Shown here in pieces: positions 1-64,000 of a stretch of 64,000 bases of DNA. The stretch is from a virus, in the IMG/VR virus record IMGVR_UViG_3300026209_000002, positions 1-64,000 of that record; one strand, given 5' to 3'. A program made the position numbers and the translations under genes. How positions within the stretch are numbered: the first letter of the stretch is position 1; each line of letters opens with the position of its first letter. Under the pieces are notes generated by a model. It worked only from the letters and a program-made list of their open reading frames with translations, ran no database searches and had not been told where the DNA came from.

Positions 1-2
1 CG

Positions 3-362
3 TTTTTTTATGAAGATGATTATATTATAACAGAAAAAGTTTATAAACCTATAATACATTATCATCCATTTATAGTTTTAGGTAGTCCATATACATTAAA
101 ACATATGAGAAGTATAGGATTTAAAACATTTGGAGATTTTTGGGATGAGAGTTATGATGAAGAAGAAGATAATGATAAGAGATTTGAAAAAGTTTTTAAT
201 TTATTGATGGGTTTTAATAAGATGTCTATTGAGGAATTACATAATTTATATCTTGAGATGATTCCTACATTAAAATATAACTATGATTTGATGATGGGAT
301 ATGGAAATAAGAAACAATTGACAAAAAATTTAGAAAATAGTATATTAGAGGTAATAAAATGA
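3..362 (+). CDS. Glycosyltransferase-like protein, C-terminal part (5' end outside window)
   Basis: The reading frame is open from the window edge, so this is the tail of a longer gene; the internal ATG at 105 is not a convincing start because clearly family-like sequence (ITEKVYKPI, HPFIVLGSP, LRSIGFKTF-like, FWDESYDEE) lies on both sides of it. That pattern recurs near the C-terminus of phage and marine-virus glycosyltransferase-like or exostosin-like proteins, where it follows the nucleotide-sugar domain. The catalytic part is not visible here, so the assignment is from memory of the family pattern only. The stop overlaps the next start (ATGA), suggesting translational coupling with the oxygenase downstream. 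Likely role: transfer of a sugar to a surface glycan or other acceptor. Confidence 0.5.
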   Translation, partial: FFYEDDYIITEKVYKPIIHYHPFIVLGSPYTLKHMRSIGFKTFGDFWDESYDEEEDNDKRFEKVFNLLMGFNKMSIEELHNLYLEMIPTLKYNYDLMMGYGNKKQLTKNLENSILEVIK

Positions 363-1051
363 TATATAAGAAAAGAGAATGGGATGAATCTCCTGTTCCG
401 TTTATATATGTAGATAATTTCTTAGATGAAAAAACTTGTTTAGAATTACATGATGAATGTTTGAATGCACCAAGAGGTGGATGGACATTATTCAGTAGAG
501 CTGGTTCTGCTATGGAAGAATATAATGATTTGTTTTATACAAAAACTGCACATAAAATAACTTATGATTTATTACATAGTGGAGAGTTCATTTATGAGTT
601 AGAACAACTTACAGGTATTGTAGGTTTGATGCCAGATCCACATTTAGTGGGAGCAGGATTTAGTAGATTTAGAAAAGATAAAGATTTAAAAATACATCAT
701 GATTTTAATTGGAATGATAGATTAAGATTACATAGAAAACTAACTTGTATGTTATTTTTAAATCCAGATTGGAAAGAAACTTGGGGCGGTCATCAACAAT
801 ATTGGGAATCAAGAGATGGGGAGATGCTTGATGAAGTAGCACCAATGTTTAATAGATTCATAATGTTTGAAAATAAAAAAGAATCTCCGTATCATTCAGT
901 AAAAAAATTAACTTGTCCTAAGAATCAAGTAAGAACTGCATTGAGAGTTTTTTATTATATTAGTTCAAGTGAGTATGATGAGAACGACCCACCACATAGA
1001 AGTATTTATGATACAGATGAGTATACACATACGAGGTTATATGATGAATAA
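359..1051 (+). CDS. 2-oxoglutarate/Fe(II)-dependent oxygenase (prolyl-hydroxylase-like)
   Basis: This 230-aa protein has the layout of the 2OG-Fe(II) oxygenase superfamily. The iron ligands are visible as H113-x-D115 (KIHHDFNW) and a distal H179 (SPYHSVKK), followed by a conserved basic residue for 2OG binding in RTALRVF (R192). A central WGGHQQYW stretch fits the beta-jelly-roll core seen in prolyl-4-hydroxylase-like members (LNPDWKETWGG). The reaction would be hydroxylation of an unknown substrate using O2 and 2OG. It overlaps the upstream gene by 4 nt and the downstream oxygenase by 8 nt, so the two oxygenases are probably co-translated. Substrate could be a protein, nucleobase or sugar; nothing in the sequence decides this. 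Confidence 0.8.
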   Translation: MIYKKREWDESPVPFIYVDNFLDEKTCLELHDECLNAPRGGWTLFSRAGSAMEEYNDLFYTKTAHKITYDLLHSGEFIYELEQLTGIVGLMPDPHLVGAGFSRFRKDKDLKIHHDFNWNDRLRLHRKLTCMLFLNPDWKETWGGHQQYWESRDGEMLDEVAPMFNRFIMFENKKESPYHSVKKLTCPKNQVRTALRVFYYISSSEYDENDPPHRSIYDTDEYTHTRLYDE

Positions 1052-1565
1052 TTGGAAAATAGGAAAAATAGAACCATTTTGGGACGATGAATATAAACAT
1101 TTAAATTATAGAAAAGAACCATTTAATAATCCAAAAGATTTGGAATGGTGGAGAGGTCAAGGATATACACATCCAAACGAATTATTTACTGGTATGATGT
1201 GTAAACATGGAGAGAATCAACCAAGTTGGACATCTAAAATAGTAGAGTGGTTAGAAAAAGATTTTAATTGGAGTGATGTAGGAGTAAATTATTATCGAAT
1301 GGAAACAGGTGTTATATTACCACCACATGAAGATATGTATGTACAATATTCAGAAATGTTTAATTGTACTTTAGATGAGATAGAAAGAGTTTTATTGTTT
1401 ATGGAAGATTGGAGAAGTGGTCATTACTTTGAAGTAGACCGTAATCCAATTGTGGATTACAAAGCAGGAACTTATGCGTGGTGGAAAGGAAAGGTAGAAC
1501 ATATGGCAGCTAACATAGGAGCTGGTTATAGATATACATTACAATTAACGGGACATGTAAAATGA
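1044..1565 (+). CDS. Second 2OG-Fe(II) oxygenase-like protein
   Basis: A 173-aa protein. I choose the ATG at 1044 because GAGG at 1033-1036 is then 7 nt upstream; ATG 1041 is also possible, and the longer frame from 969 reads antiparallel to the end of the preceding gene without family-like sequence. Visible ligands are H95-E-D97 in LPPHEDMY and a distal H153 (VEHMAANIG), followed by R163 in the GYRYTLQLTG strand, which fits the HxD...H...R pattern. It is clearly different in sequence from the upstream oxygenase (no extended similarity by eye), so the pair is not a simple duplication. Overlaps the next gene by 4 nt. Similar short oxygenases are common in marine T4-like phages; substrate unknown. 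Confidence 0.7.
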   Translation: MNNWKIGKIEPFWDDEYKHLNYRKEPFNNPKDLEWWRGQGYTHPNELFTGMMCKHGENQPSWTSKIVEWLEKDFNWSDVGVNYYRMETGVILPPHEDMYVQYSEMFNCTLDEIERVLLFMEDWRSGHYFEVDRNPIVDYKAGTYAWWKGKVEHMAANIGAGYRYTLQLTGHVK

Positions 1566-2461
1566 ATATAACAGAAAAGTATAGAGGGGGAAACGCAATA
1601 CCAGATTTAGAGGTAATTGATTTTTGGAAAGAGTCGTTAAAGGATTTAACTGATGTTATTCTTACAGACCACTATTCATTTCCTAATAATGGAAAATTAT
1701 TTACTGATAAATTTGATGAATATATTAAGGCGTCTAAGTTAAATAACCTAATTGGATTAGATGAGTATGAACATAGGTCTTATGTACATGGAACAAGTCA
1801 AACATTTGATAGTTTTTGGATGAGAAATCATGATAAAAGATTTAGATGTTTCAAAGGAGAGTTCTTTTATCATAAAGCAAATTGGAAAAAGTTTCATAAG
1901 TGGTGTTATATAGAAGATGATAGAATTAATACAAATGATGCAGTAGTTATTAGTTTACCATTTTCAGATTATGGTAAAGAACATCCTAAGATGAGAGAAC
2001 TATTAAAAGAATGTGAAATGTTTGGTGTTCCAGTATTGATTGATTGTGCTTATTATTTAATAGGTGAAGGTATAGAATTTGATTTCACAGAGTACGGATG
2101 TATTGAAGATATAACATTTAGTTTAAGTAAAGGTTTTCATCTTTCTAATAGATTACGTGGTGGTGTGAGATATACGAAAAAGTATTATGATGACAATATA
2201 CATATTATGAATGAATGGAATCAGTATAGTCATTTATCAGCACATCTTGGTACTAAATTGTTATCACATTTCCCATCAGATTATACTGTTAATAAATGGA
2301 AGGATAAACAACTTCAGTTTTGTAAAGAAAATAATTTGAAACCAAGTGATTGTGTTATATTTGCATTAGAGACAGATGGAGATAAATATAAAGAGTTAAA
2401 TAGAGGTACAGAGGTTAATCGTTTGTGTATTTCATATGTGATAGGTGATAAGATAGAATGA
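1562..2461 (+). CDS. PLP-dependent enzyme, fold type I (aminotransferase-like)
   Basis: This 299-aa protein carries two landmarks of fold-type I PLP enzymes: an Asp in a hydrophobic strand (VPVLIDCAYYL, D161) that would pair with the pyridine nitrogen, and about 30 residues later a Schiff-base lysine in ITFSLSKGFH (K190). HGTSQTFDSF near residue 77 fits the phosphate-cup region. It is shorter than classic aminotransferases (about 400 aa), so the small C-terminal domain is reduced. Reaction could be transamination, desulfuration or decarboxylation of an unknown substrate. It sits between an oxygenase and a carbamoyltransferase with 4-nt overlaps on both sides, consistent with one pathway that builds or decorates a small molecule or sugar. 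Confidence 0.65.
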   Translation: MNITEKYRGGNAIPDLEVIDFWKESLKDLTDVILTDHYSFPNNGKLFTDKFDEYIKASKLNNLIGLDEYEHRSYVHGTSQTFDSFWMRNHDKRFRCFKGEFFYHKANWKKFHKWCYIEDDRINTNDAVVISLPFSDYGKEHPKMRELLKECEMFGVPVLIDCAYYLIGEGIEFDFTEYGCIEDITFSLSKGFHLSNRLRGGVRYTKKYYDDNIHIMNEWNQYSHLSAHLGTKLLSHFPSDYTVNKWKDKQLQFCKENNLKPSDCVIFALETDGDKYKELNRGTEVNRLCISYVIGDKIE

Positions 2462-3951
2462 GACTGTTAGGTCTTAATGCGTTGAATCATGACGCGGCGG
2501 TCTGTGTAGTTGAAGATAATAAAATTGTTTTTGCTTCACATAGTGAACGATATTCAAAAATTAAAAATGATCCAAACTTGAATCATGATATAATGGATAA
2601 AGCTTTATCTTATGGTAAACCAGATAAGGTAGTTTGGTTTGAAAGACCATATCTTAAAAAGACACGACAATTCTACGCAGGTCAGTATAGTGAGGTGTTT
2701 GATGTATTTAATATACCATCTCAATATTTAAAGAAATTTAACATTTATAGTAATATCAAGTATGTATCACATCATAAATCACATGCCTCAGCTGGTTACT
2801 TTACAAGTCCTTATGATGAGGCGTGTATTGTAGTGATTGATGCGATTGGGGAATGGGAGTGTGCTTCTATTTGGTATGCTCACGGTAATCATCTTGAAAA
2901 AAGATATTCTATTAGTTATCCAAACTCATTAGGTTTGTGGTATTCAGCTATGACTCAACGATTAGGATTAAAACCACAAGAGGACGAATACATTCTTATG
3001 GGAATGGCTGGTTGGGGAACACAAGACCACAAACTAAAGAATGCAATTCGTAAAGACTTTTTTAATCATTCTAATAAACCGATTGATTTAAAGAACAATT
3101 TACATAGAGGTTGTTTAGATTGGAATCCAGAATACTACCCTGATGATGGTAGTGATGATTGGAAATTCAATATAGCAGCGAATGTTCAATGGATATGTGA
3201 GGAAGAAATTCAAAAAGTATTTACTATTGCACGAAGATTAGTTCCTGAAACGGATAATTGTGTTTATATGGGTGGAGTGGCATTAAATTGTGTAGCCAAC
3301 TCAATTATAGCAAGAGACCATTATCCTAATTTATGGATATTACCAAATCCAGGAGATGCTGGTAGTTCTCTTGGGTGTATTTTAGATTATACTAAACAAC
3401 ATATTGAGTTTTCTAATGCTTTTTTGGGTCATGAGATACAAGGTGAGTACCCTGTTACTCAAGTGAGTAAAGAATTACTCAAGGGTAACATAGTTGGTGT
3501 AGCAAATGGTAAAGCTGAATATGGTCCACGAGCATTAGGTAATAGAAGTCTGCTTGCTGACCCAAGAGGTGAAGATATTAAAGATAAAGTAAATAAAATC
3601 AAACATAGACAAGAGTTTAGACCATTCGCACCAAGTGTATTGGAAGAACACGCACACGAAATCTTCGATATGCCTACACGAAAATCACAATTTATGCAGT
3701 TTGTAGCAGATTGTAAGTATCCTGACAAATATCCAGCAATCTGTCATATTGACAGAACGTCACGGGTTCAGACTGTAAGTCACGAAGATAATCCAGGATA
3801 TTATAGGTTAATTAAAGAATTTTATAAAAAAACAGGTTGTCCTATGGTTTTAAACACAAGTTTGAACATAAAAGGCCAACCAATCGTTAATGATGAGAAA
3901 GATGCACTATCTTTTGAAAAAAAATATAAAGTAAAGGTAATATCAAATTAA
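2458..3951 (+). CDS. NodU/CmcH-family carbamoyltransferase
   Basis: A 497-aa protein with the full NodU/TobZ layout. The N-terminal ASKHA-like kinase fold begins LGLNALNHDAAV and contains the metal-binding HHKSHASAGYF (H105/H106) and a VVIDAIGEW strand; YMGGVALNC and NPGDAGSSLG complete this half. The C-terminal YrdC-like half has GKAEYGPRALGNRS and FRPFAPSVL, the best conserved signature of the family. Known members transfer carbamoyl from carbamoyl phosphate via carbamoyl-AMP to a hydroxyl of a sugar or antibiotic. The length is close to cellular homologues and no key motif is missing, so it should be active. It ends the overlapping five-gene run; the 75-bp gap that follows holds a hairpin. 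Confidence 0.9.
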   Translation: MRLLGLNALNHDAAVCVVEDNKIVFASHSERYSKIKNDPNLNHDIMDKALSYGKPDKVVWFERPYLKKTRQFYAGQYSEVFDVFNIPSQYLKKFNIYSNIKYVSHHKSHASAGYFTSPYDEACIVVIDAIGEWECASIWYAHGNHLEKRYSISYPNSLGLWYSAMTQRLGLKPQEDEYILMGMAGWGTQDHKLKNAIRKDFFNHSNKPIDLKNNLHRGCLDWNPEYYPDDGSDDWKFNIAANVQWICEEEIQKVFTIARRLVPETDNCVYMGGVALNCVANSIIARDHYPNLWILPNPGDAGSSLGCILDYTKQHIEFSNAFLGHEIQGEYPVTQVSKELLKGNIVGVANGKAEYGPRALGNRSLLADPRGEDIKDKVNKIKHRQEFRPFAPSVLEEHAHEIFDMPTRKSQFMQFVADCKYPDKYPAICHIDRTSRVQTVSHEDNPGYYRLIKEFYKKTGCPMVLNTSLNIKGQPIVNDEKDALSFEKKYKVKVISN

Positions 3952-3976
3952 AAATAAATTGAAAAAATACATAGAA

Positions 3977-3998
3977 CACTATTTATTAGAGAATAGTG
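3977..3998 (+). other. Hairpin in 75-bp gap after the carbamoyltransferase gene
   Basis: Perfect 7-bp inverted repeat CACTATT (3977-3983) / AATAGTG (3992-3998) with loop TATTAGAG. There is no T-run after it, so it is not a classical intrinsic terminator. It separates the metabolic run from the lysis/internal-protein run and could be an RNA processing or stability element. Core sequence resembles the other gap hairpin at 20760-20797 (both arms contain CACTAT). Confidence 0.4.
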
Positions 3999-4026
3999 AC
4001 CATCACTTAAAGTATAAGGATATATC

Positions 4027-4557
4027 ATGATTAAGCTCAAAAAATTACTCACAGAACATGCTTGGAGTAGGAGTTTTGGTGAAAGTTTACCAACTTTAGA
4101 CTCAGTAAAGCAAAGACATCAAGAAAATAAAAAAACTACCTTAAATGAAGCTACACGTTGGATAATGGGTATGGAAGGACCAAATGGTAAAATAGTATCT
4201 ACTTACGGTCATTGGGATGGTTATCCTAAATATACAGGTAAAATGTTAAAAAAACATTATTCTAATACAGTTAAAGTAAAAGATTTATTGAAACTTGGTA
4301 AAGCTGGTATTTCTTCTATTAACAAAAAAATAAAAGGAACTAAAGACCATACATTTAATAGTCCTGAAAAAGATGTTAGTGTATTTTATGGTCGTGACAG
4401 GGGTGAGAAAACTTCTTCAATACAAAAATTTAAAAATAGAGATTCAATAAAATGGAATATGGGAGAAGAATATGCGTATATTTGGAATACTAAAGATAAT
4501 AAGTGGTATTATAGGTCGCGTCATTCGAATCCCCAAAAATGGACGGAGCTTAAATAA
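4027..4557 (+). CDS. Hypothetical protein with prohead-targeting-like leader
   Basis: A 176-aa basic protein of unknown function. It starts MIKLKKLLTEHA and then has TTLNEATRW at residues 37-45. Both LTE|H and LNE|A resemble the (L/I)-x-E cleavage motif of T4-type prohead protease, so residues 1-41 could be a removable leader and the mature chain would begin ATRWIMG. The same MIKLK start occurs in the genes at 19160 and 54808 and a variant at 5038, which suggests a shared N-terminal signal. The body (HWDGYPKYTG, MGEEYAYIWN, WYYRSRHS) has a repeated aromatic pattern reminiscent of small SH3-like or virulence-associated domains, but I cannot name a family. SD not obvious except AAGGA at 4016-4020. 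Confidence 0.6.
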   Translation: MIKLKKLLTEHAWSRSFGESLPTLDSVKQRHQENKKTTLNEATRWIMGMEGPNGKIVSTYGHWDGYPKYTGKMLKKHYSNTVKVKDLLKLGKAGISSINKKIKGTKDHTFNSPEKDVSVFYGRDRGEKTSSIQKFKNRDSIKWNMGEEYAYIWNTKDNKWYYRSRHSNPQKWTELK

Positions 4558-4558
4558 A

Positions 4559-5041
4559 ATGTTAACAACTTTTGATGAAATAATACAAATAACACTAGAC
4601 CACGAAGGTGGATATGTTCACGACCCGACTGATTTAGGTGGTGAAACTAATTTTGGCATAGCAAAACGATTCTATCCTGACGTAGATATTAAGAACCTAA
4701 CAGAAGATGGTGCAAAAGAAATCTACAAAAGAGATTATTGGGATAAGAATAAAGTTGATGATGTACCTGATGATTTAAAACATATCTTTTTTGATATGTG
4801 TGTGAATCAAGGTAGAGGAACTGCCGTAAAGATTTTACAACGAGCTATTAATGCAAAGGGTGGTGATTTAACAGTTGATGGTGGATTCGGTCCAGGTACA
4901 AAAGCTGCTTTGGCAAAACATACACCTGAATTAGATAGAGTTCGTTGTTACAGATTAAAACATTACTATGATTTAGTAAACAAGAAACCCGAACAAGAAC
5001 GATTTATATTTGGATGGTATAAAAGGGCATTGTCAGTATGA
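4559..5041 (+). CDS. GH108 N-acetylmuramidase endolysin with C-terminal peptidoglycan-binding region
   Basis: A 160-aa lysozyme-like protein. The GH108 signature LDHEGGY (catalytic Glu16) is followed by DPTDLGGETNFGI, as in ZliS/GH108 enzymes, and by YKRDYWDK and FFDMCVNQG. The C-terminal third contains DGGFGPGTKAAL, typical of the PG_binding_3 region that accompanies this family. It would cleave beta-1,4 bonds of peptidoglycan during lysis. I set the start at ATG 4559 because GGAG at 4545-4548 lies 10 nt upstream and the family similarity begins there; an in-frame extension from 4472 overlaps the previous gene and looks random. There is no signal peptide, so release to the wall would need a holin or other lysis protein. 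Confidence 0.88.
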   Translation: MLTTFDEIIQITLDHEGGYVHDPTDLGGETNFGIAKRFYPDVDIKNLTEDGAKEIYKRDYWDKNKVDDVPDDLKHIFFDMCVNQGRGTAVKILQRAINAKGGDLTVDGGFGPGTKAALAKHTPELDRVRCYRLKHYYDLVNKKPEQERFIFGWYKRALSV

Positions 5042-5310
5042 TTAGCTTAAAGTCTTTAATGAAAAATATGAAGGAAGCTAAAATTACTGCACCAAAGAAA
5101 GGTGTAGATACTCCACTTGACGCTAAGATACAAATACCTGGATATGGTGTTATGACACGTAAACAATTAAAGGGTGGTATGCAGAGAATAGTTACTGAAG
5201 TTTCTAAGTATTTGAAAAAAGGACAAGTAGAGAATGCTTATAATGTTTTGTATAAACAGAGTGTATTAAAGGGATTTTTAGAAACTGATATAAAACATAA
5301 CGGAAAATAA
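5038..5310 (+). CDS. Small hypothetical protein with internal-protein-like leader
   Basis: A 90-aa basic protein that overlaps the endolysin stop by 4 nt. The N-terminus MISLKSLMKNMKEAK is similar to the leaders at 4027, 19160 and 54808, and MKE|A at residues 11-14 would fit a relaxed prohead-protease site. The body has GYGVMTRKQLKGGMQRIV and a helical C-terminal half with no motif I recognise. Position between endolysin and the tandem-motif gene at 5313 suggests it belongs with the candidate head-internal proteins. Function unknown. Confidence 0.55.
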   Translation: MISLKSLMKNMKEAKITAPKKGVDTPLDAKIQIPGYGVMTRKQLKGGMQRIVTEVSKYLKKGQVENAYNVLYKQSVLKGFLETDIKHNGK

Positions 5311-5312
5311 TT

Positions 5313-5921
5313 ATGAAGATTAAAAAATCAAAACTTATAGAAATGATTCGTATTGAGTTGGAGGGATTCAAGAGTGATGCACAAAGGAGAGCTGCATTTG
5401 CTAGTGGATATAAGGCCAAAGGTAAGAAAAAGAAAAATAATGAATCCGTAAATGAAGGTAAGATGAATCTTTCATTTTTGAAAATTCAAACTAAAAATTT
5501 AGCAACGGATGTACAAGATTTGTTTATAGCAGTTAAAGGTGGTGATGAAGATGAAATTACATCTGAGTTAGACCAAGTTAAGTTTAGAATTGGTATGTTA
5601 AGAAAAAAAGGAATGGGATTAAGAGAATCCGTAAATGAAACTTTACCCAATAGGGTTTGGATGGATCTTCGAAAAAAATATAGTACGAATGAATTAAAAA
5701 GATTTTTTAAAAAAGAATCCGTAAATGAAGGTGGAATGGGTGTTTTATCGAAAGACCAGGCAGATATATTACAGGGGTTAGTGATGAAACATAAGAACAA
5801 AAATCCTAAAGCTATTTATAATGTTGTTATGAAAAGTCCACATTTTAAGGGAGTAGATAAAAAAGAGATGTTAGGATATATTCATGGGGCAATAGCTTTT
5901 TCAAAATATATGAAGATATAA
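5313..5921 (+). CDS. Modular basic protein with three ESVNE linkers (candidate head-internal polyprotein)
   Basis: This 202-aa protein is divided by three copies of ESVNE at residues 44-48, 105-109 and 135-139, each encoded by almost the same DNA (GAATCCGTAAATGAA at 5442, 5625 and 5715). They cut the chain into an N-terminal basic segment (SDAQRRAAFASGYKAKGKKK), an all-helical acidic/basic segment, a short segment and a helical C-terminal domain. V-N-E|G and V-N-E|T resemble (L/I)-x-E prohead-protease sites. No enzyme motif is visible. The gene abuts the modular gene at 5921 (1-nt overlap), which uses the same linkers. What I see is the repeat; processing and packaging into the head are inference. 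Confidence 0.6.
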   Translation: MKIKKSKLIEMIRIELEGFKSDAQRRAAFASGYKAKGKKKKNNESVNEGKMNLSFLKIQTKNLATDVQDLFIAVKGGDEDEITSELDQVKFRIGMLRKKGMGLRESVNETLPNRVWMDLRKKYSTNELKRFFKKESVNEGGMGVLSKDQADILQGLVMKHKNKNPKAIYNVVMKSPHFKGVDKKEMLGYIHGAIAFSKYMKI

Positions 5922-7819
5922 TGCCTGCTAAGTCTAAAGCTCAACAAAGATTTATGGGTATGGTTCACGCCTTTAATAAAGGTGAACTAAAAGGTTCAGA
6001 GGTATCTAAAGATGTAAAAGATGCCGCTAAATCTATGAAGAAGAAAGATACAAAAGATTTCGCTAAAACAAAACACAAGGGATTACCGAATAAAGTGAAA
6101 AAAGAAAATTTAATCAAATTAATTAAGTCTTATCTTAAACAAGAATCCTTAAAAGAAAGTGGTATTATGTACCGTGCTGGAGTGAAGAAATACGGAAAAG
6201 AAGGAATGACCAAAATTGTCCAAGCTGCGGGAAGAAAAGCGTCACATGCTGAAATAGGTAAGATTAAAGATAAGTATGATAAAACAAAGAAGGAATCTAC
6301 AGATGAAGGTTTTGGTGGAGATTTAAAAGGCAGTGATAAAAAGAAATTTGAAAAAGCTAGAAAAGAAAATGGTGAACAATTAGGATATACATTATCAGGA
6401 ACACCAGATGTAAAAGAAGAACGAGATTACAAGGCAGAATACAAAAAATATGGTTCATCTACTAAAGCAAAGAAATATAGAGCAGAATTAAACAAATATA
6501 ATCGTCAAAAAGGTACTTATGGTAATGGAGATGGTAAAGATGCTTCACATAAAGGTGGAAAGATAGTGGGATTTGAAGCAGAATCAAAAAATAGAGGTAG
6601 AGCAGAAAAAAGTCGTTTGAAAAAAGAATCCATAAATGAAGCTAGAACTATTAATGTTGAACCTAATTGGGAAGGTATGTGGAGATTTTTTAAGCAGATG
6701 GCAATAACTAACCCAAGAGATTGGAAACGAATGGAACGCACAATGGGTAGTGATTGGAAAAAAATAGATAAAATGGCACAACAAAAAGGATGGAAATTTG
6801 AATCAGTAAATGAAACTGTAATAAAAGAAAATCTAATGTCATTTTACAAATACATGGGTGATTTCTACGGAAAGAAAGGTATTTATCCTGATAAGAAAGG
6901 TAGGGATTTGAAGGTTGGGGATATAAACAAAGCCTTATCGGTTTATCTCAAGAAGTATGGAGCATCTGAATTCGAAGGTGATACTTTGGATAGAGAAAGA
7001 GTCCGTGATATTCTAATCAAGATGAGAAAGTTAGATCCTGATTATTCTAAAAAAGAATCCGTAACTGAAGGTAAAAATCCAAAGAGAGAAAAAGTTAAAA
7101 AAGATTTTAAGACATCTTTAAATTTTGCAAAGGGTGCTATAAGAAAAATTGAAACATTTATGAAATCAGATTATTGGGGAATGGCAGATAGATATGTAAC
7201 TGATAAACGAACTGGACTTGTATCTATTGTAAAAGATATGGAAAAATCTATGAACCAAATCATAAAAATGCCAGTAGATGAATCCATAAATGAAAGTGTT
7301 AGTAAAAGGATTACTGTAAAAGAAGTAAAGAAGTGGATGAAAACACTCGAAGAATTTAGATATAAGAGGATAAGTCCTGTAGATGCTCGTAGAGTTACTT
7401 CATTTATTAATAATAAATTAAAAGAAGAAGAATTACCACAAAGTTTACAGAAAAAATGGTCAGAAGCTAAATATAGTAGAGAAAAATATTTAGCAGCGAG
7501 GTATTTAAAATCAAATAAAAATACTATTAAAGAATCTAAAGATTGTTGTGATAATTGTAAAGAAGAAAAAACTTGTTGTTCTGTAAGTGAAGAGATACAA
7601 CCACAAGGTAATATTAAAAAAGTTCTTGATGTTGTAAAAAACAAACAACATACAAAAATTGGTGGAACTCTCATAGATGCTACGACAGCAGGTATGATGG
7701 CACAAGTATGGGATAAGGTAAACGATTCAAGTAAAGAAAAAATGAATAAGATGAATGTAAAACAACTCATTAATCTAATTTTAAAATTATGGAAAGCAGT
7801 AGGAACACCACGATTATGA
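5921..7819 (+). CDS. 632-aa string of small basic domains joined by xSxxE linkers (candidate internal polyprotein)
   Basis: The first 60 residues (KSKAQQRFMGMVHAF, DFAKTKHKGLP) match the DUF3008-type domain found alone or fused in many phages. The chain then runs through linkers ESLKE|S (75-79), ESTDE|G (125-129), ESINE|A (236-240), ESVNE|T (294-298), ESVTE|G (379-383), ESINE|S (454-458) and TIKE|S (535-538). Between them lie eight units of about 50-110 aa with unrelated sequence: one contains MYRAGVKKYGKEGM, one has a Gly/Lys-rich segment (GNGDGKDASHKGGK), one ends with a Cys cluster (CCDNCKEEKTCC, residues 542-553) followed by a helical domain. Most units are strongly basic. The linkers look like prohead-protease sites, so I infer a polyprotein cut inside the prohead. 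No catalytic motif was recognised. Confidence 0.65.
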   Translation: MPAKSKAQQRFMGMVHAFNKGELKGSEVSKDVKDAAKSMKKKDTKDFAKTKHKGLPNKVKKENLIKLIKSYLKQESLKESGIMYRAGVKKYGKEGMTKIVQAAGRKASHAEIGKIKDKYDKTKKESTDEGFGGDLKGSDKKKFEKARKENGEQLGYTLSGTPDVKEERDYKAEYKKYGSSTKAKKYRAELNKYNRQKGTYGNGDGKDASHKGGKIVGFEAESKNRGRAEKSRLKKESINEARTINVEPNWEGMWRFFKQMAITNPRDWKRMERTMGSDWKKIDKMAQQKGWKFESVNETVIKENLMSFYKYMGDFYGKKGIYPDKKGRDLKVGDINKALSVYLKKYGASEFEGDTLDRERVRDILIKMRKLDPDYSKKESVTEGKNPKREKVKKDFKTSLNFAKGAIRKIETFMKSDYWGMADRYVTDKRTGLVSIVKDMEKSMNQIIKMPVDESINESVSKRITVKEVKKWMKTLEEFRYKRISPVDARRVTSFINNKLKEEELPQSLQKKWSEAKYSREKYLAARYLKSNKNTIKESKDCCDNCKEEKTCCSVSEEIQPQGNIKKVLDVVKNKQHTKIGGTLIDATTAGMMAQVWDKVNDSSKEKMNKMNVKQLINLILKLWKAVGTPRL

Positions 7820-8244
7820 AAATAAGTGTAAAAGAATTAAAGCAAGCAATAAAAGAATCACCAGAAGCTTTTAATAATACGTTAACCTATAATGAATTAG
7901 AAGAAGTTATTCAAGAAGCATATGAAAATGGATTTTTTGAAGATATAACTTTGGAAGATATCGCTGATACAAAACAGTTTAGTACTATGATGGAAGCTTT
8001 TTTATCAGAACTTAAATTTAAACGAGTTATTAGAGGTAAGAAGATTTTTAAGAAAGTTATTTGTCCTAAAAATAAAAAGTTTGTTAAACCATTAAACAAA
8101 TGCGTTCAAAAATCTGCCAAAGAGAAAATCAAAAAGAAAAAAGCTATGAAAAAGGCCGCTATAAAGAGGCGTGGTAAAATGGGTATGATATTACGGAAAC
8201 GATTAAAGTCATTAAAGAAACGTGCAGCATTTGGTCTTAAATAA
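7816..8244 (+). CDS. Highly basic C-terminal-tail protein, possible DNA-binding internal protein
   Basis: A 142-aa protein; I use ATG 7816, which overlaps the previous stop (ATGA) and gives the leader-like start MKISVKELKQAIKES, rather than an in-frame start at 7789 inside the upstream gene. IKE|S at 12-15 and IQE|A further on fit the candidate protease motif. The first 70 residues are acidic and helical. The C-terminal 75 are very basic, with a CPKNKKFVKPLNKC pair of cysteines followed by runs of Lys and Arg (KKKKAMKKAAIKRRGKMG). This tail is a recurring element in T4-like marine phages. A role in condensing DNA in the head or escorting it on ejection is plausible but not shown. Confidence 0.55.
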   Translation: MKISVKELKQAIKESPEAFNNTLTYNELEEVIQEAYENGFFEDITLEDIADTKQFSTMMEAFLSELKFKRVIRGKKIFKKVICPKNKKFVKPLNKCVQKSAKEKIKKKKAMKKAAIKRRGKMGMILRKRLKSLKKRAAFGLK

Positions 8245-11200
8245 TGAACAAATTAACAGAATGGTTAACTAAACCCTTTATTGAAGATTTAAATGAGGAT
8301 GTAAATTTACCTATTAATGTTGGTGATACTGTTAAGATGGGTAAGTTTAAAAATAAAAAGGTTGTAGTTAAAAAAATAGACTGGAATGAAAAAGGTGATT
8401 TACTAATCAATGGTAGACCAGCCTTAAAATTTAGAATGACAAAAGATTCCAATCTTGATTTCAATAATAAATCAGAACAATTAAAAGAAGGTGTTGAGGA
8501 TAAAGGTATCTTTAAAGCAGTATTCTTAGCAGGTGGTCCAGGAAGTGGTAAGACATTTGTTAGTAGACAACTATTTGGTATGCCCGATAGTGTGAATATT
8601 AGTATGAGTGGTATGAAAATGGTTAACTCGGATAAAGAGTTAAAACATTTGTTAAAAAAATACGGATTCGGTACAGACTTAGATAAAATGCCTGATGATT
8701 TATTCAAACAACTTACAGACCCTACAGATAAAGATTATAGTGGTTTACGAGATTTTTCGAAAAGTCTAACTAAACAACGAAAGAAATTATATAAAAAAGG
8801 TAGACTTGGAATGATTATTGATGGTACAGGTCATAAGTGGAAAAATGTTAAAAGTGATAAAGTAGAATTAGAAAAACTTGGTTATGATACTTATATGATT
8901 TTTGTTGATACTTCATTAGAGGTGGCACAAAAAAGAAATCAAGAACGAGATAGAATTTTACCACCAAATTTGTTAAAGAAATCATGGCAAGATGTTCAGA
9001 AAAATCGTGGAGCATTTAAATCATTATTTAAAAACAATTTTATTGAAATTAAAAATAATGAAACATTAAATGATAAACAAATTGAGAAAAAATTTGGTAG
9101 TTTAACAAGAAAATATATTAATGTATTTATGAATAAACCAATTAAAAGTCAAATTGCTAAAAATTGGATTAGGAAACAACAGATATTAAAGAAAAACGAG
9201 TCTATTGGATTAGATGCTGGTGGTGGTATTATTAATGGTTCACCAGATTCTAAAAAAGTAAAGAAAAATAAAACTGATAGAATGAGTGGTTATGAAAAAG
9301 TTAGTGAAATTTTTCCAAAAGGGGCTGGTCGTAAGGTAAGTAAAGCTCTTCAAAAAAAATCACCCACAATCAAAAAAGTTGTTGGTATATATCCAGGTAG
9401 ATTTCAACCATTCGGTCCTCATCATAAAAAAACTTATGATTGGTTAAAGACACAAGTTGATGATGTTTATATAGTTACATCTAATCTTAAATCCTTACCA
9501 AGACACCCAATGAACTTTAAAGAAAAAGTTAGACATATGGTAAAAATGGGTATTCCAAAAAGTGAGATTAGTCAAGAGAAAAATTTATATGGTGTAAAGG
9601 ACGCATTAACGGGATATGATAAAGATACAACTGCAGTAATTTATGTTGTTGGAAAAAAAGATGCTGGTAGATTAAAATCTGGTGCATACTTTGATGATTA
9701 TAAAAAGAATAAGGATAGTATGGTGGGATTTAAAGAACGTGGATATATTCTCACAGCACCACACGTTGCAATGAAGGCCGCAGGTATGGAAGTTAGTGGA
9801 ACTTCTATGAGACAATTACTTGGGTCACCAGAATACGAAGATGATAGAAAACGGAGATTTAAAAAATTCTTTGGTTACTTTGATCAAGGTGTTTATAATA
9901 TGATGACTAATAAGTTTAAAAAGTTATTTGAATCAATAGATGATTTTTTAATTAATAACCCTGACACTATTCCAAATCTTTTAAACGAAGCATCTACCAC
10001 TACAGCATTTGGTATTGATGATGGACCTCCAACTTTTTATAATAGTTTTGGTGATTATAAAGTTATAGTTAATAAGTGGGTTGATGAACTTTATAGTGAT
10101 ATGGGATGGGAAGTAGTAAGTTATATGATAGGAGATAAAGCTATTGACCCAGGATTTGATTACACATCAAAGACTGATACCGTACCAGCTGTTGCTTATG
10201 GAAAAAGAGGTACAGGAGCGTATGGTGAAAGATTTGGAGAAAAGGATCCAATTAAAGCATATAAGAATCATATTTCATATGTGATAGATGGATTAGGATT
10301 TGAAGTTTTAGATTGGTTAGGATTTACTAAAGATGGTAAAGAGACTACAGGAGTTGATGTGGAAGTACCAGTAGGTTTTGGAGTAGATGGGAAGAATCAA
10401 AATACAGATAGAAAGAAAAATTTAGCACTTACATCAAAGGAAGATAAACAAGGTGATTCACTTACTGCAATTGATGCTAAGTTGGATATGAGAAAAAAGG
10501 GAGTTAAACAAACAATAGTTATACCACATAAAAAATCTCGTAAAAATGTAAAGGAAGTTCTTAATTTAGAAAAAGAAATTGAGTTATTAGTAGAAGGTGG
10601 AGCTTATGGACATATGGCACATCCGTTTGATGATAATAATTTAACGTTTGGGGATTTGAGAAACATAATTATAGATGGGTTAGGTGGAAAGTTAGATAGA
10701 GAAGATAATGTTACAGAGAAACTTGATGGACAAAACTTAATGGTAAGTTGGGTAGATGGAGAATTAAGAGCGGCTCGTAATAAAGGTCATTTGAAAAATC
10801 ACGGTAAAGCTGCTCCTACGATAAAAGGAGTTAAGAGTATTTTTTCTGGTAGAGGGAATATAGCAAAGGCATTCATTGGAGCTATGACGGATTTAGAAAA
10901 GGCGATAGGTAGATTAACAGATCCTCAAAAAGAAAAGATATTTGGTAATGGTAGTAAATGGATGAATTTAGAGATTATTTTTCCACAAACTGCTAATATT
11001 ATTGATTATGATATATCTGAAATAGTGTTTCATGGTACAGTAGAGTATAATAAAAGTGGTAGACCAATTGGACAACCAAGAGATTCAGCTCGTATGTTGG
11101 CAGGAATGATTAAACAAACAAACAATCATATACAGAAGATGTTTAAAATTGGTAAACCTAATTTTTTAACAGTTCCAAAATCTCAAGACTTTAGTAAAAA

Positions 11201-11822
11201 GAAAGCTAAGTATTTAAAGAAGTTAAATACATTACAAAAACAGTATGCGTTACGAAGTACAGATACTTTAGGAGAGTATCATAGAGCGTATTGGGAAGAA
11301 TATATTTTTAATGCGTCTAAACAATTTGATTTTAATTTAAAAAATAATCATTTAGTAGGTTTAGTAAATAGATGGGCGTTTTTTGATAAGACATATAAGA
11401 TATCTCAAATGAAAAAAGATTTTAAATCTGATCCTAAATGGTTAGATTGGGTATTATCTACAGATAAAGAAAATCATACAAAAATATCAAAGGAAAATAT
11501 TAAACCTTTTGAAGTTTTATTTTTTGAGGTCGGTTCAGAGATATTGAAAAACATTAGTGGATTCTTAGCAGTATCACCTGATAAAACTGTTTCGAAGATT
11601 AGAAAAGATGTTATTAAGTCAATGAAAGAATTACAGAGTAAACGTAATATAGATAAATTAAAGAATTTAAAAATACAAATAGAAAAACTAAAAGAAATTG
11701 GTGGATTAGACGCAGTTGTTCCAAGTGAAGGAATAGTGTTTAAGTATAAAGGAAATATTTATAAATTTACAGGAGCATTTGCACCAATTAATCAAATAAT
11801 TGGTAGTTTGAAATTTGGTTAG
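8244..11822 (+). CDS. Fusion: P-loop kinase + NMNAT-like nucleotidyltransferase + unknown domain + nucleotidyltransferase/ligase
   Basis: A 1192-aa multi-enzyme protein. Residues 93-110 hold a Walker A loop (AGGPGSGKT) of a polynucleotide-kinase/zeta-toxin-like P-loop domain, with a downstream IIDGTG strand (about 191). Residues 378-550 form a cytidylyltransferase-fold domain: YPGRFQPFGPHH replaces the usual HxGH, and VSGTSMRQ (517-524) matches the second NMNAT motif. Residues 585-780 are an unassigned domain. From about 785 to the end is a covalent nucleotidyltransferase (ligase) domain with the KxDG motif EKLDGQ (Lys826), LRAARNKGHLKN, and a late EGIVFKYKG matching motif V. Boundaries coincide with LKE82|G, LNE582|A and LVE784|G, which resemble the linkers of the two genes upstream. 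Likely nucleic-acid repair or nucleotide metabolism; packaging is inference. Confidence 0.75.
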   Translation: MNKLTEWLTKPFIEDLNEDVNLPINVGDTVKMGKFKNKKVVVKKIDWNEKGDLLINGRPALKFRMTKDSNLDFNNKSEQLKEGVEDKGIFKAVFLAGGPGSGKTFVSRQLFGMPDSVNISMSGMKMVNSDKELKHLLKKYGFGTDLDKMPDDLFKQLTDPTDKDYSGLRDFSKSLTKQRKKLYKKGRLGMIIDGTGHKWKNVKSDKVELEKLGYDTYMIFVDTSLEVAQKRNQERDRILPPNLLKKSWQDVQKNRGAFKSLFKNNFIEIKNNETLNDKQIEKKFGSLTRKYINVFMNKPIKSQIAKNWIRKQQILKKNESIGLDAGGGIINGSPDSKKVKKNKTDRMSGYEKVSEIFPKGAGRKVSKALQKKSPTIKKVVGIYPGRFQPFGPHHKKTYDWLKTQVDDVYIVTSNLKSLPRHPMNFKEKVRHMVKMGIPKSEISQEKNLYGVKDALTGYDKDTTAVIYVVGKKDAGRLKSGAYFDDYKKNKDSMVGFKERGYILTAPHVAMKAAGMEVSGTSMRQLLGSPEYEDDRKRRFKKFFGYFDQGVYNMMTNKFKKLFESIDDFLINNPDTIPNLLNEASTTTAFGIDDGPPTFYNSFGDYKVIVNKWVDELYSDMGWEVVSYMIGDKAIDPGFDYTSKTDTVPAVAYGKRGTGAYGERFGEKDPIKAYKNHISYVIDGLGFEVLDWLGFTKDGKETTGVDVEVPVGFGVDGKNQNTDRKKNLALTSKEDKQGDSLTAIDAKLDMRKKGVKQTIVIPHKKSRKNVKEVLNLEKEIELLVEGGAYGHMAHPFDDNNLTFGDLRNIIIDGLGGKLDREDNVTEKLDGQNLMVSWVDGELRAARNKGHLKNHGKAAPTIKGVKSIFSGRGNIAKAFIGAMTDLEKAIGRLTDPQKEKIFGNGSKWMNLEIIFPQTANIIDYDISEIVFHGTVEYNKSGRPIGQPRDSARMLAGMIKQTNNHIQKMFKIGKPNFLTVPKSQDFSKKKAKYLKKLNTLQKQYALRSTDTLGEYHRAYWEEYIFNASKQFDFNLKNNHLVGLVNRWAFFDKTYKISQMKKDFKSDPKWLDWVLSTDKENHTKISKENIKPFEVLFFEVGSEILKNISGFLAVSPDKTVSKIRKDVIKSMKELQSKRNIDKLKNLKIQIEKLKEIGGLDAVVPSEGIVFKYKGNIYKFTGAFAPINQIIGSLKFG

Positions 11823-11830
11823 GAGAAAAA

Positions 11831-12379
11831 ATGGGTTATAGTAGAGAAACGGAAAGACAAAATAAAGCTCTTAAATCAATTTTGAGGGGAGAAACCCCTG
11901 AAAAGAAGATTTTCGTAGGTGGTGTAGATAAGGAGTTTTCTGAGAAGATTAAAGAAAAGGAAAGGGAAGAGCGAGAACAACAGAATGAAATATCTGAAGT
12001 TTTAAAAGAAGCTCGAACACCTTGGTTCTGTCCAGAATGTGATAGAATAATGAAGAAACGAATTGATAGTGAGTATTATCGTAAATTTAATAAATGTTTA
12101 GATTGTAAGGTAGAAGAAGATAATAAAATAGCTATCGCTGGTAAACAACAAGAGCATGTGAAAGAAACTGTTAGACAGAATAAGTTAGCTTATATAAAAG
12201 ATTTAAAACAATCAATAGAGGAATGGAAAAATTCTAAAGATTATGTAGAATTTTTTGAACAAGTTAGACCAGATGGGTATTCAGTAGATAGTGAAAAGTG
12301 GAAGGGAGATACGGAAGCAATGGCTAATCTAGTTAAAGAAGCGGAAGAACATTTACAAAAACTGGAAGAATCTATTTAA
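11831..12379 (+). CDS. Zinc-ribbon protein, conserved in T4-like marine phages
   Basis: A 182-aa, highly charged protein. Two CxxC pairs (WFCPECDRIM near 67-73 and KCLDCKV near 90-95) should bind one zinc ion. The N-terminal part (ETERQNKALKSILRG) and the C-terminal part are long charged helices, probably coiled coil. The ARTPWFCPEC phrase is one I associate with a conserved T4-like cyanophage protein of unknown function. It lies two genes before the head-DNA packaging genes and is preceded by GGAG 5 nt before the ATG. A DNA- or protein-binding role in packaging or late transcription is possible. A small-terminase role is not supported by the sequence. Confidence 0.65.
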   Translation: MGYSRETERQNKALKSILRGETPEKKIFVGGVDKEFSEKIKEKEREEREQQNEISEVLKEARTPWFCPECDRIMKKRIDSEYYRKFNKCLDCKVEEDNKIAIAGKQQEHVKETVRQNKLAYIKDLKQSIEEWKNSKDYVEFFEQVRPDGYSVDSEKWKGDTEAMANLVKEAEEHLQKLEESI

Positions 12380-12382
12380 TTG

Positions 12383-12390
12383 ATATTTAT
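12383..12390 (+). promoter_or_regulatory. ATATTTAT element (candidate late promoter) before 12420
   Basis: ATATTTAT begins 37 nt before the ATG at 12420, in the 40-bp gap; a GGAG at 12409-12412 follows, so a start of transcription near 12396-12402 would leave a short normal leader. Confidence 0.45.
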
Positions 12391-12419
12391 ATAAAATTAC
12401 AATAATTTGGAGAATTATA

Positions 12420-12680
12420 ATGCATTTAGAGGAACTTAAAGACTTAATTCGTCAAGAAATAGTTTCAATGAAAGAAGCTGAAAAAAGTGATATAGAAAAA
12501 TTGGACACTAAATTACCAGCTAATATAGAACGTTTTTTGGATAGAGCGGTAGGGGCGATAAAAGACGCTAAGTTAAATCGTAGGAGACAAATAGCGGCAT
12601 TAGCTCGTATAATTGACGCTCTCGGATTAGATAAGGGTGAAGTTACTCGATATATTGCTAAAATTAAAAAGGCGGTGTAA
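12420..12680 (+). CDS. Small helical protein, possible internal or packaging protein
   Basis: An 86-aa protein, well initiated (GGAG 8 nt before ATG). It begins MHLEELKDLIRQEIVSMKEAEKS, in which MKE|A resembles the candidate protease site. The remaining part (LPANIERFLDRAVGAIKDAKLNRRRQIAALARIID, split here: a helix ending in NRRRQ, then LARIIDALGLDKGEV) is predicted by eye to be helical and resembles conserved phage proteins of unknown function. It lies close upstream of the terminase gene, the usual place of the small terminase subunit, but it lacks a recognisable helix-turn-helix and is short for that role. Function unknown. Confidence 0.55.
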   Translation: MHLEELKDLIRQEIVSMKEAEKSDIEKLDTKLPANIERFLDRAVGAIKDAKLNRRRQIAALARIIDALGLDKGEVTRYIAKIKKAV

Positions 12681-12682
12681 GT

Positions 12683-12985
12683 ATGAAAGGTTTGGTAAAA
12701 CTCATAGGTATGATATTAGGTATCTTGGGTTTAAGTGGTAAAGCGAGTTCTGCTAAAAAACGTAAAGTAAAAGCAATTGATAAAAAGTTAAAAACAACCG
12801 CTAAGAAGAAAAAAGTTGTTACTAAAAAGATAGCTAAATCCAAAAAGGAAGCAACAGCTATTAAGAAAAAAGCTAAATCAATAGAGGAAGAAATTAATGA
12901 AGTTAAAAAGACAAGTTCTAAACGAAAAAAGATTGCTAACTCTAAAGATGCAGAAGATTTTTTAAGAAAGTTCGCTAAGAAATAA
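12683..12985 (+). CDS. Lys-rich coiled-coil protein with hydrophobic N-terminus
   Basis: A 100-aa protein. The first 18 residues (GLVKLIGMILGILGLSG) are hydrophobic and could be a membrane anchor or amphipathic helix. The rest is extremely rich in Lys (AKKRKVKAIDKKLK, KIAKSKKEATAIKKKAK) with a heptad-like pattern, so probably a basic coiled coil. The combination recalls either a histone-like DNA-binding protein tethered to a membrane or a lysis accessory protein. It is spaced 2 nt from its neighbour and overlaps the next gene by 1 nt. I do not recognise a family. Confidence 0.5.
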   Translation: MKGLVKLIGMILGILGLSGKASSAKKRKVKAIDKKLKTTAKKKKVVTKKIAKSKKEATAIKKKAKSIEEEINEVKKTSSKRKKIANSKDAEDFLRKFAKK

Positions 12986-13356
12986 TGAGATGGTTAGTAT
13001 TAGTCTTTTTTGTATCAACATTACTCAGTCAAGTAACACTAAGTGAAGAAGAAGCAAAGAATATAGCAATTAATATACAAGAATTAGAGATTAAATCTGA
13101 TTCCTTAAATAAAATTGTAATTCTACAAAATGAGTTGATACTTACTTATAAGGAAAATATTGCACAGGATAGTGTAACAATTTCTGAACAAGACAATAAA
13201 ATAAAAATTTTAGAAGAAGAAACTAAGTTATTAACAAAAAAAGCGAAATTAGTAAAACCAAGTTGGTATGAAAATAAATGGTTATATTTTGGATATGGGG
13301 CAGTATTATCCTATGCTATCACATCTGTCATTAATCAAATAACCTCAATACTGTAA
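12985..13356 (+). CDS. Spanin-like membrane protein (signal peptide, coiled coil, C-terminal TM)
   Basis: A 123-aa protein with a hydrophobic N-terminal signal-like segment (WLVLVFFVSTLLSQVTLS), a central charged helix with heptad pattern (about residues 24-86), and a C-terminal hydrophobic segment (YFGYGAVLSYAITSVINQI, about 101-119). One membrane or export signal at each end with a periplasmic coiled coil between is the topology expected of a unimolecular-spanin-like or i-spanin-like lysis protein; no lipobox Cys is visible, so an outer-membrane lipoprotein form is unlikely. The neighbouring basic hydrophobic gene and the distant GH108 endolysin may act with it. Could also be a membrane-anchored structural protein. 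Confidence 0.45.
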   Translation: MRWLVLVFFVSTLLSQVTLSEEEAKNIAINIQELEIKSDSLNKIVILQNELILTYKENIAQDSVTISEQDNKIKILEEETKLLTKKAKLVKPSWYENKWLYFGYGAVLSYAITSVINQITSIL

Positions 13357-14930
13357 TGTCAGATAATAAAAAAGAATTAAAACAAGCAATTCGTACCGAG
13401 TTCATGAAATGTGCTCAAGATCCAGTATATTTTATGAGAAAGTATTGTTATATACAACATCCACAAAAAGGCAAGATGTTATTTGACCTTTTCGATTTTC
13501 AAGAAAAGACTGTACAACAATTTGTAGAAAATGATTATAATGTAATATTGAAAGCTCGACAGCTAGGTATTAGTACATTGACAGCAGGTTATGCATTATG
13601 GTTTATGACCTTTTATCAAGATAAAAATATCTTGGTAATCGCTACTAAACAAGAGGTAGCAAAAAACTTGGTAACAAAGGTTCGTGTGATGCATGCTAAT
13701 TTACCTACTTGGTTGAAACAGACTTGTATTGAGGATAATAAGTTATCGTTAAGATATAAGAATGGTTCTCAGATAAAAGCAGTAGCAAGTTCAGACGAAG
13801 CTGGTCGTTCAGAGGCATTGTCATTGTTGATACTTGATGAGGCAGCTTTTATTAATAAGATTGATACAATTTGGACAGCTGCATCTCAAACATTGGCGTT
13901 AGGTGGACGATGTATTGCACTTTCTACACCAAATGGTGTTGGTAATTGGTTTCATAGAACTTGGACTGATGCAGAAGATGGATTGAATAGTTGGAACACG
14001 ATAAAGTTACATTGGACAGTACATCCAGATAGAAATAAAGAATGGAGAAAGTCTCAGGATAAATTATTAGGTCCATCTGGAGCAGCTCAAGAATGTGATT
14101 GTGATTTTATTACTTCAGGACAATCTGTAGTAGATGGTCGTATATTAGAAGAATATAAACAAACTATGTGTATTGAACCAATGGAAAAGAGAGGAATAGA
14201 TAGTAATCTTTGGATATGGGAACAACCAAATTATACAAGAGATTATGTATTAGTAGCGGACGTAGCACGTGGAGATTCAACTGATTATTCAGCATTTCAT
14301 GTATTAGATATAGATGATTGTAAACAAGTAGCAGAATATAAAGGTAGAATGTCTACAAGAGATTATGGTAATCTTTTAGTTAATGTCGCTACTGAATATA
14401 ATAATGCATTACTTGTAATTGAGAATAATAATATTGGTTGGGCTACTATACAACAAGCAATAGATAGGGATTATGATAATTTATTCTATATGTCAAAGGA
14501 TTTATTGTATGTTGATACTCTTAAACAAGTTAGTAACAAGATTTATAGAGATGAAAAGAAAATGATACCAGGATTTACAATGTCAGCGAAAACAAGACCT
14601 CTTGTGGTATCAAAATTAGAAGAATTTTTTAGAGAAAAGCTAGTAAAAGTATATTCTACTCGTTTAATTGATGAGTTGTTTGTATTTATATATAACGGAC
14701 AGAGAGCTGAAGCGTTAACAGGATATAATGATGACCTTGTTATTTCTTTTGGTACAGCTTTATGGATTCGAGAAACCGCATTAAGATTAAGAGCGGAAGG
14801 TATAGAATTAGCTAAAAAAACAATTAGTGGAATAAATTCACAAGCTATCTACACCCCAAATAATAAGAATGATAGTTGGGAATGGGATGTAGGTGACAAA
14901 AAAGAAGATTTAACCTGGTTAATTAAGTAG
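13356..14930 (+). CDS. terL: Terminase large subunit (gp17-like ATPase-nuclease)
   Basis: A 524-aa packaging motor. The ATPase half has a Walker A variant ILKARQLGISTL (residues 64-75), a Walker B LLILDEAAF (157-165) with catalytic Glu, and a coupling motif region ALSTPNGVGNWF (188-199). The nuclease half has an RNase-H-like acidic strand VLVADVARGDSTDYS with D302, and a later ENNNIGW strand. T4 gp17 is about 610 aa, so this is a somewhat compact version. It translocates and cuts concatemeric DNA at the portal. The gene overlaps the upstream small gene by 1 nt and is followed 8 nt later by the portal gene, so terminase and portal are adjacent with no sheath/tube genes between them, unlike T4. 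Confidence 0.95.
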   Translation: MSDNKKELKQAIRTEFMKCAQDPVYFMRKYCYIQHPQKGKMLFDLFDFQEKTVQQFVENDYNVILKARQLGISTLTAGYALWFMTFYQDKNILVIATKQEVAKNLVTKVRVMHANLPTWLKQTCIEDNKLSLRYKNGSQIKAVASSDEAGRSEALSLLILDEAAFINKIDTIWTAASQTLALGGRCIALSTPNGVGNWFHRTWTDAEDGLNSWNTIKLHWTVHPDRNKEWRKSQDKLLGPSGAAQECDCDFITSGQSVVDGRILEEYKQTMCIEPMEKRGIDSNLWIWEQPNYTRDYVLVADVARGDSTDYSAFHVLDIDDCKQVAEYKGRMSTRDYGNLLVNVATEYNNALLVIENNNIGWATIQQAIDRDYDNLFYMSKDLLYVDTLKQVSNKIYRDEKKMIPGFTMSAKTRPLVVSKLEEFFREKLVKVYSTRLIDELFVFIYNGQRAEALTGYNDDLVISFGTALWIRETALRLRAEGIELAKKTISGINSQAIYTPNNKNDSWEWDVGDKKEDLTWLIK

Positions 14931-14938
14931 AGGATATA

Positions 14939-16750
14939 ATGGCAGATACAACATTATTTGGAAGATTAAAAAGACTATTTTCATCGAACGTGGTAGTTCG
15001 AAATATAGGTGGTCGTAAATTAAAAGTAGTTGATACTACTAATTCACAACATATAGCTAAACATTCGTTAGTTGATAGGTATACACGATTACATGGGGCT
15101 AACACCTATGGTGGATATGGTGATGCTGATATGGCGAAAGCCACCAGACTTGGGTTGTTTAAAGATTATGAAACAATGGACGCAGATTCAATTATAGCAT
15201 CTGCTCTTGATGTTTACGCTGATGAATCAACAATGAAATCTGAATATGGTGAAGTTTTAGCTATACATACAGATAACGATAATATAAAACAAATATTAAC
15301 TAATTTATTTTATGATGTGTTAAATATTGAATTTAATTTATGGTCGTGGATTAGAAATATGTGTAAGTATGGAGATTTTTTCTTACATTTAGATATACAT
15401 CCTAAATATGGTATTCATCACGTTACACCATTGTCAGTTTATGATACTTCTCGAATAGAAGGATTAGATGAAGAAAATCCAGAATATGTTAAATTTATGT
15501 TAGAAACAATGAGTTCTTCAGGACAAATGGCTCGACACTCTGGACAGAAAAAAGAATATGAGAATTTTGAGGTAGCACACTTTAGATTACTTTCTGATTC
15601 AAATTATCTTCCTTATGGTAAGTCTATGATTGAAGGTGGTAGAAAGACTTGGAAACAATTATCTCTTATGGAAGATGCTATGTTGATTCATAGAATTATG
15701 AGAGCTCCAGAAAAAAGAATATTTCAAATTGATATTGGAAACATTCCACCAGCGGAAGTAGACCAATATATGCAACAGATAATTAATAAAATGAAAAAAG
15801 CTCCTGTAGTAGATGAATCTACAGGTGATTATAATTTAAAATATAATATGCAGAATATTACTGAAGATTTCTTCTTACCAGTTCGTGGTGGCGATAGTGG
15901 AACGAGAATTGAAACTACACCTGGATTAACTTATGAAGCCATTGATGATATTGATTATTTAAAAAATAAATTAGTAGCTTCTCTTAGAGTACCAAGAACT
16001 TTCTTAGGATTTGAAGAAGGTGTTGGTGAGAGAGCATCATTAGCGGCACAAGATGTAAGATTTGCGAGAACTATCGAAAGAATACAGAGAATTACTGTTA
16101 GTGAATTAACTAAGATAGCTATAGTTCATTTATACGCACAAGGGTTTACAGATGAAGAATTGGTTAATTTTGATTTAACACTTACAAACCCATCTACGAT
16201 TTATGAAACTGAAAAAGTTAATCTTTGGAATGAGAAAGCAACACTTGCTTCACAAATAATGCAAGAAGGAATTCTTTCTACAGATTGGGTATATAGAAAT
16301 GTATTTAATTTCTCAAGTGAAGAAATAAAAGACCAAAGAAATAAAATTATATGGGATACTAAACAAAGATTCCGTCGCACACAGATAGAGGATGAAGGAA
16401 ATGACCCTGCAGCGAGTGGTGAAGCACAAGGAACACCTTCAGATATGGCATCTGGTAGGACTGGACATGAGTTAGATGACAAAGGTGGAGCTCCAGAAGG
16501 TGGATTTGATGGAGCTGGTAGACCAAAAGAGGGTGGAAAATACGGAAAAGACAGTGGAGCGAGAGGTAGAGACCCACTTGGAGCACATAAAATGAGGAAA
16601 GATGGCTCTGCAAACCTTAAATATGGTAAAAAATTAGCGTTAGCACACGTTGAAAAATTAAAAAATAACTTAATTAATAATAATGATTACAAATTGATTA
16701 ATGAATCCGAAGAGATTGAAAAAGAATATAAGGATGAAGTAGATAAATAA
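14939..16750 (+). CDS. gp20: Portal protein (gp20-like)
   Basis: A 603-aa protein with the T4-type portal pattern: DTTNSQHIAKHSLVDRY-like N-terminus, SIIASALDVYADEST, the RIMRAPEKRIFQID helix-strand, FFLPVRGG, and LVASLRVPRTFLGFEEG. These are the best conserved stretches among gp20 proteins used as marine myovirus markers. It forms the dodecameric vertex through which DNA enters and leaves. The C-terminal 110 residues are Gly- and charge-rich (ASGEAQGTPSDMASG, GAPEGGFDGAGRPKEGG) and probably flexible; near the end LINE|S resembles a prohead-protease site. RBS GAGG at 14931-14934. Followed by a 65-bp gap with promoter-like sequence. Confidence 0.95.
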   Translation: MADTTLFGRLKRLFSSNVVVRNIGGRKLKVVDTTNSQHIAKHSLVDRYTRLHGANTYGGYGDADMAKATRLGLFKDYETMDADSIIASALDVYADESTMKSEYGEVLAIHTDNDNIKQILTNLFYDVLNIEFNLWSWIRNMCKYGDFFLHLDIHPKYGIHHVTPLSVYDTSRIEGLDEENPEYVKFMLETMSSSGQMARHSGQKKEYENFEVAHFRLLSDSNYLPYGKSMIEGGRKTWKQLSLMEDAMLIHRIMRAPEKRIFQIDIGNIPPAEVDQYMQQIINKMKKAPVVDESTGDYNLKYNMQNITEDFFLPVRGGDSGTRIETTPGLTYEAIDDIDYLKNKLVASLRVPRTFLGFEEGVGERASLAAQDVRFARTIERIQRITVSELTKIAIVHLYAQGFTDEELVNFDLTLTNPSTIYETEKVNLWNEKATLASQIMQEGILSTDWVYRNVFNFSSEEIKDQRNKIIWDTKQRFRRTQIEDEGNDPAASGEAQGTPSDMASGRTGHELDDKGGAPEGGFDGAGRPKEGGKYGKDSGARGRDPLGAHKMRKDGSANLKYGKKLALAHVEKLKNNLINNNDYKLINESEEIEKEYKDEVDK

Positions 16751-16756
16751 TAACAT

Positions 16757-16774
16757 TTACAAGTTTTTTTGTAA
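16757..16774 (+). terminator. Weak hairpin after the portal gene
   Basis: TTACAA (16757-16762) and TTGTAA (16769-16774) can pair around a T-rich loop, followed by GTTTTATATT. Only 6 A/T-rich base pairs, so at most a weak terminator or processing site; it lies just before the ATATTTAT element at 16780. Confidence 0.25.
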
Positions 16775-16779
16775 GTTTT

Positions 16780-16787
16780 ATATTTAT
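16780..16787 (+). promoter_or_regulatory. ATATTTAT element (candidate late promoter) before 16816
   Basis: TATATTTATATA surrounds the core; the ATG at 16816 lies 36 nt after the start of the core and GGAG is at 16806-16809. It would start the transcript of the prohead protease region. Confidence 0.45.
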
Positions 16788-16815
16788 ATATAACGTAAAT
16801 ACATTGGAGTGATTC

Positions 16816-17697
16816 ATGTCAAAAAAAGTTAGGCACGCGAAGCTTAAAAATACGGGTGTATTATTTGAAGTATTGACCCGTCAAGTAACAGCGGACATTA
16901 TTAGTAATAGAAATTCTAATGCTGTTAATGTCATTAAAGAGTTTTTTAATAAAGATAAAGAACTTGGTAAAGAATTAGAATTATATAATATTCTAACAAA
17001 TGAAACATATAACACAACAGAGAAAGCTACTAAGTTAGTAGAGGCAGTTGTGAAGTCTCGTCAGAAGCTAGCAAATTCTATATTAAGACGAGAAAAATAT
17101 AATTTAATTAAAGAGATTAAAAACAATTATGATGTTAATGAATTGTTTGCAACTCGTATTCCAAATTATAAAAGATTAGCTTCAATTTATAAATTGTTTG
17201 AACATGAAGCAACAGATAAAACTCTTGTACCAAATGAGTATGTAGATGTTCATTCTTATCTAGTAGAATGTATATCCTCAAGTAAAGTTGTTAAAAAAGA
17301 AACTGCAACTGGTGTAATTGGTGAGGATAAAGATGTTCGTCTGTTAGCATATACTCTAATGATAGAAAAATTTAATAAAAAGTATTCTACTTTAAATGAA
17401 AGACAGAAACGTGTATTGAAAAATTATATTAATAATGTTTCTAATACAAATAATTTACATGAATATGTTTCTGGTGAAGTAACTGAAATAAAAAAAGAAT
17501 TGACAACTTTGTTACCAGATATTGATGATGAAGTTACAAAGATAAAGTTATCTGAAGTTATTAAACAAGCAGATACAATAGTTAGTAAGAAAACAATTAG
17601 TGAAGAGAATCTTACTAAGTTGATGCGGTACTATGAACTCATACAGGAAATAAAGAATGTCCATAAGCGAAAGTCAACTAAGACAATTAATTCGTAA
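16816..17697 (+). CDS. Conserved hypothetical head-region protein between portal and prohead protease
   Basis: A 293-aa mostly helical protein. Recognisable phrases are KLKNTGVLFEVLTRQVTADI and YALFATRIPNYK-like text (VNELFATRIPNYKRLASIY), which I associate with a conserved protein in marine T4-like phages at the same position, but I know no function. No catalytic or metal-binding motif is visible. It has a good GGAG and the candidate promoter just upstream, so it is the first gene of a new transcription unit. The next gene starts inside it (41-nt overlap). T4 has the small core proteins gp67 and gp68 at this location, but the length here is different, so equivalence is not claimed. Confidence 0.65.
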   Translation: MSKKVRHAKLKNTGVLFEVLTRQVTADIISNRNSNAVNVIKEFFNKDKELGKELELYNILTNETYNTTEKATKLVEAVVKSRQKLANSILRREKYNLIKEIKNNYDVNELFATRIPNYKRLASIYKLFEHEATDKTLVPNEYVDVHSYLVECISSSKVVKKETATGVIGEDKDVRLLAYTLMIEKFNKKYSTLNERQKRVLKNYINNVSNTNNLHEYVSGEVTEIKKELTTLLPDIDDEVTKIKLSEVIKQADTIVSKKTISEENLTKLMRYYELIQEIKNVHKRKSTKTINS

Positions 17698-18277
17698 GTT
17701 AGTAGGAGAAGTCTTAAAAGAATTAGATGAGGCTTCTGTTACAGGTAACGTACCTGGGTATAATACACCTAATGCTTTTACGAAAAAATCAGATGTTAAA
17801 AAGAAAAAGAAACATATGGCAGATTTAATTGGGTTCACTTTAGCAGAGGCAGCTAAGACGAAAAAATTTTTACTTGTAGTACCTAAAAATATTTATGGTG
17901 GTGTTAGAGCGGTATTTGATTCTAAAGCAGCAGCACAACGATATATGGAAGACAATATACCATCCGAAGCTTGGAAACATGTTAGTATAAAACCAACAAT
18001 GTTACCAGTAGTACATCCAGCCGAATCTGTAACTGAAGGTAAATACCACGATTACAGAAATGATGAGTCTTTATCACCTAAACAAAAAATTGGACAATCT
18101 ATTCGAGAAATTAGAGATAGGTTGAATGAATTGGATAAAAGTATTAAAATGAATGTTCGTTTGAAAAATGAATTGGGAGTAGATTCTCGACAGTATTGGA
18201 AACGAACCAAAGGAGCTTTAACCAAAATAAGTGAAAGATTAGTTAAGATGGCTAAACGTGTAGGGGAGATGTATTAA
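17657..18277 (+). CDS. Modular head-region protein with several protease-site-like motifs
   Basis: A 206-aa protein whose start lies 41 nt inside the upstream gene. The N-terminus is an amphipathic helix (SQLRQLIRKLVGEVLKELDE) ending in LDE25|A; LAE64|A and ESVTE127|G follow. The last uses the same GAATCTGTAACTGAAGGT type of DNA as the linkers in the 5313 and 5921 genes. The piece after residue 26 (SVTGNVPGYNTPNAF) is a phrase common in T4-like marine phages. The final third is a charged coiled-coil-like helix (IREIRDRLNELDKSIK). I infer a prohead-core or internal protein processed by the neighbouring protease; function otherwise unknown. Confidence 0.55.
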   Translation: MSISESQLRQLIRKLVGEVLKELDEASVTGNVPGYNTPNAFTKKSDVKKKKKHMADLIGFTLAEAAKTKKFLLVVPKNIYGGVRAVFDSKAAAQRYMEDNIPSEAWKHVSIKPTMLPVVHPAESVTEGKYHDYRNDESLSPKQKIGQSIREIRDRLNELDKSIKMNVRLKNELGVDSRQYWKRTKGALTKISERLVKMAKRVGEMY

Positions 18278-18528
18278 TGTCCGTTAGTTTGAAGGAGTTT
18301 CTTGAGGCCTCAGATCCAGATATTTTAACAGAGGCTACCAATTATAAAAAACTGGTTAAGAATATAGAACAAGCTGAGTCACGATTTCGTTTAACTATGT
18401 GGGACTTGGTACAAGCATTATCTAAGGAATTTGATAGTACACAAGCTAATAAAGTATCAAGGTCATATAAACAGTACGTAACAAGGTTTATGATGGACTT
18501 AATGAAATTAATGAAAAGGATGAAGTAA
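18277..18528 (+). CDS. Small prohead-core-like protein
   Basis: An 83-aa protein immediately before the prohead protease gene (1-nt overlaps on both sides). It starts MSVSLKEFLEASDPDILTEATNY, which has FLE|A at residues 8-11 and LTE|A at 17-20, the same style as the capsid-targeting leaders of T4 internal proteins (T4 leaders also resemble MKTYQEFIAE). The C-terminal half is basic and helical (QYVTRFMMDLMKLMKRMK). By position and size it could take the place of T4 gp67/gp68 core proteins, but I see no sequence proof. Confidence 0.55.
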   Translation: MSVSLKEFLEASDPDILTEATNYKKLVKNIEQAESRFRLTMWDLVQALSKEFDSTQANKVSRSYKQYVTRFMMDLMKLMKRMK

Positions 18529-19160
18529 TGAAACAACTTATAGTAGATTATTTACCATTCGAAATACAACCTGAACAAATTAATGAATCCATGAAACAAA
18601 ACAATGGTAAATTAATTGTTAAAGGTGTATTACAAAGAGCAGAAGCTAAAAATCAAAATGGTAGAGTATATCCAAAAGAGATTCTTATGAGAGAATCAAA
18701 AAAGTATGCTGAAAATTTTATTGATGAGAAAAGAGCAATGGGTGAATTAGACCATCCAGAGAGTTCAGTAGTTAATCTACAAAATGTATCTCATAATGTA
18801 ACTGAAATGCATTGGAATGGTGATGATTTGTATGGAACAGTTGAAGTTTTAGGAACACCAAGTGGTAATATTTTAAAAGAGTTGTTTAAATCAGGTATTA
18901 AGTTAGGAATTAGTTCTCGTGGTATGGGTTCAGTAGAAGCTATTGATGAAGCTGAAGATGCCGCACAACCAGATACAATGGAAGTACAACCTGATTTTGA
19001 ACTTATTGCATTCGATTTCGTATCTAATCCATCTACTCAAGGAGCTTTTATGTATCCAATGTCTGAGGGTGTTGATAGAACAACTAAAACACAAGGTAGA
19101 ACTTGTGGTGATTATTGTAAAACAGAACATGTTATCAATAAAATAATGAGGAACGAATAA
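18528..19160 (+). CDS. gp21: Prohead core protease (gp21-like serine protease)
   Basis: A 210-aa protein, the same length as T4 gp21 (about 212). It shows the herpes-assemblin-like phage protease pattern: NGRVYPKEIL near 44, catalytic His in GELDHPESS (H76), nucleophile Ser in LGISSRGMG (S129/S130), and the late strand IAFDFVSNPSTQGAFM. It digests scaffold and internal proteins and trims the capsid protein during prohead maturation. Its own N-terminal region contains INE|S at residues 18-21, a candidate self-processing site. It is embedded in a run of small genes with 1-nt overlaps. This enzyme is the key to the polyprotein hypothesis for the genes at 4027-12000. Confidence 0.92.
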   Translation: MKQLIVDYLPFEIQPEQINESMKQNNGKLIVKGVLQRAEAKNQNGRVYPKEILMRESKKYAENFIDEKRAMGELDHPESSVVNLQNVSHNVTEMHWNGDDLYGTVEVLGTPSGNILKELFKSGIKLGISSRGMGSVEAIDEAEDAAQPDTMEVQPDFELIAFDFVSNPSTQGAFMYPMSEGVDRTTKTQGRTCGDYCKTEHVINKIMRNE

Positions 19161-19459
19161 TGATTAAATTAAAAAATTTAGTAGAGCGTAGAGGTTCTGT
19201 ACAAAAATATTCATATAAAGTCATTGAACCAATTAAAAGAGATTGGGTAAAACAATACAGAAAGATGAATGAAAGTTGGATGAGAAAAAATATGAAAAAA
19301 ATCAGAGATTATGCTTCTAAAGAACACGGTAAGGATATTTCTTTTACTGGTAAAGGACAAGAAGATTTTCAAAAAGTTTACAATCCCTGGTTAAAGGCCT
19401 GCAAAGACTTTGAACTTTGGTTAGACCAATTACAATCAATTCCATTAGAGGATAAATAA
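19160..19459 (+). CDS. Small hypothetical protein with MIKLK leader
   Basis: A 99-aa basic protein that overlaps the protease stop by 1 nt. The start MIKLKNLVERRGS is very similar to MIKLKKLLTEHA (4027) and MIKLKDLLMES (54808), and LVE|R could be a cleavage point, although Arg after the Glu is unusual. The body is helical with aromatic residues (WMRKNMKKIRDYASKEHG, ELWLDQLQSI) and no motif I recognise. Its location next to the protease supports a head-internal role. Function unknown. Confidence 0.5.
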   Translation: MIKLKNLVERRGSVQKYSYKVIEPIKRDWVKQYRKMNESWMRKNMKKIRDYASKEHGKDISFTGKGQEDFQKVYNPWLKACKDFELWLDQLQSIPLEDK

Positions 19460-19463
19460 TCAT

Positions 19464-19838
19464 ATGTCTAACATTGAAAATAAGAATGAGTGGGAAAGAA
19501 AATTTCGTCAATACATGATAGCTAAACATGATGGAGATGAACTTAACGAGATGACAGTACATAATATGGCGTATAGTTCACCAGAAGCAGCTAAAGAAGC
19601 AGCTGCCGCTACTAAGAAATTATCTGATGAGTTGGGTAAAGTTTCACAAAAAATAATTAAATCTATGATAAACGATATCAAAGGACATAAGTATAGTCCG
19701 TTAGATTTAATGAGGTCATTTAAAGAAGGTAGTGTGAGAGATTCACATGCGTATGAAAAAGATTTTTTAACAAGCCTATGGCATAGAGCTTCAAATAGAT
19801 TTAGAAAGTATATGCCTAAAGGTAAAATGTCATTTTAG
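19464..19838 (+). CDS. Hypothetical head-region protein
   Basis: A 124-aa protein. The N-terminal 30 residues (NEWERKFRQYMIAKHDGDELNE) end in LNE|M, again like the protease motif though with Met after Glu. A helical Ala-rich centre (SPEAAKEAAAATKKLSDELG) and a basic C-terminus (WHRASNRFRKYMPKG) follow. No family recognised. It is separated from its neighbours by 4 and 10 nt and has no convincing SD of its own, so probably expressed by coupling. Confidence 0.45.
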   Translation: MSNIENKNEWERKFRQYMIAKHDGDELNEMTVHNMAYSSPEAAKEAAAATKKLSDELGKVSQKIIKSMINDIKGHKYSPLDLMRSFKEGSVRDSHAYEKDFLTSLWHRASNRFRKYMPKGKMSF

Positions 19839-19848
19839 GAGAGTTAAA

Positions 19849-20490
19849 ATGAAAAAAGACAAGAGAATAAAATTATCCGAATGGATTATGGCAGGTGGAT
19901 TTGTTAACAAACCATCTATGGTAGACATGGATATGTTTAGAACAAAAATTAAACCAAACCAAGAGAAACAAATTAAATTATCTTCTCTAATAGATGAGAA
20001 GTTTGGTAGACGGACTGAAGAGAAGATTGATGAGGGTGAATTTTTTGAATCATTAGCTAAATTTGGTCATTTAGGTAAAGCTATTTATCGTGAAGATGAT
20101 TTGACAAGTGTAGCAGAAGCATTATCTTTTATAGCGAAGGCTTCTCGTCAACATGCTTTACAAGAAACAGAAGAATGGTTTGATAAGATTACAGTAAATC
20201 GTAATATGAAAGAATTGAATACACTCTCCGATTCATTTCGAAAGATTTCTACTGAAGCACAAGCCCTTCAAGAAAGAATGACTGCATTGTATGAAGATAT
20301 GGGACACATTCTTGGTAGATATTATGATTTAGATGAAGCTTTAGATAAGGTAGACCCAAGTAAAGTAGAACCTGAAGATGATTTTGAAGATAGAGAAGAT
20401 AAAGATATAGATAATGATGGTGATACAGATGATTCTGATGAGTATTTACATAAAAAAAGACAAGCTATTACTAAAGCAATGGGGAAATAA
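19849..20490 (+). CDS. Hypothetical head-region protein with C-terminal calcium-loop-like motif
   Basis: A 213-aa protein with GGAG 7 nt before the ATG. It begins KDKRIKLSEWIMAGGFVNKPS, then has helical segments (FRKISTEAQALQERMTALYEDMG). Near the C-terminus, DIDNDGDTDDSDEYLHKKR has the D-x-D-x-D-G-x spacing of an EF-hand or dockerin calcium loop, followed by a basic end; this tail occurs at the end of several unrelated phage proteins I know, suggesting a mobile functional tag. Position before S21 and scaffold genes suggests a head or scaffold-associated protein. Function unknown. Confidence 0.5.
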   Translation: MKKDKRIKLSEWIMAGGFVNKPSMVDMDMFRTKIKPNQEKQIKLSSLIDEKFGRRTEEKIDEGEFFESLAKFGHLGKAIYREDDLTSVAEALSFIAKASRQHALQETEEWFDKITVNRNMKELNTLSDSFRKISTEAQALQERMTALYEDMGHILGRYYDLDEALDKVDPSKVEPEDDFEDREDKDIDNDGDTDDSDEYLHKKRQAITKAMGK

Positions 20491-20501
20491 AAGAGGCACA
20501 T

Positions 20502-20702
20502 TTGATAGAAATAAAAGTTAGAAATAACAACGTAGAAAAGGCTATAAGACAACTTAAAAAACAAATTAAGGAAACTGGCATTCTATGGGAACTTTCTGAA
20601 CGAAGGTTTTATACTAAGCCAAGTGCGATAAAAAGACAGAAAAATCTTAAAGCTCAGCTTAGAAATAAGAAAAAACAGCAAGAAATAGACAAAAATTACT
20701 AA
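20502..20702 (+). CDS. rpsU: Phage-encoded ribosomal protein bS21
   Basis: A 66-aa basic protein that matches bacterial ribosomal protein S21: IEIKVRNNNVEKAIRQLK at the start, then ETGILWELSERRFYTKPSA, corresponding to the R-x-F-Y-x-K-P core of S21, and a Lys/Arg-rich tail. S21 sits near the anti-Shine-Dalgarno end of 16S rRNA and helps initiation. Phage bS21 genes are known from pelagiphage HTVC008M and from very large phages. The start is TTG at 20502 with AAGAGG 6-11 nt upstream. The VRNNNVEKA phrase is closest to alphaproteobacterial S21. It lies in the head-protein cluster, next to the most highly expressed genes, which suggests that it acts during late translation. Confidence 0.85.
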   Translation: MIEIKVRNNNVEKAIRQLKKQIKETGILWELSERRFYTKPSAIKRQKNLKAQLRNKKKQQEIDKNY

Positions 20703-20740
20703 ATTTTTCATAAAATATTAGGTTTTTTATATTATATCTT

Positions 20741-20748
20741 ATATTTAT
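20741..20748 (+). promoter_or_regulatory. ATATTTAT element (candidate late promoter) before the scaffold-capsid unit
   Basis: Lies 122 nt before ATG 20863, much farther than the other copies; the leader would contain the inverted repeat at 20760-20797. Confidence 0.45.
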
Positions 20749-20759
20749 GTTAAACTAAA

Positions 20760-20797
20760 TACACTATGGGGACATTCGTCCTATATCATATAGTGTA
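20760..20797 (+). other. Inverted repeat in the leader of the scaffold-capsid unit
   Basis: Perfect 8-bp arms TACACTAT (20760-20767) and ATAGTGTA (20790-20797) with a 22-nt loop containing GGGGACATTCGTCC, whose GGAC/GTCC-like ends (GGGGAC ... GTCC) can pair further and make a compact stem. No T-run follows, so it is not a terminator. In the 5' leader of the most abundant late transcript it may stabilise RNA or be a processing site or regulator. The rest of the 160-bp gap is A/T-rich and has no gene. Confidence 0.5.
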
Positions 20798-20862
20798 CCG
20801 AATTGATTAATTTATTATTGTTACTAATAACAATATTGAATCCTTTTTTTGGAGAAAATAAA

Positions 20863-22119
20863 ATGGATGACTTATTAAAAGAAGCCATCGCAGATGCAAA
20901 AGCAGTTCGTGAAACTGCACTCCAGAACGCAAAAATGGCACTCGAAGAGGCCTTCACACCACGTTTGAAATCTATGTTATCTAAGAAGATTCAAGCTGAA
21001 ATGGAAGATGAATCTTCAGAAGATAATTCTGAAGTTGAAGATGAAGTTTCAGATGAAGAATCTGATGACGTTGAAGCAGAATCAACAGAAGCTGAAGCTG
21101 AAGCAGTAGTCGCTGAACAAGACGATGAAGAAGAAGAAGAAGTTGAAGATGAACCAGCTGTAACAGATGATATGGCAGAAGAAGATGACGAGGAAGCTCC
21201 TGAAGCTGAAGAAGAACCAGAAATGGATTTTTCTGATGAAGAAGAAGTAGTCGGTACAGTAGATGTTGGCGCAGAAGATGGCGAAGAAGATGCAGACGAA
21301 GCACCAGCAGCAGATGAGGACGAAGTTGAAGTAGAAGCAGAACCTGAAGATGAAGAATCTGAAGAAGAAGCTGAAGAAGATGAACTTGACCTTGAAGCTG
21401 TACTCCGTGAACTTGAAGAAGAACTCAACGAAGCAGACGAAGAAGATGAAGAAACTGAAGAAGAAGATCCAGTAACAGATGAATCTAAAGAAGAATCTAC
21501 AGAAAAAGCTCCAGTAGCTGAAGCTGAAGATACTACTGAAGATGAAACTGAAGCTGATGATGAAGAAGAAGCTAAAGAAGAAGAAGCTGAAGAAGCTGAA
21601 TCTACTGAAGCTGAAGCTGAAGTTGTTTCTGAAGAAACTGAAGAAGTTGATGAAGAAATAGATCTTGAAGAAGTAATCAAAGCACTTCGTGAAACTGATG
21701 ATGTTGATGAATCTAAAGAAGCGTTCGAAACGAAAATAGCTGGTCTTGAAAAAGATATAGCTGAGCATCGTGATGTCGTACAAATGCTTCGTTCTAAATT
21801 GAACGAAGTCAACCTACTTAATTCTAAGTTATTGTTTACCAACAAACTTTTCCGTGCGTATGGTTTAAACAATGAACAGAAGATGAAAGTAGTTGAAACA
21901 TTTGATAGAGCAAAGAACCTTAGAGAAGTTAAGTTGGTATTTACAACTATGGCTGAATCTTTTGGAACAAAAACCTCTACAGATACAATTAAAGAATCAA
22001 CGAGAAAAGGCACTGCTTCTAAAGCTGTTGCTTCTACAAAATCTGAAAAGCAAGAAGAAATAATTTCTGAAGGCTCAGATGTAAAAGCACGTTTCCAGAA
22101 GTTAGCCAACATTCTCTAA
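20863..22119 (+). CDS. gp22: Prohead scaffold protein (gp22-like), extremely acidic
   Basis: A 418-aa protein. I use ATG 20863 after TTTTTTGGAG; an upstream in-frame TTG at 20803 would add a hydrophobic stretch that is only leader sequence. Residues 1-45 form a helix (KEAIADAKAVRETALQNAK). About 45-290 is an almost continuous Glu/Asp/Ala/Ser tract. The C-terminal 130 residues carry the family signature: NEVNLLNSKLLFTNKLFRAY then EQKMKVVETFDRAKNLREVKLV, as in cyanophage and T4 gp22. LNE, IKE|S and IISE|G sites near the end fit the protease motif. It forms the core around which gp23 assembles and is then digested. Its acidic tract is much longer than I expect for T4 gp22 (269 aa in total). Confidence 0.88.
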   Translation: MDDLLKEAIADAKAVRETALQNAKMALEEAFTPRLKSMLSKKIQAEMEDESSEDNSEVEDEVSDEESDDVEAESTEAEAEAVVAEQDDEEEEEVEDEPAVTDDMAEEDDEEAPEAEEEPEMDFSDEEEVVGTVDVGAEDGEEDADEAPAADEDEVEVEAEPEDEESEEEAEEDELDLEAVLRELEEELNEADEEDEETEEEDPVTDESKEESTEKAPVAEAEDTTEDETEADDEEEAKEEEAEEAESTEAEAEVVSEETEEVDEEIDLEEVIKALRETDDVDESKEAFETKIAGLEKDIAEHRDVVQMLRSKLNEVNLLNSKLLFTNKLFRAYGLNNEQKMKVVETFDRAKNLREVKLVFTTMAESFGTKTSTDTIKESTRKGTASKAVASTKSEKQEEIISEGSDVKARFQKLANIL

Positions 22120-22139
22120 TCTTATTAAGGAGATAAGGT

Positions 22140-23771
22140 ATGTCACAAAAGGCAATTCAAGAAATAATGGGTGGCTATAACCCAGTACAAGAACGCAGGA
22201 AAGAAACTGAGAAGCTTGTACAGAAATGGGAAGCCACAGGATTACTTGAAGGTCTTAAATCCGAAAACAAGATACACAGTATGGCTCAGCTACTTGAGAA
22301 CCAGGCTCGTCAGTTAATTGACGAATCTTCTCGCGTAGGTGGTCCAGGTACAGAAGAATGGAGTGGAGTTGCACTTCCTCTAGTCAGACGTATCTTTGGT
22401 GAATTGGCAGCACAGGAATTCGTTTCTGTTCAACCAATGAACTTACCAAGTGGTCTTATTTTCTATTTGGACTTCAAGTATGGCACAGCTAACCAAGGCA
22501 TGAGTGTTGGTGAAGATGTGTATGGTAACACTTCCGCATCAGGTGACGCAACAGGCGGCCTATACGGACAAGGCAAATTTGCCTACTCAACTAAGCAGCA
22601 AGAAACTTCTGCTCAATCAATTCACGCATCAAGTGTTGGATCAGGTACATTTACCACAGGTTCAGTTGCTTGGTCTGATGTTGATTTTGAACCAGATCTT
22701 TCTGCTTCTTCTCTAACAACAACTGGTGCAGATAATTCACTTAACAAAATTACAGTATCCACAGCAGCTATGACACGTCCTGACACAGAAGCAGTTCGTT
22801 CAATGGTAATCTCTGGTTCTGGTTTTGATGAGTATTTCCCTGCATATACAAAACTATCAGGTTCATCTGATACTGAAGTAGTGTTTGTTGTTAGACAATC
22901 TGCTGCAGGTACTATCGGTGCATTAACCGTTAAATACTCTGCACAACCTACAGACTCAACTCGTGGTGATTTCGAAGATACACCAACTGAACCAGCAACT
23001 GATCTTTCAATTCCAGAAATTGATATTCAATTGCGTCAAGTTAGTATCGTCGCTAAAACCCGTAAGTTAAAAGCTGTATGGACTCCTGAGCTTGCTCAAG
23101 ACCTTAACGCTTATCATAGTGTTGACGCTGAAGCTGAGTTAACAGCAATGTTATCTGAGTATGTAACAATGGAAATCGATCTAGAAATCCTTGATATGTT
23201 ACGCGCTAACGCAAATGCTAAGACTGAAAGATGGTCAGCAAGAGTCGGATATGAATACGACGCTAATTCAGGTGCATGGGCAGCAACAAGCGATAATGCT
23301 TCTGCTTATACAAAAGGAACTTGGTTCCAGACATTAGGTAACAAGATACAATCAGTTTCTAATGCTATTCATCAGAAAACCCTTCGTGGTGGTGCAAACT
23401 TTATAGTTGTTTCTCCTGAAACAGCAACCATCATCGAGAGTATTCCAGGATACGCTGCAGATTCAGATGGCGATGCCTCAAACAATTCATTCGCAATGGG
23501 TGTACAAAAGATAGGTGCTCTTAATAACAGATATACTGTTTACAAGAACCCTTACTTCACCGAGAATGTAATTCTTGCTGGTTTCCGCGGGTCTAACTTC
23601 CTCGAAACAGGTGCAGTATATGCTCCATATGTTCCGTTGATAATGACTCCACTTGTTTACGATCCTTCGAACTTTACACCACGTAAAGGTGTAATGACTC
23701 GTTACGCTAAGAAGATGGTTCGTCCAGAATTCTATGGCGAGATTATCGTAGGCGATGTCAACTACGTTTAA
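22140..23771 (+). CDS. gp23: Major capsid protein (gp23-like)
   Basis: A 543-aa protein, near the T4 gp23 length (521). The N-terminal propeptide (IMGGYNPVQERRKETEKL) ends at LIDE62|S63, in the position of the T4 cleavage site after residue 65; GPGTEEWSGVALPLVRRIF then starts the mature chain. Other hallmarks are QPMNLPSGLIFYLDFKYG, SIVAKTRKLKAVWTPELAQDL, YHSVDAEAELTAMLS and the C-terminal PLVYDPSNFTPRKGVMTRY and KMVRPEFYG. It builds the icosahedral shell. SD AGGAGATAAGG lies just upstream, and a strong terminator follows, as expected for the most abundant product. Codon use is visibly less AT-biased than in neighbouring genes (many CGT, GGC, TTC codons). Confidence 0.97.
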   Translation: MSQKAIQEIMGGYNPVQERRKETEKLVQKWEATGLLEGLKSENKIHSMAQLLENQARQLIDESSRVGGPGTEEWSGVALPLVRRIFGELAAQEFVSVQPMNLPSGLIFYLDFKYGTANQGMSVGEDVYGNTSASGDATGGLYGQGKFAYSTKQQETSAQSIHASSVGSGTFTTGSVAWSDVDFEPDLSASSLTTTGADNSLNKITVSTAAMTRPDTEAVRSMVISGSGFDEYFPAYTKLSGSSDTEVVFVVRQSAAGTIGALTVKYSAQPTDSTRGDFEDTPTEPATDLSIPEIDIQLRQVSIVAKTRKLKAVWTPELAQDLNAYHSVDAEAELTAMLSEYVTMEIDLEILDMLRANANAKTERWSARVGYEYDANSGAWAATSDNASAYTKGTWFQTLGNKIQSVSNAIHQKTLRGGANFIVVSPETATIIESIPGYAADSDGDASNNSFAMGVQKIGALNNRYTVYKNPYFTENVILAGFRGSNFLETGAVYAPYVPLIMTPLVYDPSNFTPRKGVMTRYAKKMVRPEFYGEIIVGDVNYV

Positions 23772-23823
23772 TTGATTTAAACATAGTAACGATCACTAAG
23801 TTTCTATTGAAGCTTAGAATTAA

Positions 23824-23856
23824 AAAAAAGGGGAGATTTCGGTCTCCCCTTTTTTA
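23824..23856 (+). terminator. Intrinsic terminator after the capsid gene
   Basis: A-run, GGGGAGA stem (23830-23836), loop TTTCGG, TCTCCCC (23843-23849), then a run of six T. Stem extends by A-T pairs into the flanking runs. Same loop as the terminator after the sheath gene. Confidence 0.93.
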
Positions 23857-23873
23857 TTTAATAGGAGTTATAT

Positions 23874-24611
23874 ATGAAAATAGCATTTTGTGGAGATAGT
23901 TTCGCATCAGACATTACAGATAATCCATTTCCAAGTTGGCAATGGTTATTAAGTAAAGAATATAAAGCTGAAATTTTATGTAAAGGAAAAAATGGTTGGA
24001 GTTTATTCCATGCGTATGAAAGGATGATGGAAAACATTAACGAAGCTGACTATATAATATTTTGTATTACAGACCCAAGTAGATTATCCAGTCCATTTAA
24101 ATTACCAATTACAACTTGGGAATCTGATTATAAAAACGCTTTTATTGAAATACAAGATAATAAAAAATATTTACATAGTCATGGAATACCACCTACAAGT
24201 TTTGATTATAAACTATTACAAAAAGCTATAAGATATTATTATAAAATGTTATATGATGATTCACATATGGAAACAACACATAGAGGATTACTTCGTGAAA
24301 TTGATGCGGTAATTAAACAATATAATAAAAAATGTATATTATTAAAATGTTTTACAGAAAGTTTTCCCAATTATACACCAGAAAATGTTGTTTGGGGAAA
24401 TTTACATTTATATGAAGATATTTCAAAGAAAGAATTTGAATTTATGTCACAAAAAGAGTTAAAATTAATAGAAGTTGGGAAAGATGATGCGAGAAAAAAT
24501 CATTTAAATGAGAAAAATAATCATAATTTGTATTTATTTTTGAAGGATATAATAGATAAAGACGATTTTACTTCTTCTGAGAAAAATATGACAAATTATT
24601 TTTCTAATTAA
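23874..24611 (+). CDS. SGNH/GDSL-hydrolase-like protein
   Basis: A 245-aa protein that starts MKIAFCGDSFASD, matching block I of SGNH hydrolases (G7-D8-S9). A GKNGWSLFHAYERM segment follows in the place of block II (Gly), ADYIIFCITDPSRL in that of block III (with Asp where Asn is usual), and HLNEKNNHNLY near the C-terminus could be the NxxH/DxxH of block V. It may be an esterase acting on acetylated glycans. It sits between the capsid terminator and the Hint-like genes with its own AGGAG, like a late-added cargo gene in the structural block. Codon use is more AT-rich than in gp23. A second SGNH-like gene is at 57828. Activity is uncertain because block III is altered. Confidence 0.55.
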   Translation: MKIAFCGDSFASDITDNPFPSWQWLLSKEYKAEILCKGKNGWSLFHAYERMMENINEADYIIFCITDPSRLSSPFKLPITTWESDYKNAFIEIQDNKKYLHSHGIPPTSFDYKLLQKAIRYYYKMLYDDSHMETTHRGLLREIDAVIKQYNKKCILLKCFTESFPNYTPENVVWGNLHLYEDISKKEFEFMSQKELKLIEVGKDDARKNHLNEKNNHNLYLFLKDIIDKDDFTSSEKNMTNYFSN

Positions 24612-24662
24612 TTGGATTATATATATGAGTTATGGTTTTTATATACAAAACTTCATAGATAG

Positions 24663-24670
24663 ATATTTAT
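24663..24670 (+). promoter_or_regulatory. ATATTTAT element (candidate late promoter) before 24711
   Basis: GATATTTAT 48 nt before ATG 24711, followed by a GGAG at 24699-24702; restarts transcription after the capsid terminator and SGNH gene. Confidence 0.45.
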
Positions 24671-24710
24671 TACTGACTAATTATAACAATTTTTTAATTG
24701 GAGAATATTG

Positions 24711-25271
24711 ATGAAATTGAAATCATATTTAAATGCAGGAACATTGATCACGATGGAAAACGGAGACCAAAAAGCAATAGAAAGCTTAACAGAAGGTGAT
24801 AAGGTACAAACTTACCTAACAAGTGAAGATTTTGATATGGCTCATATTGGTGAAAATGAACAAAATGTATGTACAATATCTGATGTTATTGAAGCGGAGG
24901 TCGACGCAACAGATATAGTAAAATTAAACTTTGAAGATGATGTAAGTTTAATAACGACAAACGACCAACCAATTTATGGAGCATCAGAAGAAACGGGTTG
25001 GTTAGTTCCTAATGTAGAAGCTATGGAAAAAATTATCGGTAGACAAAATATTGATGAAAGTGAAGACGTTGAAGGTACAGGAGAGTTAGCACAAGAGTTA
25101 CAAGTAGGTAACACTGTACATCAAGATGATGGGGATACCGTTGCAGATATTACATTAGAATCTATTGAAAATGTAGAAGGCATTCATACTATGTATTGTT
25201 TGGGAATAACCGAAGAAAATGCATCGTTTGTTTTTGCAAATAATATTTTAATATGTGCAGGAACGTTATAA
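24711..25271 (+). CDS. Hint-like (Hedgehog/intein fold) protein, without catalytic Cys
   Basis: A 186-aa protein. Its start LNAGTLITMENGDQKAIESL is arranged like block A of inteins and Hedgehog Hint domains (xxGTxIxxxDGxxxxIxxL), followed by EGDKVQTY. The middle LITTNDQPIYG is in the place of block B (TxxHP). The end, FVFANNILICAG, is like block G (FxANGIxVHN). The block A nucleophile Cys or Ser is Ala9, and block B His is Gln, so protein splicing or autocleavage is not expected. Start at ATG 24711 (a TTG 3 nt earlier is less likely). It lies next to another Hint-like gene in the neck region; I infer a virion protein using the Hint fold. Confidence 0.6.
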   Translation: MKLKSYLNAGTLITMENGDQKAIESLTEGDKVQTYLTSEDFDMAHIGENEQNVCTISDVIEAEVDATDIVKLNFEDDVSLITTNDQPIYGASEETGWLVPNVEAMEKIIGRQNIDESEDVEGTGELAQELQVGNTVHQDDGDTVADITLESIENVEGIHTMYCLGITEENASFVFANNILICAGTL

Positions 25272-25290
25272 TTCATATTAAGGAAAAATA

Positions 25291-26109
25291 ATGGAACAGA
25301 TTAAACCTGGAGTAGTACGAGGTACTATGATAACTATGTATCATGAAGATGGTAGTTATCAAAAACCAATAGAAGAAGTACAAGAGGGTGATATAATCAA
25401 AACATTTGATATGAATTCTGATGATTATGATGGTGCTCATCCAGAAATGAATCAAGCTACTTATAAGAGAGTAGCTAAAAAAACTAAACAAAAGGCTACA
25501 AAGTTAGTTAAAATAAAGTATAGTGATGGTTCGGATTTGATTACCACTATTGGACATCCAATGAGGATGCAAGCTATGCCGTGTGGTATAGTTTATCGAG
25601 ATGATGGTATAGAAACTCGTGGGTGTAGTGAAGTAGATGAAAATATGGAAGAATATGATAGAGTGGGTGCACGAGCAAAAACGATTACAGATATAGACGA
25701 TGTTGATGATTGGGCAAAAGAATTAGGATATCATTTTTGTTGTAATGTAGGATTTGAATCATATTCTCCTGAAAGAAAATATACAGAAACTAAATATGAT
25801 ATAAATGATTTAAGATTTAATAATATAGTTACAAAAAATGAATGGAAAACAGCACAGTTACAACTTGGTGGGTTTCCAATTTTAGATGGGAATTTAGGAT
25901 TGGAAGTCATACGACAAAAAGTTGATGGAGATTATGATAAAATGGTAGAGGAAGCAGTAACTGTAGTTGGATTTGAAGATATAGATGGTGAGTTTGAAAC
26001 TTACACTATAGGTGATACAACTGGAGAAGAAATGACTAATTATTTTGCAAACAATAAACTTATATCTCCAGCAATGGGAGAACACGATAATGAACAAGAA
26101 CATAAATAG
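25291..26109 (+). CDS. Second Hint-like protein, with block B histidine
   Basis: A 272-aa protein. VVRGTMITMYHEDGSYQKPIEEV plus QEGDIIKTFDM again follows the Hint block A layout (the usual Cys is Arg10, with R10-G11-T12). Block B is better preserved than in the upstream gene: SDLITTIGHPM, with T85/T86 and His89. An insert of about 110 residues follows, and the C-terminus TGEEMTNYFANNKLISPAM resembles block G. The two proteins are paralogous in layout although divergent in sequence. The function may be structural or maturation of neck/tail proteins. It is followed after 11 nt by the neck gene with GGAG. Confidence 0.6.
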   Translation: MEQIKPGVVRGTMITMYHEDGSYQKPIEEVQEGDIIKTFDMNSDDYDGAHPEMNQATYKRVAKKTKQKATKLVKIKYSDGSDLITTIGHPMRMQAMPCGIVYRDDGIETRGCSEVDENMEEYDRVGARAKTITDIDDVDDWAKELGYHFCCNVGFESYSPERKYTETKYDINDLRFNNIVTKNEWKTAQLQLGGFPILDGNLGLEVIRQKVDGDYDKMVEEAVTVVGFEDIDGEFETYTIGDTTGEEMTNYFANNKLISPAMGEHDNEQEHK

Positions 26110-26120
26110 GAGAAAGTTAA

Positions 26121-27287
26121 ATGGCACAACCTTCAATATGGCCAGGTAGTGGTTCGGCCGCAAGTGGTAGTACTCCGTTTGGATTTTATGACAATGAATC
26201 AACTTTTCAAACAGATGCACCTAATTTTGCAATATGGGCGGGCAAAAGACTTGGATATCCTATTATGGATGTTGAATTACAAGATTCTCATTTTTATGCT
26301 TGTTTTGAAGAGTCTATAGCGGAATACTCTTCACAAGTAAATCAATTTAATATAGTTGATAACTTAATGACCTTACAGGGACAGTCTACTGGAAGTGAGT
26401 ACACACATAGAAATATAAATCCATCTATGGGTAGAGTAGTAGAATTAGCTCAAGAATATGGAACAGAAGCTTCTATACCAGTAGGTGGAGAAGTTACTTT
26501 AAAATCTGGTTCGATAGATATTGTGAGTGGTTCTCAAGTATATGATTTAAATACTCTATGGGCAAATGTAAGTGAAAGTAGCAATGCTATTGAAATACGT
26601 AGAGTTCATCATGGAAATACACCAGCTATTCAAAGATTTTTTGACCCATACGCAACAACTGGATATGGTACACAAAATTTAATATCGGGTTTTGGATTTG
26701 GTAGTATGTCACCAGCGGTATCTTATACAATGATGCCTATATTTGAAGATATGTTGAGAATGCAAGCTATTGAATTGAATGACACGATAAGAAAATCCGC
26801 ATATGGTTTTCATATAGTGGATAATAAAATGAGGATATTCCCTAATCCGAGTGGAGAGACATTTAAAGTTTATTTTGACTATTATGTTAAGAATGACAAA
26901 ACTACAAGTATACCATCTGGTTCAGGAGCAGGATTAGGAGTAGTCTCTGACTTTTCTAACGCACCTTATGGTAATATGAAATATGGTGAGATTAATGATA
27001 CGAGTAAAACGTGGATTAGAAAATATGGATTAGCACTTTGTAAAGAATTGTTGGGTCATGTTAGAGGAAAATATGCTTCAATACCTATTCCTAATTCAGA
27101 AACTACATTAGATGGAGAAACTTTAAGAAGTGAAGCAACTGCTGATAAAGAGATGTTAATTACTCAACTCAGAGAAATGTTAGAACAAACTTCAAAAAGG
27201 GCACTCCTTGAAAAAGACAGAGATGAAGGAGAATTTTTGTCAGATAAGTTAGGTAGAATACCAATATCTCCAATTTTTATAGGATAA
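26121..27287 (+). CDS. gp13: Neck protein (gp13-like head completion protein)
   Basis: A 388-aa protein. The pattern of T4-like marine gp13 is visible: NFAIWAGKRLGYPIMDVELQ near residue 36, FYACFEESIAEYSSQVNQF, MPIFEDMLRMQAIELNDTIRKSAYGFHI, then KTWIRKYGLALCKELLGHVRGKYASIPIPNSET. The protein closes the filled head at the portal and receives the tail. It is longer than T4 gp13 (309 aa) owing to an insert after residue 80. The assignment fits the gene order capsid then neck, and I am fairly confident about the family, less so about the exact T4 numbering. Confidence 0.75.
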   Translation: MAQPSIWPGSGSAASGSTPFGFYDNESTFQTDAPNFAIWAGKRLGYPIMDVELQDSHFYACFEESIAEYSSQVNQFNIVDNLMTLQGQSTGSEYTHRNINPSMGRVVELAQEYGTEASIPVGGEVTLKSGSIDIVSGSQVYDLNTLWANVSESSNAIEIRRVHHGNTPAIQRFFDPYATTGYGTQNLISGFGFGSMSPAVSYTMMPIFEDMLRMQAIELNDTIRKSAYGFHIVDNKMRIFPNPSGETFKVYFDYYVKNDKTTSIPSGSGAGLGVVSDFSNAPYGNMKYGEINDTSKTWIRKYGLALCKELLGHVRGKYASIPIPNSETTLDGETLRSEATADKEMLITQLREMLEQTSKRALLEKDRDEGEFLSDKLGRIPISPIFIG

Positions 27288-27291
27288 CATA

Positions 27292-27792
27292 ATGGCAAGC
27301 AGGTTCTTATCTACAAGAGATCAAGGCTTATTTACAAGTATCAATCGTGAATTAGTTGGCGACCCTAAGAGTGGTGCACAAAACGGTGATGGTATTATAA
27401 ATCAAACTGCTGTTTTATATAGAATATCAGTAGCAGATACTACAACGAATCTTTACGGTGAAGCAGCAGGTGGTAAGACTTATTTAGCAGGAGTTAAAGT
27501 ACCTTGTATGATTTCAGCGGATGATATAGATTTTAATACAGATGAATTTGGATTAGATGCTCAACAGACAGCACAATTTTGGGTAGAAAGAGAATATCTT
27601 ACAGAGTTAAATTTAGTTATAGAACCTGGTGATATATTTGATTGGAATTATGCACACTTTGAGATTGGTTCTATAAATGAAAATCAATTAGTAGGTGGTA
27701 ATGTAGATTCTAATTGGTCGGTTGTGTGTAACACATTTTTAGTCAGAAGGTCAAACTTACAGATAGAAAGAATAAGACAAGGAGTTAATTAA
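27292..27792 (+). CDS. Putative neck protein (gp14-like)
   Basis: A 166-aa protein, shorter than T4 gp14 (256 aa). The phrases VEREYLTELNLVIEPGDIFDWNYAHFEIG and LVRRSNLQIERIRQ are consistent with a beta-rich head-completion or neck protein, and it directly follows the gp13-like gene (4 nt), which is where gene 14 is found. I have no decisive signature for gp14, so the assignment rests mainly on order and general character. It overlaps the next gene by 1 nt. Confidence 0.45.
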   Translation: MASRFLSTRDQGLFTSINRELVGDPKSGAQNGDGIINQTAVLYRISVADTTTNLYGEAAGGKTYLAGVKVPCMISADDIDFNTDEFGLDAQQTAQFWVEREYLTELNLVIEPGDIFDWNYAHFEIGSINENQLVGGNVDSNWSVVCNTFLVRRSNLQIERIRQGVN

Positions 27793-28559
27793 TGGCGAAA
27801 GAAAAGCCAACCGCTCCTACCCCAGTACTTGAAACAAATCGAGGTAGAGACTACAAAAGGTCAGATGATAATGTAAAAAATATATCTGTAGGTCTTATGG
27901 ATATGGATTCAGCGATAATGTATTATTTTGATAATGTTATACGACCTAGAGTAGAAGAAGCAGGAGAACAAATAAAAGTACCTATTATGTATGGTTCACC
28001 TGAAAGGTGGGCTTCGGTAAGAAGGACTGGTTATATACGAGATAAAAAAAGACAAATATTAACTCCAGTAATAATGTTTAAAAGAACAAGTATGACTAAG
28101 AATGAAAGTATTCCACTTGATAAGTTGGATGCTAACAATCCAAAGTTACATTATACTTTTGAAAAGAAATGGACACAAAAAAATAGGTATGATAAATTTA
28201 CAGCACAACAGAAGTTAATACCACAAAATGAATTTTATAATGTTACTCTACCAGATTATATGACATTAACTTATAATTTTATAATATGGACAGCGTATAC
28301 AGAACAGATGAATAAAATAGTAGAGAAAGTAAATTATAGTGTAGGTTCATACTGGGGTGCACCAGATAAAATGAAATTTAAAACAGTCATTGATAGTTTT
28401 TCAGATGTTACTGAGATGTCTGATACTGAAAGAGTAGTTAAAACTGAATTTGATGTAACTTTAAATGGATACTTGATTCCAAAATCATTTAACAATAAAG
28501 TTACTACTCAAAAATATATAACACCTAAACGAGTAGTTGTTAAAGAAGGATTTATGTAG
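27792..28559 (+). CDS. Tail-completion/structural protein, copy A of a tandem pair
   Basis: A 255-aa protein. It is clearly paralogous to the N-terminal 265 residues of the next gene; shared landmarks include NVKNISVGLMDMDSAIMYYF, VPIMYGSPERW, GYIRDKKRQILTP, LDANNPKLHYTFEKK, QNRYDKF, and NGYLIPKSFNN. The position after gp13/gp14 corresponds to the tail terminator (gp15) in T4, whose family also has a VPI-x-Y-x motif near the start, but that link is weak. Both copies carry N-terminal basic, Pro-rich tails. Function: probably neck or tail completion. The stop is 1 nt before the next ATG. Confidence 0.6.
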   Translation: MAKEKPTAPTPVLETNRGRDYKRSDDNVKNISVGLMDMDSAIMYYFDNVIRPRVEEAGEQIKVPIMYGSPERWASVRRTGYIRDKKRQILTPVIMFKRTSMTKNESIPLDKLDANNPKLHYTFEKKWTQKNRYDKFTAQQKLIPQNEFYNVTLPDYMTLTYNFIIWTAYTEQMNKIVEKVNYSVGSYWGAPDKMKFKTVIDSFSDVTEMSDTERVVKTEFDVTLNGYLIPKSFNNKVTTQKYITPKRVVVKEGFM

Positions 28560-28560
28560 T

Positions 28561-29919
28561 ATGGCACGGACTAAACCAATAGCACGGTCTCAAAGAGTTA
28601 GAATGACAACTCCAGTACCCAATCGTGGGTTTGAACGTAAAAGAACTAACGATACGGTTAAGAATGTATCTGTTTCTTTGATGGACCACGATGCTGCAGT
28701 AATGTATTATTTTACAAATGTAATCAAGCCTACAGTAGAGGAAGCAGGTGAGACAGTTGATGTACCTGTTATGTATGCAAATCCTGAAAGATGGAAAGCT
28801 ATTCGTAAAAGTGGTTATTTAAGAGATAGAAAGAGACAATTAATTACACCATTGGTAGCGTTTAGAAGGTCAACTATCGCTAAAGATGATACTATAGCAG
28901 TTGATAAAGTAGATGCTAATGACCCAAAGAATTTTTATACTTTTGAAAGAAAATATACCACACAAAATCGTTATGATAAGTTTAATGTTCAACAAGGATT
29001 GTTAAAATCAAAAGAATATTATACTGTAGCAATGCCCGATTATGTTGTTATGACATATGAAGCTATTATTTGGACACCTTATATAGAACAAATGAATTCT
29101 ATAGTAGAGAGGATAAATTATAGTGATGGAGCTTATTGGGGAGAACCAGGTAAGTTTAAATTTAAAGTAAACATAGATAGTTTTGATGACGCAACTGAAA
29201 TGGCTGAAGCAGAGAGAATTATTAAAACTAATTTTACTTTTAATTTTAGAGGATATTTGATTCCAGAAAGTTTTAATGATTATGTAACTACAACTAAATA
29301 CTTTTCTCCAAAGAGATTGGACATTGTAGATGAATCTGATTTCTCTATAGCGTCTGTATTTAGACCTGATAGTAAAAGTGAAACTGTTAGAATTTTAGGA
29401 ACTCGTGGTTCTCGTTCAAGTCAATTAGGTGGAGTTACAGATTTTATTAGAGGTATATCACCTGCAGTTGGTCAAGAGATACAAGATTTAGAATTTACAA
29501 ATATTTTTGGTGGAGAGACTCAGTATGTAATGAGGTATGGTGGAGAACCTACAAGCTCTCAAGATACAAAAGCAGTTGTGACTATGGGATATGTAAGTGC
29601 GTCATTTTTAGATCAATCATTATATCTATCTGGTTCACAATCTTCATCATTGGATACAAGTCCAACTCCAGATAGACAAGTTTATACTTTATCAGTAACT
29701 AGTGGACATAAAGTTAGAAATGGTTCTGTTATTGTTAATGTAAATGGTATGAGTTTGTCTGCACTTAGTAACCAAGAGAACACGAGTAGTTTAAAAGATT
29801 TTTTTATATCATCATCTAATTCTGGATATGTCAGTATAAATAAACAACATACAGGAGGCGGTATTAATTTAGATGAAGAAGATAATGTAGTAATAAATTA
29901 CAGCACTGTAATAAAATGA
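28561..29919 (+). CDS. Tail-completion/structural protein, copy B with C-terminal extension
   Basis: A 452-aa protein. Residues about 20-270 repeat copy A (VPVMYANPERWKAIRK, GYLRDRKRQLITP, VDANDPKNFYTFERK, RGYLIPESFNDYVTT). Residues about 280-452 are new: a Ser/Gly-rich linker (RILGTRGSRSSQLGG) and beta-rich sequence (YTLSVTSGHKVRNGSVIVNVNG) resembling the fibre proteins that follow. I start it at ATG 28561; an in-frame TTG at 28537 lies inside copy A. The extension could anchor a fibre or whisker to the neck. Overlaps the next gene by 4 nt. Confidence 0.6.
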   Translation: MARTKPIARSQRVRMTTPVPNRGFERKRTNDTVKNVSVSLMDHDAAVMYYFTNVIKPTVEEAGETVDVPVMYANPERWKAIRKSGYLRDRKRQLITPLVAFRRSTIAKDDTIAVDKVDANDPKNFYTFERKYTTQNRYDKFNVQQGLLKSKEYYTVAMPDYVVMTYEAIIWTPYIEQMNSIVERINYSDGAYWGEPGKFKFKVNIDSFDDATEMAEAERIIKTNFTFNFRGYLIPESFNDYVTTTKYFSPKRLDIVDESDFSIASVFRPDSKSETVRILGTRGSRSSQLGGVTDFIRGISPAVGQEIQDLEFTNIFGGETQYVMRYGGEPTSSQDTKAVVTMGYVSASFLDQSLYLSGSQSSSLDTSPTPDRQVYTLSVTSGHKVRNGSVIVNVNGMSLSALSNQENTSSLKDFFISSSNSGYVSINKQHTGGGINLDEEDNVVINYSTVIK

Positions 29920-30437
29920 GAACAGAATTAGAAGGATATAAGGGTACGATACGAAATTTTGTAGCTCCAGTAAGTGAGTCAAAATTTAATGCAGATAAAT
30001 TTACTTTCACAGACGCATCTGGTTCAAATTTACCTTTTAGGATGAATAATATATTAGGTGAACCTTCAAGAAAACACGATGTTTTGTCTATGGGAGCGAT
30101 GTTAGATTTTAGTAGAGAAAGAATTAAAGTGTGGGGATATTCTGATATATCTACATCCACATCAACTTATCAAGAATTTGATTTAAGTACTTTATATTCT
30201 ATTAGTAGGTATAAACTTAGACCAATATCAGGTAAATTATTTGTAAATTCAGTTTTACAATTTAATAAACCGTCTTGGACAGGAACAACAGGAGTAGATT
30301 ATTATTACGCTGATAATTATAAGAAACTAAGGTTGAGGAAAAAAACACTAGATTCAGGAGTTTTACGAGGTATTACATTAGCTTCTGGAGATGAAATTTT
30401 ATTAAAATATAAAATACAACCGAAAAACGTAGGTTAA
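29916..30437 (+). CDS. Structural protein of unknown role, neck/fibre region
   Basis: A 173-aa beta-rich protein overlapping the preceding stop (ATGA). It has no motif I recognise; phrases include GTIRNFVAPVSESKF, VWGYSDISTSTSTYQEFDL and a C-terminal LASGDEILLKYKI, similar in style to the C-terminal extension of copy B, with which it may interact. It is followed 3 nt later by a fibre-like gene. Function unknown. Confidence 0.5.
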   Translation: MRTELEGYKGTIRNFVAPVSESKFNADKFTFTDASGSNLPFRMNNILGEPSRKHDVLSMGAMLDFSRERIKVWGYSDISTSTSTYQEFDLSTLYSISRYKLRPISGKLFVNSVLQFNKPSWTGTTGVDYYYADNYKKLRLRKKTLDSGVLRGITLASGDEILLKYKIQPKNVG

Positions 30438-30440
30438 AAT

Positions 30441-31445
30441 ATGGCATTAATTGATTTAACAAGACAAGCTAAAGCATCAACAACTGCAGGACAAGTTGCA
30501 AAAACTTCTGCAACTACATCTTCCGCAACTGGATTATATGATGTAGAATGGGGAAATCTAACACTAGCTAGTTTGGGAACAGGTTCATTTGATACAGGTA
30601 CGGATGGAGATGTACAAACTAGAGATATGTACATGTATGATGAGTCAACTGGTGGAAATTTATATACTACTGGAAGTTATGGTAGTAAATTAATAATGAC
30701 ACTTAATCCATCTGGATATATGACAGGTTCGGTAACAATTTATGGTGATTTGATAGTTGAAGGTTCTTCTTCTATACAAAATACAGCTACAATGGTTGTT
30801 GAAGATCCAATAATTGATATAAATTTTAGTGGTTCAACTGCTTTATCATCTCAAGATGCAGGATTGAGAGTTGGTAGAAGTGGTGGAACTAATGCACAAT
30901 TAGTATTTGACCATAGTGAAACAAGATGGGCTATAGATAATGCAGCTGGTAGTAATATCAATATAGTTGGTTCATCCACTACCGATACATTAACAAACAA
31001 AACAATTACAGGATTAGCAACTTCCACAATGGCTAGCGCCGCTAATATAACTTTTAGTGGTGATGGTGAGGTATTAGGATTACCCGCTACTGCAAGTGTG
31101 GATGGTGCAGCTACTTCAAAACTTTATGTAGACCATAGAAATGAATTTTTAAGAAAGAATTATGTAAAGAGAGCAGCAAGTTATAGTGGTTCTGTATCTT
31201 TAAATGATATAACTGGATATGCGACCGCTAGTTTCACAGCTACAACAGCATCTTCTCCAACTGGTTTGACTGCAGTGGGTGAAAATGATTTTGTATTTTT
31301 TATGAATGGTCAATATATGGAACATGATGCTTTGGAAGTACAACAAAGTGGTGTTAATTTTATGTTAAAAGTTAATACAACTTCAATTGGTTATGTTTTA
31401 GAGGCAGATGATGAGATAATAGCTCACGGAAAATTTGACTCTTAA
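30441..31445 (+). CDS. Fibre-like virion protein
   Basis: A 334-aa Ser/Thr/Gly-rich protein. It has typical phage-fibre phrases: GDLIVEGSSSIQNTATMVVEDP, GLRVGRSGGTNAQLVFDHSE, and TDTLTNKTITGLAT, the last being very common in marine phage fibres. It ends with a beta domain (DFVFFMNGQYMEHDALEV, EADDEIIAHG) that matches a C-terminal domain found in neck- or baseplate-linked fibres. Likely forms a trimer. It starts a group of fibre genes that runs to 41902. Confidence 0.65.
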   Translation: MALIDLTRQAKASTTAGQVAKTSATTSSATGLYDVEWGNLTLASLGTGSFDTGTDGDVQTRDMYMYDESTGGNLYTTGSYGSKLIMTLNPSGYMTGSVTIYGDLIVEGSSSIQNTATMVVEDPIIDINFSGSTALSSQDAGLRVGRSGGTNAQLVFDHSETRWAIDNAAGSNINIVGSSTTDTLTNKTITGLATSTMASAANITFSGDGEVLGLPATASVDGAATSKLYVDHRNEFLRKNYVKRAASYSGSVSLNDITGYATASFTATTASSPTGLTAVGENDFVFFMNGQYMEHDALEVQQSGVNFMLKVNTTSIGYVLEADDEIIAHGKFDS

Positions 31446-31479
31446 ATCCCCTTAACCACTTTTCTTTTACTATTCTTTG

Positions 31480-31487
31480 ATATTTAT
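31480..31487 (+). promoter_or_regulatory. ATATTTAT element immediately before ATG 31492
   Basis: Ends 4 nt before the ATG; if used like the other copies, RNA would begin at or near the start codon. No Shine-Dalgarno lies between the element and the ATG. Confidence 0.35.
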
Positions 31488-31491
31488 TAGT

Positions 31492-31779
31492 ATGAGAAAA
31501 CGATCTTGGTCTAATAGAAAAAATAGAAGATGTCCTGATTGTCGTAAAATGATTACTTACACGAGAAAGGATACATTTGACAGAGCTGTAGGTAACAACT
31601 CTGTATGTAAGTCTTGTGCACAGATGGATAGAAAACTTACAGTAGAAACGATTGAGAAAATGAAACAACCAAAAACTTCGAATCATAAAAGGAATATTTC
31701 AAGGTCAATGAAAGTTTATTGGGAAGATAGAAAACAACAAGAACATTATAAGGAACACGAATGGCTCTCATTGGATTAA
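31492..31779 (+). CDS. Small Zn-finger/NUMOD3-like protein
   Basis: A 95-aa basic protein starting at ATG 31492 (a TTG at 31477 is inside the promoter-like element). CPDCRK and CKSCAQ about 26 residues apart form a four-Cys zinc finger. The following TVETIEKMKQPKTSNHKR and NISRSMKVYWEDRK resemble the NUMOD3 DNA-binding repeat of phage homing endonucleases (SxETxxKMS..., then S..K.YW). No nuclease domain (HNH or GIY-YIG) is present. It could be a remnant of a homing endonuclease or a free DNA-binding regulator. It is wedged between two fibre genes and overlaps the next gene by 19 nt. Confidence 0.5.
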   Translation: MRKRSWSNRKNRRCPDCRKMITYTRKDTFDRAVGNNSVCKSCAQMDRKLTVETIEKMKQPKTSNHKRNISRSMKVYWEDRKQQEHYKEHEWLSLD

Positions 31780-34580
31780 AACAGTTAGATAGAATCCTTA
31801 GTGGTTCATTACAAGTTTCTGGAAGTTCAGGACTTACTGGTTCTCTTTCTGTTGGAGGAGAGGTGAGTGCAACTGGGGCACTTAGTGCTTCTGAATTTGC
31901 TGGTTCAGGTAGTTCATTAACTAATATACCTACTTCTGCGATTGATGGTGAGTTAGGAATTTTTGTAAGAACAGGGTCAGCGTATTCTACTACAAACGAG
32001 TTACAAATAACAGGAAGTGTATATACTTCAGGTGCTATAACTGCAAGTGGTGATATTAGTGGTTCAGTAACTTCAACTGGTTCTTTTGGTAAGTTAGAGG
32101 TTGCTGGTAATTCAACACTTACAGGTGACTTAACACTTGGTGGTAATATACAGATTGGTGATGAGGATAGTGATTCAATAACAATCAACGCAGACTTAAC
32201 CTCTAATCTTATACCAAATGTAGATAGTACATATGATATAGGTAGTACATCCAAATATTGGAGAAATGCTTATATTGATTCATTAACAACTACTGGAAAT
32301 ATTACTACTCAAGGTGATGTGATAGCTGAAAATTATATTGTTAGTTCTTCGGTTACTTATATGACTTCAAGTTACGCAAGTGGTTCAACAATATGGGGTA
32401 ATAGTTTAGATGATTCACATCAAATTACTGGTAGTCTTAATATAACTGGTTCTTCTTCTACTGTTTCTGGAACATTAGCAGTAACTACACCATTAACTTC
32501 ATCTACAGCAATTTATACTAATAATGTACAAAATGGATATCCAACTTCTAATTTATGGCAAAAAAGTTTAGATGGTAGTTATTTTAATAATTTTGATAAT
32601 ACAACTCATGTGAGTGAGATTTTAAGATTTATGTCTGGAGTGTTAAGTCATTCCTTAGATGTAGCAGACGCCGCTCCAAATACAAAAACATTTGCAAGTG
32701 TAGATACTAATGAAACTAATTTAGGTAGTACTGATTCTATTTCTGGATATGTACCAACAAATTATACAGGTTTAAGTAACGCAACTTTAAATTATTTAGT
32801 AGGTAAAGATTGGGCGAGTGTAGGTTCAACAATTTTTAATGGTATTTCGGTATATCACGATAATGGTCCAACTTATTATGTAGATTTTGATTCAAATAGT
32901 GGTGGTTCTACAGCAATTAGTTCTTCAAATGATACAGAACTATTTGGGTTAGGTGGATTATCAAGTGGAGATGCAGCAAACTTTAAAGTTAGAATACATG
33001 CAACACAATCTTTTAGTGATACAGGTAGTATAGCAAATCCATCATCTTCATATACATACACCACACAATCAAGAATGGATTTAACATTAAGTTCATTTGG
33101 AACATCTAATGGAATGAATCTTAACAAATTGATAACAACACAACCAGCAGTCATTCCATCAGCGTATCAAGATGGTAAGTTAGCAGATGTAGGTGGAACG
33201 GATATGACTGGTTCTTTAACACGAAAATATCATGCATCAAATGCTACTTGGACTTCTTTATCATCAAGTGGATATTATAATTTTCATGGTTTGGCAGTAG
33301 GAATAGCAACTGGTTCAAGTACAACATATCAAACTGTAAGTGGAACAGATAAAAATAATTTTTGGGCACCAGTAGATACGATTGATTCTGCAATAGGAAC
33401 TAATACATTAGCAGATGTTGGAACAGCACAAAAAGCATTAACTGCAACATCAAGAAGTTTAAGTGGAGCTCCTTATTTAATAGATGCAACTTATGAAGTA
33501 TCAACAAAAATTACAGGATTGTTTAATCCAATGTATGCAGCATCAACCACATTAGTGGATATGGCAGCATCTTCAGTAGGAGCTGGTAGTGTTTCAATAA
33601 GTGGTGATGTGATTTCAACTAGCGGGGGAACAATTCAGACAAGTGGGAAAGTTTTTCAAAGTGATGGAAGTACTCCAGTAAATAGCGGAGTACCAAGATA
33701 TAATGATATTGCTATAGTTACTGCTTCAGTTAGTTTTGATAGTGGAAATAATGAAAATATAAATCAAACTGGAGTTGGTGATACAACATTTACAGTAGCT
33801 ACAAAGGCAAGAAATAGAAATAGTTCACAATCTACATTAGATACTCAAACTATCACATATCATACCGCAGGTAATTTTGGACAACCTGCCGATAGTGGTA
33901 GTTTAGGAATATATGGTAGAGCACAAGGATATGATGGTGGTAGTTTAACAGGAACAAGTGAAGCATTTACTGGTGAAGATTATAGAATAAAATTATTAGA
34001 TAATGTTACAGCATTTAATGGAACTGCTTGGACTACAACTTATGAGATAAATCAATTAGGAACTTACGATTTACAAGTAAAACCTGGATACTTAGTAGAC
34101 CCAGGTGGTACTTACAGATATTGGTATCCAAATAATTATCATAGTGGTGGAACATATAAATTTTATATACGAAGATTCCAAACAAGTGGAACTAAATCTT
34201 CAATGACAGTTGATGTAGGTAAAACATTAGTGGGTTGGGATACTACAACAAGTGGTGTTGCCGTAGGAATGATATATAAGAGTTCAGCGAGTGGTAGTGG
34301 AGCTTCACCTTTAAGTACTTGTAGATTATATGATGCATCAGCTACAACCGATAATGTGATAGAAACAGGTGTGGCCGCGGATAACTTTAAAAATCCATTT
34401 ACAACGGCAATAGATTTATATGGTAATACAGGTGGAAGTATTAGTAGTACAGAATATACAATGCCAATAAGAAATGCAGATGGTATGATTTTAAATGCAT
34501 CAGATAATGAATTATATGTAATAGTTAGATATAAGGGAGATCAAGCTCCTGTAACTTCAATTACATTAACTTTTAGTTAG
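31761..34580 (+). CDS. Large fibre-like virion protein (939 aa)
   Basis: A 939-aa Ser/Thr/Gly-rich, beta-helical-looking protein that starts 19 nt inside the small Zn-finger gene. The N-terminus (LSGSLQVSGSSGLTGSLSV) is followed by a module also present in the giant fibre: LTGDLTLGGNIQIGDED then a STYDIGSTSKYWRNAYID segment. A second module (YIVSSSVTY, SGSTIWG, HQITGSLNITGS) is shared with the next gene. The C-terminal 650 residues are unique and contain FYIRRFQTSG and YDLQVKPGYL, a plausible receptor-binding or carbohydrate-binding part. No chaperone domain is visible. Likely tail or neck fibre. Confidence 0.65.
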   Translation: MALIGLKQLDRILSGSLQVSGSSGLTGSLSVGGEVSATGALSASEFAGSGSSLTNIPTSAIDGELGIFVRTGSAYSTTNELQITGSVYTSGAITASGDISGSVTSTGSFGKLEVAGNSTLTGDLTLGGNIQIGDEDSDSITINADLTSNLIPNVDSTYDIGSTSKYWRNAYIDSLTTTGNITTQGDVIAENYIVSSSVTYMTSSYASGSTIWGNSLDDSHQITGSLNITGSSSTVSGTLAVTTPLTSSTAIYTNNVQNGYPTSNLWQKSLDGSYFNNFDNTTHVSEILRFMSGVLSHSLDVADAAPNTKTFASVDTNETNLGSTDSISGYVPTNYTGLSNATLNYLVGKDWASVGSTIFNGISVYHDNGPTYYVDFDSNSGGSTAISSSNDTELFGLGGLSSGDAANFKVRIHATQSFSDTGSIANPSSSYTYTTQSRMDLTLSSFGTSNGMNLNKLITTQPAVIPSAYQDGKLADVGGTDMTGSLTRKYHASNATWTSLSSSGYYNFHGLAVGIATGSSTTYQTVSGTDKNNFWAPVDTIDSAIGTNTLADVGTAQKALTATSRSLSGAPYLIDATYEVSTKITGLFNPMYAASTTLVDMAASSVGAGSVSISGDVISTSGGTIQTSGKVFQSDGSTPVNSGVPRYNDIAIVTASVSFDSGNNENINQTGVGDTTFTVATKARNRNSSQSTLDTQTITYHTAGNFGQPADSGSLGIYGRAQGYDGGSLTGTSEAFTGEDYRIKLLDNVTAFNGTAWTTTYEINQLGTYDLQVKPGYLVDPGGTYRYWYPNNYHSGGTYKFYIRRFQTSGTKSSMTVDVGKTLVGWDTTTSGVAVGMIYKSSASGSGASPLSTCRLYDASATTDNVIETGVAADNFKNPFTTAIDLYGNTGGSISSTEYTMPIRNADGMILNASDNELYVIVRYKGDQAPVTSITLTFS

Positions 34581-34587
34581 GAATGAT

Positions 34588-36252
34588 ATGGCTCAAATAG
34601 ATTCAGGTTCAAAATCAAGTAGACTCTTAGCGTCAAGAAGATATACACATGATACGCTTACGACTGCTCAAGAGTCATTTACTAATGTACTTGATTTAAG
34701 AGAAGAAGAGATTTATACTCAAGGAAGTTACATTCCTTCGTCTGGATTACCTTTTAGTGGAAGTGCTGATGTTAATCAAACTCATACTGTTAGTGGTTCA
34801 TCTGTATTAAAATATTGGTATAGACATAAACTGACAAAATCAGATACTAATAATGAAGTTTGGTTCTTTTTGGACCCAGCTGGAAGTGATGATGGAGTAG
34901 GTGCTCAGTTGATTAATGATAATCAAGAGGTAAATTTTGTATCACCTAAATATGCAGTATCATCTTTAGCGACCTCTACTGTAGAGGACACCACACCTGG
35001 TTACTTAGCAGTATTATATAAATCAACGGCTGTAAGTCAAAGTGCTCAAACATCATCCTTATCGTCAGGAGATAAAATATCTACCAATGATTATATATTT
35101 GATTATAAAACAGGTGTAGTTCAATTTATGAATTCTTCAGTTGACCCAACTGATAGTCAATATGTTTTTATGTCTGTATATCAATATACAGGAACTACAT
35201 TATCTACAGGTGTTGATATTAGAGGTGATATTTCAGCTTCAAATGCTAAGTTTACTTCAGTAGATATTTCAGGTGGAACAATATCAGCTACTTTATCAGG
35301 GGCGTTATCAAGTTCTGTTCAAATTGAAAGTGATATAAGTGGTTCTTGGCAAGGATATATAACAGGAAGTGGTATTGTATCTGGTTCAGTTCAGATTGAA
35401 GATGATATAAGTGGTTCTTTATCACAAGGACATTTAAGCTCGAAAGTATCAGATATTGTTAGTGGGTCTATTCAATTAGCTTCAGATATAAGTGGTTCAC
35501 TATCGCAAGCCCATTTAAGTTCAAAGATATCTAATATAGTATCTGGTTCTGTTCAGATTGAAGATGATATAAGTGGTTCTTTATCACAAGCACATTTAAG
35601 TTCAAAGATATCTAATATAGTATCTGGTTCAGTCCAAATTGAAAGTGATATAAGTGGTTCTTGGCAAGGATTTATAACAGGAAGTGGTATTGTATCTGGA
35701 TCTTCAATGGCAAGCTCAGCTCAAGGTCAAGTTACACTTACTACAAATGGAGTAGCTGCTTCAGCAGTAGATTTAGGATTACAAACTACTGATTCACCTA
35801 CATTTAGTGGATTAACAGTAGAAGGGGATTTAACAGCACAACAATATATTGTAAGTTCATCTGTAACTTATACTACACAAAGTTTTTCAAGTGGTAGTAC
35901 AATTTTTGGTGATGATATTACAGATACACACCAATTTACTGGGTCTATTAGTATTAGTGGTAGTTATTTGGGTACTTCCTTAGTAAGTGGTTCTGGACAA
36001 GTTGTATCTCTTTTACCAAGTGGAACTATGAGTGGTAGTGCACAACTTCCAAGTGGAACTATGAGTGGTAGTGGTCAACTTCCAAGTGGAGTTATTAGTG
36101 GTTCTTCACAATTATCACAAGGATTTGGTAATATAAGTGGTAGTTTAACTTCAACTGGTTCATTTGGTAAAGTATTAGGTGATGGTTCAGATTTAGAAAA
36201 TTTACCTTCAGACCCATCTTCTATTGCAATGGCTATAGTATTTGGAGGTTAA
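34588..36252 (+). CDS. Fibre-like virion protein with internal ISGS repeats
   Basis: A 554-aa protein. The N-terminal 220 residues form a globular region (LRSRRYTHDTL-like start, KYWYRHKLTKSDTNNEVWFF, DYIFDYKTGVVQFMN) that may be the attachment domain. Residues 243-371 hold five repeats of 24-27 aa built on S-x-Q-I/L-x-x-DISGS. After a segment shared with the preceding gene (QYIVSSSVTY, HQFTGSISISGS) come 11-residue repeats (LPSGTMSGSAQ type) and a TSTGSFGKV end. The repeats suggest a slender shaft whose length can change by recombination. Confidence 0.65.
   Translation: MAQIDSGSKSSRLLASRRYTHDTLTTAQESFTNVLDLREEEIYTQGSYIPSSGLPFSGSADVNQTHTVSGSSVLKYWYRHKLTKSDTNNEVWFFLDPAGSDDGVGAQLINDNQEVNFVSPKYAVSSLATSTVEDTTPGYLAVLYKSTAVSQSAQTSSLSSGDKISTNDYIFDYKTGVVQFMNSSVDPTDSQYVFMSVYQYTGTTLSTGVDIRGDISASNAKFTSVDISGGTISATLSGALSSSVQIESDISGSWQGYITGSGIVSGSVQIEDDISGSLSQGHLSSKVSDIVSGSIQLASDISGSLSQAHLSSKISNIVSGSVQIEDDISGSLSQAHLSSKISNIVSGSVQIESDISGSWQGFITGSGIVSGSSMASSAQGQVTLTTNGVAASAVDLGLQTTDSPTFSGLTVEGDLTAQQYIVSSSVTYTTQSFSSGSTIFGDDITDTHQFTGSISISGSYLGTSLVSGSGQVVSLLPSGTMSGSAQLPSGTMSGSGQLPSGVISGSSQLSQGFGNISGSLTSTGSFGKVLGDGSDLENLPSDPSSIAMAIVFGG
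35314..35700 (+). repeat. Five tandem coding repeats in the fibre gene
   Basis: Units of 72 or 81 bp encode SVQIESDISGSWQG... (short), SVQIEDDISGSLSQ... (long), two more long units, and a final short unit; the order short-long-long-long-short is symmetrical. Copies are nearly identical in DNA (for example AGTGGTTCTTTATCACAAG), which points to recent expansion. Confidence 0.8.
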
Positions 36253-36266
36253 TTTTGAAAAATTTA

Positions 36267-36274
36267 ATATTTAT
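36267..36274 (+). promoter_or_regulatory. ATATTTAT element (candidate late promoter) before 36308
   Basis: Starts 41 nt before ATG 36308 with AGGAAAT at about 36297-36303. Confidence 0.42.
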
Positions 36275-36307
36275 AGTAGAAGAAAAGTGTCTTAATAGGA
36301 AATAATA

Positions 36308-36634
36308 ATGGCAAATACGTTTAAAAATGCAACAGCTACGGTAACTTCAAATACTGCAGATACCTATTTGTATACGACACCATCTGCGACAACTTCAGTT
36401 GTACATGCGGTTTATGTGTCAAATACAGGTTCGGAAACAATTAAAGCTGATTTAAAAGTATTAGATGCATCAGCGTCTACGACTTCTAGTCTTATAACAA
36501 ACGCTATAATTGTACCTGGAAGTACTTTTATATTAGATAAACCAGTTAATTTAGAAACAACAGATTCACTTTGTATACGACCTGATACAGCTAATAGTAC
36601 ACAAGTTGTAGCTTCAATACTACAAATTACTTAG
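36308..36634 (+). CDS. Small virion-like beta-sandwich protein
   Basis: A 108-aa protein starting MANTFKNATATVTSNTADTYLYTTPSA. The pattern of MANTFKN, a Val-His-Ala-Val-Tyr-Val-Ser-Asn strand, IVPGSTFILDKPVNLETTD and a C-terminal SILQIT is shared by small phage proteins near fibre genes, probably single-domain decorations or adaptors. It has its own candidate promoter and SD, suggesting independent, abundant expression. Exact role unknown. Confidence 0.55.
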   Translation: MANTFKNATATVTSNTADTYLYTTPSATTSVVHAVYVSNTGSETIKADLKVLDASASTTSSLITNAIIVPGSTFILDKPVNLETTDSLCIRPDTANSTQVVASILQIT

Positions 36635-36640
36635 AAAGAG

Positions 36641-36648
36641 ATATTTAT
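36641..36648 (+). promoter_or_regulatory. ATATTTAT element immediately before ATG 36654
   Basis: Ends 5 nt before the ATG with no Shine-Dalgarno between; same arrangement as at 31480. Either the element serves downstream genes or the RNA is leaderless. Confidence 0.35.
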
Positions 36649-36653
36649 TTAAT

Positions 36654-36884
36654 ATGGCATATATAGGCAATGACCCAACAACAATGGAAAGAGGAGTATT
36701 TGAATTAAACTCTAACGGTGATTTACAACCTATAGATAGGTATTGGCCTATAAATGACCCAAATTTTGAATTAAGTGAAGATGGACAAGATATTATGTTA
36801 AGAGTGAGCAACTATTTTAAACACGCATATGAAACGAATGGTTTGACAGATGCACAAATTGAGGATCTAACCATATATGGTTAG
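36654..36884 (+). CDS. Small structural protein of the fibre region
   Basis: A 76-aa acidic protein (AYIGNDPTTMERGVFELNSN, YWPINDPNFELSEDG). The AYIGNDPTT start resembles the first residues of many marine phage fibre proteins (for example MAYIGxxP), so it may be an N-terminal attachment unit or a connector encoded separately from its shaft. It is followed 14 nt later by the giant fibre gene. Unknown function. Confidence 0.55.
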   Translation: MAYIGNDPTTMERGVFELNSNGDLQPIDRYWPINDPNFELSEDGQDIMLRVSNYFKHAYETNGLTDAQIEDLTIYG

Positions 36885-36898
36885 GTAGGAGTTAAAGA

Positions 36899-39800
36899 AT
36901 GGCAACAAAAAATATAGTCCCCCGCACTGATGGCGAGGGAAAACTCGGTAAGTCAGGACAACGGTGGGGACAAGGTAATTTTGTAACAGGAAGTTTTGCT
37001 TTTGTTAGTAGTTCTTTAATTCCAGATACAACAGACAGTTATAATTTAGGTTCTGCAGCCAAAGCGTGGAGTAAGTTATATGTAATCACATCTTCAATCG
37101 TATTTGTAGATGGTGAGGGAAGTACTATACAGACACTTACAGCAAATACAACAGGTTTTGCTTTAGGTAATATTAGTGGTTCAGCTATTAGTGGTTCAGG
37201 GTTGATGGTTAATGGTAATGCTAATATTACTGGAGATTTAACTCTTGGTGGAAATATAACAATAGGAGATGCGGAATCTGATTCAATAACTATAACAGCA
37301 GATTTAAGTTCAAGTATAATACCAGATGCAAGTGATTCTTATGATTTAGGTAGTGATTCTAAAAGATGGAATGATTTTTATTTAAGTGGTTCACTTTCAG
37401 CAAGTGGTGGACCAGTAGATATAGATAGTACTACTACAGTTGCGATAGATGCAACTACAACATTGAGTGCAAAAGGTGCTGGTGGAGCATCATTTGGTGA
37501 TGATGTAGGTACTTGGGAATTTGACGGTGCGGGAGCATTATCTGAAACAGGAATGACAACTGTTTCTATAACACCATCCAGTACATTAGATATAGATGCT
37601 GGTGGAGCAGTTACCATAGATGGTTCTGCAATTACTATTGGTGGAGATTCAGATGTAGCTATAGACATGGATGCAAGTACATTTGATGTAGATGCAAGTG
37701 GAGCAATTACTATTGATGGTACATCAGGAATATCAATTGACGCAGCTGCGGCAAGTAATTTATCAACATCAGCAGGATTATTGACATTAAGTGGTAATGC
37801 TGGAGTACAATTAACTGGAAATGTAACTGCTAGTGGACATATAAGTGCAAGTGGTACAATATACGCAGATAATTTTCAATCTGCAGGTGAAGATGTCGGA
37901 GGAATATCATTCGCTGATGATTTAAATATTACAGGAGATATTACAGCAAGTGGAAATATTAGTAGCTCATTAACTTCAACTGGTTCATTTGGTGCAGTTA
38001 CTATGGCAGAAGTTATAGGTAATTGGACAAACGCTGGAAATACAGTAGCAGATTTAGGAACTGTAACAACTGCAGATATTAATGGTGGAACAGTTGATGG
38101 AGCTAATGTTACGGTTGGTAGTGGAAAAACTTTAGATGTAAGTGGTGGTACACTAACCACATCAGCAGCTCAAAAAGAAGCAATTATGGAAGGAGCTGGA
38201 GCCAACATTGATATAGGAGCTTTTGATTTAAGAGCAGCTACAATAACACCAGATGGTTTAACAAGTGGAAGAGTTGTATTTGCAGGAACAAATGGAGTTC
38301 TATCAGACGATAGTGATTTCACTTTTAGTGGAGAGACATTAACAGCGACAAGTCTTAGTTCTACAGCGATAACTGGTAGTACTATAAGTGCGAGTGGAGA
38401 TGTTAGAGCAGCTAATCTTTATGGACAAGTTGCAACAGCAGCTCAAACTAATATTACTTCAATTTATGCTACGGATTTGATTTTAGGAGAAGATTCTCAA
38501 ACTGCTATTGATTTTGGAACAACAAATGAAATACGATTTAATGCTGATAATCAGGTACAGATTAAGATTGCAGATGGAGTAGTACAACCACTTACAGATA
38601 GTGATGTTGATTTAGGTACTTCATCAGTTTATTGGAAAGATGCCTTTATTGATTCAGTAACAACCACAGGTAATGTGAGTGGTTCATTAACTTCAACTGG
38701 TTCATTTGGTAGAGTATCTGCGACTGATATTGATTTAGCTTCCATAAAAGGAAATTGGACAAATGCAGGTAACACAGTAGCAGATTTAGGTACTATCACT
38801 ACAGCAGATATAAATGGTGGTACAATTGATGGAGCAACAATAGCAACATCTGATGTAACTGTAGGTTCAGGTAAAACATTAAATGTAAGTGCTGGTACAT
38901 TAACGACATCAACTGCACAAAAATTAGCTATAGTTGAAGGTGTTGGTGGAGATACAGATATAGGATCTCATGATTTTAGAGCGGCAACATTAACTGCAGA
39001 CGGATTAACAAGTGGTAGAGTTGTATTTGCAGGAACAAACGGAGTATTAAGTGATGATTCAGATTTAACATTTACTGGAGCAACACTTTCAGCAACAAAT
39101 TTAACCACTACAGGAACAATAAAAGATTTTACCCTTGTAAGTGGTAGTTCAGTTTCAACTGGTTCATTTGGAAATTTAACAGTAGTTGGTGGAGTTACAC
39201 AAACAGTATCACCACTTACTTCAGATGGAGCAGCACTTGGAACTACTTCTAAGATGTGGAGTGATTTATTCCTCGCAGATGGTGGAGTAATTAATTTTAA
39301 TAATGGTGATGTAACTCTAACACATAGTTCTAATAAAGTAACATTAGGTGGTGGTGATTTAGATATAGATGGAGCTATGACAATTACAGGAAATATTACT
39401 GGTGATAGCGGTAACATGACAATAGCCGCAAGTGGGGGAGATGTATTAATTGAAGGTTCTACTTTTAGTGGAAATAATGTAACTATTCCAGGTAATTTAA
39501 CGGTACAAGGCGACCAAACAAGTATTTCATCTTCAAATCTTGATGTTGTAGATAAAAATATAACTATAGCAAGTGGAAGTACTACATCAGCGTTAATGGA
39601 CGCAGCTGGTTTAGATTTTGGAGTTGGTGGTACAGTAGCTAATCTTAGATATTGGCATGCACAAACAGCTATTTCTTCAAGTGTTGAGTTTATAGCTAAT
39701 GGAGCAAGATTTGGTTCAACAGTTTCACCTCAAACAAGTGATGGAGCTGCACTAGGTACAACTGCATTACAATGGAGTGATTTATTCTTAGCTGAAGGTG

Positions 39801-41902
39801 CTGTAATTAATTTTGATAACGGAGATGTTACATTAACTCAAACTGGTGATAGTTTAGCAATAGCAGGTGGAGCATTGAGTGTAGTTGGACATATAAGTTC
39901 AAGTGGAACTGTAAGTGCATCAGAAGGTAAGTTTACAACAATAGATATAGATGGTGGTTCAATAACAGGAATTACCGACCTTGTAGTGGCCGATGGTGGT
40001 ACAGGTGCTTCAACATTCACAGATGGTGGAGTATTATTAGGTAGTGGAACAGGAGCAATTACAGCAACAGCCGCACTTGGAGATGGAGAGATGCTTGTGG
40101 GTGATGGTTCAACAGACCCATCAATAGAAAGTGGTGCAACATTAAGAACTTCAATAGGAGTTGGAACTGGTGATTCACCACAATTTACAGCAATAGAATT
40201 AGGACACGCCAGTAATACAACGATAGCCAGATCAGGTGCTGGAGATATTACAATAGAGGGTAATCATATTTATAGAGCAGGTGGTACAGATGTAGCAGTA
40301 GCCGATGGTGGAACTGGAGCAAGTACATTAACTGATGGTGGAGTATTATTAGGTAGTGGAACAAGTGCAATTACAGCAATGGCAGTACTTAGTGATGGAG
40401 AAATGATAGTTGGAGATGGTTCAACTGACCCAGTAGCAGAAAGTGGTGCCACATTAAGAACTTCAATAGGAGTTGGAACTGGTGATGATGTATTATTTGC
40501 AGCTATTAGTGCTAGTGGTGATATAAGTGGCTCATCAACTTCAACTGGTTCGTTTGGTAGAACATCAACAGCTACACTTGATTTAGATAGTATACAGGGT
40601 AATTGGACAAATGCTGGAAACACCGTAGCCGATTTAGGAACTATTACAACCGTAGATATTAATGGTGGAACAATTAATGGTATTACAGATTTAGCAGTAG
40701 CGGATGGTGGAACTGGTGTAAGTACTTTAACCGATGGTGGTGTTCTTTTAGGAAACGGAGCTGGAGCTATTCAAGCTATGGCAGTTCTCACAGATGGTCA
40801 GATGATTGTTGGAGATGGAACAACAGACCCAGTTGCTGAGAGTGGTGCAACATTAAGAACTTCAATAGGAGTTGGAACTGGTGATGATGTTGTTTTCACA
40901 AGTTTAGAAACAAGTGGTAACGTAAGTGGTTCATCAACTTCAACTGGTTCATTTGGTGCGGTTGTAATGAGTGAGGTTATTGGTAACTGGACAAATGAAG
41001 GAAACACAATAGCAGATTTAGGAACTGTAACAACTGCTAATATTGATGGTGGTACTGTAGATGGAACTAATGTAACTGTTGGTTCAGGTAAAACATTAAA
41101 TGTTAGTGCTGGTACATTAACCACCTCAGCCGCTCAAAAAGCTGCGATAGTTGAAGGTGTTGGAGCTAATGTTGATATAGGAGCTTATGACTTCCGAGCT
41201 AACACAGTTATTGCAGACGATTTGACGAGTGGTAGAGTTGTATTTACTACAACAAATGGACAACTTACAGACGATAGTGATTTATCATTTGATACTGCTA
41301 CATTAACAGCTACTAACTTAACCTCTACAGGAACAATAAAAGATTTTGGATTAGTAAGTGGTAGTTCAGTTTCAACTGGTTCTATTGCGAGAATGAAAGT
41401 AATTGATAGAATTGATGTAGGAAATGGTACTTCTACCGAACCATCAATAAACTTTGTTTCAGATGGAGATACAGGATTCTTCTTAGAAAGTGCAGATGAT
41501 ATTGGAGTTTCATTGGGAGCTGTAGAAGAATTTAGATTCGCTAATGGTGGTAACTTTCACGCTGATGCAGATGTCGTAGCGTTTTCATCAACCGTAGCTT
41601 CTGATGCCAGACTTAAAGAAAATGTAGAAGATATATCTTATGGTTTAGGTGATGTCTTACAGTTAAGAGGTGTAGAGTTTGATTGGAAGAAAGAAGGTAG
41701 GGGACACGATATAGGTTTCATAGCCCAAGAAGTTCAGTCTGTAATTCCTGAAATTGTGAAGGAAGTAGATGGATTAAATGGAAAAGAATCACACTTAACT
41801 GTTAATTATGCAGCGGTAGTTCCAGTATTGGTTGAATCAATTAAAACTTTAAAAGAAGAAATAGATAATATTAAAGAAAATTGTAAGTGTTTGAAAAAAT
41901 AA
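36899..41902 (+). CDS. Giant fibre protein with C-terminal S74 intramolecular chaperone
   Basis: A 1667-aa protein, the largest of the window. The shaft is Ser/Thr/Gly/Ala-rich and built of repeated modules: NWTNAGNTVADLG units begin near nt 38020, 38755, 40600 and 40985; VADGGTGASTLTDGG units near 39990, 40290 and 40690. The last 100 residues (nt 41600-41899) are a peptidase S74 domain: ASDARLKENVEDI, FDWKKEGRGHDIGFIAQEV and VNYAAVVPVLVESIKTLKEEI. This chaperone trimerises the fibre and then usually cuts itself off before the Ser of SDxRLK. The protein probably is a long tail fibre or tailspike shaft that contacts the host. Start is ATG 36899 with AGGAG. Confidence 0.85.
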   Translation: MATKNIVPRTDGEGKLGKSGQRWGQGNFVTGSFAFVSSSLIPDTTDSYNLGSAAKAWSKLYVITSSIVFVDGEGSTIQTLTANTTGFALGNISGSAISGSGLMVNGNANITGDLTLGGNITIGDAESDSITITADLSSSIIPDASDSYDLGSDSKRWNDFYLSGSLSASGGPVDIDSTTTVAIDATTTLSAKGAGGASFGDDVGTWEFDGAGALSETGMTTVSITPSSTLDIDAGGAVTIDGSAITIGGDSDVAIDMDASTFDVDASGAITIDGTSGISIDAAAASNLSTSAGLLTLSGNAGVQLTGNVTASGHISASGTIYADNFQSAGEDVGGISFADDLNITGDITASGNISSSLTSTGSFGAVTMAEVIGNWTNAGNTVADLGTVTTADINGGTVDGANVTVGSGKTLDVSGGTLTTSAAQKEAIMEGAGANIDIGAFDLRAATITPDGLTSGRVVFAGTNGVLSDDSDFTFSGETLTATSLSSTAITGSTISASGDVRAANLYGQVATAAQTNITSIYATDLILGEDSQTAIDFGTTNEIRFNADNQVQIKIADGVVQPLTDSDVDLGTSSVYWKDAFIDSVTTTGNVSGSLTSTGSFGRVSATDIDLASIKGNWTNAGNTVADLGTITTADINGGTIDGATIATSDVTVGSGKTLNVSAGTLTTSTAQKLAIVEGVGGDTDIGSHDFRAATLTADGLTSGRVVFAGTNGVLSDDSDLTFTGATLSATNLTTTGTIKDFTLVSGSSVSTGSFGNLTVVGGVTQTVSPLTSDGAALGTTSKMWSDLFLADGGVINFNNGDVTLTHSSNKVTLGGGDLDIDGAMTITGNITGDSGNMTIAASGGDVLIEGSTFSGNNVTIPGNLTVQGDQTSISSSNLDVVDKNITIASGSTTSALMDAAGLDFGVGGTVANLRYWHAQTAISSSVEFIANGARFGSTVSPQTSDGAALGTTALQWSDLFLAEGAVINFDNGDVTLTQTGDSLAIAGGALSVVGHISSSGTVSASEGKFTTIDIDGGSITGITDLVVADGGTGASTFTDGGVLLGSGTGAITATAALGDGEMLVGDGSTDPSIESGATLRTSIGVGTGDSPQFTAIELGHASNTTIARSGAGDITIEGNHIYRAGGTDVAVADGGTGASTLTDGGVLLGSGTSAITAMAVLSDGEMIVGDGSTDPVAESGATLRTSIGVGTGDDVLFAAISASGDISGSSTSTGSFGRTSTATLDLDSIQGNWTNAGNTVADLGTITTVDINGGTINGITDLAVADGGTGVSTLTDGGVLLGNGAGAIQAMAVLTDGQMIVGDGTTDPVAESGATLRTSIGVGTGDDVVFTSLETSGNVSGSSTSTGSFGAVVMSEVIGNWTNEGNTIADLGTVTTANIDGGTVDGTNVTVGSGKTLNVSAGTLTTSAAQKAAIVEGVGANVDIGAYDFRANTVIADDLTSGRVVFTTTNGQLTDDSDLSFDTATLTATNLTSTGTIKDFGLVSGSSVSTGSIARMKVIDRIDVGNGTSTEPSINFVSDGDTGFFLESADDIGVSLGAVEEFRFANGGNFHADADVVAFSSTVASDARLKENVEDISYGLGDVLQLRGVEFDWKKEGRGHDIGFIAQEVQSVIPEIVKEVDGLNGKESHLTVNYAAVVPVLVESIKTLKEEIDNIKENCKCLKK
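41600..41899 (+). other. Peptidase S74 (endosialidase-type chaperone) domain
   Basis: Coding part for residues 1568-1667 of the giant fibre; begins SDARLKEN, the predicted self-cleavage point being Ala1567|Ser1568, and ends with a long helix (VESIKTLKEEIDNIKEN). Confidence 0.85.
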
Positions 41903-41905
41903 CTT

Positions 41906-41913
41906 ATATTTAT
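41906..41913 (+). promoter_or_regulatory. ATATTTAT element (candidate late promoter) before 41948
   Basis: ATATTTATAT 42 nt before ATG 41948, with TTAGGAG in the leader. Confidence 0.45.
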
Positions 41914-41947
41914 ATAAAACAATTTTAATTAATTTAGGAGTTATAAC

Positions 41948-42274
41948 ATGCCCGAAAAAGAAAAAACAACTGAAATAGTAGAAGAAACAAAAACAGAATA
42001 CTCTGGTGGAGTAAAGTTAGCACAAGAAGAACTTGATGCAGTAAAACAATTACAACAAAAGTATACTGATGTCATATTACGGATTGGTCAGAACAGCTTA
42101 CAGATGAATTCAGTTGAATCTACACTTGATGAGTTAAAAGAAAACCGTGAAGCTTTGACTCAAGAACATCAAGCATTACAAAAAAATGAACAAGAAGTTG
42201 TTAAAAGTCTTACGGACAAATACGGAAATGGAAATTTAGACGTAGATAGTGGTATTTTTACACCAAATGAGTGA
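41948..42274 (+). CDS. Small coiled-coil protein before the sheath gene
   Basis: A 108-aa acidic protein with a long heptad-like helix (VKLAQEELDAVKQLQQKY, then MNSVESTLDELKENREALTQ) and a conserved-looking end SLTDKYGNGNLDVDSGIF. Similar small coiled-coil proteins occur in marine T4-like phages near structural genes; the end pattern LTxKYGxGxLD seems conserved. It has its own candidate promoter and a strong SD, and a second promoter element separates it from the sheath gene. Possibly a chaperone or minor structural protein. Confidence 0.6.
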   Translation: MPEKEKTTEIVEETKTEYSGGVKLAQEELDAVKQLQQKYTDVILRIGQNSLQMNSVESTLDELKENREALTQEHQALQKNEQEVVKSLTDKYGNGNLDVDSGIFTPNE

Positions 42275-42292
42275 TTTTGGGGTTTTTACTTT

Positions 42293-42300
42293 ATATTTAT
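42293..42300 (+). promoter_or_regulatory. ATATTTAT element (candidate late promoter) before the sheath gene
   Basis: TTATATTTATATTTAAC lies 61 nt before ATG 42354; SD TTAGGAG follows. Confidence 0.48.
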
Positions 42301-42353
42301 ATTTAACAAAATTTCGTATATAATACATTTAACAATCATTTAGGAGAAATTCA

Positions 42354-44786
42354 ATGGCCGAAAGAATAGTCAGTCCTGGTGTCTTTACCCAGGAAACAGA
42401 CCTTTCGTTTCTCCCACAAGGAATATCAAACATTGGCGCAGGTGTCATAGGAGCTACACAAAAAGGACCAGCTTTCGTACCTACCATTGTTCAAAATTTT
42501 CAAGAATTTGAAGAAAAATTCGGTGGGTTAACGAAGACCACTTATGTTCCTTATGCTGTACAAGAATATCTTGGTTCTGCATCTACCGTCACGATAGTTC
42601 GTGTTTTAAATACAGGTGGATATAAAGCAGATTCAGTACATGTACAAGCATCAGGTAGTTCAAGTGGATGGAAAACCGTTTTCACTTTGTCAAATACATC
42701 TTTAGCGTCTACATCAGACATATCAAAGACTGAAGTTGGATTTTCAAACGATAGCGGTTCATTCGTGATTCGTGTTAGTGGTTCTAATGGACTTTTACAA
42801 TCCATTTCCGCTTCATTAGATACTGGTTCTGCATATTATGTAGATAAAGTTATCACAAAAGATCCTACAAGTGCAACAGATTATGTTTACTTGTATAAAC
42901 AATTTAAAAATACAGCACACGCTCTATCCTCTGATTGGATGGAACTAACCATAACAGGTAGTGCATCATCTTCCGCAGGATTAGATTTTTCAGGTGGTTC
43001 AAATGGTGCTTACACTGCACAGTTTAATAGTGTTGGTGTAGCCTCAACTTGGGGTGGTAATGTAGATTACTCAACAGCTCGTACACCTTATATTATTGAT
43101 CAAGGTGATACAGCAACAAGTGCTCAGAAAAACTTATTCCGTTTCTACACACTAAGTCATGGAACAGATGCAAATACAGATGTAACAGTTTGTATCTTGA
43201 ACATTAAAGCTGCTGGTTCAATACCAGGTAGTGATTATGGTGAATTTAGTGTACAGGTTCGGAATTATAATCCAGACAATGCCGACAACAATCAATTATT
43301 AGAACAATTTGATAATTGTAATTTTGACCCAGCATCATCTAACTACTTCGCTAAGAGAATTGGTGATAGACATGTTGTTATTGATGCTAATGGTAAATTG
43401 ACTTGGCATGGGGATTATGCTAACAATTCATCTTATATTCGTGTAGGTGACTACTCAACAATAGAAACATTTTCTACCAATGTAGTACCTTATGGATATA
43501 ATAAGATGGTTAATCCAGTTCCAGGAACTAATATACCAACTGCTTCTATTAACACACAACAAATTAATAATCTAGGTGATTATGATTCTAATATGTTTTA
43601 TGGGTTTGATACAGATAGTAAAGACGCACAAGCATACTTATCACCAGTTTGGAGTTCAGCAGGTAATGGTGACAATTCTGTATTCTCATTAGCTAATATG
43701 TATGGACATACAGATGTAGGTACATCTTTAAATGTTGATACTTATTCAGATGGTTCAGAATTAGTAACATTAGCTTTATCAGATATAGGACAACGTAAGT
43801 TTAGAGTAGGTTTCCAATGGGGATTTGATGGTGGAAACCCACAAACCAAAGCAAAAACTGGTAATGATATCAGTTCAACGAACACACAAGGTTTTGATTG
43901 TGGTTCATCAAATGCGACTGGTTCAAAAGCTTATAAACGAGCAATTAATGCTTTAAGTAACCCTGATGAATGGGATATTAATTTATTAATGATTCCAGGT
44001 GTGATACACGCTTCTTCAGGTACTACAATGCATAATGCGGTAACGAATCACGCGATAACTAAGATGGAAGCTCGAGCTGATGCGTTTTATATAATGGATG
44101 GATTTGCTTGGTCAGATAGTATAACAAATGCTACAGATGGTATTAGTTCTTTAGATACCAACTATGCAGGTGTATATTATCCTTGGGTAAAAATTATGGA
44201 TACATCTACTAACAGACCAATGTGGGTGCCACCTTCAGTAGTGTTAGGTGGAGTATTTGCGTTCAATGATAGAGTTGGACAAGAATGGTTCGCACCAGCT
44301 GGTCTTAATAGAGGTGGTCTAACTTCTGTTACAGAAGCTAAATCAAGATTAACACATGCAGAGAGAGATAAACTCTATGAAAATAGAGTTAATCCAATCG
44401 CAACATTCCCAGGTCAAGGTGTAACGGTATTTGGACAGAAAACACTTCAGTCTAAACCATCAGCACTTGATAGGATTAATGTTCGTAGATTATTGATTAA
44501 CTTGAAGAAGTATATTGCTTCTACATCTCGTTTCTTAGTATTTGAACAAAATACTACACAAACAAGAAATAGATTTTTGAACACGGTTAATCCGTATCTT
44601 GAATCAGTACAAGCAAATAGTGGTTTGAATGCGTTTAGAGTCGTAATGGATGATACTAACAACACACCAGATGTTGTTGATAGAAATCGTCTTGTTGGAC
44701 AAATATTCATTCAACCTACAAGAACAGCAGAGTTTATTGTTCTTGACTTTGTAGTGTTACCTACGGGAGCAGCGTTCCCTGAATAA
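42354..44786 (+). CDS. gp18: Tail sheath protein (gp18-like)
   Basis: An 810-aa contractile sheath subunit. The start RIVSPGVFTQETDLSFLPQGISNIGAGVIG is the N-terminal signature of T4-like sheath proteins. Another conserved region is TVFGQKTLQSKPSALDRINV followed by RRLLINLKKYIASTSRFLVFEQNT and the end VVLPTGAAFPE. T4 gp18 has 659 aa; the extra length here lies in the central, surface-exposed part (about residues 80-500), which is the variable region in other phages. It assembles around the tube and contracts at infection. Strong SD, a promoter element upstream and an intrinsic terminator downstream indicate high expression. Confidence 0.95.
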   Translation: MAERIVSPGVFTQETDLSFLPQGISNIGAGVIGATQKGPAFVPTIVQNFQEFEEKFGGLTKTTYVPYAVQEYLGSASTVTIVRVLNTGGYKADSVHVQASGSSSGWKTVFTLSNTSLASTSDISKTEVGFSNDSGSFVIRVSGSNGLLQSISASLDTGSAYYVDKVITKDPTSATDYVYLYKQFKNTAHALSSDWMELTITGSASSSAGLDFSGGSNGAYTAQFNSVGVASTWGGNVDYSTARTPYIIDQGDTATSAQKNLFRFYTLSHGTDANTDVTVCILNIKAAGSIPGSDYGEFSVQVRNYNPDNADNNQLLEQFDNCNFDPASSNYFAKRIGDRHVVIDANGKLTWHGDYANNSSYIRVGDYSTIETFSTNVVPYGYNKMVNPVPGTNIPTASINTQQINNLGDYDSNMFYGFDTDSKDAQAYLSPVWSSAGNGDNSVFSLANMYGHTDVGTSLNVDTYSDGSELVTLALSDIGQRKFRVGFQWGFDGGNPQTKAKTGNDISSTNTQGFDCGSSNATGSKAYKRAINALSNPDEWDINLLMIPGVIHASSGTTMHNAVTNHAITKMEARADAFYIMDGFAWSDSITNATDGISSLDTNYAGVYYPWVKIMDTSTNRPMWVPPSVVLGGVFAFNDRVGQEWFAPAGLNRGGLTSVTEAKSRLTHAERDKLYENRVNPIATFPGQGVTVFGQKTLQSKPSALDRINVRRLLINLKKYIASTSRFLVFEQNTTQTRNRFLNTVNPYLESVQANSGLNAFRVVMDDTNNTPDVVDRNRLVGQIFIQPTRTAEFIVLDFVVLPTGAAFPE

Positions 44787-44818
44787 GTTTGACTTATAAC
44801 AAACAGTAACGTATAATG

Positions 44819-44847
44819 AAAAGCCCCAATTTCGGTTGGGGTTTTTT
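44819..44847 (+). terminator. Intrinsic terminator after the sheath gene
   Basis: AAGCCCCAA (44821-44829), loop TTTCGG, TTGGGG then TTTTTT. Same loop sequence as the capsid terminator. The remaining gap to 44962 holds A/T-rich sequence and the promoter element at 44919. Confidence 0.93.
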
Positions 44848-44918
44848 GTTTTTATAAAAACTTCAAAAAAACTTCAAAGAAATGTGATGATTAATGTATT
44901 GTTTTTTCATACATCATT

Positions 44919-44926
44919 ATATTTAT
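44919..44926 (+). promoter_or_regulatory. ATATTTAT element (candidate late promoter) before the tube gene
   Basis: TTATATTTATATG 44 nt before ATG 44963, downstream of the sheath terminator, so the tube gene must have its own start of transcription; SD AAGGAG. Confidence 0.55.
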
Positions 44927-44962
44927 ATGTGAAGAAAAATTTATCCAACAAGGAGATAGTAA

Positions 44963-45454
44963 ATGCCCGAATTAATTGATGCAAATGAAATTATGTTCAC
45001 TCCGTTTGAACCGAAGACTAAGAATCGGTTTATTATGTATATAGAGGGAATACCAGCGTATCTTGTTAAGACAGCTAATAGACCTCAAATTACATTTGAA
45101 GAAATCGTTCTTGATCACATGAATGTTAAACGATATGTTAAGGGTAAAGGTGAATGGCAACCATTGGCTACTACTCTATATGACCCAATTGTACCGTCAG
45201 CTGCACAGTCAGTTATGGAATGGGTAAGATTATCTCACGAATCAGTTACAGGTCGTGATGGATATACCGATTTTTATAAAAAAGATGTAACATTTAATTT
45301 ATTAGGGCCTGTTGGTGATGTTGTAGAAGAATGGACATTAAAGGGAGCTTGGGCACAAGATGTCAACTTTAATGATGTGGATTTCTCCAATAGTACAGAC
45401 CCAGTAGATATCGAGTTAACACTTCGATACGATTACGCAATATTACAATTCTAA
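44963..45454 (+). CDS. gp19: Tail tube protein (gp19-like)
   Basis: A 163-aa protein, the same length as T4 gp19. FEPKTKNRFIMYIEGIPAYLVKTANRP is the hallmark N-terminal strand-turn-strand of the T4-type tube family; VKRYVKGKGEWQPLATTLYDP and the C-terminal DPVDIELTLRYDYAIL are also typical. It polymerises into the inner tail tube, through which DNA passes. It follows the sheath gene, as in T4, but the sheath-tube pair is here far from the terminase and portal genes. Confidence 0.95.
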   Translation: MPELIDANEIMFTPFEPKTKNRFIMYIEGIPAYLVKTANRPQITFEEIVLDHMNVKRYVKGKGEWQPLATTLYDPIVPSAAQSVMEWVRLSHESVTGRDGYTDFYKKDVTFNLLGPVGDVVEEWTLKGAWAQDVNFNDVDFSNSTDPVDIELTLRYDYAILQF

Positions 45455-45469
45455 CAATAGGAGTTAAAA

Positions 45470-45622
45470 ATGAGTGAATGGATAGCAGCAAATTGGGAAT
45501 ATGTTTTAGTAGTTATTTACGCTTTAGAAAAAATCGTAAAAATGACGCCTACTAAATATGACGATATCTTATTTGATATGTTACTTAAACCAATCAAAGA
45601 GAAATTCTCACCCAAAAAGTAA
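45470..45622 (+). CDS. 50-aa membrane protein, holin-like or tail-associated
   Basis: A short gene starting at ATG 45470 after AATAGGAG. The product has a hydrophobic segment (NWEYVLVVIYALEKIVKM, about residues 8-25) and a charged C-terminal tail ending KEKFSPKK, with MTPTKYDDILFDM between. One predicted membrane helix and a basic end are compatible with a small holin or pinholin, which the window otherwise lacks, but its place between tube and gp26 genes is more like a small structural or membrane-docking protein. Similar short proteins are common in T4-like marine phages. Function not proven. Confidence 0.6.
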   Translation: MSEWIAANWEYVLVVIYALEKIVKMTPTKYDDILFDMLLKPIKEKFSPKK

Positions 45623-45668
45623 ACACAACGAGGACATAAAAAAATTTGAAGATAGATTTTTTTCGGTT

Positions 45669-45676
45669 ATATTTAT
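45669..45676 (+). promoter_or_regulatory. ATATTTAT element (candidate late promoter) before the gp26-like gene
   Basis: TTATATTTATAAA 44 nt before ATG 45713, with AAGGAG in the leader. Confidence 0.45.
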
Positions 45677-45712
45677 AAAAAAGTTATAGTTTTTCATTAA
45701 GGAGAATATTAA

Positions 45713-46471
45713 ATGCCTGAGACTACAAAGTTTCCTACGGAAGTCATAGACTTACCGTCAAGAGGACGCTTTTACAACAAAGATAATCCATTGTCTAATG
45801 GACAAGTGGAATTAAAATACATGACAGCTAAAGAAGAAGATATTTTAACTTCTGAGACATTAATTAAGAAAGGTATCGTAGTAGATTACCTATTAAGAGA
45901 ATTAATTGTTGATAAAAAAGTTAAATTAGATGAAATGTTACTTGGTGATAAGAATGCAATATTGATATCAGCAAGAATATTAGCTTATGGTAAACAGTAT
46001 AAATTTCAAGGGACAAATTCTAACGAAGAGATGGAAGAATTTGAAGTAGATTTGTCTAAGATTGAAGAAGTGGACATAGATTATGATTCATTTACAATTG
46101 ATGAAAATGGTGAGGTGGAATATAAATTACCACAAACCGAAAGAGTTATTAAATTTAGAGTAATGACATCTGGACAAATGGACAAAGTTGATGCGGAGAC
46201 AAAAGCATTACAAAAGGTTTCAGAAATAGATAGAACATTGACTACAAGATTAAAAAGTCAAATTACAGAAGTTGATGGTAATCGTGAAAGAAAAGTTATA
46301 AATAACTTTGTTGATAACGAATTATTTTCTATTGATAGTTTATCTCTAAGAGCGTATATAATGTCAGTAACCCCAGACTTGGAAATGATCGTGAAGGTGA
46401 CGGACAAATACGGAGAGGAGATAGACGCGGCAGTACCATTAACTGCCGAGTTTTTTTGGCCTTCCTCGTGA
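45713..46471 (+). CDS. gp26: Baseplate hub assembly protein (gp26-like, T4_baseplate family)
   Basis: A 252-aa protein. The T4_baseplate (PF12322-type) pattern is visible: IDLPSRGRFY near residue 13, LKYMTAKEEDILTSETLI, VDYLLRELIVDKK, and AILISARILAYGKQYKF. C-terminally, LTTRLKSQITEVDGNRE is followed by SLRAYIMSVTPDLEM. Such proteins act as hub assembly or tail chaperones. The last codons contain a run of seven T (46451-46457), and an overlapping frame carries on for about 65 codons, so the stop at 46469-46471 may be bypassed by a frameshift. Confidence 0.78.
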   Translation: MPETTKFPTEVIDLPSRGRFYNKDNPLSNGQVELKYMTAKEEDILTSETLIKKGIVVDYLLRELIVDKKVKLDEMLLGDKNAILISARILAYGKQYKFQGTNSNEEMEEFEVDLSKIEEVDIDYDSFTIDENGEVEYKLPQTERVIKFRVMTSGQMDKVDAETKALQKVSEIDRTLTTRLKSQITEVDGNRERKVINNFVDNELFSIDSLSLRAYIMSVTPDLEMIVKVTDKYGEEIDAAVPLTAEFFWPSS

Positions 46472-46661
46472 GTATCGTGCAGAGTTACACGAACAAATAT
46501 TTCAATTAATATTCCACTCTAAAGGTGGATTTACCTACAAACAAGCTTATAATTTACCAGTTTATCTACGTCGTTGGTATTTAAAACGATTGATAAAAGC
46601 ATATGAAGATGAGGCTAAAGAGTTTGAGAAGGCTCGTCATAATGTCTTAAAAAATAGATAA
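46443..46661 (+). CDS. gp51-like/tail-chaperone C-terminal frame without its own start codon (candidate +1 frameshift product)
   Basis: This frame is open from the codon after TAA at 46440-46442 to the stop at 46659-46661, and encodes FFGLPREYRAELHEQIFQ, then FHSKGGFTYKQAYNLPVYL and RRWYLKRLIKAYEDEAKEF. The pattern GGF-x(4)-AYNLPVYLRRWYLK is like the gp51 or lambda-T type proteins encoded after the gp26-type gene. It has no ATG, GTG or early TTG start; the only codon options are CTG 46443 or a frameshift. The 7-T run in GAG TTT TTT TGG lies exactly where the two frames meet. A +1 (or -2) slip would produce a gp26-gp51 fusion of about 320 aa. Confidence 0.65.
   Translation: MPSFFGLPREYRAELHEQIFQLIFHSKGGFTYKQAYNLPVYLRRWYLKRLIKAYEDEAKEFEKARHNVLKNR
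46451..46457 (+). other. Seven-T slippery run, candidate programmed frameshift site
   Basis: TTTTTTT in the frame GAG-TTT-TTT-TGG at the end of the gp26-like gene. The +1 frame after it reads GGC-CTT-CCT-CGT-GAG (GLPRE). A -1 slip would lead to a short frame that stops at about 46512, so +1/-2 is the useful direction. Confidence 0.5.
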
Positions 46662-46665
46662 TCTG

Positions 46666-46673
46666 ATATTTAT
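46666..46673 (+). promoter_or_regulatory. ATATTTAT element (candidate late promoter) before 46691
   Basis: GATATTTAT 25 nt before ATG 46691; only a weak SD-like TGGA separates them. Confidence 0.4.
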
Positions 46674-46690
46674 TTAAAACTGGAATTTAT

Positions 46691-46951
46691 ATGTCTAAAA
46701 TCAAAATAAAAAACGAACATTTAATAGCTGAGTTTCTCGGAAGTATTATTGCTGCCCTAACAAGTGGTAGAGCTGATAAGGTTGCAAAAGCACTTGGTAA
46801 TAGTCCATCTGCAAAAAAAATAGCCAATGATATAAAGAGAGATAGAGAAAAGAATCAAAAGATGCTACAAAAAACGTTCAAAGATGATCCAGAGTTAGCA
46901 AAACGAGTTAAAGCACGGATGAAAAAACTTGGATTAAAGACAATCTCGTAA
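46691..46951 (+). CDS. Small basic helical protein between gp26/51 and tape measure
   Basis: An 86-aa basic protein. AEFLGSIIAALTSGRADKVAKAL suggests an amphipathic N-terminal helix, followed by a helical Lys/Arg-rich part (ANDIKRDREKNQKMLQKTF). No family recognised with certainty; a similar protein occurs in other T4-like marine phages as a small unknown product. Its position suggests a tail-assembly accessory role. The 65-bp gap after it contains a 7-bp A/T-rich inverted repeat (ATTGTTA 46973-46979, TAACAAT 46996-47002). Confidence 0.5.
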   Translation: MSKIKIKNEHLIAEFLGSIIAALTSGRADKVAKALGNSPSAKKIANDIKRDREKNQKMLQKTFKDDPELAKRVKARMKKLGLKTIS

Positions 46952-47016
46952 AGACATTGATTTTAAAATATAATTGTTACAACTTAATTCAAATATAACA
47001 ATATTGAAAGTCTTAT

Positions 47017-48474
47017 ATGGCAAAACAACTGACTCCAGAAGCGGTCGAAAAATTAGCAGGTAAGTTTGAAAAACTAGGAAACCTTAGTGAAAACGTATTG
47101 ATTGCGTTTGACAAATTAGATGGTAGTATACAAAAAGGTGAAGAATCCGCCGATAAGTTTAATAAAGCTATAAATTTAGCTAAAGATGCGGCTGAACAAA
47201 CCGCAAAGAACGCTAACAATATGGGTAAGAGTTCATTTAAGGGTGTTGACTGGAAACAAGTAGAAAAAGCCATGAAAGCAGCCGTAGAATCAAATGAGAT
47301 GAGTAAAGATGATTATAAACTTAAAAAGAAAAACTTGGATGCTATAAAGAAAGAGGGTAAACATTATGAAGCTGCTAATGATATGGCTGGTAATATATCT
47401 TCAGGTTTTGACTCGGCGAGAGATAATGTTCAAGGAATGGTTGGTAAAATACCAGGTGTAGGGAAGAAATGGTCAGCAAGTGTTGGTAAAGCGTTTGATG
47501 CAAAGAAGAATAAAGCATTATCTTCCTTTACTAACAAGGTTCTTTCTGGTGGAAAATCTTTTGCAAAGATTTTGAAATTCTCAAAAGCGTTAGCAGGTCC
47601 ATTAGCAGTAGCTGGTGGTTTTGTTGTATCTATGGCGTTAAATATTCATAAGTTCGCTACTAATACTGGTTTATCTTATGCTCAAACGGTCAAGTTAGGG
47701 TCAGCTTTAGCTGTTAATGAAAAAGCAGTAACTGCTATGACTAAAGAGTTTGGTAATATTAATGAGGTTACGACAGGATTAGCCGTACAGATGAAACGGA
47801 TGAGTTTACAGTTTTCAATATCTGAAGAAAATGCTGCAGCAATCCTTCGTGTTCAAAAAGCAGTTAGTGGAGCGACTAACGAACAATTATTAAATATGCA
47901 AATGGCGACAGCTCAATTAGCAAGACAAAGAGGTGTAGCACCTGCTGATGTATTTGCTGATATCGCTGGAAGTACAGAAGCATTTGCAAAATTCTCAGCT
48001 GATGGTGGTAAGAATGTTATGGCAGCAGCAGTATCTGCTAAATCTTTAGGTCTTAATTTATCTACGGTACAAAAGGTAGCTGAAGGATTATTAGATATTG
48101 AAGGTTCAATTAGTAAACAGATGGAAGCTTCAGTATTGATTGGTAGAGAGTTGAATCTTGATAAAGCAAGACAATTAGCTTTAAGTGGTGATTTAGAAGG
48201 AGTATTGAGAGAGGTTAAGAACCAAGTTGGTGGAGAAGCTGAATTCAATAGAATGAATGTCATACAGAGACAGAAGTTAGCTGAAGCAGTAGGATTATCC
48301 ACATCAGAATTAGCAAGATTGACAACAACTCAAGCAAACACAATGGCTGGAGCCGCTGCCGCAAGTGGAGCCGCTATTGGTGAAGGAGCTAAAGCTCAAA
48401 TTGAGGCTACACACGAACTTGCAACTGTAACAGAAAAAGGTTTTAAGAATACAGTTGATGCAATTAAGGAATAA
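47017..48474 (+). CDS. Tape measure/tail length protein (gp29-like)
   Basis: A 485-aa, mainly helical protein. An N-terminal coiled coil (LAGKFEKLGNLSENVLIAFDKL) leads to a hydrophobic stretch (GPLAVAGGFVVSMALNIHKF, about 196-215) and an Ala-rich region (GLDxEGSISKQMEASVLIGRELNLDKAR-like: LLDIEGSISKQMEASVLIGR). This last pattern is frequent in myovirus tape-measure proteins. Position after gp26/gp51 and before baseplate genes matches T4 gene 29. It would set tail length and may insert in the membrane at infection. The length is modest relative to T4 gp29 (590 aa). Confidence 0.6.
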   Translation: MAKQLTPEAVEKLAGKFEKLGNLSENVLIAFDKLDGSIQKGEESADKFNKAINLAKDAAEQTAKNANNMGKSSFKGVDWKQVEKAMKAAVESNEMSKDDYKLKKKNLDAIKKEGKHYEAANDMAGNISSGFDSARDNVQGMVGKIPGVGKKWSASVGKAFDAKKNKALSSFTNKVLSGGKSFAKILKFSKALAGPLAVAGGFVVSMALNIHKFATNTGLSYAQTVKLGSALAVNEKAVTAMTKEFGNINEVTTGLAVQMKRMSLQFSISEENAAAILRVQKAVSGATNEQLLNMQMATAQLARQRGVAPADVFADIAGSTEAFAKFSADGGKNVMAAAVSAKSLGLNLSTVQKVAEGLLDIEGSISKQMEASVLIGRELNLDKARQLALSGDLEGVLREVKNQVGGEAEFNRMNVIQRQKLAEAVGLSTSELARLTTTQANTMAGAAAASGAAIGEGAKAQIEATHELATVTEKGFKNTVDAIKE

Positions 48475-50357
48475 TGATGGGATTAAAAGATTTTAACATA
48501 CCAAAATTAAAAGAGTTCAGTCAAGTATTAAAGGATAAATCTACTTTAAGAAAAGAAGTTAAGTCTACTACGACTTATGATGTAAATACAGTAAGATATA
48601 CTTCTAAAGACAATGGAGTAGTTGAATCAGAACTTAAAAGAAAATTTACCAAACCTGAAATGAATGAACAAAAATTTAAATTTGACAATTTTTATCAATT
48701 CAGAACACCTTCACAAATTAGATTAGAATCTGGAGTAGAGGGAATGCATCCATTAATTTATCGTGATTTGATGGATATAGGTGAGAACATTAGATACTCA
48801 GGAACAAATAGATTTTCTAATGTTAAGAATACAATTGAATTTGTAAGAGGTGGAGTGGAAGGACTTCAAAATAGAATAAAAACCGATATTACACGGTTAA
48901 ATCTATTCCAACATTCTACTGACGCAGGAAAGTTACATTTAGGTAAACAATCAGTTTTACAATTATTAAATCCAAGAGAAGAAACAAGACTTATAAATCC
49001 ATTTTTTGCTCAAATAGGAGCATCTCGAATAGTTAAATTACCTAGATTTCTTAATGTATCTACCTTAACTGATTTATTCACAGGTGTAAAACAAACTCCT
49101 GGTATGTATGAAGTAATGGAAGGTTATGATAGGTTTAATCAAAATCCATTAACTCAAAAAGATTATAGAGGTAAAGATAATAAATTAGCTCAATGGACAA
49201 ATGAATCATTCAGAGGTAGTTCAGTAGAAGAACAGAAAAAACAAAGTAGTTGGGATAAATTAAACAATGCATTAGGTGACCCAGTAGGTCAAGTTAAAAA
49301 AGAAATTTTGAATACTGTTGGTGGAGTTTTAGGAATGAAGTTAACTCAACCCGATCCACCTACTCGGTATATAGATTCTGACAAATCACTTGGTAGTAAA
49401 GATAAACTTACTCAATATAAATCACGATTAAGTAAGGTTGATGATAAAAAATTAAAACCTGTATCTACTGATTATCAAGACCGTATAAATTCAAAAGCTT
49501 ACGAGAAAGGTGATGAAAAGTGGCAATCATCTATTAAGTCTAAAGAAGAAAAGTTACAAGGTAAACAAATTATAGATGATATGGGTCATCAAGGACAACT
49601 TGATAAAGGTAGTACTAAACTATCTGGTTATACTCAGAAGTCTATACATAGCAATAAGAAAGTAAAAGATACTTTAGGTGATAAGGTAAATTTATTTCCT
49701 TATGGTGAACCAGAAAATGGAAAAGCGGATTTACCTCAAGATTTAGTTAATCTTAGATTTAAAGATTTAGTTTCTAACAAATATATAGTTTTTAGAGCTA
49801 TAATGACAGGTATATCAGACAGTTTAGCTCCTGAGTGGAGTGGTCAACGATTTATTGGTAGAGCTGAAAATGTTTATACCTATACTGGTAATAATAGATT
49901 GGTTAATTTTTCTTTTACCATACATCCTAAATCTGAACAAGAATTACCTATATTATTAGAAAAGTTAAATGCATTGATAGGATTGACATATCCTGAATAT
50001 GAATCTCAGTCTCAAAGAATGATAGGTCCTTTTGCAGAGTTGACAATAGGTGATATGTATAAAGAGTTTCCTGGATTTTTTGAAAACTTTTCATATCAGA
50101 TTGAAGATACTGGATTATGGGAAACAGCACCTGGAATGCAATTTCCAAAATACATTACTGTAAGTTGTGGTTTCCGTTATGTTGGTAAAGTATTGAGTAA
50201 TAAGTATGGTAAACATATTGGTATTGATAATGATAGGGTATGGGAAAGTGGAACTAATCCAACTCAACCAATGGATTTTCAAGTAAATCCAAGGGCATAT
50301 CATCAGCAAGAATTAGTAACTGATATAGCAGGTGAAAAAATGACGGAGATATTCTAA
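48474..50357 (+). CDS. Baseplate/tail-tube initiator-like protein
   Basis: A 627-aa protein (ATG 48474 overlaps the upstream stop; ATG 48477 equally possible). The N-terminal 400 residues are charged, helical and unusual. The C-terminal 200 residues are beta-rich and resemble tail-tube initiation or junction proteins: LVNLRFKDLVSNKYIVFRAI, GRAENVYTYTGNNRLVNFSF, HPKSEQELPILLEKLNALIG and KYITVSCGFRYVGK. This pattern fits T4 gp48/gp54-type or gp19-derived tube-cap folds, but I am not sure which. It is followed by a gp53-like gene (1-nt overlap). The N-terminal half may be a separate linker or hub-binding part. Confidence 0.5.
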   Translation: MMGLKDFNIPKLKEFSQVLKDKSTLRKEVKSTTTYDVNTVRYTSKDNGVVESELKRKFTKPEMNEQKFKFDNFYQFRTPSQIRLESGVEGMHPLIYRDLMDIGENIRYSGTNRFSNVKNTIEFVRGGVEGLQNRIKTDITRLNLFQHSTDAGKLHLGKQSVLQLLNPREETRLINPFFAQIGASRIVKLPRFLNVSTLTDLFTGVKQTPGMYEVMEGYDRFNQNPLTQKDYRGKDNKLAQWTNESFRGSSVEEQKKQSSWDKLNNALGDPVGQVKKEILNTVGGVLGMKLTQPDPPTRYIDSDKSLGSKDKLTQYKSRLSKVDDKKLKPVSTDYQDRINSKAYEKGDEKWQSSIKSKEEKLQGKQIIDDMGHQGQLDKGSTKLSGYTQKSIHSNKKVKDTLGDKVNLFPYGEPENGKADLPQDLVNLRFKDLVSNKYIVFRAIMTGISDSLAPEWSGQRFIGRAENVYTYTGNNRLVNFSFTIHPKSEQELPILLEKLNALIGLTYPEYESQSQRMIGPFAELTIGDMYKEFPGFFENFSYQIEDTGLWETAPGMQFPKYITVSCGFRYVGKVLSNKYGKHIGIDNDRVWESGTNPTQPMDFQVNPRAYHQQELVTDIAGEKMTEIF

Positions 50358-50668
50358 TGCCTAAAACATCAAGATATCAATTTACCGACATTAAAAAGAA
50401 TTCTAAAGGAAAGAGTGTGTTTAAACCTACAATTTATCCTAAAATACCTTTAAAAGATGATGATATATTCATTTATCCTAAAGCTATGGAGAGATGTGAA
50501 CATATAGCTCATAGAGTTTATAATGACCCATCTTTATGGTGGATAATAGCACAAGCGAATAACATTCATGATGGTTCTATATATCTTAATTCAGAAAAAC
50601 AAGTAAGGATACCAAGTACTCCAGGTGAGATTTTAATTGAACTGAAAAAACTAAACGATTTGTTCTAA
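50357..50668 (+). CDS. gp53: Baseplate wedge protein (gp53-like, LysM-type)
   Basis: A 103-aa protein, shorter than T4 gp53 (196 aa). Signature residues are IAHRVYNDPSLWWIIAQANN and VRIPSTPGEIL, the LysM-like end typical of gp53 and similar baseplate subunits. It would connect wedges to the hub. Gene order (hub chaperone, tape measure, tube initiator, gp53-like) supports a baseplate role. Start overlaps the previous stop by 1 nt. Confidence 0.65.
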   Translation: MPKTSRYQFTDIKKNSKGKSVFKPTIYPKIPLKDDDIFIYPKAMERCEHIAHRVYNDPSLWWIIAQANNIHDGSIYLNSEKQVRIPSTPGEILIELKKLNDLF

Positions 50669-50669
50669 A

Positions 50670-53600
50670 ATGTCTAATTTTTCATTACGTCCAATACGAA
50701 AAACGATACAGGATAAACTAAACAGAAAATCAAGGTTATTACGAAGAGAAAATCCTGAATCACCAAATCAACCAATATCAGATAATTCTACTCTAAGTGA
50801 GTTATATACAAGAACTACATGGGCTCAGATGATATCTCTTACGGTGGTAGGAGAAAAAAACAATCCTAGTTCGGGTAAAATAGCTGTTTTAGGAGCAGGT
50901 GGTGAAGTAAATATGGAAAGTGGTGAACCTATTATGAAGAGTGGGTTTGACCAAGTATATGGTGGACACGAGACTTTAAATAATAGAGATTTTTATAAAC
51001 CTACATCTGGTATCAAAAATGTAAGTATATCATATGAAGGTAATGTAAAATCTTTGAGAAAAGCTACTGTTTCATTTATGGTTTCTGGTTTAGATGATTT
51101 AGAGAGATTGACACCACATTTTTTTACAGTTGGTGCTGAAGTCTTATTAGAGTTTGGTTGGTCAACTTATCCAAAAGGATTAACATTGGGTGATGAATTA
51201 GTTAAAAATGTTAAGGAACTTGGAATAATGGGAATGAGGGATCAGTCTTTACTTTGGAATAAAAAGAACTTAGCAGAACAATATGAGAACAGAATTTTAG
51301 CTGGAGAAGGAGATTATGATTTTGCTCTTGGGACTATTTCTAATTTTAATTATTCAATGACTGCAGGTGGATTTAATGCAGAGGTTACAATATTAACTAC
51401 AGGTGTTAGTATTTTAGATACTGTTGTACCACGAGATGGACATGGTAAACCCTCAACTTTAACATTACAAAATGATTCAGGTGAATCAATGGATTTACCT
51501 GCACCTAATTTTTACAAAACTATACAAAATTTACCAGAAACTTTGTTTTACGCATTACTAGGACAAGAACCACCAACATTTGAGTATCAAGATGGAGAAG
51601 AACTTGTATCTATCGAGAACCCTTGGGGAAATACTACTGTTTTTAAGGAAGAGAAGGATGGTTCGGGAAAGCAAACCGATGAATCCGCAGATATTAGTAA
51701 AAATAAGAAACTGGGGTCTGAAGCTGGAGAATCAGCACTTATGTTAGGTTCACTTGCAGCAGGTGCTAAACTTGGAATGATGTCTGGAGCAGCGGTTGGT
51801 TCAATTGTACCTTTTGCTGGTACAACAGTTGGTGCTGTAGTTGGAACAGTTGTTGGAGTTGGAATAGTTCTTGGAGCTTGGATGGAGACGGGTGGTGAGT
51901 ATACTATTTTCGAACAACATTCGAGTGATGGTGTCATACAAATATTTACAGGATTTAATTGGACAGATAATATAGGAACTTATCAAGAAAAAAAACAAGT
52001 AATGAAGACTACAAACTTTCAATCTTTTAGTTCAGAAGTTGGTAGAAGGACAGTAGATGAACAAACTGGTAAAGTCACAGAAGCAGCTTCTTCAGAAGGA
52101 ATGTGGGAGAAGACATGGGATACCACAAAAGATATAGTGTCTAAAGTAACTTTTGGTGCTGTCGGTTCAACTGATAGTATACTTGACCATATAAATGGTC
52201 AACCAGAAGTTTGGGTAAGATGGGGTTGGTTTGAAGATAATATATTGACAAGACTTTTAGGATATGGGTCAAATGATGAGGTTGCTGTATATTTTAGGTC
52301 AATTGAACCTAAAATTGATAATAAAGGTAATATAATACCAGAAGAATTTGAAAGTACTAAATTTACTTTACCAAAACAACTTATCACTACAAATTGTAAT
52401 TCTGTATTGATACCTGACAGAACTCCAGGTTTAGAGTTAGCTAAGGTTTCTGATATTACTGATGACGACCAAGGATTTAATTTATATGGAAATTTAGGTA
52501 ATTTTTTAAAGATGAATCTTTCACAAGTAGGAGAAGATACACCTGTTATACCAAAAGTTGAAGTAGATGGTTATAATGAAAAAACTAATCCTTATGGATA
52601 TTTTAGAAATTTATATTTTAATGCTTATGTGTTAAAAGATGCATTCGCAGGTATTAGTACCGTTAGAGAAGGTATGAATAATTTATTTAGTGTGATGGCT
52701 GATGATTTTGGTTCTATATTTAGTTTTGATGCAGTTTCAAATATATACGATGCTGGTGTTGAAAATAGGATAGGAATTATAGATAAAAATGCAATTAGTG
52801 ACCATAGTGTGTTTAATGACAATAATCCAGAAGCACCTCAAGATCCAGAAGCACCTAAAGGAGATTTTAATAGAGTATATGAGTTCCCTGTACACGACCC
52901 AGGTTCATTTGTTAAAACTCAAGATTTAAAAGTCTCAATACCAAATTCAATGGCAGTTACAGCATTATATGGTACTAATCAACCAAAAGGAAAATTAGGA
53001 CAAAGTGACCCAAATTTAGGTGGTATGCAAGCACAAAAATTAACAGATTTTTTTAAGATAGATGAAAATGGTGATGAGAAGAAAGAAGTAGGATTAGAAA
53101 GAATAACAATATTACCTTATGCTAATGTAGCTGCTGGTAAGTTATTTACATCTAAAGATAGTGAAGAGAAACCAAGATTACAAGCTTCTCAGGTTAATTT
53201 TTTAGATTCTCTTAATAGTGTAGTAGAAAGAGGGATACATCAAGATAGTGATGATTCTATTAGTCCTACAACTTATCCGATAGGAACTCCACCTTTAGCT
53301 GGAAGTTTTAGACCAGGAGGAGATTTAAACAGTTCTGAAGAAGGTAATTATTTAGGTAACAAGTATAATGCTATAAATGGTAGTTTAAAAACTACTCCAT
53401 TATTATATAAGAATAAAATGTTGTATGATATAATGCATAATCCAAAAACAAGTGTACAAAATAATTTTTCATCTTATAATGGATTGATGGATTTATCTAT
53501 AACTATAGATGGAACTGGTGGTATTTTTCCAGGTGATGCTTTTCATTCGAAGTATCTACCAAAGGCTTTTCAAAAAAGAGTAAATGGAGAATGGCCTATA

Positions 53601-54785
53601 GTTTATCAAGCGATTGAGATTGGTCACGAGATAGCGACTGATAGTTGGACGACTTCCATAAAAGGAATGCCTAGATTTAATCCGAAAGCGTTTAACAATG
53701 TAGAACTTAGTGGTTCATCGAATTTCGAAAATCCACCTGAATCTCAAACAGAACATTATCCTAACACTTATGGATTGACACAATATTATAATTTTTTCAA
53801 TATGAGAGCAGATTTTGCTATGACGATGTGGAAACAATTATGGGGAATTAATGTAGGATTACAAGGTTATACAGGAAGTGATTATGAAGGTAGTATTGGA
53901 AGATTAGGTAAAAAAGATGTAGATGCTAATGGAGAAATAATATCTGCTATATTTGTTGATACTAAAGGTGCACCTATACTGAAACATTTAAAAACTTTTG
54001 ATTATAGTAGTGCTATTGGTGGAAATGCATTGTTAGCAGATTTTAGTAAAGTATTTGATGAATTACCAGAAAAATGGGTGATACCTAAAAAGAAAATTTG
54101 GAATCCTAAAAAAACAAAAGAAGAAGTAGGTTTTACGATAACGAATAAATTTGATATGTTGTATTATTTACAAGTGGTTCTTCTTTTTGTAGGTCAATAT
54201 TATTCTCAAAAAGGTAAAATTTCCGATATGGAAAAATTTGCATATGAAGGTATTGTGGCAGACACTTGGTTTAAAAATAATAGAAATGAAGCATTATGGG
54301 TAAATGGAGTATGTAGTCCAACTAATAAAAAAGAAGTGATTCGTGAGGGAATAAACTGGGATAGTTGGAAATATTATAAATATATAGGTAGCCACAACAA
54401 CGGTAAAGGTCTTGAGTTTCAAAATACTGACGATGAGCCCTGGAATCAGTATGGTAAAGGTGACCAATCCAACTGGGGTAATACAGGTTCAAAAGATGGA
54501 AATGGAATGAAACCACCAGTAGGATTGAGATGGTTAGGTTGGAAGAAAAACGATTTACTAAAAGGGAAAGTTGTACCAACTTTGTTATTATATAACGAAT
54601 TATTCAAAAGCAATCCATCATATGCAACTGAATATCTAACAGAGAACTCTCATAGAAGACTTCAAAGCTTAGTTAGAGGTGGTATAAAGGATTTAAAAGG
54701 TGAAGATAAAAAGAAATTTGACCCAATACAAGTAATGAAAAATTTAAGTAATTCAGAATTTTTAATAAAATTACCAACAGGATAA
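50670..54785 (+). CDS. Large baseplate/hub-like protein with Gly-zipper membrane-like segment
   Basis: A 1371-aa protein. Early residues have beta-rich structural phrases: ISLTVVGEKNNPSSG, VSISYEGNVKSLRKATVSF, FFTVGAEVLLEFGWSTYPKG, similar to a large virion/baseplate protein of marine T4-like phages. At about 355-405 it has a Gly/Ala-rich hydrophobic stretch (LMLGSLAAGAKLGMMSG, then AAVGSIVPFAGTTVGAVVG, TVVGVGIVLGAW) of Gly-zipper type. The rest contains FYNAYVLKDAFAGI-like and SITIDGTGGIFPGDAFHSKY segments. It could be a hub protein or spike carrier and may contact membrane. No lysozyme motif was seen. The exact T4 equivalent is not clear. Confidence 0.5.
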   Translation: MSNFSLRPIRKTIQDKLNRKSRLLRRENPESPNQPISDNSTLSELYTRTTWAQMISLTVVGEKNNPSSGKIAVLGAGGEVNMESGEPIMKSGFDQVYGGHETLNNRDFYKPTSGIKNVSISYEGNVKSLRKATVSFMVSGLDDLERLTPHFFTVGAEVLLEFGWSTYPKGLTLGDELVKNVKELGIMGMRDQSLLWNKKNLAEQYENRILAGEGDYDFALGTISNFNYSMTAGGFNAEVTILTTGVSILDTVVPRDGHGKPSTLTLQNDSGESMDLPAPNFYKTIQNLPETLFYALLGQEPPTFEYQDGEELVSIENPWGNTTVFKEEKDGSGKQTDESADISKNKKLGSEAGESALMLGSLAAGAKLGMMSGAAVGSIVPFAGTTVGAVVGTVVGVGIVLGAWMETGGEYTIFEQHSSDGVIQIFTGFNWTDNIGTYQEKKQVMKTTNFQSFSSEVGRRTVDEQTGKVTEAASSEGMWEKTWDTTKDIVSKVTFGAVGSTDSILDHINGQPEVWVRWGWFEDNILTRLLGYGSNDEVAVYFRSIEPKIDNKGNIIPEEFESTKFTLPKQLITTNCNSVLIPDRTPGLELAKVSDITDDDQGFNLYGNLGNFLKMNLSQVGEDTPVIPKVEVDGYNEKTNPYGYFRNLYFNAYVLKDAFAGISTVREGMNNLFSVMADDFGSIFSFDAVSNIYDAGVENRIGIIDKNAISDHSVFNDNNPEAPQDPEAPKGDFNRVYEFPVHDPGSFVKTQDLKVSIPNSMAVTALYGTNQPKGKLGQSDPNLGGMQAQKLTDFFKIDENGDEKKEVGLERITILPYANVAAGKLFTSKDSEEKPRLQASQVNFLDSLNSVVERGIHQDSDDSISPTTYPIGTPPLAGSFRPGGDLNSSEEGNYLGNKYNAINGSLKTTPLLYKNKMLYDIMHNPKTSVQNNFSSYNGLMDLSITIDGTGGIFPGDAFHSKYLPKAFQKRVNGEWPIVYQAIEIGHEIATDSWTTSIKGMPRFNPKAFNNVELSGSSNFENPPESQTEHYPNTYGLTQYYNFFNMRADFAMTMWKQLWGINVGLQGYTGSDYEGSIGRLGKKDVDANGEIISAIFVDTKGAPILKHLKTFDYSSAIGGNALLADFSKVFDELPEKWVIPKKKIWNPKKTKEEVGFTITNKFDMLYYLQVVLLFVGQYYSQKGKISDMEKFAYEGIVADTWFKNNRNEALWVNGVCSPTNKKEVIREGINWDSWKYYKYIGSHNNGKGLEFQNTDDEPWNQYGKGDQSNWGNTGSKDGNGMKPPVGLRWLGWKKNDLLKGKVVPTLLLYNELFKSNPSYATEYLTENSHRRLQSLVRGGIKDLKGEDKKKFDPIQVMKNLSNSEFLIKLPTG

Positions 54786-54807
54786 TATTTACTTTTAGGA
54801 TAATATT

Positions 54808-55755
54808 ATGATTAAACTTAAAGATTTATTAATGGAATCCACTTATGCTCCCTCTAAACAAGCTGGGCCGAGTTGGATAGATAATGAGTGGTATCCCGCT
54901 CATACAAAAACAGTATTGAATTATGTACGGAGAGGAGAATACATACCTCTTACACCTGCAACTGTGGAGAAAGCACTTGGTAAAAAGATACCTGTAAAAT
55001 CATTTCACATCACAGGACCTGATGGTTTATCAAAAGTCAAGGGTGTACTTAATAGAAAAAAATCCATATCTACATTTACAGCAACTCACGAATCTGAAGC
55101 ATTAGCTAAAGGTCGTGGTGTTCAAACAGGTATGGGTGGTATTATATTTTATGTAGAGGGACATTTATTAGCACAAAGAAGTATGGATTTTGATACAACA
55201 CCTGATAAGCAAGGTCGTAGATGGGTAAGTGCTTTTCATGTGTTTGATGGAAAACCTGAAATATGGGGGAAGGCTTTGAAAGCTGCAAAAATTGATTATG
55301 GTTCTATTGATTCTAAAATTACTAAAATAGAAAGAGAATATCATGATAGATGGATGGACTTACCCTCAGATGACCCTAATCATCTTGAATATAATGAGTA
55401 TAAAGAACAGGCTAAAAAAGCAGTAGGACCTGTAGTTGCAAAATTTGTAAAAGATTTTATTGATGTGGCAAATAAAACTATAATCAAAAATAAAAAAATA
55501 TTTAAAAAGAGTTTGATTGATTCCGATGTTAACAAAAAAACTGCTTGGTGGAATGAACTTCTTGTCTATGATACAAAGATAATTGATTTCTTCGTGATGA
55601 GTAGACTTATGACAACAGACAATGGTTGGAAAATACAGAGTGAGATAGAAAAATTAGCATCAGTAGCAAGTGGTAGTAATCCAATAACTATTGGAACACC
55701 AGTTCAATTTAGAAAATGGTTTAAAAAACGAAAAGGTAAAATTCACAAAGGATAG
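54808..55755 (+). CDS. Hypothetical protein with MIKLK leader, candidate head-internal effector
   Basis: A 315-aa protein. The leader MIKLKDLLMES|TYAPS has LME10|S11, like capsid-targeting leaders of T4 internal proteins. The segment VKSFHITGPDGLSKVKGVLNR followed by KSISTFTATHESEA resembles a domain found in marine phage proteins that I cannot name; the His and Ser-Thr-Phe-Thr pattern is reminiscent of ADP-ribosyltransferase-like folds, a weak analogy (T4 Alt and ModA/B are ADP-ribosyltransferases and Alt is head-packaged). A GGATAATATT repeat occurs twice just upstream (54779-54807). Function unknown. Confidence 0.45.
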   Translation: MIKLKDLLMESTYAPSKQAGPSWIDNEWYPAHTKTVLNYVRRGEYIPLTPATVEKALGKKIPVKSFHITGPDGLSKVKGVLNRKKSISTFTATHESEALAKGRGVQTGMGGIIFYVEGHLLAQRSMDFDTTPDKQGRRWVSAFHVFDGKPEIWGKALKAAKIDYGSIDSKITKIEREYHDRWMDLPSDDPNHLEYNEYKEQAKKAVGPVVAKFVKDFIDVANKTIIKNKKIFKKSLIDSDVNKKTAWWNELLVYDTKIIDFFVMSRLMTTDNGWKIQSEIEKLASVASGSNPITIGTPVQFRKWFKKRKGKIHKG

Positions 55756-55788
55756 GAATGATTTGGAATAATTTCAAATAGGTTAATA

Positions 55789-55962
55789 ATGAAATATAAG
55801 ATAAAAAAAAATCTATTTACAGTTAATGGAACACTATATATAGATGAGGTTGTTAAAACCGACAAAACAGTTATAAAAGATTCAAAAGGGAAAATCAAGG
55901 TAAAAGATCAAGTGGGTAAAATTTGGTATATATTACCTGAATATCTCAAAGAGGTTACATGA
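55789..55962 (+). CDS. 57-aa hypothetical protein
   Basis: A short gene (ATG 55789, TGA 55960-55962) overlapping the ThyX start by 4 nt, with AATAGG 4-9 nt upstream of the ATG. The product is basic and beta-rich (YKIKKNLFTVNGTLYIDEVV, KGKIKVKDQVGKIWYI), like a small SH3-type fold. Overlap with thyX suggests coupling. Function unknown. Confidence 0.5.
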   Translation: MKYKIKKNLFTVNGTLYIDEVVKTDKTVIKDSKGKIKVKDQVGKIWYILPEYLKEVT

Positions 55963-56663
55963 AAATAGATGTATTAGATAAGGGTTATATCGAGTTAGTA
56001 GATAAACTTGGTGATGACCTTACACCTGTAAATGCAGCTCGTGTATCATTTGGACAACGAAGTGATACCTTTACAGAGAAAGATAGGAAGTTGTCTAAGT
56101 TCTTAATCAAACACAAACACTTTTCACCATTTCGGCATCAACACATTATGCTGATTATCAAGGCACCCGAATTTGTAATGAGACAAGCATATAAGCATGT
56201 CGTTGGGATAGAAACCACATCAGACCATCCTACCAAAGACCACGCTTGGAATGAGATTAGTGGTCGTTATATGGAAGTAGAAGATTTTTATTATCCTGAA
56301 GTATGGAGAAAACAGTCTGATGATAACAAACAAGCTTCGGAAGGTGAGTTAGATGATTTACAACAAAAACGAATGTCTGAGATTTATAAACAATATATGA
56401 GACAAGTAGAGATGACTTATGAAAGAATGATTGATTCTGGTATGGCAAAAGAACAAGCTCGAATTGTTTTACCTCTTTCACAATACACTCAAGTTTGGTG
56501 GACAGCTTCATTTCAATCTGTGATGAATTTTATAGAGTTAAGAGATGAACCTACAGCACAAGTAGAGATACAAGAATACGCAAGAGCATTAAAGAAAATA
56601 ATGTTAGATGTATTTCCTGAAACCACTAAACTATGGAGTGAAATTTATTTGAATGAGGATTAA
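55959..56663 (+). CDS. thyX: Flavin-dependent thymidylate synthase ThyX
   Basis: A 234-aa ThyX. TPVNAARVSFGQRSD near residue 22, HKHFSPFRHQHIMLIIKAPEFVMRQ near 50-75, and HAWNEISGRYMEV (about 94-106) are family landmarks; the last corresponds to the RHRxxSxNExSxR signature, with the RHR part changed to KDHAWNEISGRY. LPLSQYTQVWWTASFQSVMNFIELR is the C-terminal catalytic segment. It makes dTMP from dUMP using FADH2 and methylene-tetrahydrofolate without needing a separate DHFR. It supplies phage DNA synthesis. The next gene (nagB) starts 11 nt before its stop. Confidence 0.92.
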   Translation: MKIDVLDKGYIELVDKLGDDLTPVNAARVSFGQRSDTFTEKDRKLSKFLIKHKHFSPFRHQHIMLIIKAPEFVMRQAYKHVVGIETTSDHPTKDHAWNEISGRYMEVEDFYYPEVWRKQSDDNKQASEGELDDLQQKRMSEIYKQYMRQVEMTYERMIDSGMAKEQARIVLPLSQYTQVWWTASFQSVMNFIELRDEPTAQVEIQEYARALKKIMLDVFPETTKLWSEIYLNED

Positions 56664-57324
56664 GAATGTTACATATCAAAAAGCTTGTCATTTAATAGCA
56701 TCAAATATTCGTGATTTAATAAAAACTCACACTACCTCAGTATTGGGGTTAGCGACAGGTTCAACACCTATTGGAATTTATCAAGAACTATCTAAGATGA
56801 GAGATACAAACTTTTCTGATACGATTACTTTTAATCTTGATGAATATGTTGGATTAAATGGATGGCATCCACAATCATACAATCATTTTATGTATGAACA
56901 TCTATTTGCTAATTTAACATTTAAAAAACGATATTTTCCAAGTGTAAATGGAGTAGCTTTATATGATGATTTAATAGACGCTTATGGTGGTATTGATATA
57001 CAGATACTTGGTATTGGAACTAATGGACATATAGGATTTAATGAACCAAACACACCAAGAGATTCAAAAACTCATGTGGTTGATTTAACAGAGAATACAA
57101 TTAAAGATAATAGTAGGTTTTTTGATTCTATAGATGAAGTTCCCTCACAAGCAATAACAATGGGAATAGAAACTATTATGAATACAAAACGAATTTATTT
57201 AGTAGCACAAGGTAAACATAAAAAGGATATTTTAGAGAAGGCAATATATGGAGATATAACTCCTGAAGTCCCTGCTTCATTTTTACAAGAACATGATAAC
57301 TTAAAGGTATTTTATTGTGATTGA
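56653..57324 (+). CDS. nagB: Glucosamine-6-phosphate deaminase NagB-like
   Basis: A 223-aa protein. The NagB signature appears in order: LGLATGSTPIGIYQEL (phosphate-binding loop), ITFNLDEYVGL, HPQSYNHFMYEHLF, ILGIGTNGHIGFNEPNTP with catalytic residues, and ITMGIETIMNTKRIYLVAQG. E. coli NagB has 266 aa; the C-terminal part here is slightly shorter. The reaction is glucosamine-6-P to fructose-6-P plus ammonia. It overlaps thyX and the PIG-L-type deacetylase, so two amino-sugar enzymes lie together, which suggests use of host amino sugars from peptidoglycan or LPS precursors during infection. Confidence 0.9.
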   Translation: MRIKNVTYQKACHLIASNIRDLIKTHTTSVLGLATGSTPIGIYQELSKMRDTNFSDTITFNLDEYVGLNGWHPQSYNHFMYEHLFANLTFKKRYFPSVNGVALYDDLIDAYGGIDIQILGIGTNGHIGFNEPNTPRDSKTHVVDLTENTIKDNSRFFDSIDEVPSQAITMGIETIMNTKRIYLVAQGKHKKDILEKAIYGDITPEVPASFLQEHDNLKVFYCD

Positions 57325-57817
57325 TAAGATAATGATTGTAGCACACCCTGATGATGAGGCACTATTTGGTGGAGCTGAATTACTATCGTATCCAAAAGAA
57401 TATAAAGTTGTAGTAGTAGATGAATATCATAATGAAGTTAGACGAGAAGAATTTAAAGCATCTATGGAGTTTATAGGAATAGAAGAATATGAACATTGGA
57501 CAGGTTATAAAGGTGGAGAAGATTATCATAGAGAAAAACTTATTTATGAATTACTTAGAGTATTGAGAGAAAGAAAATATAAAAAGATAGTAACACATAA
57601 CAGACAAGGTGAATACGGACATCCAAGACATAGAGCATTACATGATATATTAAATCATTTAAGACCTGAACTATTGTGGTGTTTTGATAAATCTAAAGAT
57701 AGGTTACACGAAGATATATTATATAAGAAAAGAGATTTATTAAAAGTATATAAGAGTCAAAGAGAAGTATTAGATTGGTTTAGTCCTTGGTATGAGACGA
57801 TAAAAAAACATTTATAA
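57317..57817 (+). CDS. PIG-L/LmbE-type N-deacetylase
   Basis: A 166-aa protein with the metal-binding motif AHPDDEALFGG near residue 8 and the second motif GEYGHPRHRALH near 105, both characteristic of the PIG-L (LmbE) zinc deacetylases, which remove acetyl from N-acetylglucosaminyl compounds. It is shorter than usual (220-250 aa). GTG 57317 overlaps the nagB stop; ATG 57332 is an alternative. Together with NagB it could convert GlcNAc-type compounds to fructose-6-P, although most PIG-L enzymes act on glycoconjugates, not free GlcNAc-6-P. Confidence 0.82.
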   Translation: MIDKIMIVAHPDDEALFGGAELLSYPKEYKVVVVDEYHNEVRREEFKASMEFIGIEEYEHWTGYKGGEDYHREKLIYELLRVLRERKYKKIVTHNRQGEYGHPRHRALHDILNHLRPELLWCFDKSKDRLHEDILYKKRDLLKVYKSQREVLDWFSPWYETIKKHL

Positions 57818-57827
57818 AATAAAAAAT

Positions 57828-58577
57828 ATGATAGATTACATATATGCAAATGGATGTAGTTATGTGGCAGGAGATGGACTAACTCCAAATCCTAAGAATA
57901 TCACCAACCCTCAACTAATGTATAAAAAAACTTCAGTCCATCTTTTAGCTGAAGAATTAAACATTGATAGTTTTAATAATGCTAAAGGTGGTGGTTCTAA
58001 TCAACGAATAGTTAGAACTACAATAGATTGGTTATTACAAAATAAAAATAAATGGAGTGACGTATTAGTTTTGGTTGGGTGGACTGAATTTCATAGGTAT
58101 GAAATATTAAATAATGAAAATTGGATACAAGTAAGTAGAATAGATTTTCCCCCCGAAGAAATACAAAATACAATAAGATATGAAAATTGGAAAAGTTACA
58201 TAGCTAATTTTTATAATATATGGAGAATGTATAATAATTATTTAGATAATATTTTATACTTACAGTTATTTTTAGAATCTAATAATATTAAATATATTTT
58301 TTGGGATTCTATAGGAGACTTTTCCCCCGATGATGACACATTCCGATATAGAAACAAATATAAAAAGAAATGGGATATTATTAATACAAAAAATTGGGTA
58401 ACTGGGGGAGATGAGTCTTGGGAAAAGTATTTGAAAGAATTAGAAAAGGAACATGATGTGAGAGTTGGTACGAGAGATAAACGAGGAATTTTAGATGACT
58501 TTCATCCCAATGAATTAGGACATAAATTTTGGTATGAAAAAATAAAAAATAAAGTTAAAGAATTAAATTATATTTAA
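57828..58577 (+). CDS. SGNH-hydrolase-like protein, second copy
   Basis: A 249-aa protein. YANGCSYVAGDGL is block I-like (Gly-Cys-Ser in place of Gly-Asp-Ser), NNAKGGGSNQRIVRTTIDWL fits block II with its Gly, DVLVLVGWTEFHRYE is in the place of block III (GxxD/N), and DDFHPNELGHKFW is a good DxxH block V. It is better matched than the copy at 23874. This subtype is common in cyanophages and is often annotated as a GDSL-like protein of unknown substrate. Preceded by a 10-nt gap without clear SD. Confidence 0.65.
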   Translation: MIDYIYANGCSYVAGDGLTPNPKNITNPQLMYKKTSVHLLAEELNIDSFNNAKGGGSNQRIVRTTIDWLLQNKNKWSDVLVLVGWTEFHRYEILNNENWIQVSRIDFPPEEIQNTIRYENWKSYIANFYNIWRMYNNYLDNILYLQLFLESNNIKYIFWDSIGDFSPDDDTFRYRNKYKKKWDIINTKNWVTGGDESWEKYLKELEKEHDVRVGTRDKRGILDDFHPNELGHKFWYEKIKNKVKELNYI

Positions 58578-58590
58578 TACTATAAAGTAA

Positions 58591-59847
58591 ATGGTTATAA
58601 TAGAATCAAAAAAAGAGTTTGATTCATTTTTGTATAAATATAATGATACTAATTGGCTTCCAATTATACATTGTACGTTTACAGATGATGAACTTCACAC
58701 ACAAGAAAATGAAATATCATTTCTCACTATAAGATTTGATGAAGATTATATATTACCTTTTAATCATTCTGAAGCTATTAATTTAGATAAAAGTTTATTA
58801 GAGGAATTAAAATCTGATAGGTCTAAATTTGTGTATAACAAAAAAGAAGTATTACAATTCATTGATTTTGGTGGAATGATAGATATAAATTTTTTATATT
58901 ATTTAAAAAATAATCAACCACTTAACATAGAAGATGAATCAAAATGGATGTGGAAAAATCATTTTCGTAATGTTAAAAATCCAAATATTTTTATCCCTAT
59001 ACTAAAACAATATGAAACAATTAAGAAAACTTTAGATATAGAATTTGAAGAAAAATATTATATTGAAGGATATGATAATTTTTGTTCTACATTTTCAAGT
59101 ATAGAGTCTAATGGAATTTATAAAGATGATGCATTAGTTTATACTCAATATAATCCATATACCACTACGGGTCGTCCATCTAATAGATTTGGTGGTTTGA
59201 ACTTCGCTGCTTTAAACAAGAGTGATGGTAGTCGTAAAGCGTTTAAATCAAGATTTGATTATATAGGTAGATTGGTAGAATTTGATTATGATGCTTATCA
59301 TTTGAGATTAATTGGAGAGGTAATTGGATATGAATTACCAAAAACTTCTGTACATCAATACTTTGCTGATATATTTGATGTTAGTTATGATGAAGCAAAA
59401 ATTATGAATTTTAAGTTACTCTATGGTGATATACCTCAAGATATTGCGAATAATGTTGAATTTTTTGGTAAAGTTAAAGAATTTATTAATAAACTTTGGA
59501 CTAAGTATAATAATGATAAATACATAGAGACTTATATTTATAGAAAGAAGATATATGCGAATAATTTTGAAGAAATGAGTAAAACTAAATTGTTTAATTA
59601 TTTTATTCAAAATTTAGAAACAGAACGCAATATGAAAGTTTTGGATAATTTACTTCCCAAAATAGAAAAATATGAGAGTAAATTAGTCCTTTACAATTAT
59701 GATGCGTTTTTATTTGATTTAAATCCAAAAGATGGATTAGATCTTTTGAAGTTAATAAAGAAAGAAATGGAAGAAGGAAATTACTTAACTAAAGTCTCAT
59801 CAGGGATAAATTATGATGAAATGGAAGATATAACAGAGAAGTTATAA
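58591..59847 (+). CDS. PolA-family polymerase-like palm protein (auxiliary, altered motif C)
   Basis: A 418-aa protein. TTTGRPSNRFGGLNFAALNK (191-210) and SRKAFKSRF correspond to the start of the family A palm (TATGRLSS ... in Pol I). Motif A is LVEFDYDAYHLRLIG (Asp232), motif B EAKIMNFKLLYG (Lys270-Gly279), motif C LVLYNYDAFLFDL (Asp371; the usual HDE is YDA). The N-terminal 110 residues (TDDELHTQENEISFLTIRF) look like a degenerate exonuclease-like domain. T4-like phages use a family B polymerase (gp43) for replication, so this is probably accessory. Loss of the Glu in motif C may change or reduce activity. Similar proteins occur in cyanophages. Confidence 0.72.
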   Translation: MVIIESKKEFDSFLYKYNDTNWLPIIHCTFTDDELHTQENEISFLTIRFDEDYILPFNHSEAINLDKSLLEELKSDRSKFVYNKKEVLQFIDFGGMIDINFLYYLKNNQPLNIEDESKWMWKNHFRNVKNPNIFIPILKQYETIKKTLDIEFEEKYYIEGYDNFCSTFSSIESNGIYKDDALVYTQYNPYTTTGRPSNRFGGLNFAALNKSDGSRKAFKSRFDYIGRLVEFDYDAYHLRLIGEVIGYELPKTSVHQYFADIFDVSYDEAKIMNFKLLYGDIPQDIANNVEFFGKVKEFINKLWTKYNNDKYIETYIYRKKIYANNFEEMSKTKLFNYFIQNLETERNMKVLDNLLPKIEKYESKLVLYNYDAFLFDLNPKDGLDLLKLIKKEMEEGNYLTKVSSGINYDEMEDITEKL

Positions 59848-61676
59848 TGATTACAGATATAGATAAAATTGTAAAAGAGTGGTCTTATCGAATAGATAAT
59901 GGTGCACCAAATCCTAAAAATTCGGTACATTTATATCATCTATCTGATATATTGATAGAATATAGATGGCCTTCGAATGCAATAGATGAATTGTTAAATA
60001 ACATTAAGAATGGTGTAGTTACTTTACCTAATGTTGTATTAAATGAGGGGACTCGACAAGAGGCATCATTAAACACGGCGATGATGGAGACTGCAGCGTT
60101 AATAGGAACAACTGGTGTGTCACGACAACCATTTATTGATTTGTTATCAGTACCTAAGATATTTAAAGTAATAAAAATTAAAAGTAAAGATGATGTTAAT
60201 GATTTTAAAAAACAATGTAATGATATAATAAAATTATCTAAGAAAGCTAAAAAAGAGTTATCGAAGGGTGTAGGTAAATCTGGTGATTGGAATTCTACAG
60301 GAGTATCTATGATAAAGGACTTTGTATTACCTGAATTAAAAATGGAAGATGGTGTTCCTGTATTTCATGAAAATAGTTTACAAGATATTGCTTTAGCAGG
60401 TGGTTTAGCGTGGGGGATGTCAGATTTTGTAGCAGAGAAAGTTAGTTTTAAACCAAAGTTTATTCACGATAAGATTATGGATTTTTATAAAGCTGAAATA
60501 AATAGAGGTATTACAAGAAAAGGTTCTAAAGCGGCTACTCCAGATGCTATCATATCAAACGTATCAGCTGACAAATTACTAACAGCATTGAAAGATGATA
60601 AGAATGAAGTTGTAGGAAATGAATCAGATGGAACTGTAAAATTAGGAAAAGATATAATTTACATACAAACATCTCTTAAAAAAGGTGTAGGTAGTTCTCA
60701 AATTGGTAAATTTTCTAAATTGTTAAGAGGTACTTATAATCTTGGAGTGAGTACCAAAGAAGCTGCAACTTTTTTACAAGAAGAACGTAATGAGATTGAA
60801 AAAATGATTTATGAGGGATTGTGGGATAAGGTAAAAAGTTTCACTTCTTCTATTTTTAGTAAAGCGAAGAATTTGGTGAATAATGGGTTATCAAGACTGA
60901 AGGGTTTCTTTTCTAAATCATTTAAAGATGGTGCAAAAATAAAACCAAAAACTATTAATAAATTAACAAAAGGTTACACAATCAAAGAGTGGACACAAGA
61001 AGATGTTGATTTATTAACGGAAGGTACTATGAGTGGTCCTACCAGAGCGACTATAAAAGCGATATATAATAATCCAACTAACGCATATAAAAATTTAAAT
61101 AAAGAAGTTACCGCATTAGAAAAGAAAATGAATGCTCTTGGTGAGTTGGGTTATGGTAAAATAAATAAAATTACCTCAGCACCAAAGAAGATACCTGTTA
61201 CAAGAAATGATAAAGAACCAGGGTCTAAGGTTGTTTTAACTTTAATAGGGAATATAGCCGCATTAGAAATGGTTCAAGGTTTAGCAGGTAAAAGTTCTAA
61301 ATTAAAAAAGATAATATCAAATTTAGTTACAGAGATGTTGTTTGGTGCTACAAATCAACCACTTTGGAAAGTATATGGTAAGATGTCAAATAAGGACAAA
61401 GCTTTTTCTTATTTAGGAACAGCGAAAACAGTAGAGAAAAGATTTGAAGGAGATGATATTAATATTGAGTTATTAGGAGTTGATGTACATCCACATACAA
61501 ATAATGCATATTATGTAATTACTTGTTATTTATTACAAGAGATAGCTGACGCTGGTAAATTTTATGTTAAGGTACGAACAGGTACTAATTCATCTAGTAA
61601 TATAACTCAAAATTACGAAGGTCAGGCGATTATAGGGGCATTTGACATAGATAAAAAATTAAAAGAGATTATTTAA
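59847..61676 (+). CDS. Hypothetical protein with internal protease-site-like motifs
   Basis: A 609-aa protein. The beginning KIVKEWSYRIDNGAPNPKN resembles a conserved marine T4-like protein. LNE67|G and LTE392|G fit the prohead-protease pattern, and a helical region with MIYEGLWDKVKSFTSSIFSKA (320-340) lies between. A central stretch (KAATPDAIISNVSADK then DIIYIQTSLKKGVGSS, 228-285) has the Asp ... x-Lys spacing of a PD-(D/E)xK nuclease-like fold, which is a weak hint only. The C-terminal 200 residues are beta-rich (YYVITCYLLQEIADAGKFYV). Overlaps both neighbours by 1 nt. Function unknown. Confidence 0.45.
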   Translation: MITDIDKIVKEWSYRIDNGAPNPKNSVHLYHLSDILIEYRWPSNAIDELLNNIKNGVVTLPNVVLNEGTRQEASLNTAMMETAALIGTTGVSRQPFIDLLSVPKIFKVIKIKSKDDVNDFKKQCNDIIKLSKKAKKELSKGVGKSGDWNSTGVSMIKDFVLPELKMEDGVPVFHENSLQDIALAGGLAWGMSDFVAEKVSFKPKFIHDKIMDFYKAEINRGITRKGSKAATPDAIISNVSADKLLTALKDDKNEVVGNESDGTVKLGKDIIYIQTSLKKGVGSSQIGKFSKLLRGTYNLGVSTKEAATFLQEERNEIEKMIYEGLWDKVKSFTSSIFSKAKNLVNNGLSRLKGFFSKSFKDGAKIKPKTINKLTKGYTIKEWTQEDVDLLTEGTMSGPTRATIKAIYNNPTNAYKNLNKEVTALEKKMNALGELGYGKINKITSAPKKIPVTRNDKEPGSKVVLTLIGNIAALEMVQGLAGKSSKLKKIISNLVTEMLFGATNQPLWKVYGKMSNKDKAFSYLGTAKTVEKRFEGDDINIELLGVDVHPHTNNAYYVITCYLLQEIADAGKFYVKVRTGTNSSSNITQNYEGQAIIGAFDIDKKLKEII

Positions 61677-62089
61677 TGAAAACACAATTATTATGTACAT
61701 TCACTAAAAAGACGGAGTTAAATGAAACAGTTGATGTTATAATTTCCTGTAATGAAATAATGTTTGAAAAAATTTATGTATTTGAAGATTCAGATAACAC
61801 TGCTAATTTAATGTGTACTTATAATGTAGAGTATGATGAGGATTTTACAGAGGGAGTTCCTAATACTATTTCTCTACATAGAAAGAAACAAACTAACACG
61901 TTATACACTATAAACGCGCTAAATGATGTCATAAGGGAACTTAATAACGGAGTGTTAGATAAGACCTATATTATACCTTGGGAGAATTATCAAAATTCTA
62001 TTTTACTAAATAATGAAAGTGGATTAGTTAAGATAAATACGAAGTTATATAAAATAGTTAATGTAAAAACTTGGAGTGTTACAGATTAA
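61676..62089 (+). CDS. Conserved hypothetical protein of T4-like marine phages
   Basis: A 137-aa protein. TQLLCTFTKKTELNETVD, YVFEDSDNTANLMCTYNV and PNTISLHRKKQTNTLYTINALNDVI match, as I remember, a conserved cyanophage/T4-like protein of unknown function (related position: between helicase/replication and gp32 genes). The sequence shows no catalytic motif and is probably alpha/beta. Overlaps the previous gene by 1 nt and precedes the GH6 gene by 3 nt. Confidence 0.6.
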   Translation: MKTQLLCTFTKKTELNETVDVIISCNEIMFEKIYVFEDSDNTANLMCTYNVEYDEDFTEGVPNTISLHRKKQTNTLYTINALNDVIRELNNGVLDKTYIIPWENYQNSILLNNESGLVKINTKLYKIVNVKTWSVTD

Positions 62090-62092
62090 AAA

Positions 62093-62947
62093 TTGAAGTT
62101 ATATTATCCTGATTTTGATAAACATAAAAATTTATCAGATTCCTATGATGACCTAAAAAGGCTATATAGACAACCAATGGCCATTTGGTTTGGTAGAAGT
62201 CCTTACAAAAAAACTAAAAATATCCCAAATAGGATTCATAGATTACTTAAACGAGCTGAAGATAAAATAGTAACTCTTGTGTTATATTCAATACCTAATA
62301 GAGATTTAGGTAAATATAGTAAAGGTGGAGAGACAGATTCTAAATCTTATTTAGAATTTATTAAAGAAGTTGTAGTTGGAATAGGTACTCATAAGAATTG
62401 TTTAATTGTTTTAGAACCAGATGCTTTAGCTCATTCTTTAAAGATGGAAAGAAAAGAGAAGAAAGAAAGAATAAAGTTATTAAAACAATCTTTAAAGTTA
62501 CTGAGAAAGACTAATTCAAAAATTTATATAGATATTGGACATCCAGAATGGTTGAAAGTATCAGAAGCAATAACATTGTTAAGACAGTTTGATAAAAAGT
62601 TATATGATGGTTTTACTTTAAATGTATCTAATTTCATTGATACCCAAGTATGTGTTGATTATGGTGATGATATTACTAAAAAAATTGGAAAAAATTACAT
62701 AATAGATACAAGTAGGAATGGTTTAGGTTATTCCACTTCTTTATTTAATCCTACAAATATCGCGATAGGAGAATTACCTACATTTAAAAGTGTTTTTGAA
62801 AATTGTGATGGATATTTATGGGTAAAACCACTTGGAGAATCAGATGGTAAAGAGAATGGTTCACCAAAAGCTGGTAGGTTTTATTTGGAATACGCATTAA
62901 AAGTTATAGAAAATTCAAAAAAGATAGGCACATTTAACTTCCAATAA
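62093..62947 (+). CDS. GH6 family glucanase (endoglucanase/cellobiohydrolase-like)
   Basis: A 284-aa protein with the complete GH6 motif set: YRQPMAIWFGRSPYK at the start of the barrel, LYSIPNRDLGKYSKGG (Asp71), LIVLEPDALAHS with the catalytic acid Asp110, IYIDIGHPEWL, GFTLNVSNFI, YIIDTSRNG, and YLWVKPLGESDG (Asp251) followed by AGRFYLEYAL. GH6 enzymes cleave beta-1,4-glucan by inversion. No signal peptide, linker or cellulose-binding module is present, unlike secreted cellulases, and this is a minimal catalytic domain. The start is TTG 62093, 16 nt after GGAG; ATG is not available before the domain. It lies between a T4-like core gene and gp32, so it is integrated in the phage genome, not a contig artefact. 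Confidence 0.88.
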   Translation: MKLYYPDFDKHKNLSDSYDDLKRLYRQPMAIWFGRSPYKKTKNIPNRIHRLLKRAEDKIVTLVLYSIPNRDLGKYSKGGETDSKSYLEFIKEVVVGIGTHKNCLIVLEPDALAHSLKMERKEKKERIKLLKQSLKLLRKTNSKIYIDIGHPEWLKVSEAITLLRQFDKKLYDGFTLNVSNFIDTQVCVDYGDDITKKIGKNYIIDTSRNGLGYSTSLFNPTNIAIGELPTFKSVFENCDGYLWVKPLGESDGKENGSPKAGRFYLEYALKVIENSKKIGTFNFQ

Positions 62948-62951
62948 AAAA

Positions 62952-62975
62952 TTGAAAAAAAAAATGTTTTTTCAA
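62952..62975 (+). other. A/T-rich hairpin after the GH6 gene
   Basis: TTGAAAAAA (62952-62960) pairs with TTTTTTCAA (62967-62975), loop AAAATG. The T-run is in the stem, not after it, so terminator activity is doubtful. Confidence 0.3.
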
Positions 62976-62985
62976 AAACAAAGAG

Positions 62986-62993
62986 ATATTTAT
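62986..62993 (+). promoter_or_regulatory. ATATTTAT element (candidate promoter) before gp32
   Basis: GAGATATTTATTCG 84 nt before ATG 63070; the hairpin at 62998-63018 lies immediately after it and would be at the 5' end of the transcript. Confidence 0.42.
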
Positions 62994-62997
62994 TCGT

Positions 62998-63018
62998 GAA
63001 GTAAAAATTAATTACTTC
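62998..63018 (+). promoter_or_regulatory. Hairpin in the gp32 leader, candidate translational operator
   Basis: GAAGTAA (62998-63004) and TTACTTC (63012-63018), loop AAATTAA, 52-72 nt before ATG 63070. The next 50 nt are A-rich and unstructured (for example AATAAACAATACAATAAG) and end in AGGAG. T4 gene 32 is autoregulated by a structured element 40-67 nt upstream plus unstructured A/U sequence bound cooperatively by gp32, so this layout is a plausible equivalent. Confidence 0.5.
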
Positions 63019-63069
63019 CGAATGATAAATAAACAATACAATAAGTAAATAACAAATAGGAGATACCTA

Positions 63070-63834
63070 ATGGATTTAGAACTCGTAAAACGAAGACTCA
63101 ATCAGTTACAAACAACAACCCAAAGAACTTCAAATCTTTGGAAACCAACCCCAGGAAAACAACTAATTCGAATTGTACCTTATAAATTTAATAAGGATAA
63201 TCCGTTCATTGAGTTGTTTTTTCACTATGACATAGGTGGAAAGTCACATCTTTCACCAATTTCTTTTGGTCGTCCAGACCCAATTGAAGAATTTGCTCAA
63301 AAGTTAAAAACATCTGGTAATCGTGATGATTATCGTTTGGGTAAAAAACTTGAAGCGAAGATGAGAACATACGCACCAGTTATTGTTCGTGGTGAAGAAA
63401 AACAAGGTGTAAAATTTTGGGGTTTCGGTAAACTTGTATATCAAGAATTACTTTCAGTTATAGCAGATCCAGATTACGGTGATATTACAGACCCATTAAA
63501 TGGTCGTGATGTTGCTGTAGAGTTCAAAACAGCTGAAGAAACTGGAGCAAGTTTCCCATCAACCTCGATCCGAGTAAAACCAGTACAATCACCAATTTCT
63601 GAAGATACGAATATTTTAGAAATGATTGATGATACTCAAAAGGATATTACTGAGATATATCAGGAAAAAACGTATGATGAACTTACGGAAATTCTGAATA
63701 CTTGGTTAGAAGGTGGTGATAAAGAAACCAATGATGAGGAAACCACAACTTCAAAAACAGCTGACGCAGTTAAGGAAACCACTAAGAATGTAAGTGAAGT
63801 TTCTGATGCGTTTGATGACCTCTTTAACAAGTAA
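63070..63834 (+). CDS. gp32: Single-stranded DNA-binding protein (gp32-like)
   Basis: A 254-aa protein. The N-terminus (ELVKRRLNQLQTTTQRTSNLWKP) and GKQLIRIVPYKFNKDNPFIEL, followed by FHYDIGGKSHLSPISFGRPDP and KFWGFGKLVYQELL, are the pattern of T4-like marine gp32 proteins. The C-terminus is acidic and ends DAFDDLFNK, as in other SSBs, for partner binding. It covers ssDNA in replication, repair and recombination, and works with UvsX, which is encoded next. T4 gp32 has 301 aa; the zinc-finger Cys/His cluster of T4 is not apparent here. Confidence 0.92.
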   Translation: MDLELVKRRLNQLQTTTQRTSNLWKPTPGKQLIRIVPYKFNKDNPFIELFFHYDIGGKSHLSPISFGRPDPIEEFAQKLKTSGNRDDYRLGKKLEAKMRTYAPVIVRGEEKQGVKFWGFGKLVYQELLSVIADPDYGDITDPLNGRDVAVEFKTAEETGASFPSTSIRVKPVQSPISEDTNILEMIDDTQKDITEIYQEKTYDELTEILNTWLEGGDKETNDEETTTSKTADAVKETTKNVSEVSDAFDDLFNK

Positions 63835-63847
63835 TTAAGGATATACA

Positions 63848-64000
63848 ATGAGCGTAAGAGATGAACTTGCTGAAGCATTAGCAGGTTCTTTGAACAAAAA
63901 GTTCAAAGACCATAAAGTAGCATATTTCTTAGATGGTGTAGATAATACACCTACCGATATCACGGATTTTATATCAACTGGTTCGACAATGTTGGATTTA
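63848..64000 (+). CDS. uvsX: UvsX recombinase, N-terminal part (3' end outside window)
   Basis: 51 codons are visible. DELAEALAGSLNKKFKDHKVAYFL followed by TDITDFISTGSTMLDL matches the N-terminus of RecA/UvsX proteins of marine T4-like phages, just before the Walker A loop, which would be beyond the edge. UvsX carries out strand exchange in recombination-dependent replication and works with gp32. Preceded by TAAGGA 8-13 nt before the ATG and by 13 nt after the gp32 stop. Confidence 0.88.
   Translation, partial: MSVRDELAEALAGSLNKKFKDHKVAYFLDGVDNTPTDITDFISTGSTMLDL

Follow-up and report, generated by a model that had tools for sequence, protein, structure and literature searches.

Does a phage gene that joins many unrelated small domains in one frame specify a single working protein, or a precursor that is cut into many? 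This question is raised by three genes starting at positions 5313, 5921, and 8244 of the window, the 64,000-nucleotide (nt) stretch of DNA analyzed here, which comes from a marine, T4-like phage (positions 1 to 64,000 of IMG/VR record IMGVR_UViG_3300026209_000002). We consider it probable (about 0.78) that they encode head-internal polyproteins, which are cut by the gp21-type (S77) protease and whose pieces are packed and ejected. Polyprotein is meant here in an operational sense: one frame, protease-type sites at the borders, and modules that are separately encoded elsewhere. All features given below lie on the plus strand, and a slash marks the position after the P1 residue.

Three modular genes and their linkers

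The first chain gene (5313..5921) encodes 202 amino acids (aa) in four segments, which are divided by three ESVNE linkers: ESVNE/G at residues 44-48 (5442..5456), ESVNE/T at 105-109 (5625..5639), and ESVNE/G at 135-139 (5715..5729). All three are encoded by exactly the same 15-mer, GAATCCGTAAATGAA. The first-pass annotation had listed these linkers, together with seven in the second chain gene (5921..7819; 632 aa), and all ten were found. Those of the second gene are ESLKE/S (75-79; 6143..6157), ESTDE/G (125-129; 6293..6307; with Thr as a weak P3 residue), ESINE/A (236-240; 6626..6640), ESVNE/T (294-298; 6800..6814), ESVTE/G (379-383; 7055..7069), ESINE/S (454-458; 7280..7294), and TIKE/S, with IKE as P3-P1 at residues 536-538 (7526..7534). 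One more border, VKE/E at 164-166 (6410..6418), was absent from the earlier list. It separates two independently moving modules; thus, this chain has nine modules, the first of which is DUF3008 (PF11450, E 3.6e-9), and not the eight basic domains originally counted. All nine are indeed basic, with net charges of +1 to +13.

The fusion gene (8244..11822; 1192 aa) was analyzed using Pfam/PHROG, a PDB sequence match, AlphaFold, and Foldseek. Its N terminus reads MNKLTEWLTKPFIEDLNE/D, with a DLNE/D site at residue 18. A short beta domain (21-67) is followed by LKE/G at residue 82 (8481..8489), a P-loop kinase (~83-313), an NMNAT-like nucleotidyltransferase (~376-563; PDB sequence match to NMNAT), LNE/A at residue 582 (9981..9989), a segment comprising residues 583-783, LVE/G at residue 784 (10587..10595), and a ligase-like module (785-1192). 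As had been proposed, the three internal sites mark predicted domain borders: in the AlphaFold model they lie in low-confidence interdomain stretches (low pLDDT at 68-89, 564-601, and 689-797) and are not predicted to be buried in folded domains. The model of the 632-aa chain was poor (pLDDT 38, three input sequences) and is silent on linker burial.

The 632-aa chain contains six ESxxE motifs versus 0.27 expected (maximum of three in 5000 shuffles), and the 202-aa chain three versus 0.05, a number reached in none of 5000 shuffles. ES[LIVMT]xE occurs 10 times in these genes versus once in the other genes of the window (p=1e-6). A rival reading takes the products for late or accessory proteins of the cytoplasm with no role in the head, whose site-like sequences reflect composition. 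The general motif [LIVM]xE[GAS] fits this idea, its density in these genes being only ~2.8-fold that of the window's other genes, and the decoy [LIVM]xK[GAS] is enriched to the same degree because the proteins are lysine-rich; the general density was dropped as evidence. However, lysine-rich composition does not explain the ES[LIVMT]xE enrichment, and the 53 kb upstream in the same phage hold one ESxxE and no leader. Leaders, modules shared with core genes, and calibration by the protease (all described below) also argue against a cytoplasmic role, which we regard as extremely improbable, although in one relative (a 131-kb record with Gp23 present and S77 not detected) the chain linker is 83 kb away from gp23.

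Module exchange at the linkers

Among relatives, 108 non-redundant chains yielded 527 segments (median, 71 aa) in 248 families, and 372 of the 419 neighbor pairs were distinct. Modules of the 632-aa chain recur in other proteins with new neighbors, often at 60-94% identity (the exception is 384-458), and segment 140-202 of gene 5313 was found in other chains beside different neighbors. In an unmasked test with decoys, 267 protein homology breakpoints fell on [LIVMT]xE/[GASTN] versus 125 expected (z=14); with twelve decoy residues at P1, coincidence was not raised (ratios 0.55-1.15). This test superseded a first one with masked sites, which was weaker and prone to a masking artefact. A 65-row MAFFT alignment including module fragments was misaligned and left out. 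One module has homologues in T7-like cyanophages, where they occur as small stand-alone proteins; that of P-SSP7, the one such sequence examined, has no LxE border, which agrees with the exchange of cleavable modules but as a single case does not amount to a control.

The same pattern was seen in DNA. The 15-bp linker sequence was in frame in 79 of 79 occurrences, and it has the most distinct contexts among all 15-mers in ~1.4 Mb. An independent DNA-only scan of viral contigs found 148 of 151 occurrences in frame, none in another frame, and three outside ORFs. DNA breakpoints lay at most 4 codons from ES[LIVMT]xE in 63 of 186 cases, versus 13.2 expected and a maximum of 24 in 500 shifts. When the 45-bp flanks of linker pairs were compared, only one flank was common in 55 pairs and both in 10. 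For example, the linker at 5625..5639 shares its downstream flank (100% identity) with the relative L006 and has an unrelated upstream flank, while that at 5715..5729 shares its upstream flank (100%) with L006 and differs downstream. Homology thus switches exactly at the linkers, showing that they are also exchange seams. Furthermore, the linker Ser codon is TCC in 56% versus 4%; linker conservation is therefore partly at the DNA level and not all attributable to a protease. Both the conservation as DNA and the exchange seam had been missed in the first-pass annotation.

A linker conserved as a DNA seam stays similar in amino acid sequence even without a protease. The chains could accordingly be passive modular proteins, which work uncut at full length in the head or in the cell and whose linkers are flexible spacers and DNA seams; the TCC preference, the shared 15-mer, and its position at exchange points agree with this. 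However, a spacer or seam needs neither a hydrophobic P3 residue nor Glu at P1, and decoy residues were not enriched. Borders that lack the 15-mer keep [LIV]xE by means of other DNA, as do LKE, LNE, and LVE of the fusion, with Glu582 unchanged throughout an alignment of 33 sequences despite variable flanks. The borders of the protease itself and the site in the capsid protein share the linker form, and leaders on unrelated proteins end alike at residue 10. On balance, passive chains are unlikely.

Enzymes fused here are separate genes behind leaders in other phages. In kinase-bearing relatives, E/G before the kinase is retained regardless of the upstream partner: the kinase follows [LIV]xE/G with a leader upstream in HTVC008M, Melnitz, and four further relatives, and with another domain upstream in the window's fusion and in Atu_ph07, where the border reads EVTE/GVNDKHIFKA. 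A stand-alone ligase-like module in LR756500 begins MKFLKSYEEFLNE/NLILE/GG, and the ligase border of Mel-JY01 is IIAE/GG. Not every border is canonical: a GFGG module is preceded by E/G in 9 of 9 contexts, with variable P3, and of 10 contexts of an HNH-like module, 4 show [LIVMF]xE before it. In place of the LVE/G ligase border, 10 relatives have a Shine-Dalgarno sequence and an ATG (AGGAG-N-ATG before GGAYGH); in these relatives without LxE directly at the border, translation apparently starts internally. This swap had also escaped the earlier reading.

Head protease, core genes, and leaders

The genome encodes a T4-type (gp21/S77) prohead protease at 18528..19160 (Peptidase_S77; PF03420, E 2.1e-27), whose own borders are QINE/S (residue 20) and MSE/G (residue 180). 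The N-terminal border reads [IV]xE/[SA] (INE/S-type) in 33 of the 33 relatives listed, and the C-terminal border carries a comparable site. The major capsid protein Gp23 (22140..23771; E 1e-75) carries the cleavage-type site LIDE/S at residue 62, as had been claimed, and LI[DT]E/[SA] is kept in all eight sequences compared, that of the window among them. The L/I-x-E form of the linkers matches these sites.

Genes flanking the protease in the window serve as chain modules in relatives. The core-gene candidate between portal and protease (17657..18277) has a CTS-like N terminus and an ESVTE linker at residues 123-127, and the C-terminal part of its product reappears as the last module of chains. 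The core gene adjoining the protease (18277..18528; MSVSLKEFLE/A) has a homologue as C-terminal chain module in five relatives, including L006, and the core-region gene at 19464..19838 has one as last chain module in two. Co-occurrence of chain and protease was searched in whole records: S77 was detected in 12 of the 20 long records, the remaining ones being fragments. For chains starting with DUF3008, shorter stretches are uninformative, because most end before the protease.

A MIKLKxLL-type start was found in 81 non-redundant ORFs of relatives versus 1.85 expected, on 28 unrelated body families, many of the ORFs being small and lying in the corresponding regions; [LIVMA]xE is present in 77 of the 81, and Glu stands at residue 10 in 57. 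The consensus, MIKLKxLLxE with Glu10, resembles the leaders of T4 internal proteins. Targeting of T4 IPIII requires no more than its first 10 residues, of which residues 8 and 10 control processing, and Asp at position 10 of the T4 CTS blocks it (PMC9026906). Two ORFs of the window have a leader ending in (L/I)xE, as do the 10-19-residue targeting leaders of T4-type internal proteins: a candidate head-internal protein at 4027..4557 (MIKLKKLLTE..FGE/SLPTL, common to unrelated ORFs) and the ORF at 54808..55755 (MIKLKDLLME/S), a homologue of which is a module within longer fusions in five relatives. Assignment of the latter as an ADP-ribosyltransferase was dropped, as the motif resemblance had no Pfam or PDB support. 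Further candidate head-internal proteins are encoded at 5038..5310 (MISLKSLMKNMKE/A) and by a basic ORF between chain and fusion (7789..8244), relatives of which also adjoin chains in two other records. At the N termini of the products of genes 5313 and 5921, a canonical MIKLK leader was not found; that of 5921 consists of DUF3008 and an amphipathic stretch ending in SLKE/S. The route by which the chains enter the core is therefore a guess.

Proteomics of S-SM1 virions detected a leader-bearing nucleotidyltransferase (PMC3037559), which begins MKKFSAFLNE/A. Profile comparison did not confirm its homology to the NMNAT-like domain of the fusion (E 0.16), so that it serves as evidence by analogy of kind and leader. 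A link of the fusion's ligase-like domain to the S-SM1 proteins failed in profile comparison (E 0.55) and was rejected. For Atu_ph07, 29 proteins of the cluster CDS 31-76 were detected in virions (PMC6102473). AUZ94865, which bears the kinase and by counting corresponds to CDS 53, belongs to this cluster and may be one of the 29; it was set aside as direct proteomic support.

Delivery into the host would also be expected if the chains were of the polyvalent-protein type, packaged and injected as single multidomain effectors that either remain uncut or carry a peptidase of their own that cuts them. Proteins of that class comprise 2-15 domains, with injection predicted (PMC5512222), and ORFs 19160 and 54808 gave weak, sub-threshold matches to Large polyvalent protein-associated domains. 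However, the LPD3 and LPD13 matches are below threshold and not common to relatives, and the modules of ~71 aa have S77-type sites between them. A Pfam scan of chains and fusion for hallmark polyvalent domains revealed no embedded metallopeptidase, nor was any peptidase domain found at a lenient cut-off. We consider uncut or self-cut effectors highly unlikely.

Processing of the chains as polyproteins, the central proposal of the first-pass annotation, is supported by shuffling at the sites, the matching borders of the protease, leaders on unrelated ORFs, and protease-flanking genes that act as chain modules. The seam looks exactly like a site of the phage's own head protease; thus, one precursor probably becomes many small proteins. 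From modules, borders, seam exchange, the likeness to the protease's borders, and leaders on sister genes, all read from sequence, we infer packaging, cleavage, and ejection of the three proteins as follows. Many small, mostly basic modules would be translated as a single chain, to which the fusion adds a P-loop kinase, an NMNAT-like nucleotidyltransferase, and a ligase-like enzyme. The chain would be recruited into the prohead core, and the S77 protease would cut the [L/I/V]-x-E/small linkers during head maturation. The freed proteins would share the head with the DNA and enter the host by ejection, as T4 IPI-III and Alt do. As a DNA seam, the linker serves for in-frame module exchange between phages, each exchange remaking a predicted cleavage site. 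It is reasonably likely that one short DNA sequence encodes both the exchange seam and the head-protease site, so that recombinant chains are automatically cleavable and one precursor delivers an interchangeable protein set. Least certain are the roles of the modules, which by analogy to T4 IPI* may lie in anti-defense or host takeover; the kinase, ligase, and nucleotidyltransferase possibly act in nucleic acid repair.

If this is right, marine T4-like phages have a combinatorial cargo system with polyprotein logic in a DNA phage, in which swaps always recreate the cutting site and one recruited precursor supplies each particle with as many as twelve small injected proteins, or even more. Such a system would account for a great many small domains of ocean viruses that lack annotation and would offer a large supply of candidate injected anti-host or anti-defense proteins with exact predicted ends.

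Comparison with known systems

Like RNA-virus polyproteins, the predicted chains combine one precursor, short repeated sites, and several mature proteins; in contrast, they belong to a DNA phage, their cutting is proposed to occur inside the prohead, and their modules are freely reordered. With the polyvalent proteins of phages and conjugative elements (Iyer et al. 2017), they share many unrelated domains per polypeptide, combinatorial architectures shuffled between elements, and predicted delivery with the genome. Polyvalent proteins have embedded peptidases or act uncut, whereas the present chains and fusion yielded no embedded peptidase and point to an external head protease. The ejection proteins of phiKZ, 201phi2-1, and SPN3US are similar in that many head-internal proteins undergo Glu-directed, S77-like maturation. 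However, 13 of the 14 mapped SPN3US sites remove N-terminal propeptides, the motif is A/S-x-E, and the published descriptions examined for these three phages are without chains of interchangeable modules.

The closest likeness is to T4 IPI-III and Alt, with a protease of the Peptidase_S77 family, the L/I-x-E motif, and a 10-residue, Glu-ended leader on unrelated small proteins. As in T4, diverse bodies follow a conserved leader, and the 76 aa of IPI* compare with the median module length of 71 aa. T4 differs in having one protein per gene and terminal propeptides, while here up to ~15 modules share a frame with sites between them, and the linker also serves for exchange as a conserved DNA sequence. 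We regard the chains as a probable variant of the T4 internal-protein system.

Linkers and module borders in the chain genes

The genes at 5313 (a 202-aa chain), 5921 (a 632-aa chain) and 8244 (a 1192-aa fusion with kinase, NMNAT-like and ligase-like modules) adjoin. The first-pass annotation had proposed that xSxxE|(G/A/S/T) linkers split them into modules and would be cut by the gp21-type head protease (the bar marks the predicted cut after Glu), and the ORFs and linkers were found where it had placed them. The 632-aa protein contains six ESxxE motifs, whereas shuffling predicts 0.27 and none of 5000 shuffles exceeded 3; the 202-aa protein contains three, with 0.05 predicted. The border list for gene 5921 was correct but incomplete: it lacked VKE|E at residue 166, which counts as an extra border because in relatives residues 130-166 travel separately from residues 167-240. 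Some module borders are non-canonical. The loose motif [LIVM]xE[GAS] alone proves little, since the decoy [LIVM]xK[GAS] showed the same enrichment in these lysine-rich genes. In contrast, ES[LIVMT]xE was counted 10 times in these genes and once in the other genes of the window.

The fusion carries three sites, with Glu at residue 82 (LKE|G), 582 (LNE|A) and 784 (LVE|G). Although the linker around it varies, Glu582 does not change across 33 orthologues, and the AlphaFold model places all three sites inside low-confidence interdomain stretches; the model of the 632-aa chain was uninformative. A Glycosyl hydrolase 108 endolysin (4472-5041; E 4e-25) is encoded amid the candidate head-internal genes.

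Module exchange at the linkers

Among relatives, represented by sequences fetched from viral contigs, chain segments reappear at up to 94% identity, in new orders and in otherwise unrelated proteins. We divided 108 non-redundant chains into 527 segments of 248 families; 372 of the 419 neighbor pairs were distinct. In these chains, DUF3008-like modules come first and a few families come last. Homology breakpoints fell at [LIVMT]xE|[GASTN] at 2.1 times the random-position rate (z 14), and decoys with twelve other residues at P1 gave ratios of 0.55 to 1.15.

The linker is also conserved as DNA. The serine codon of ES[VI]NE linkers is TCC in 56% of cases, compared with 4% elsewhere. In the approximately 1.4 Mb fetched, no other 15-mer had as many distinct flanking contexts as GAATCCGTAAATGAA, which was in frame 0 of an ORF in all 79 cases. 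When the viral collection was scanned with the 16-mer GAATCCGTAAATGAAG, a search independent of protein homology, at least 151 matches lay in fetched stretches; among the matches listed, 148 of 151 were in frame 0, 3 were outside ORFs and none was in another frame, and the proteins were chains of up to 1133 aa. The two sets partly overlap because some contigs occur in both. Conservation was confined to one 45-bp flank (identity of 80% or more, with the other flank unrelated) in 55 linker pairs and extended to both flanks in 10. DNA breakpoints lay within 4 codons of a linker in 63 of 186 cases (13.2 expected; maximum, 24 in 500 shifts). Comparison of gene 5313 with the relative L006 gives a clear example: at linkers 105 and 135, the flanks that face into the segment enclosed by them match completely, and the neighbors on either side are exchanged. 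Thus, part of the linker constancy reflects a seam for DNA exchange and not a protease site.

At the ligase border, before GGAYGH, ten distinct relatives (L046, L052, L054, L078, L083, L085, L086, L088, L091 and L114) carry an in-frame (A/G)GGAG-N-ATG, a Shine-Dalgarno sequence and start codon within the fusion ORF, in place of LxE|GG. Apparently, a protease-type site was swapped for a translation start at exactly this position. The putative ribosome-binding site and start codon indicate that the border is functional, and their sequence suggests a second way to free the ligase-like module.

The head protease as candidate cutter

From the sequences, we infer that the linkers are candidate sites of the gp21-type head protease of the phage. 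This is based on the borders of the protease, the leaders, shared modules, the contexts of the kinase, Glu582, the fusion model and a precedent in S-SM1 virions. The window, part of an IMG/VR record of 67.7 kb, covers the virion genes of a T4-like phage. Its terminase-like (13356) and portal-like (14939) genes were assigned by sequence and gene order, and family searches confirmed an S77 protease (18528..19160; E 2e-27) and Gp23 (22140; E 1e-75). The N-terminal border of the protease is [IV]xE|[SA] in 33/33 relatives listed, mostly INE|S, as in the linker. Sites of this type also occur at the C-terminal border of the protease and in the capsid protein. S77 was detected in 12 of 20 long records, and most of the remainder are fragments without Gp23. 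Two records contain Gp23 with no S77 detected: G003, where the linker gene lies far from gp23 amid leader-bearing ORFs, and G021, which ends soon after Gp23.

The MIKLKxLL-type leader was found in 81 non-redundant ORFs (1.85 expected), in front of 28 body families; 77 contain [LIVMA]xE and 57 have Glu at residue 10. For T4 IPIII, a stretch of ten residues is enough for targeting, and processing depends on residues 8 and 10 (PMC9026906). Chains 5313 and 5921 lack a canonical leader. Genes 18277 and 19464, which adjoin the protease, are the last modules of chains in relatives, and leader-bearing ORF 54808 is a module of longer fusions. The kinase is part of the fusion in the window. In HTVC008M, Melnitz and several contigs it occurs singly after a leader, and in Atu_ph07 it follows another domain; in these varied settings it is preceded by [LIV]xE|G. 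In LR756500, the ligase-like module likewise occurs singly, after a T4-like leader. The nucleotidyltransferase T4-GC190, present in S-SM1 virions (PMC3037559), begins with MKKFSAFLNE|A. Profile comparison did not confirm its homology to the domain of the window fusion; it is therefore a precedent of the same kind and not a claimed homologue.

Several further loci were recorded. The jumbo-phage protein of Atu_ph07 (MF403008; L131, 2272-4608) has a CTS-like start, MKWNDLNE|A, followed by a domain that by eye appears ADP-ribosyltransferase-like, by EVTE|G and by the kinase found in the window fusion. Two adjoining ORFs share this type of start and of domain. The reverse strand of L170 (2998-5187) encodes four leader-bearing ORFs in a row, the first a chain with leader and SVNE linkers. 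On a near-identical 105-kb contig (G001), the 53 kb directly upstream of the head region (L123-L125; three stretches, ~17,600 aa) contain no MIKLK leader and one ESxxE; many radical-SAM, sugar-epimerase and GDSL-like ORFs, assigned by eye, apparently form a surface-glycan island in a myovirus. Two successive ORFs 3' of the capsid gene (24708-26109) have, by eye only, Hint/intein-like starts (GTLITMENGDQKAIESLTEGDKVQTY; GTMITMYHEDGSYQKPIEEVQEGDIIKTF). The C-terminal motif DIDNDGDTDDSDEYLHKKRQAITKAMGK of 19849-20490 has matches in several families of phage proteins, one of them a cytidyltransferase PHROG, and a similar stretch is present in S-SM1 gene 191.

Module functions and known systems

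By fold, the kinase resembles polynucleotide and adenylate kinases, and stretch 376-435 of the fusion weakly matches NMNAT chains (E 0.004). A sub-threshold Pfam hit and a K-x-D-G motif make another module look ligase-like, and the longer fusion in L058 can be read as carrying an additional candidate tRNA-nucleotidyltransferase. Our guess is that the set may be nucleic-acid repair cargo. For the small modules, the precedent in T4 is IPI*, which is injected and inhibits a restriction enzyme (PMC3012670).

DUF3008 had zero matches in the open-access literature searched, which shows how sparse the writing on the subject is, and no description of head-internal module chains cut by a head protease was found in that literature. 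The closest known systems are the T4 internal proteins, the ejection proteins of giant phages (PMC10052503) and polyvalent proteins (PMC5512222).

Follow-up and report, generated by a model that had tools for sequence, protein, structure and literature searches.

Results

A Gene with an Overlapping Second Frame

The stretch analyzed (the window) comprises 64,000 nucleotides of a 67.7 kb record of a marine, T4-related virus (IMG/VR record IMGVR_UViG_3300026209_000002) and carries T4-like structural genes for terminase, a gp23-type head protein, sheath and tube. The tail tube gene, whose product gave a sub-cut-off score against PF06841 (E 0.0032), is followed by an ATG-initiated ORF of 252 amino acids with AAGGAG upstream, which we call TAC-N for reasons given below (Table 1). 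Its final codons are GAG TTT TTT TGG CCT TCC TCG TGA, and at the run of seven Ts it meets a second open frame, placed +1 (equivalently -2) relative to the gp26-like ORF and encoding a domain of 67 residues, TAC-C. The product of the +1 frame begins GLPREYRAELHEQIFQLIFHSKGGFTYKQAYNLPVYLRRWYLKRL.... The coordinates and frame relation of this junction, reported in a first-pass annotation, were confirmed, as was its claim that the second frame has no usable start: in the window, no ATG, GTG or TTG occurs in this frame upstream of the conserved core, and 42 of the 80 related loci described below have none of the three near the domain. The near-start codons of the frame are, in full, CTG at 46443, ATA at 46497, 46509 and 46593, and TTG at 46590, the last lying within the conserved domain. 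At this composition, a random frame would stay open over 67 codons with P ~0.002 per locus.

Table 1. Positions of the chaperone gene, its recoding signal and its neighbors in the window
Feature	Position	Strand	Evidence or remark
Tail tube protein (gp19-like), 5' neighbor of TAC gene	44963..45454	+	phrog_4542 E 6.4e-26, phrog_45 E 1.2e-6
Shine-Dalgarno-like AAGGAG of TAC gene	45699..45704	+	
TAC-N, gp26-like short form, zero frame	45713..46471	+	phrog_150 E 1.6e-9; AlphaFold2 pLDDT 94
Open +1 frame	46443..46661	+	begins right after TAA 46440-46442
Putative recoding signal TTT.TTT.TGG.CC (T7 46451-46457, then GGCC)	46451..46461	+	near-invariant in 83 junctions and 10 MAG contigs
TAC-C domain	~46455 to stop TAA 46659-46661	+	conservation; AlphaFold2 three-helix model, pLDDT 88.5
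Zero-frame stop TGA, 18 nt past first T	46469..46471	+	
Inferred TAC-NC, 315 aa, ...LTAEFF-GLPREYRAEL...	join(45713..46456,46458..46661), span 45713..46661	+	translation; shift inferred
Candidate tape measure protein	47017..48474	+	position only

Elsewhere in the window, neighboring ORFs at 24708-25271 and 25291-26109 (GTLITMENGDQKAIESLTEGDKVQTY... and GTMITMYHEDGSYQKPIEEVQEGDIIKTF...), located between the head genes and the neck genes, resemble by eye Hint-domain proteins (intein/hedgehog type) that stand alone. Short motifs such as KKESVNE or KKESINE and LIKLIKSYL-like starts recur in several ORFs at 4027-8244 and 17657-18277; they may serve as sites for a prohead protease or as peptides for capsid targeting. 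Tandem ORFs at 55959-57817 resemble, again by eye, the thymidylate synthase ThyX, a glucosamine-6-phosphate deaminase and a PIG-L type deacetylase, uncommon cargo adjoining tail genes.

The Frame Relation Is Shared by Relatives

The joined N and C protein, used as a query against IMG/VR, matched 80 loci, most of them at 41-55% identity. With separate tblastn queries for each half, the C half was found in the +1 frame in all 75 loci having both halves, and in none of these were the frames fused. The relation was repeated in three named phage records, the isolates Flavobacterium phage immuto and Microcystis phage Mel-JY01 and the huge-phage assembly LR756508, and in 10 of 10 two-part loci from a separate check scan of bacterial and archaeal assemblies (MAG contigs). 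The identical +1/-2 relation is thus present in 88 of 88 relatives with both parts, a count that includes one locus (L001) 100% identical to the window across 6038 bp and so not an independent allele; since the loci are related, such counts are not independent trials. Protein identity of TAC-C among the relatives ranges from 25 to 62%, and a zero-frame stop follows the site by 15-24 nt in all complete junctions. In the deposited annotations, TAC-C appears as the hypothetical gene immuto26A_233 in immuto (L082:8854-8964), a late-starting fragment of 36 aa, and as the hypothetical gene WWT39326 in Mel-JY01 (L081:8743-8979).

Deleting one T joins the two frames of the window, and the first-pass annotation had itself raised a homopolymer error, in sequencing or assembly, that would disguise one ordinary gene with a run of six Ts. 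Such an error is nevertheless extremely improbable: the shared frame relation makes it untenable, as the 75 IMG/VR loci, the 10 MAG loci and the named phages agree and none fuses the frames, and nine sites read TTTCTTT, containing no seven-base homopolymer. TAC-C might also be started separately, at a non-standard codon (in the window CTG 46443, which opens the +1 frame) or by reinitiation. Some ATG, GTG or TTG is indeed found in the +1 frame near the junction in 38 of the 80 loci, but the start positions vary without being conserved, ATG is absent from 61 loci, and strict conservation belongs instead to the TTT.TTT.TGG.CC site. We consider separate initiation highly unlikely because none of the three codons occurs near the domain in the other 42 loci. 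With T run and frame relation kept in relatives, the programmed frameshift suggested in the first-pass annotation is supported.

The Putative Slip Site and the Likely Direction

Across 83 junctions, among them the window itself, the identical L001 and a truncated locus, the site reads TTTTTTTGGCCT in 62 cases, TTTCTTTGGCCT in nine, TTTTTTTGGCCA in six and TTTTTTTACCCT in three, with TTTTTATGGCCT, CTTTTTTGGCCT and TTTCTATTCCCT seen once each. Counting the first T as 0, positions 1, 2, 4, 6, 9 and 10 are invariant in 81 aligned junctions. Part of this conservation must be due to dual-frame coding (FFWP and FFGL), a constraint implying that both frames are translated at the site. As most sites contain a homopolymer, transcriptional slippage on the T run could in principle give mRNAs of mixed length. 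That mechanism needs an unbroken run, however, and is strongly disfavored by the variants TTTCTTT (nine loci), TTTCTATTC, TTTTTA and CTTTTTT, which keep the frame relation without seven Ts; the conserved GGCC and the lineage-specific hairpins described below also suit ribosomes better.

The first-pass annotation had left the event as "+1 or -2", and its frame relation holds for both. A -2 shift, with the P-site tRNA backing up by two bases along the T run, would end in the same frame with an extra Phe (FFFGLP), and phage Mu employs such a shift (PMC5009743). We applied a codon-anticodon re-pairing rule, permissive for CTA, to 86 sites. Re-pairing after a +1 move is allowed in all 86, at one or the other of the two tandem codons, whereas -2 re-pairing at the second codon is allowed in 84 and fails in Streptococcus phage GXN1 (TTC.TTT.CGT) and L008 (TTT.TTA.TGG), so that the exclusion of -2 comes from these two sites alone, of which the L008 variant could be a sequencing error. 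A third site, L083, passes for -2 only thanks to the permissive wobble rule. With a +1 slip, the product also has a pair of Phe at its joint, matching the inference for the -1 relatives described below. As +1 fits every site and gives this two-Phe joint, it is the more likely event, and a -2 shift seems to us improbable. Either Phe codon may be the point of slippage: L008, L083 and LIS04 allow only the first, and GXN1 only the second.

Possible Stimulatory Elements

In 17 of 82 junctions, a GC-rich stem of 5-8 bp begins 11-16 nt past the first T, compared with 5 of 1,818 control windows from the same loci (0.27%). In one set of ten junctions with the hairpin, three of the six stem pairs change on both sides; the alignment holds 8 such both-side-change cells, where shuffled versions hold 2.6 and slid versions few or none. 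On the tree, the hairpin lineages are clustered, yet do not form one group, and the hairpins therefore look like lineage-specific additions. Folding gave no significant local RNA structure at the window's own site (z -0.21), and an Rfam search gave no match.

Shine-Dalgarno (SD)-like motifs precede 29 of 48 window genes vs 9% of random positions, so the host probably uses SD. The +1 slip of RF2 (prfB) at CUU_U resembles the one proposed here in its YUU_U site, to which the CTT.TGG variants are similar; the difference is that the window site has neither a stop codon in the A site nor an SD at RF2 spacing 5' of the slip. A GGAG-rich stretch ~30 nt upstream was considered for RF2-like SD stimulation and rejected for its wrong spacing.

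The Gene Probably Encodes a Tail Assembly Chaperone

The window's TAC-N matches phrog_150 (E 1.6e-9), a family labeled baseplate hub that contains T4 gp26 and gp51; among its relatives, 22 of 22 match phrog_150 and 14 of 22 match PF12322. PF12322 did not match the TAC-N of the window, where Pfam searches of the proteins found no tail assembly chaperone (TAC) family, and searches with PF20546 and PF12322 in the virus's own record and in control genomes gave no match and are uninformative. Within the 282 positions of this family, T4 gp26 spans 14-235 and T4 gp51 13-280, indicating that T4 holds a short and a long paralogue.

The N and C parts were modeled apart with AlphaFold2, from alignments consisting of the window and contig rows only, and gave a confident TAC-N (pLDDT 94) and a TAC-C of three helices (pLDDT 88.5). 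The best 3 of 979 solved chains in a VIA-align comparison of TAC-N residues 1-101 were 3fgx (Z 6.1), 3klu (YqbN; Z 5.6) and 2ob9, the HK97 TAC (Z 4.8), modest scores that all lie below Z 8; 3fgx and 3klu we take to be TAC relatives. Foldseek gave no significant match in the PDB, the HK97 TAC ranking sixth (E 1.7), and the TAC-C model had no match in BFVD at E <= 0.001. The gene occupies the slot between tail tube and candidate tape measure, with the tube gene on its 5' side; a family search with the candidate tape measure protein gave no match. In immuto, the gene sits between a tube-position gene and an annotated tail tape measure protein, and in SP-15 and LIS04 it likewise follows the tail tube. 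From the phrog_150 match, the structural matches and the tube-to-tape-measure slot, the gene is best read as a TAC, with a short TAC-N and a long TAC-NC from one gene.

In the first-pass annotation, the two frames were taken for a gp26-gp51 pair. The gp26-like part stands; the second frame is, judging from its sequence, a C-terminal TAC domain and not gene 51 itself. T4 carries gp51 as a long paralogue separate from gp26, and TAC-C matches the C terminus of gp51 weakly: the +1 C domains align with it in register at hhalign E 0.015, with low probability, and the -1-frame C domains described below at E 7e-4, also in register and with low probability. The TAC-C domains (alignment A4) further gave weak Pfam matches to DUF6760 (PF20546) in 3 of 14 members (best E 0.0021), and DUF6760 may, from this likeness, perhaps be another tail chaperone C domain.

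Distant Relatives and the Direction of the Proposed Shift

The C part is also +1 in SP-15, LIS04 and GXN1, with the sites TTT.TTT.CAC, TTT.TTT.AGT and TTC.TTT.CGT, respectively. In seven jumbo phages (RAS14, XacN1, Atu_ph07, PA5oct, BF, XaC1 and RaK2) it lies in the -1 frame, following classical heptamers, T.TTT.TTT or T.TTT.TTC (T.TTT.TTY), at the equivalent FF position. Profile comparison shows homology between the C domains of the window and -1 clades (Prob 94, E 1.3e-7). In a tree of the N parts, the -1 phages form one group that the Gram-positive +1 phages join with weak support (97/55), long branches leaving the branching order unsure. Either the frame direction changed at least once or the two directions arose separately. 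Scans of viral contigs returned only SP-15 itself with the SP-15 query and nothing with the XacN1 query, and the S-PM2 stretch examined contains no gene labeled gp26. Another jumbo relative, LR756511 (L101), could not be placed: no clear FF slip site is present at the end of its N ORF, although the -1 frame holds an open GRKDF...PINERKYI-like C domain.

Discussion

From the arrangement, conservation, homology and synteny described above, we infer that one TAC gene very probably gives TAC-N and, by a +1 ribosomal slip, TAC-NC. The majority of ribosomes would terminate at the TGA and produce the short form. A minority would slip +1 with peptidyl-tRNA(Phe) on the tandem UUU codons while the slow UGG, or the UUU beside it, is in the A site, and resume reading at GGC CUU CCU to give the long form with the junction ...AEFF-GLPREY.... 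By analogy with lambda gpG/gpGT, the tape measure protein would be coated by many copies of TAC-N and a few of TAC-NC, the latter recruiting tail tube subunits through its C domain. In immuto, whose site is AGC.TTT.CTT.TGG.CCT, the predicted junction is ...IGVSFLGLTPEYR for +1 at the second codon, ...IGVSFFGLTPEYR for +1 at the first and ...IGVSFLFGLTPEYR for -2.

Frameshifting of TACs is established in -1, -2 and +1 forms across phages, and a 2016 review describes G/T frameshifting as conserved in long-tailed phages with T4 as the exception (PMC5009743). Lambda gpG/gpGT resembles the present gene in lying before the tape measure and in making a short and a long chaperone by frameshifting near the end of the first ORF, but shifts -1; the TAC of the archaeal halovirus HSTV-2, a myovirus, very likely shifts +1, the direction proposed here (both PMC5009743). 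The TACs of Pseudomonas phage Adele and the Vandenendeviridae share a poly-T slippery site ending TAC-N and a C part misannotated as hypothetical, but use the -1 frame and a GTTTTT motif (PMC12846349). As far as citing papers convey, TACs of T4-like phages were identified by Vladimirov, Gautam and Davidson (2022, Virology 566:9-15), a study that PMC12846349 cites for -1 signals of the poly-T kind in the TAC-N genes of T4-like phages; the signals described there differ from the +1 relation of the window. A passage of PMC10885494 reports a T4-like two-gene solution, short plus fused. T4 gp26 and gp51 belong to the same family as the window's gene, share the N part between short and long forms and act in tail assembly; the difference is that T4 has two genes and the window one gene with a frame junction.

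The general idea of a T4-like frameshift, which the first-pass annotation had thought notable, was therefore already published, and what appears to be new in T4-like TACs is the +1 direction, the near-invariant signal and the lineage-specific covarying hairpins. The abstract of the 2022 study reportedly names gp26 and gp51 and says that frameshifting is kept in several T4-like groups. Within the limited literature covered, including that study through papers citing it, we found no description of a +1 relation and near-invariant signal in the T4 gp26/gp51 family.

On balance, we favor one family with three routes to the short/long pair: +1 in the window clade and SP-15-like phages, -1 in jumbo phages and duplication in T4. 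The +1 route would use UUU.UUU.UGG.CC, near-invariant across a large clade and backed by a hairpin in some lineages, and the direction would have switched one or more times while the FF position stayed fixed. As relatives of T4 frameshift abundantly and in either direction, the two-gene solution of T4 looks derived or alternative, not unrelated. In named phages of this family, the C domain has been annotated as a hypothetical gene only. For forward shifts, the current predictor PRFect reports no motif of general use, and it missed all 481 of them in its RECODE test (PMC10885494); the clade, with some 90 naturally occurring versions of a single +1 site, provides a data set on what forward frameshifting requires.
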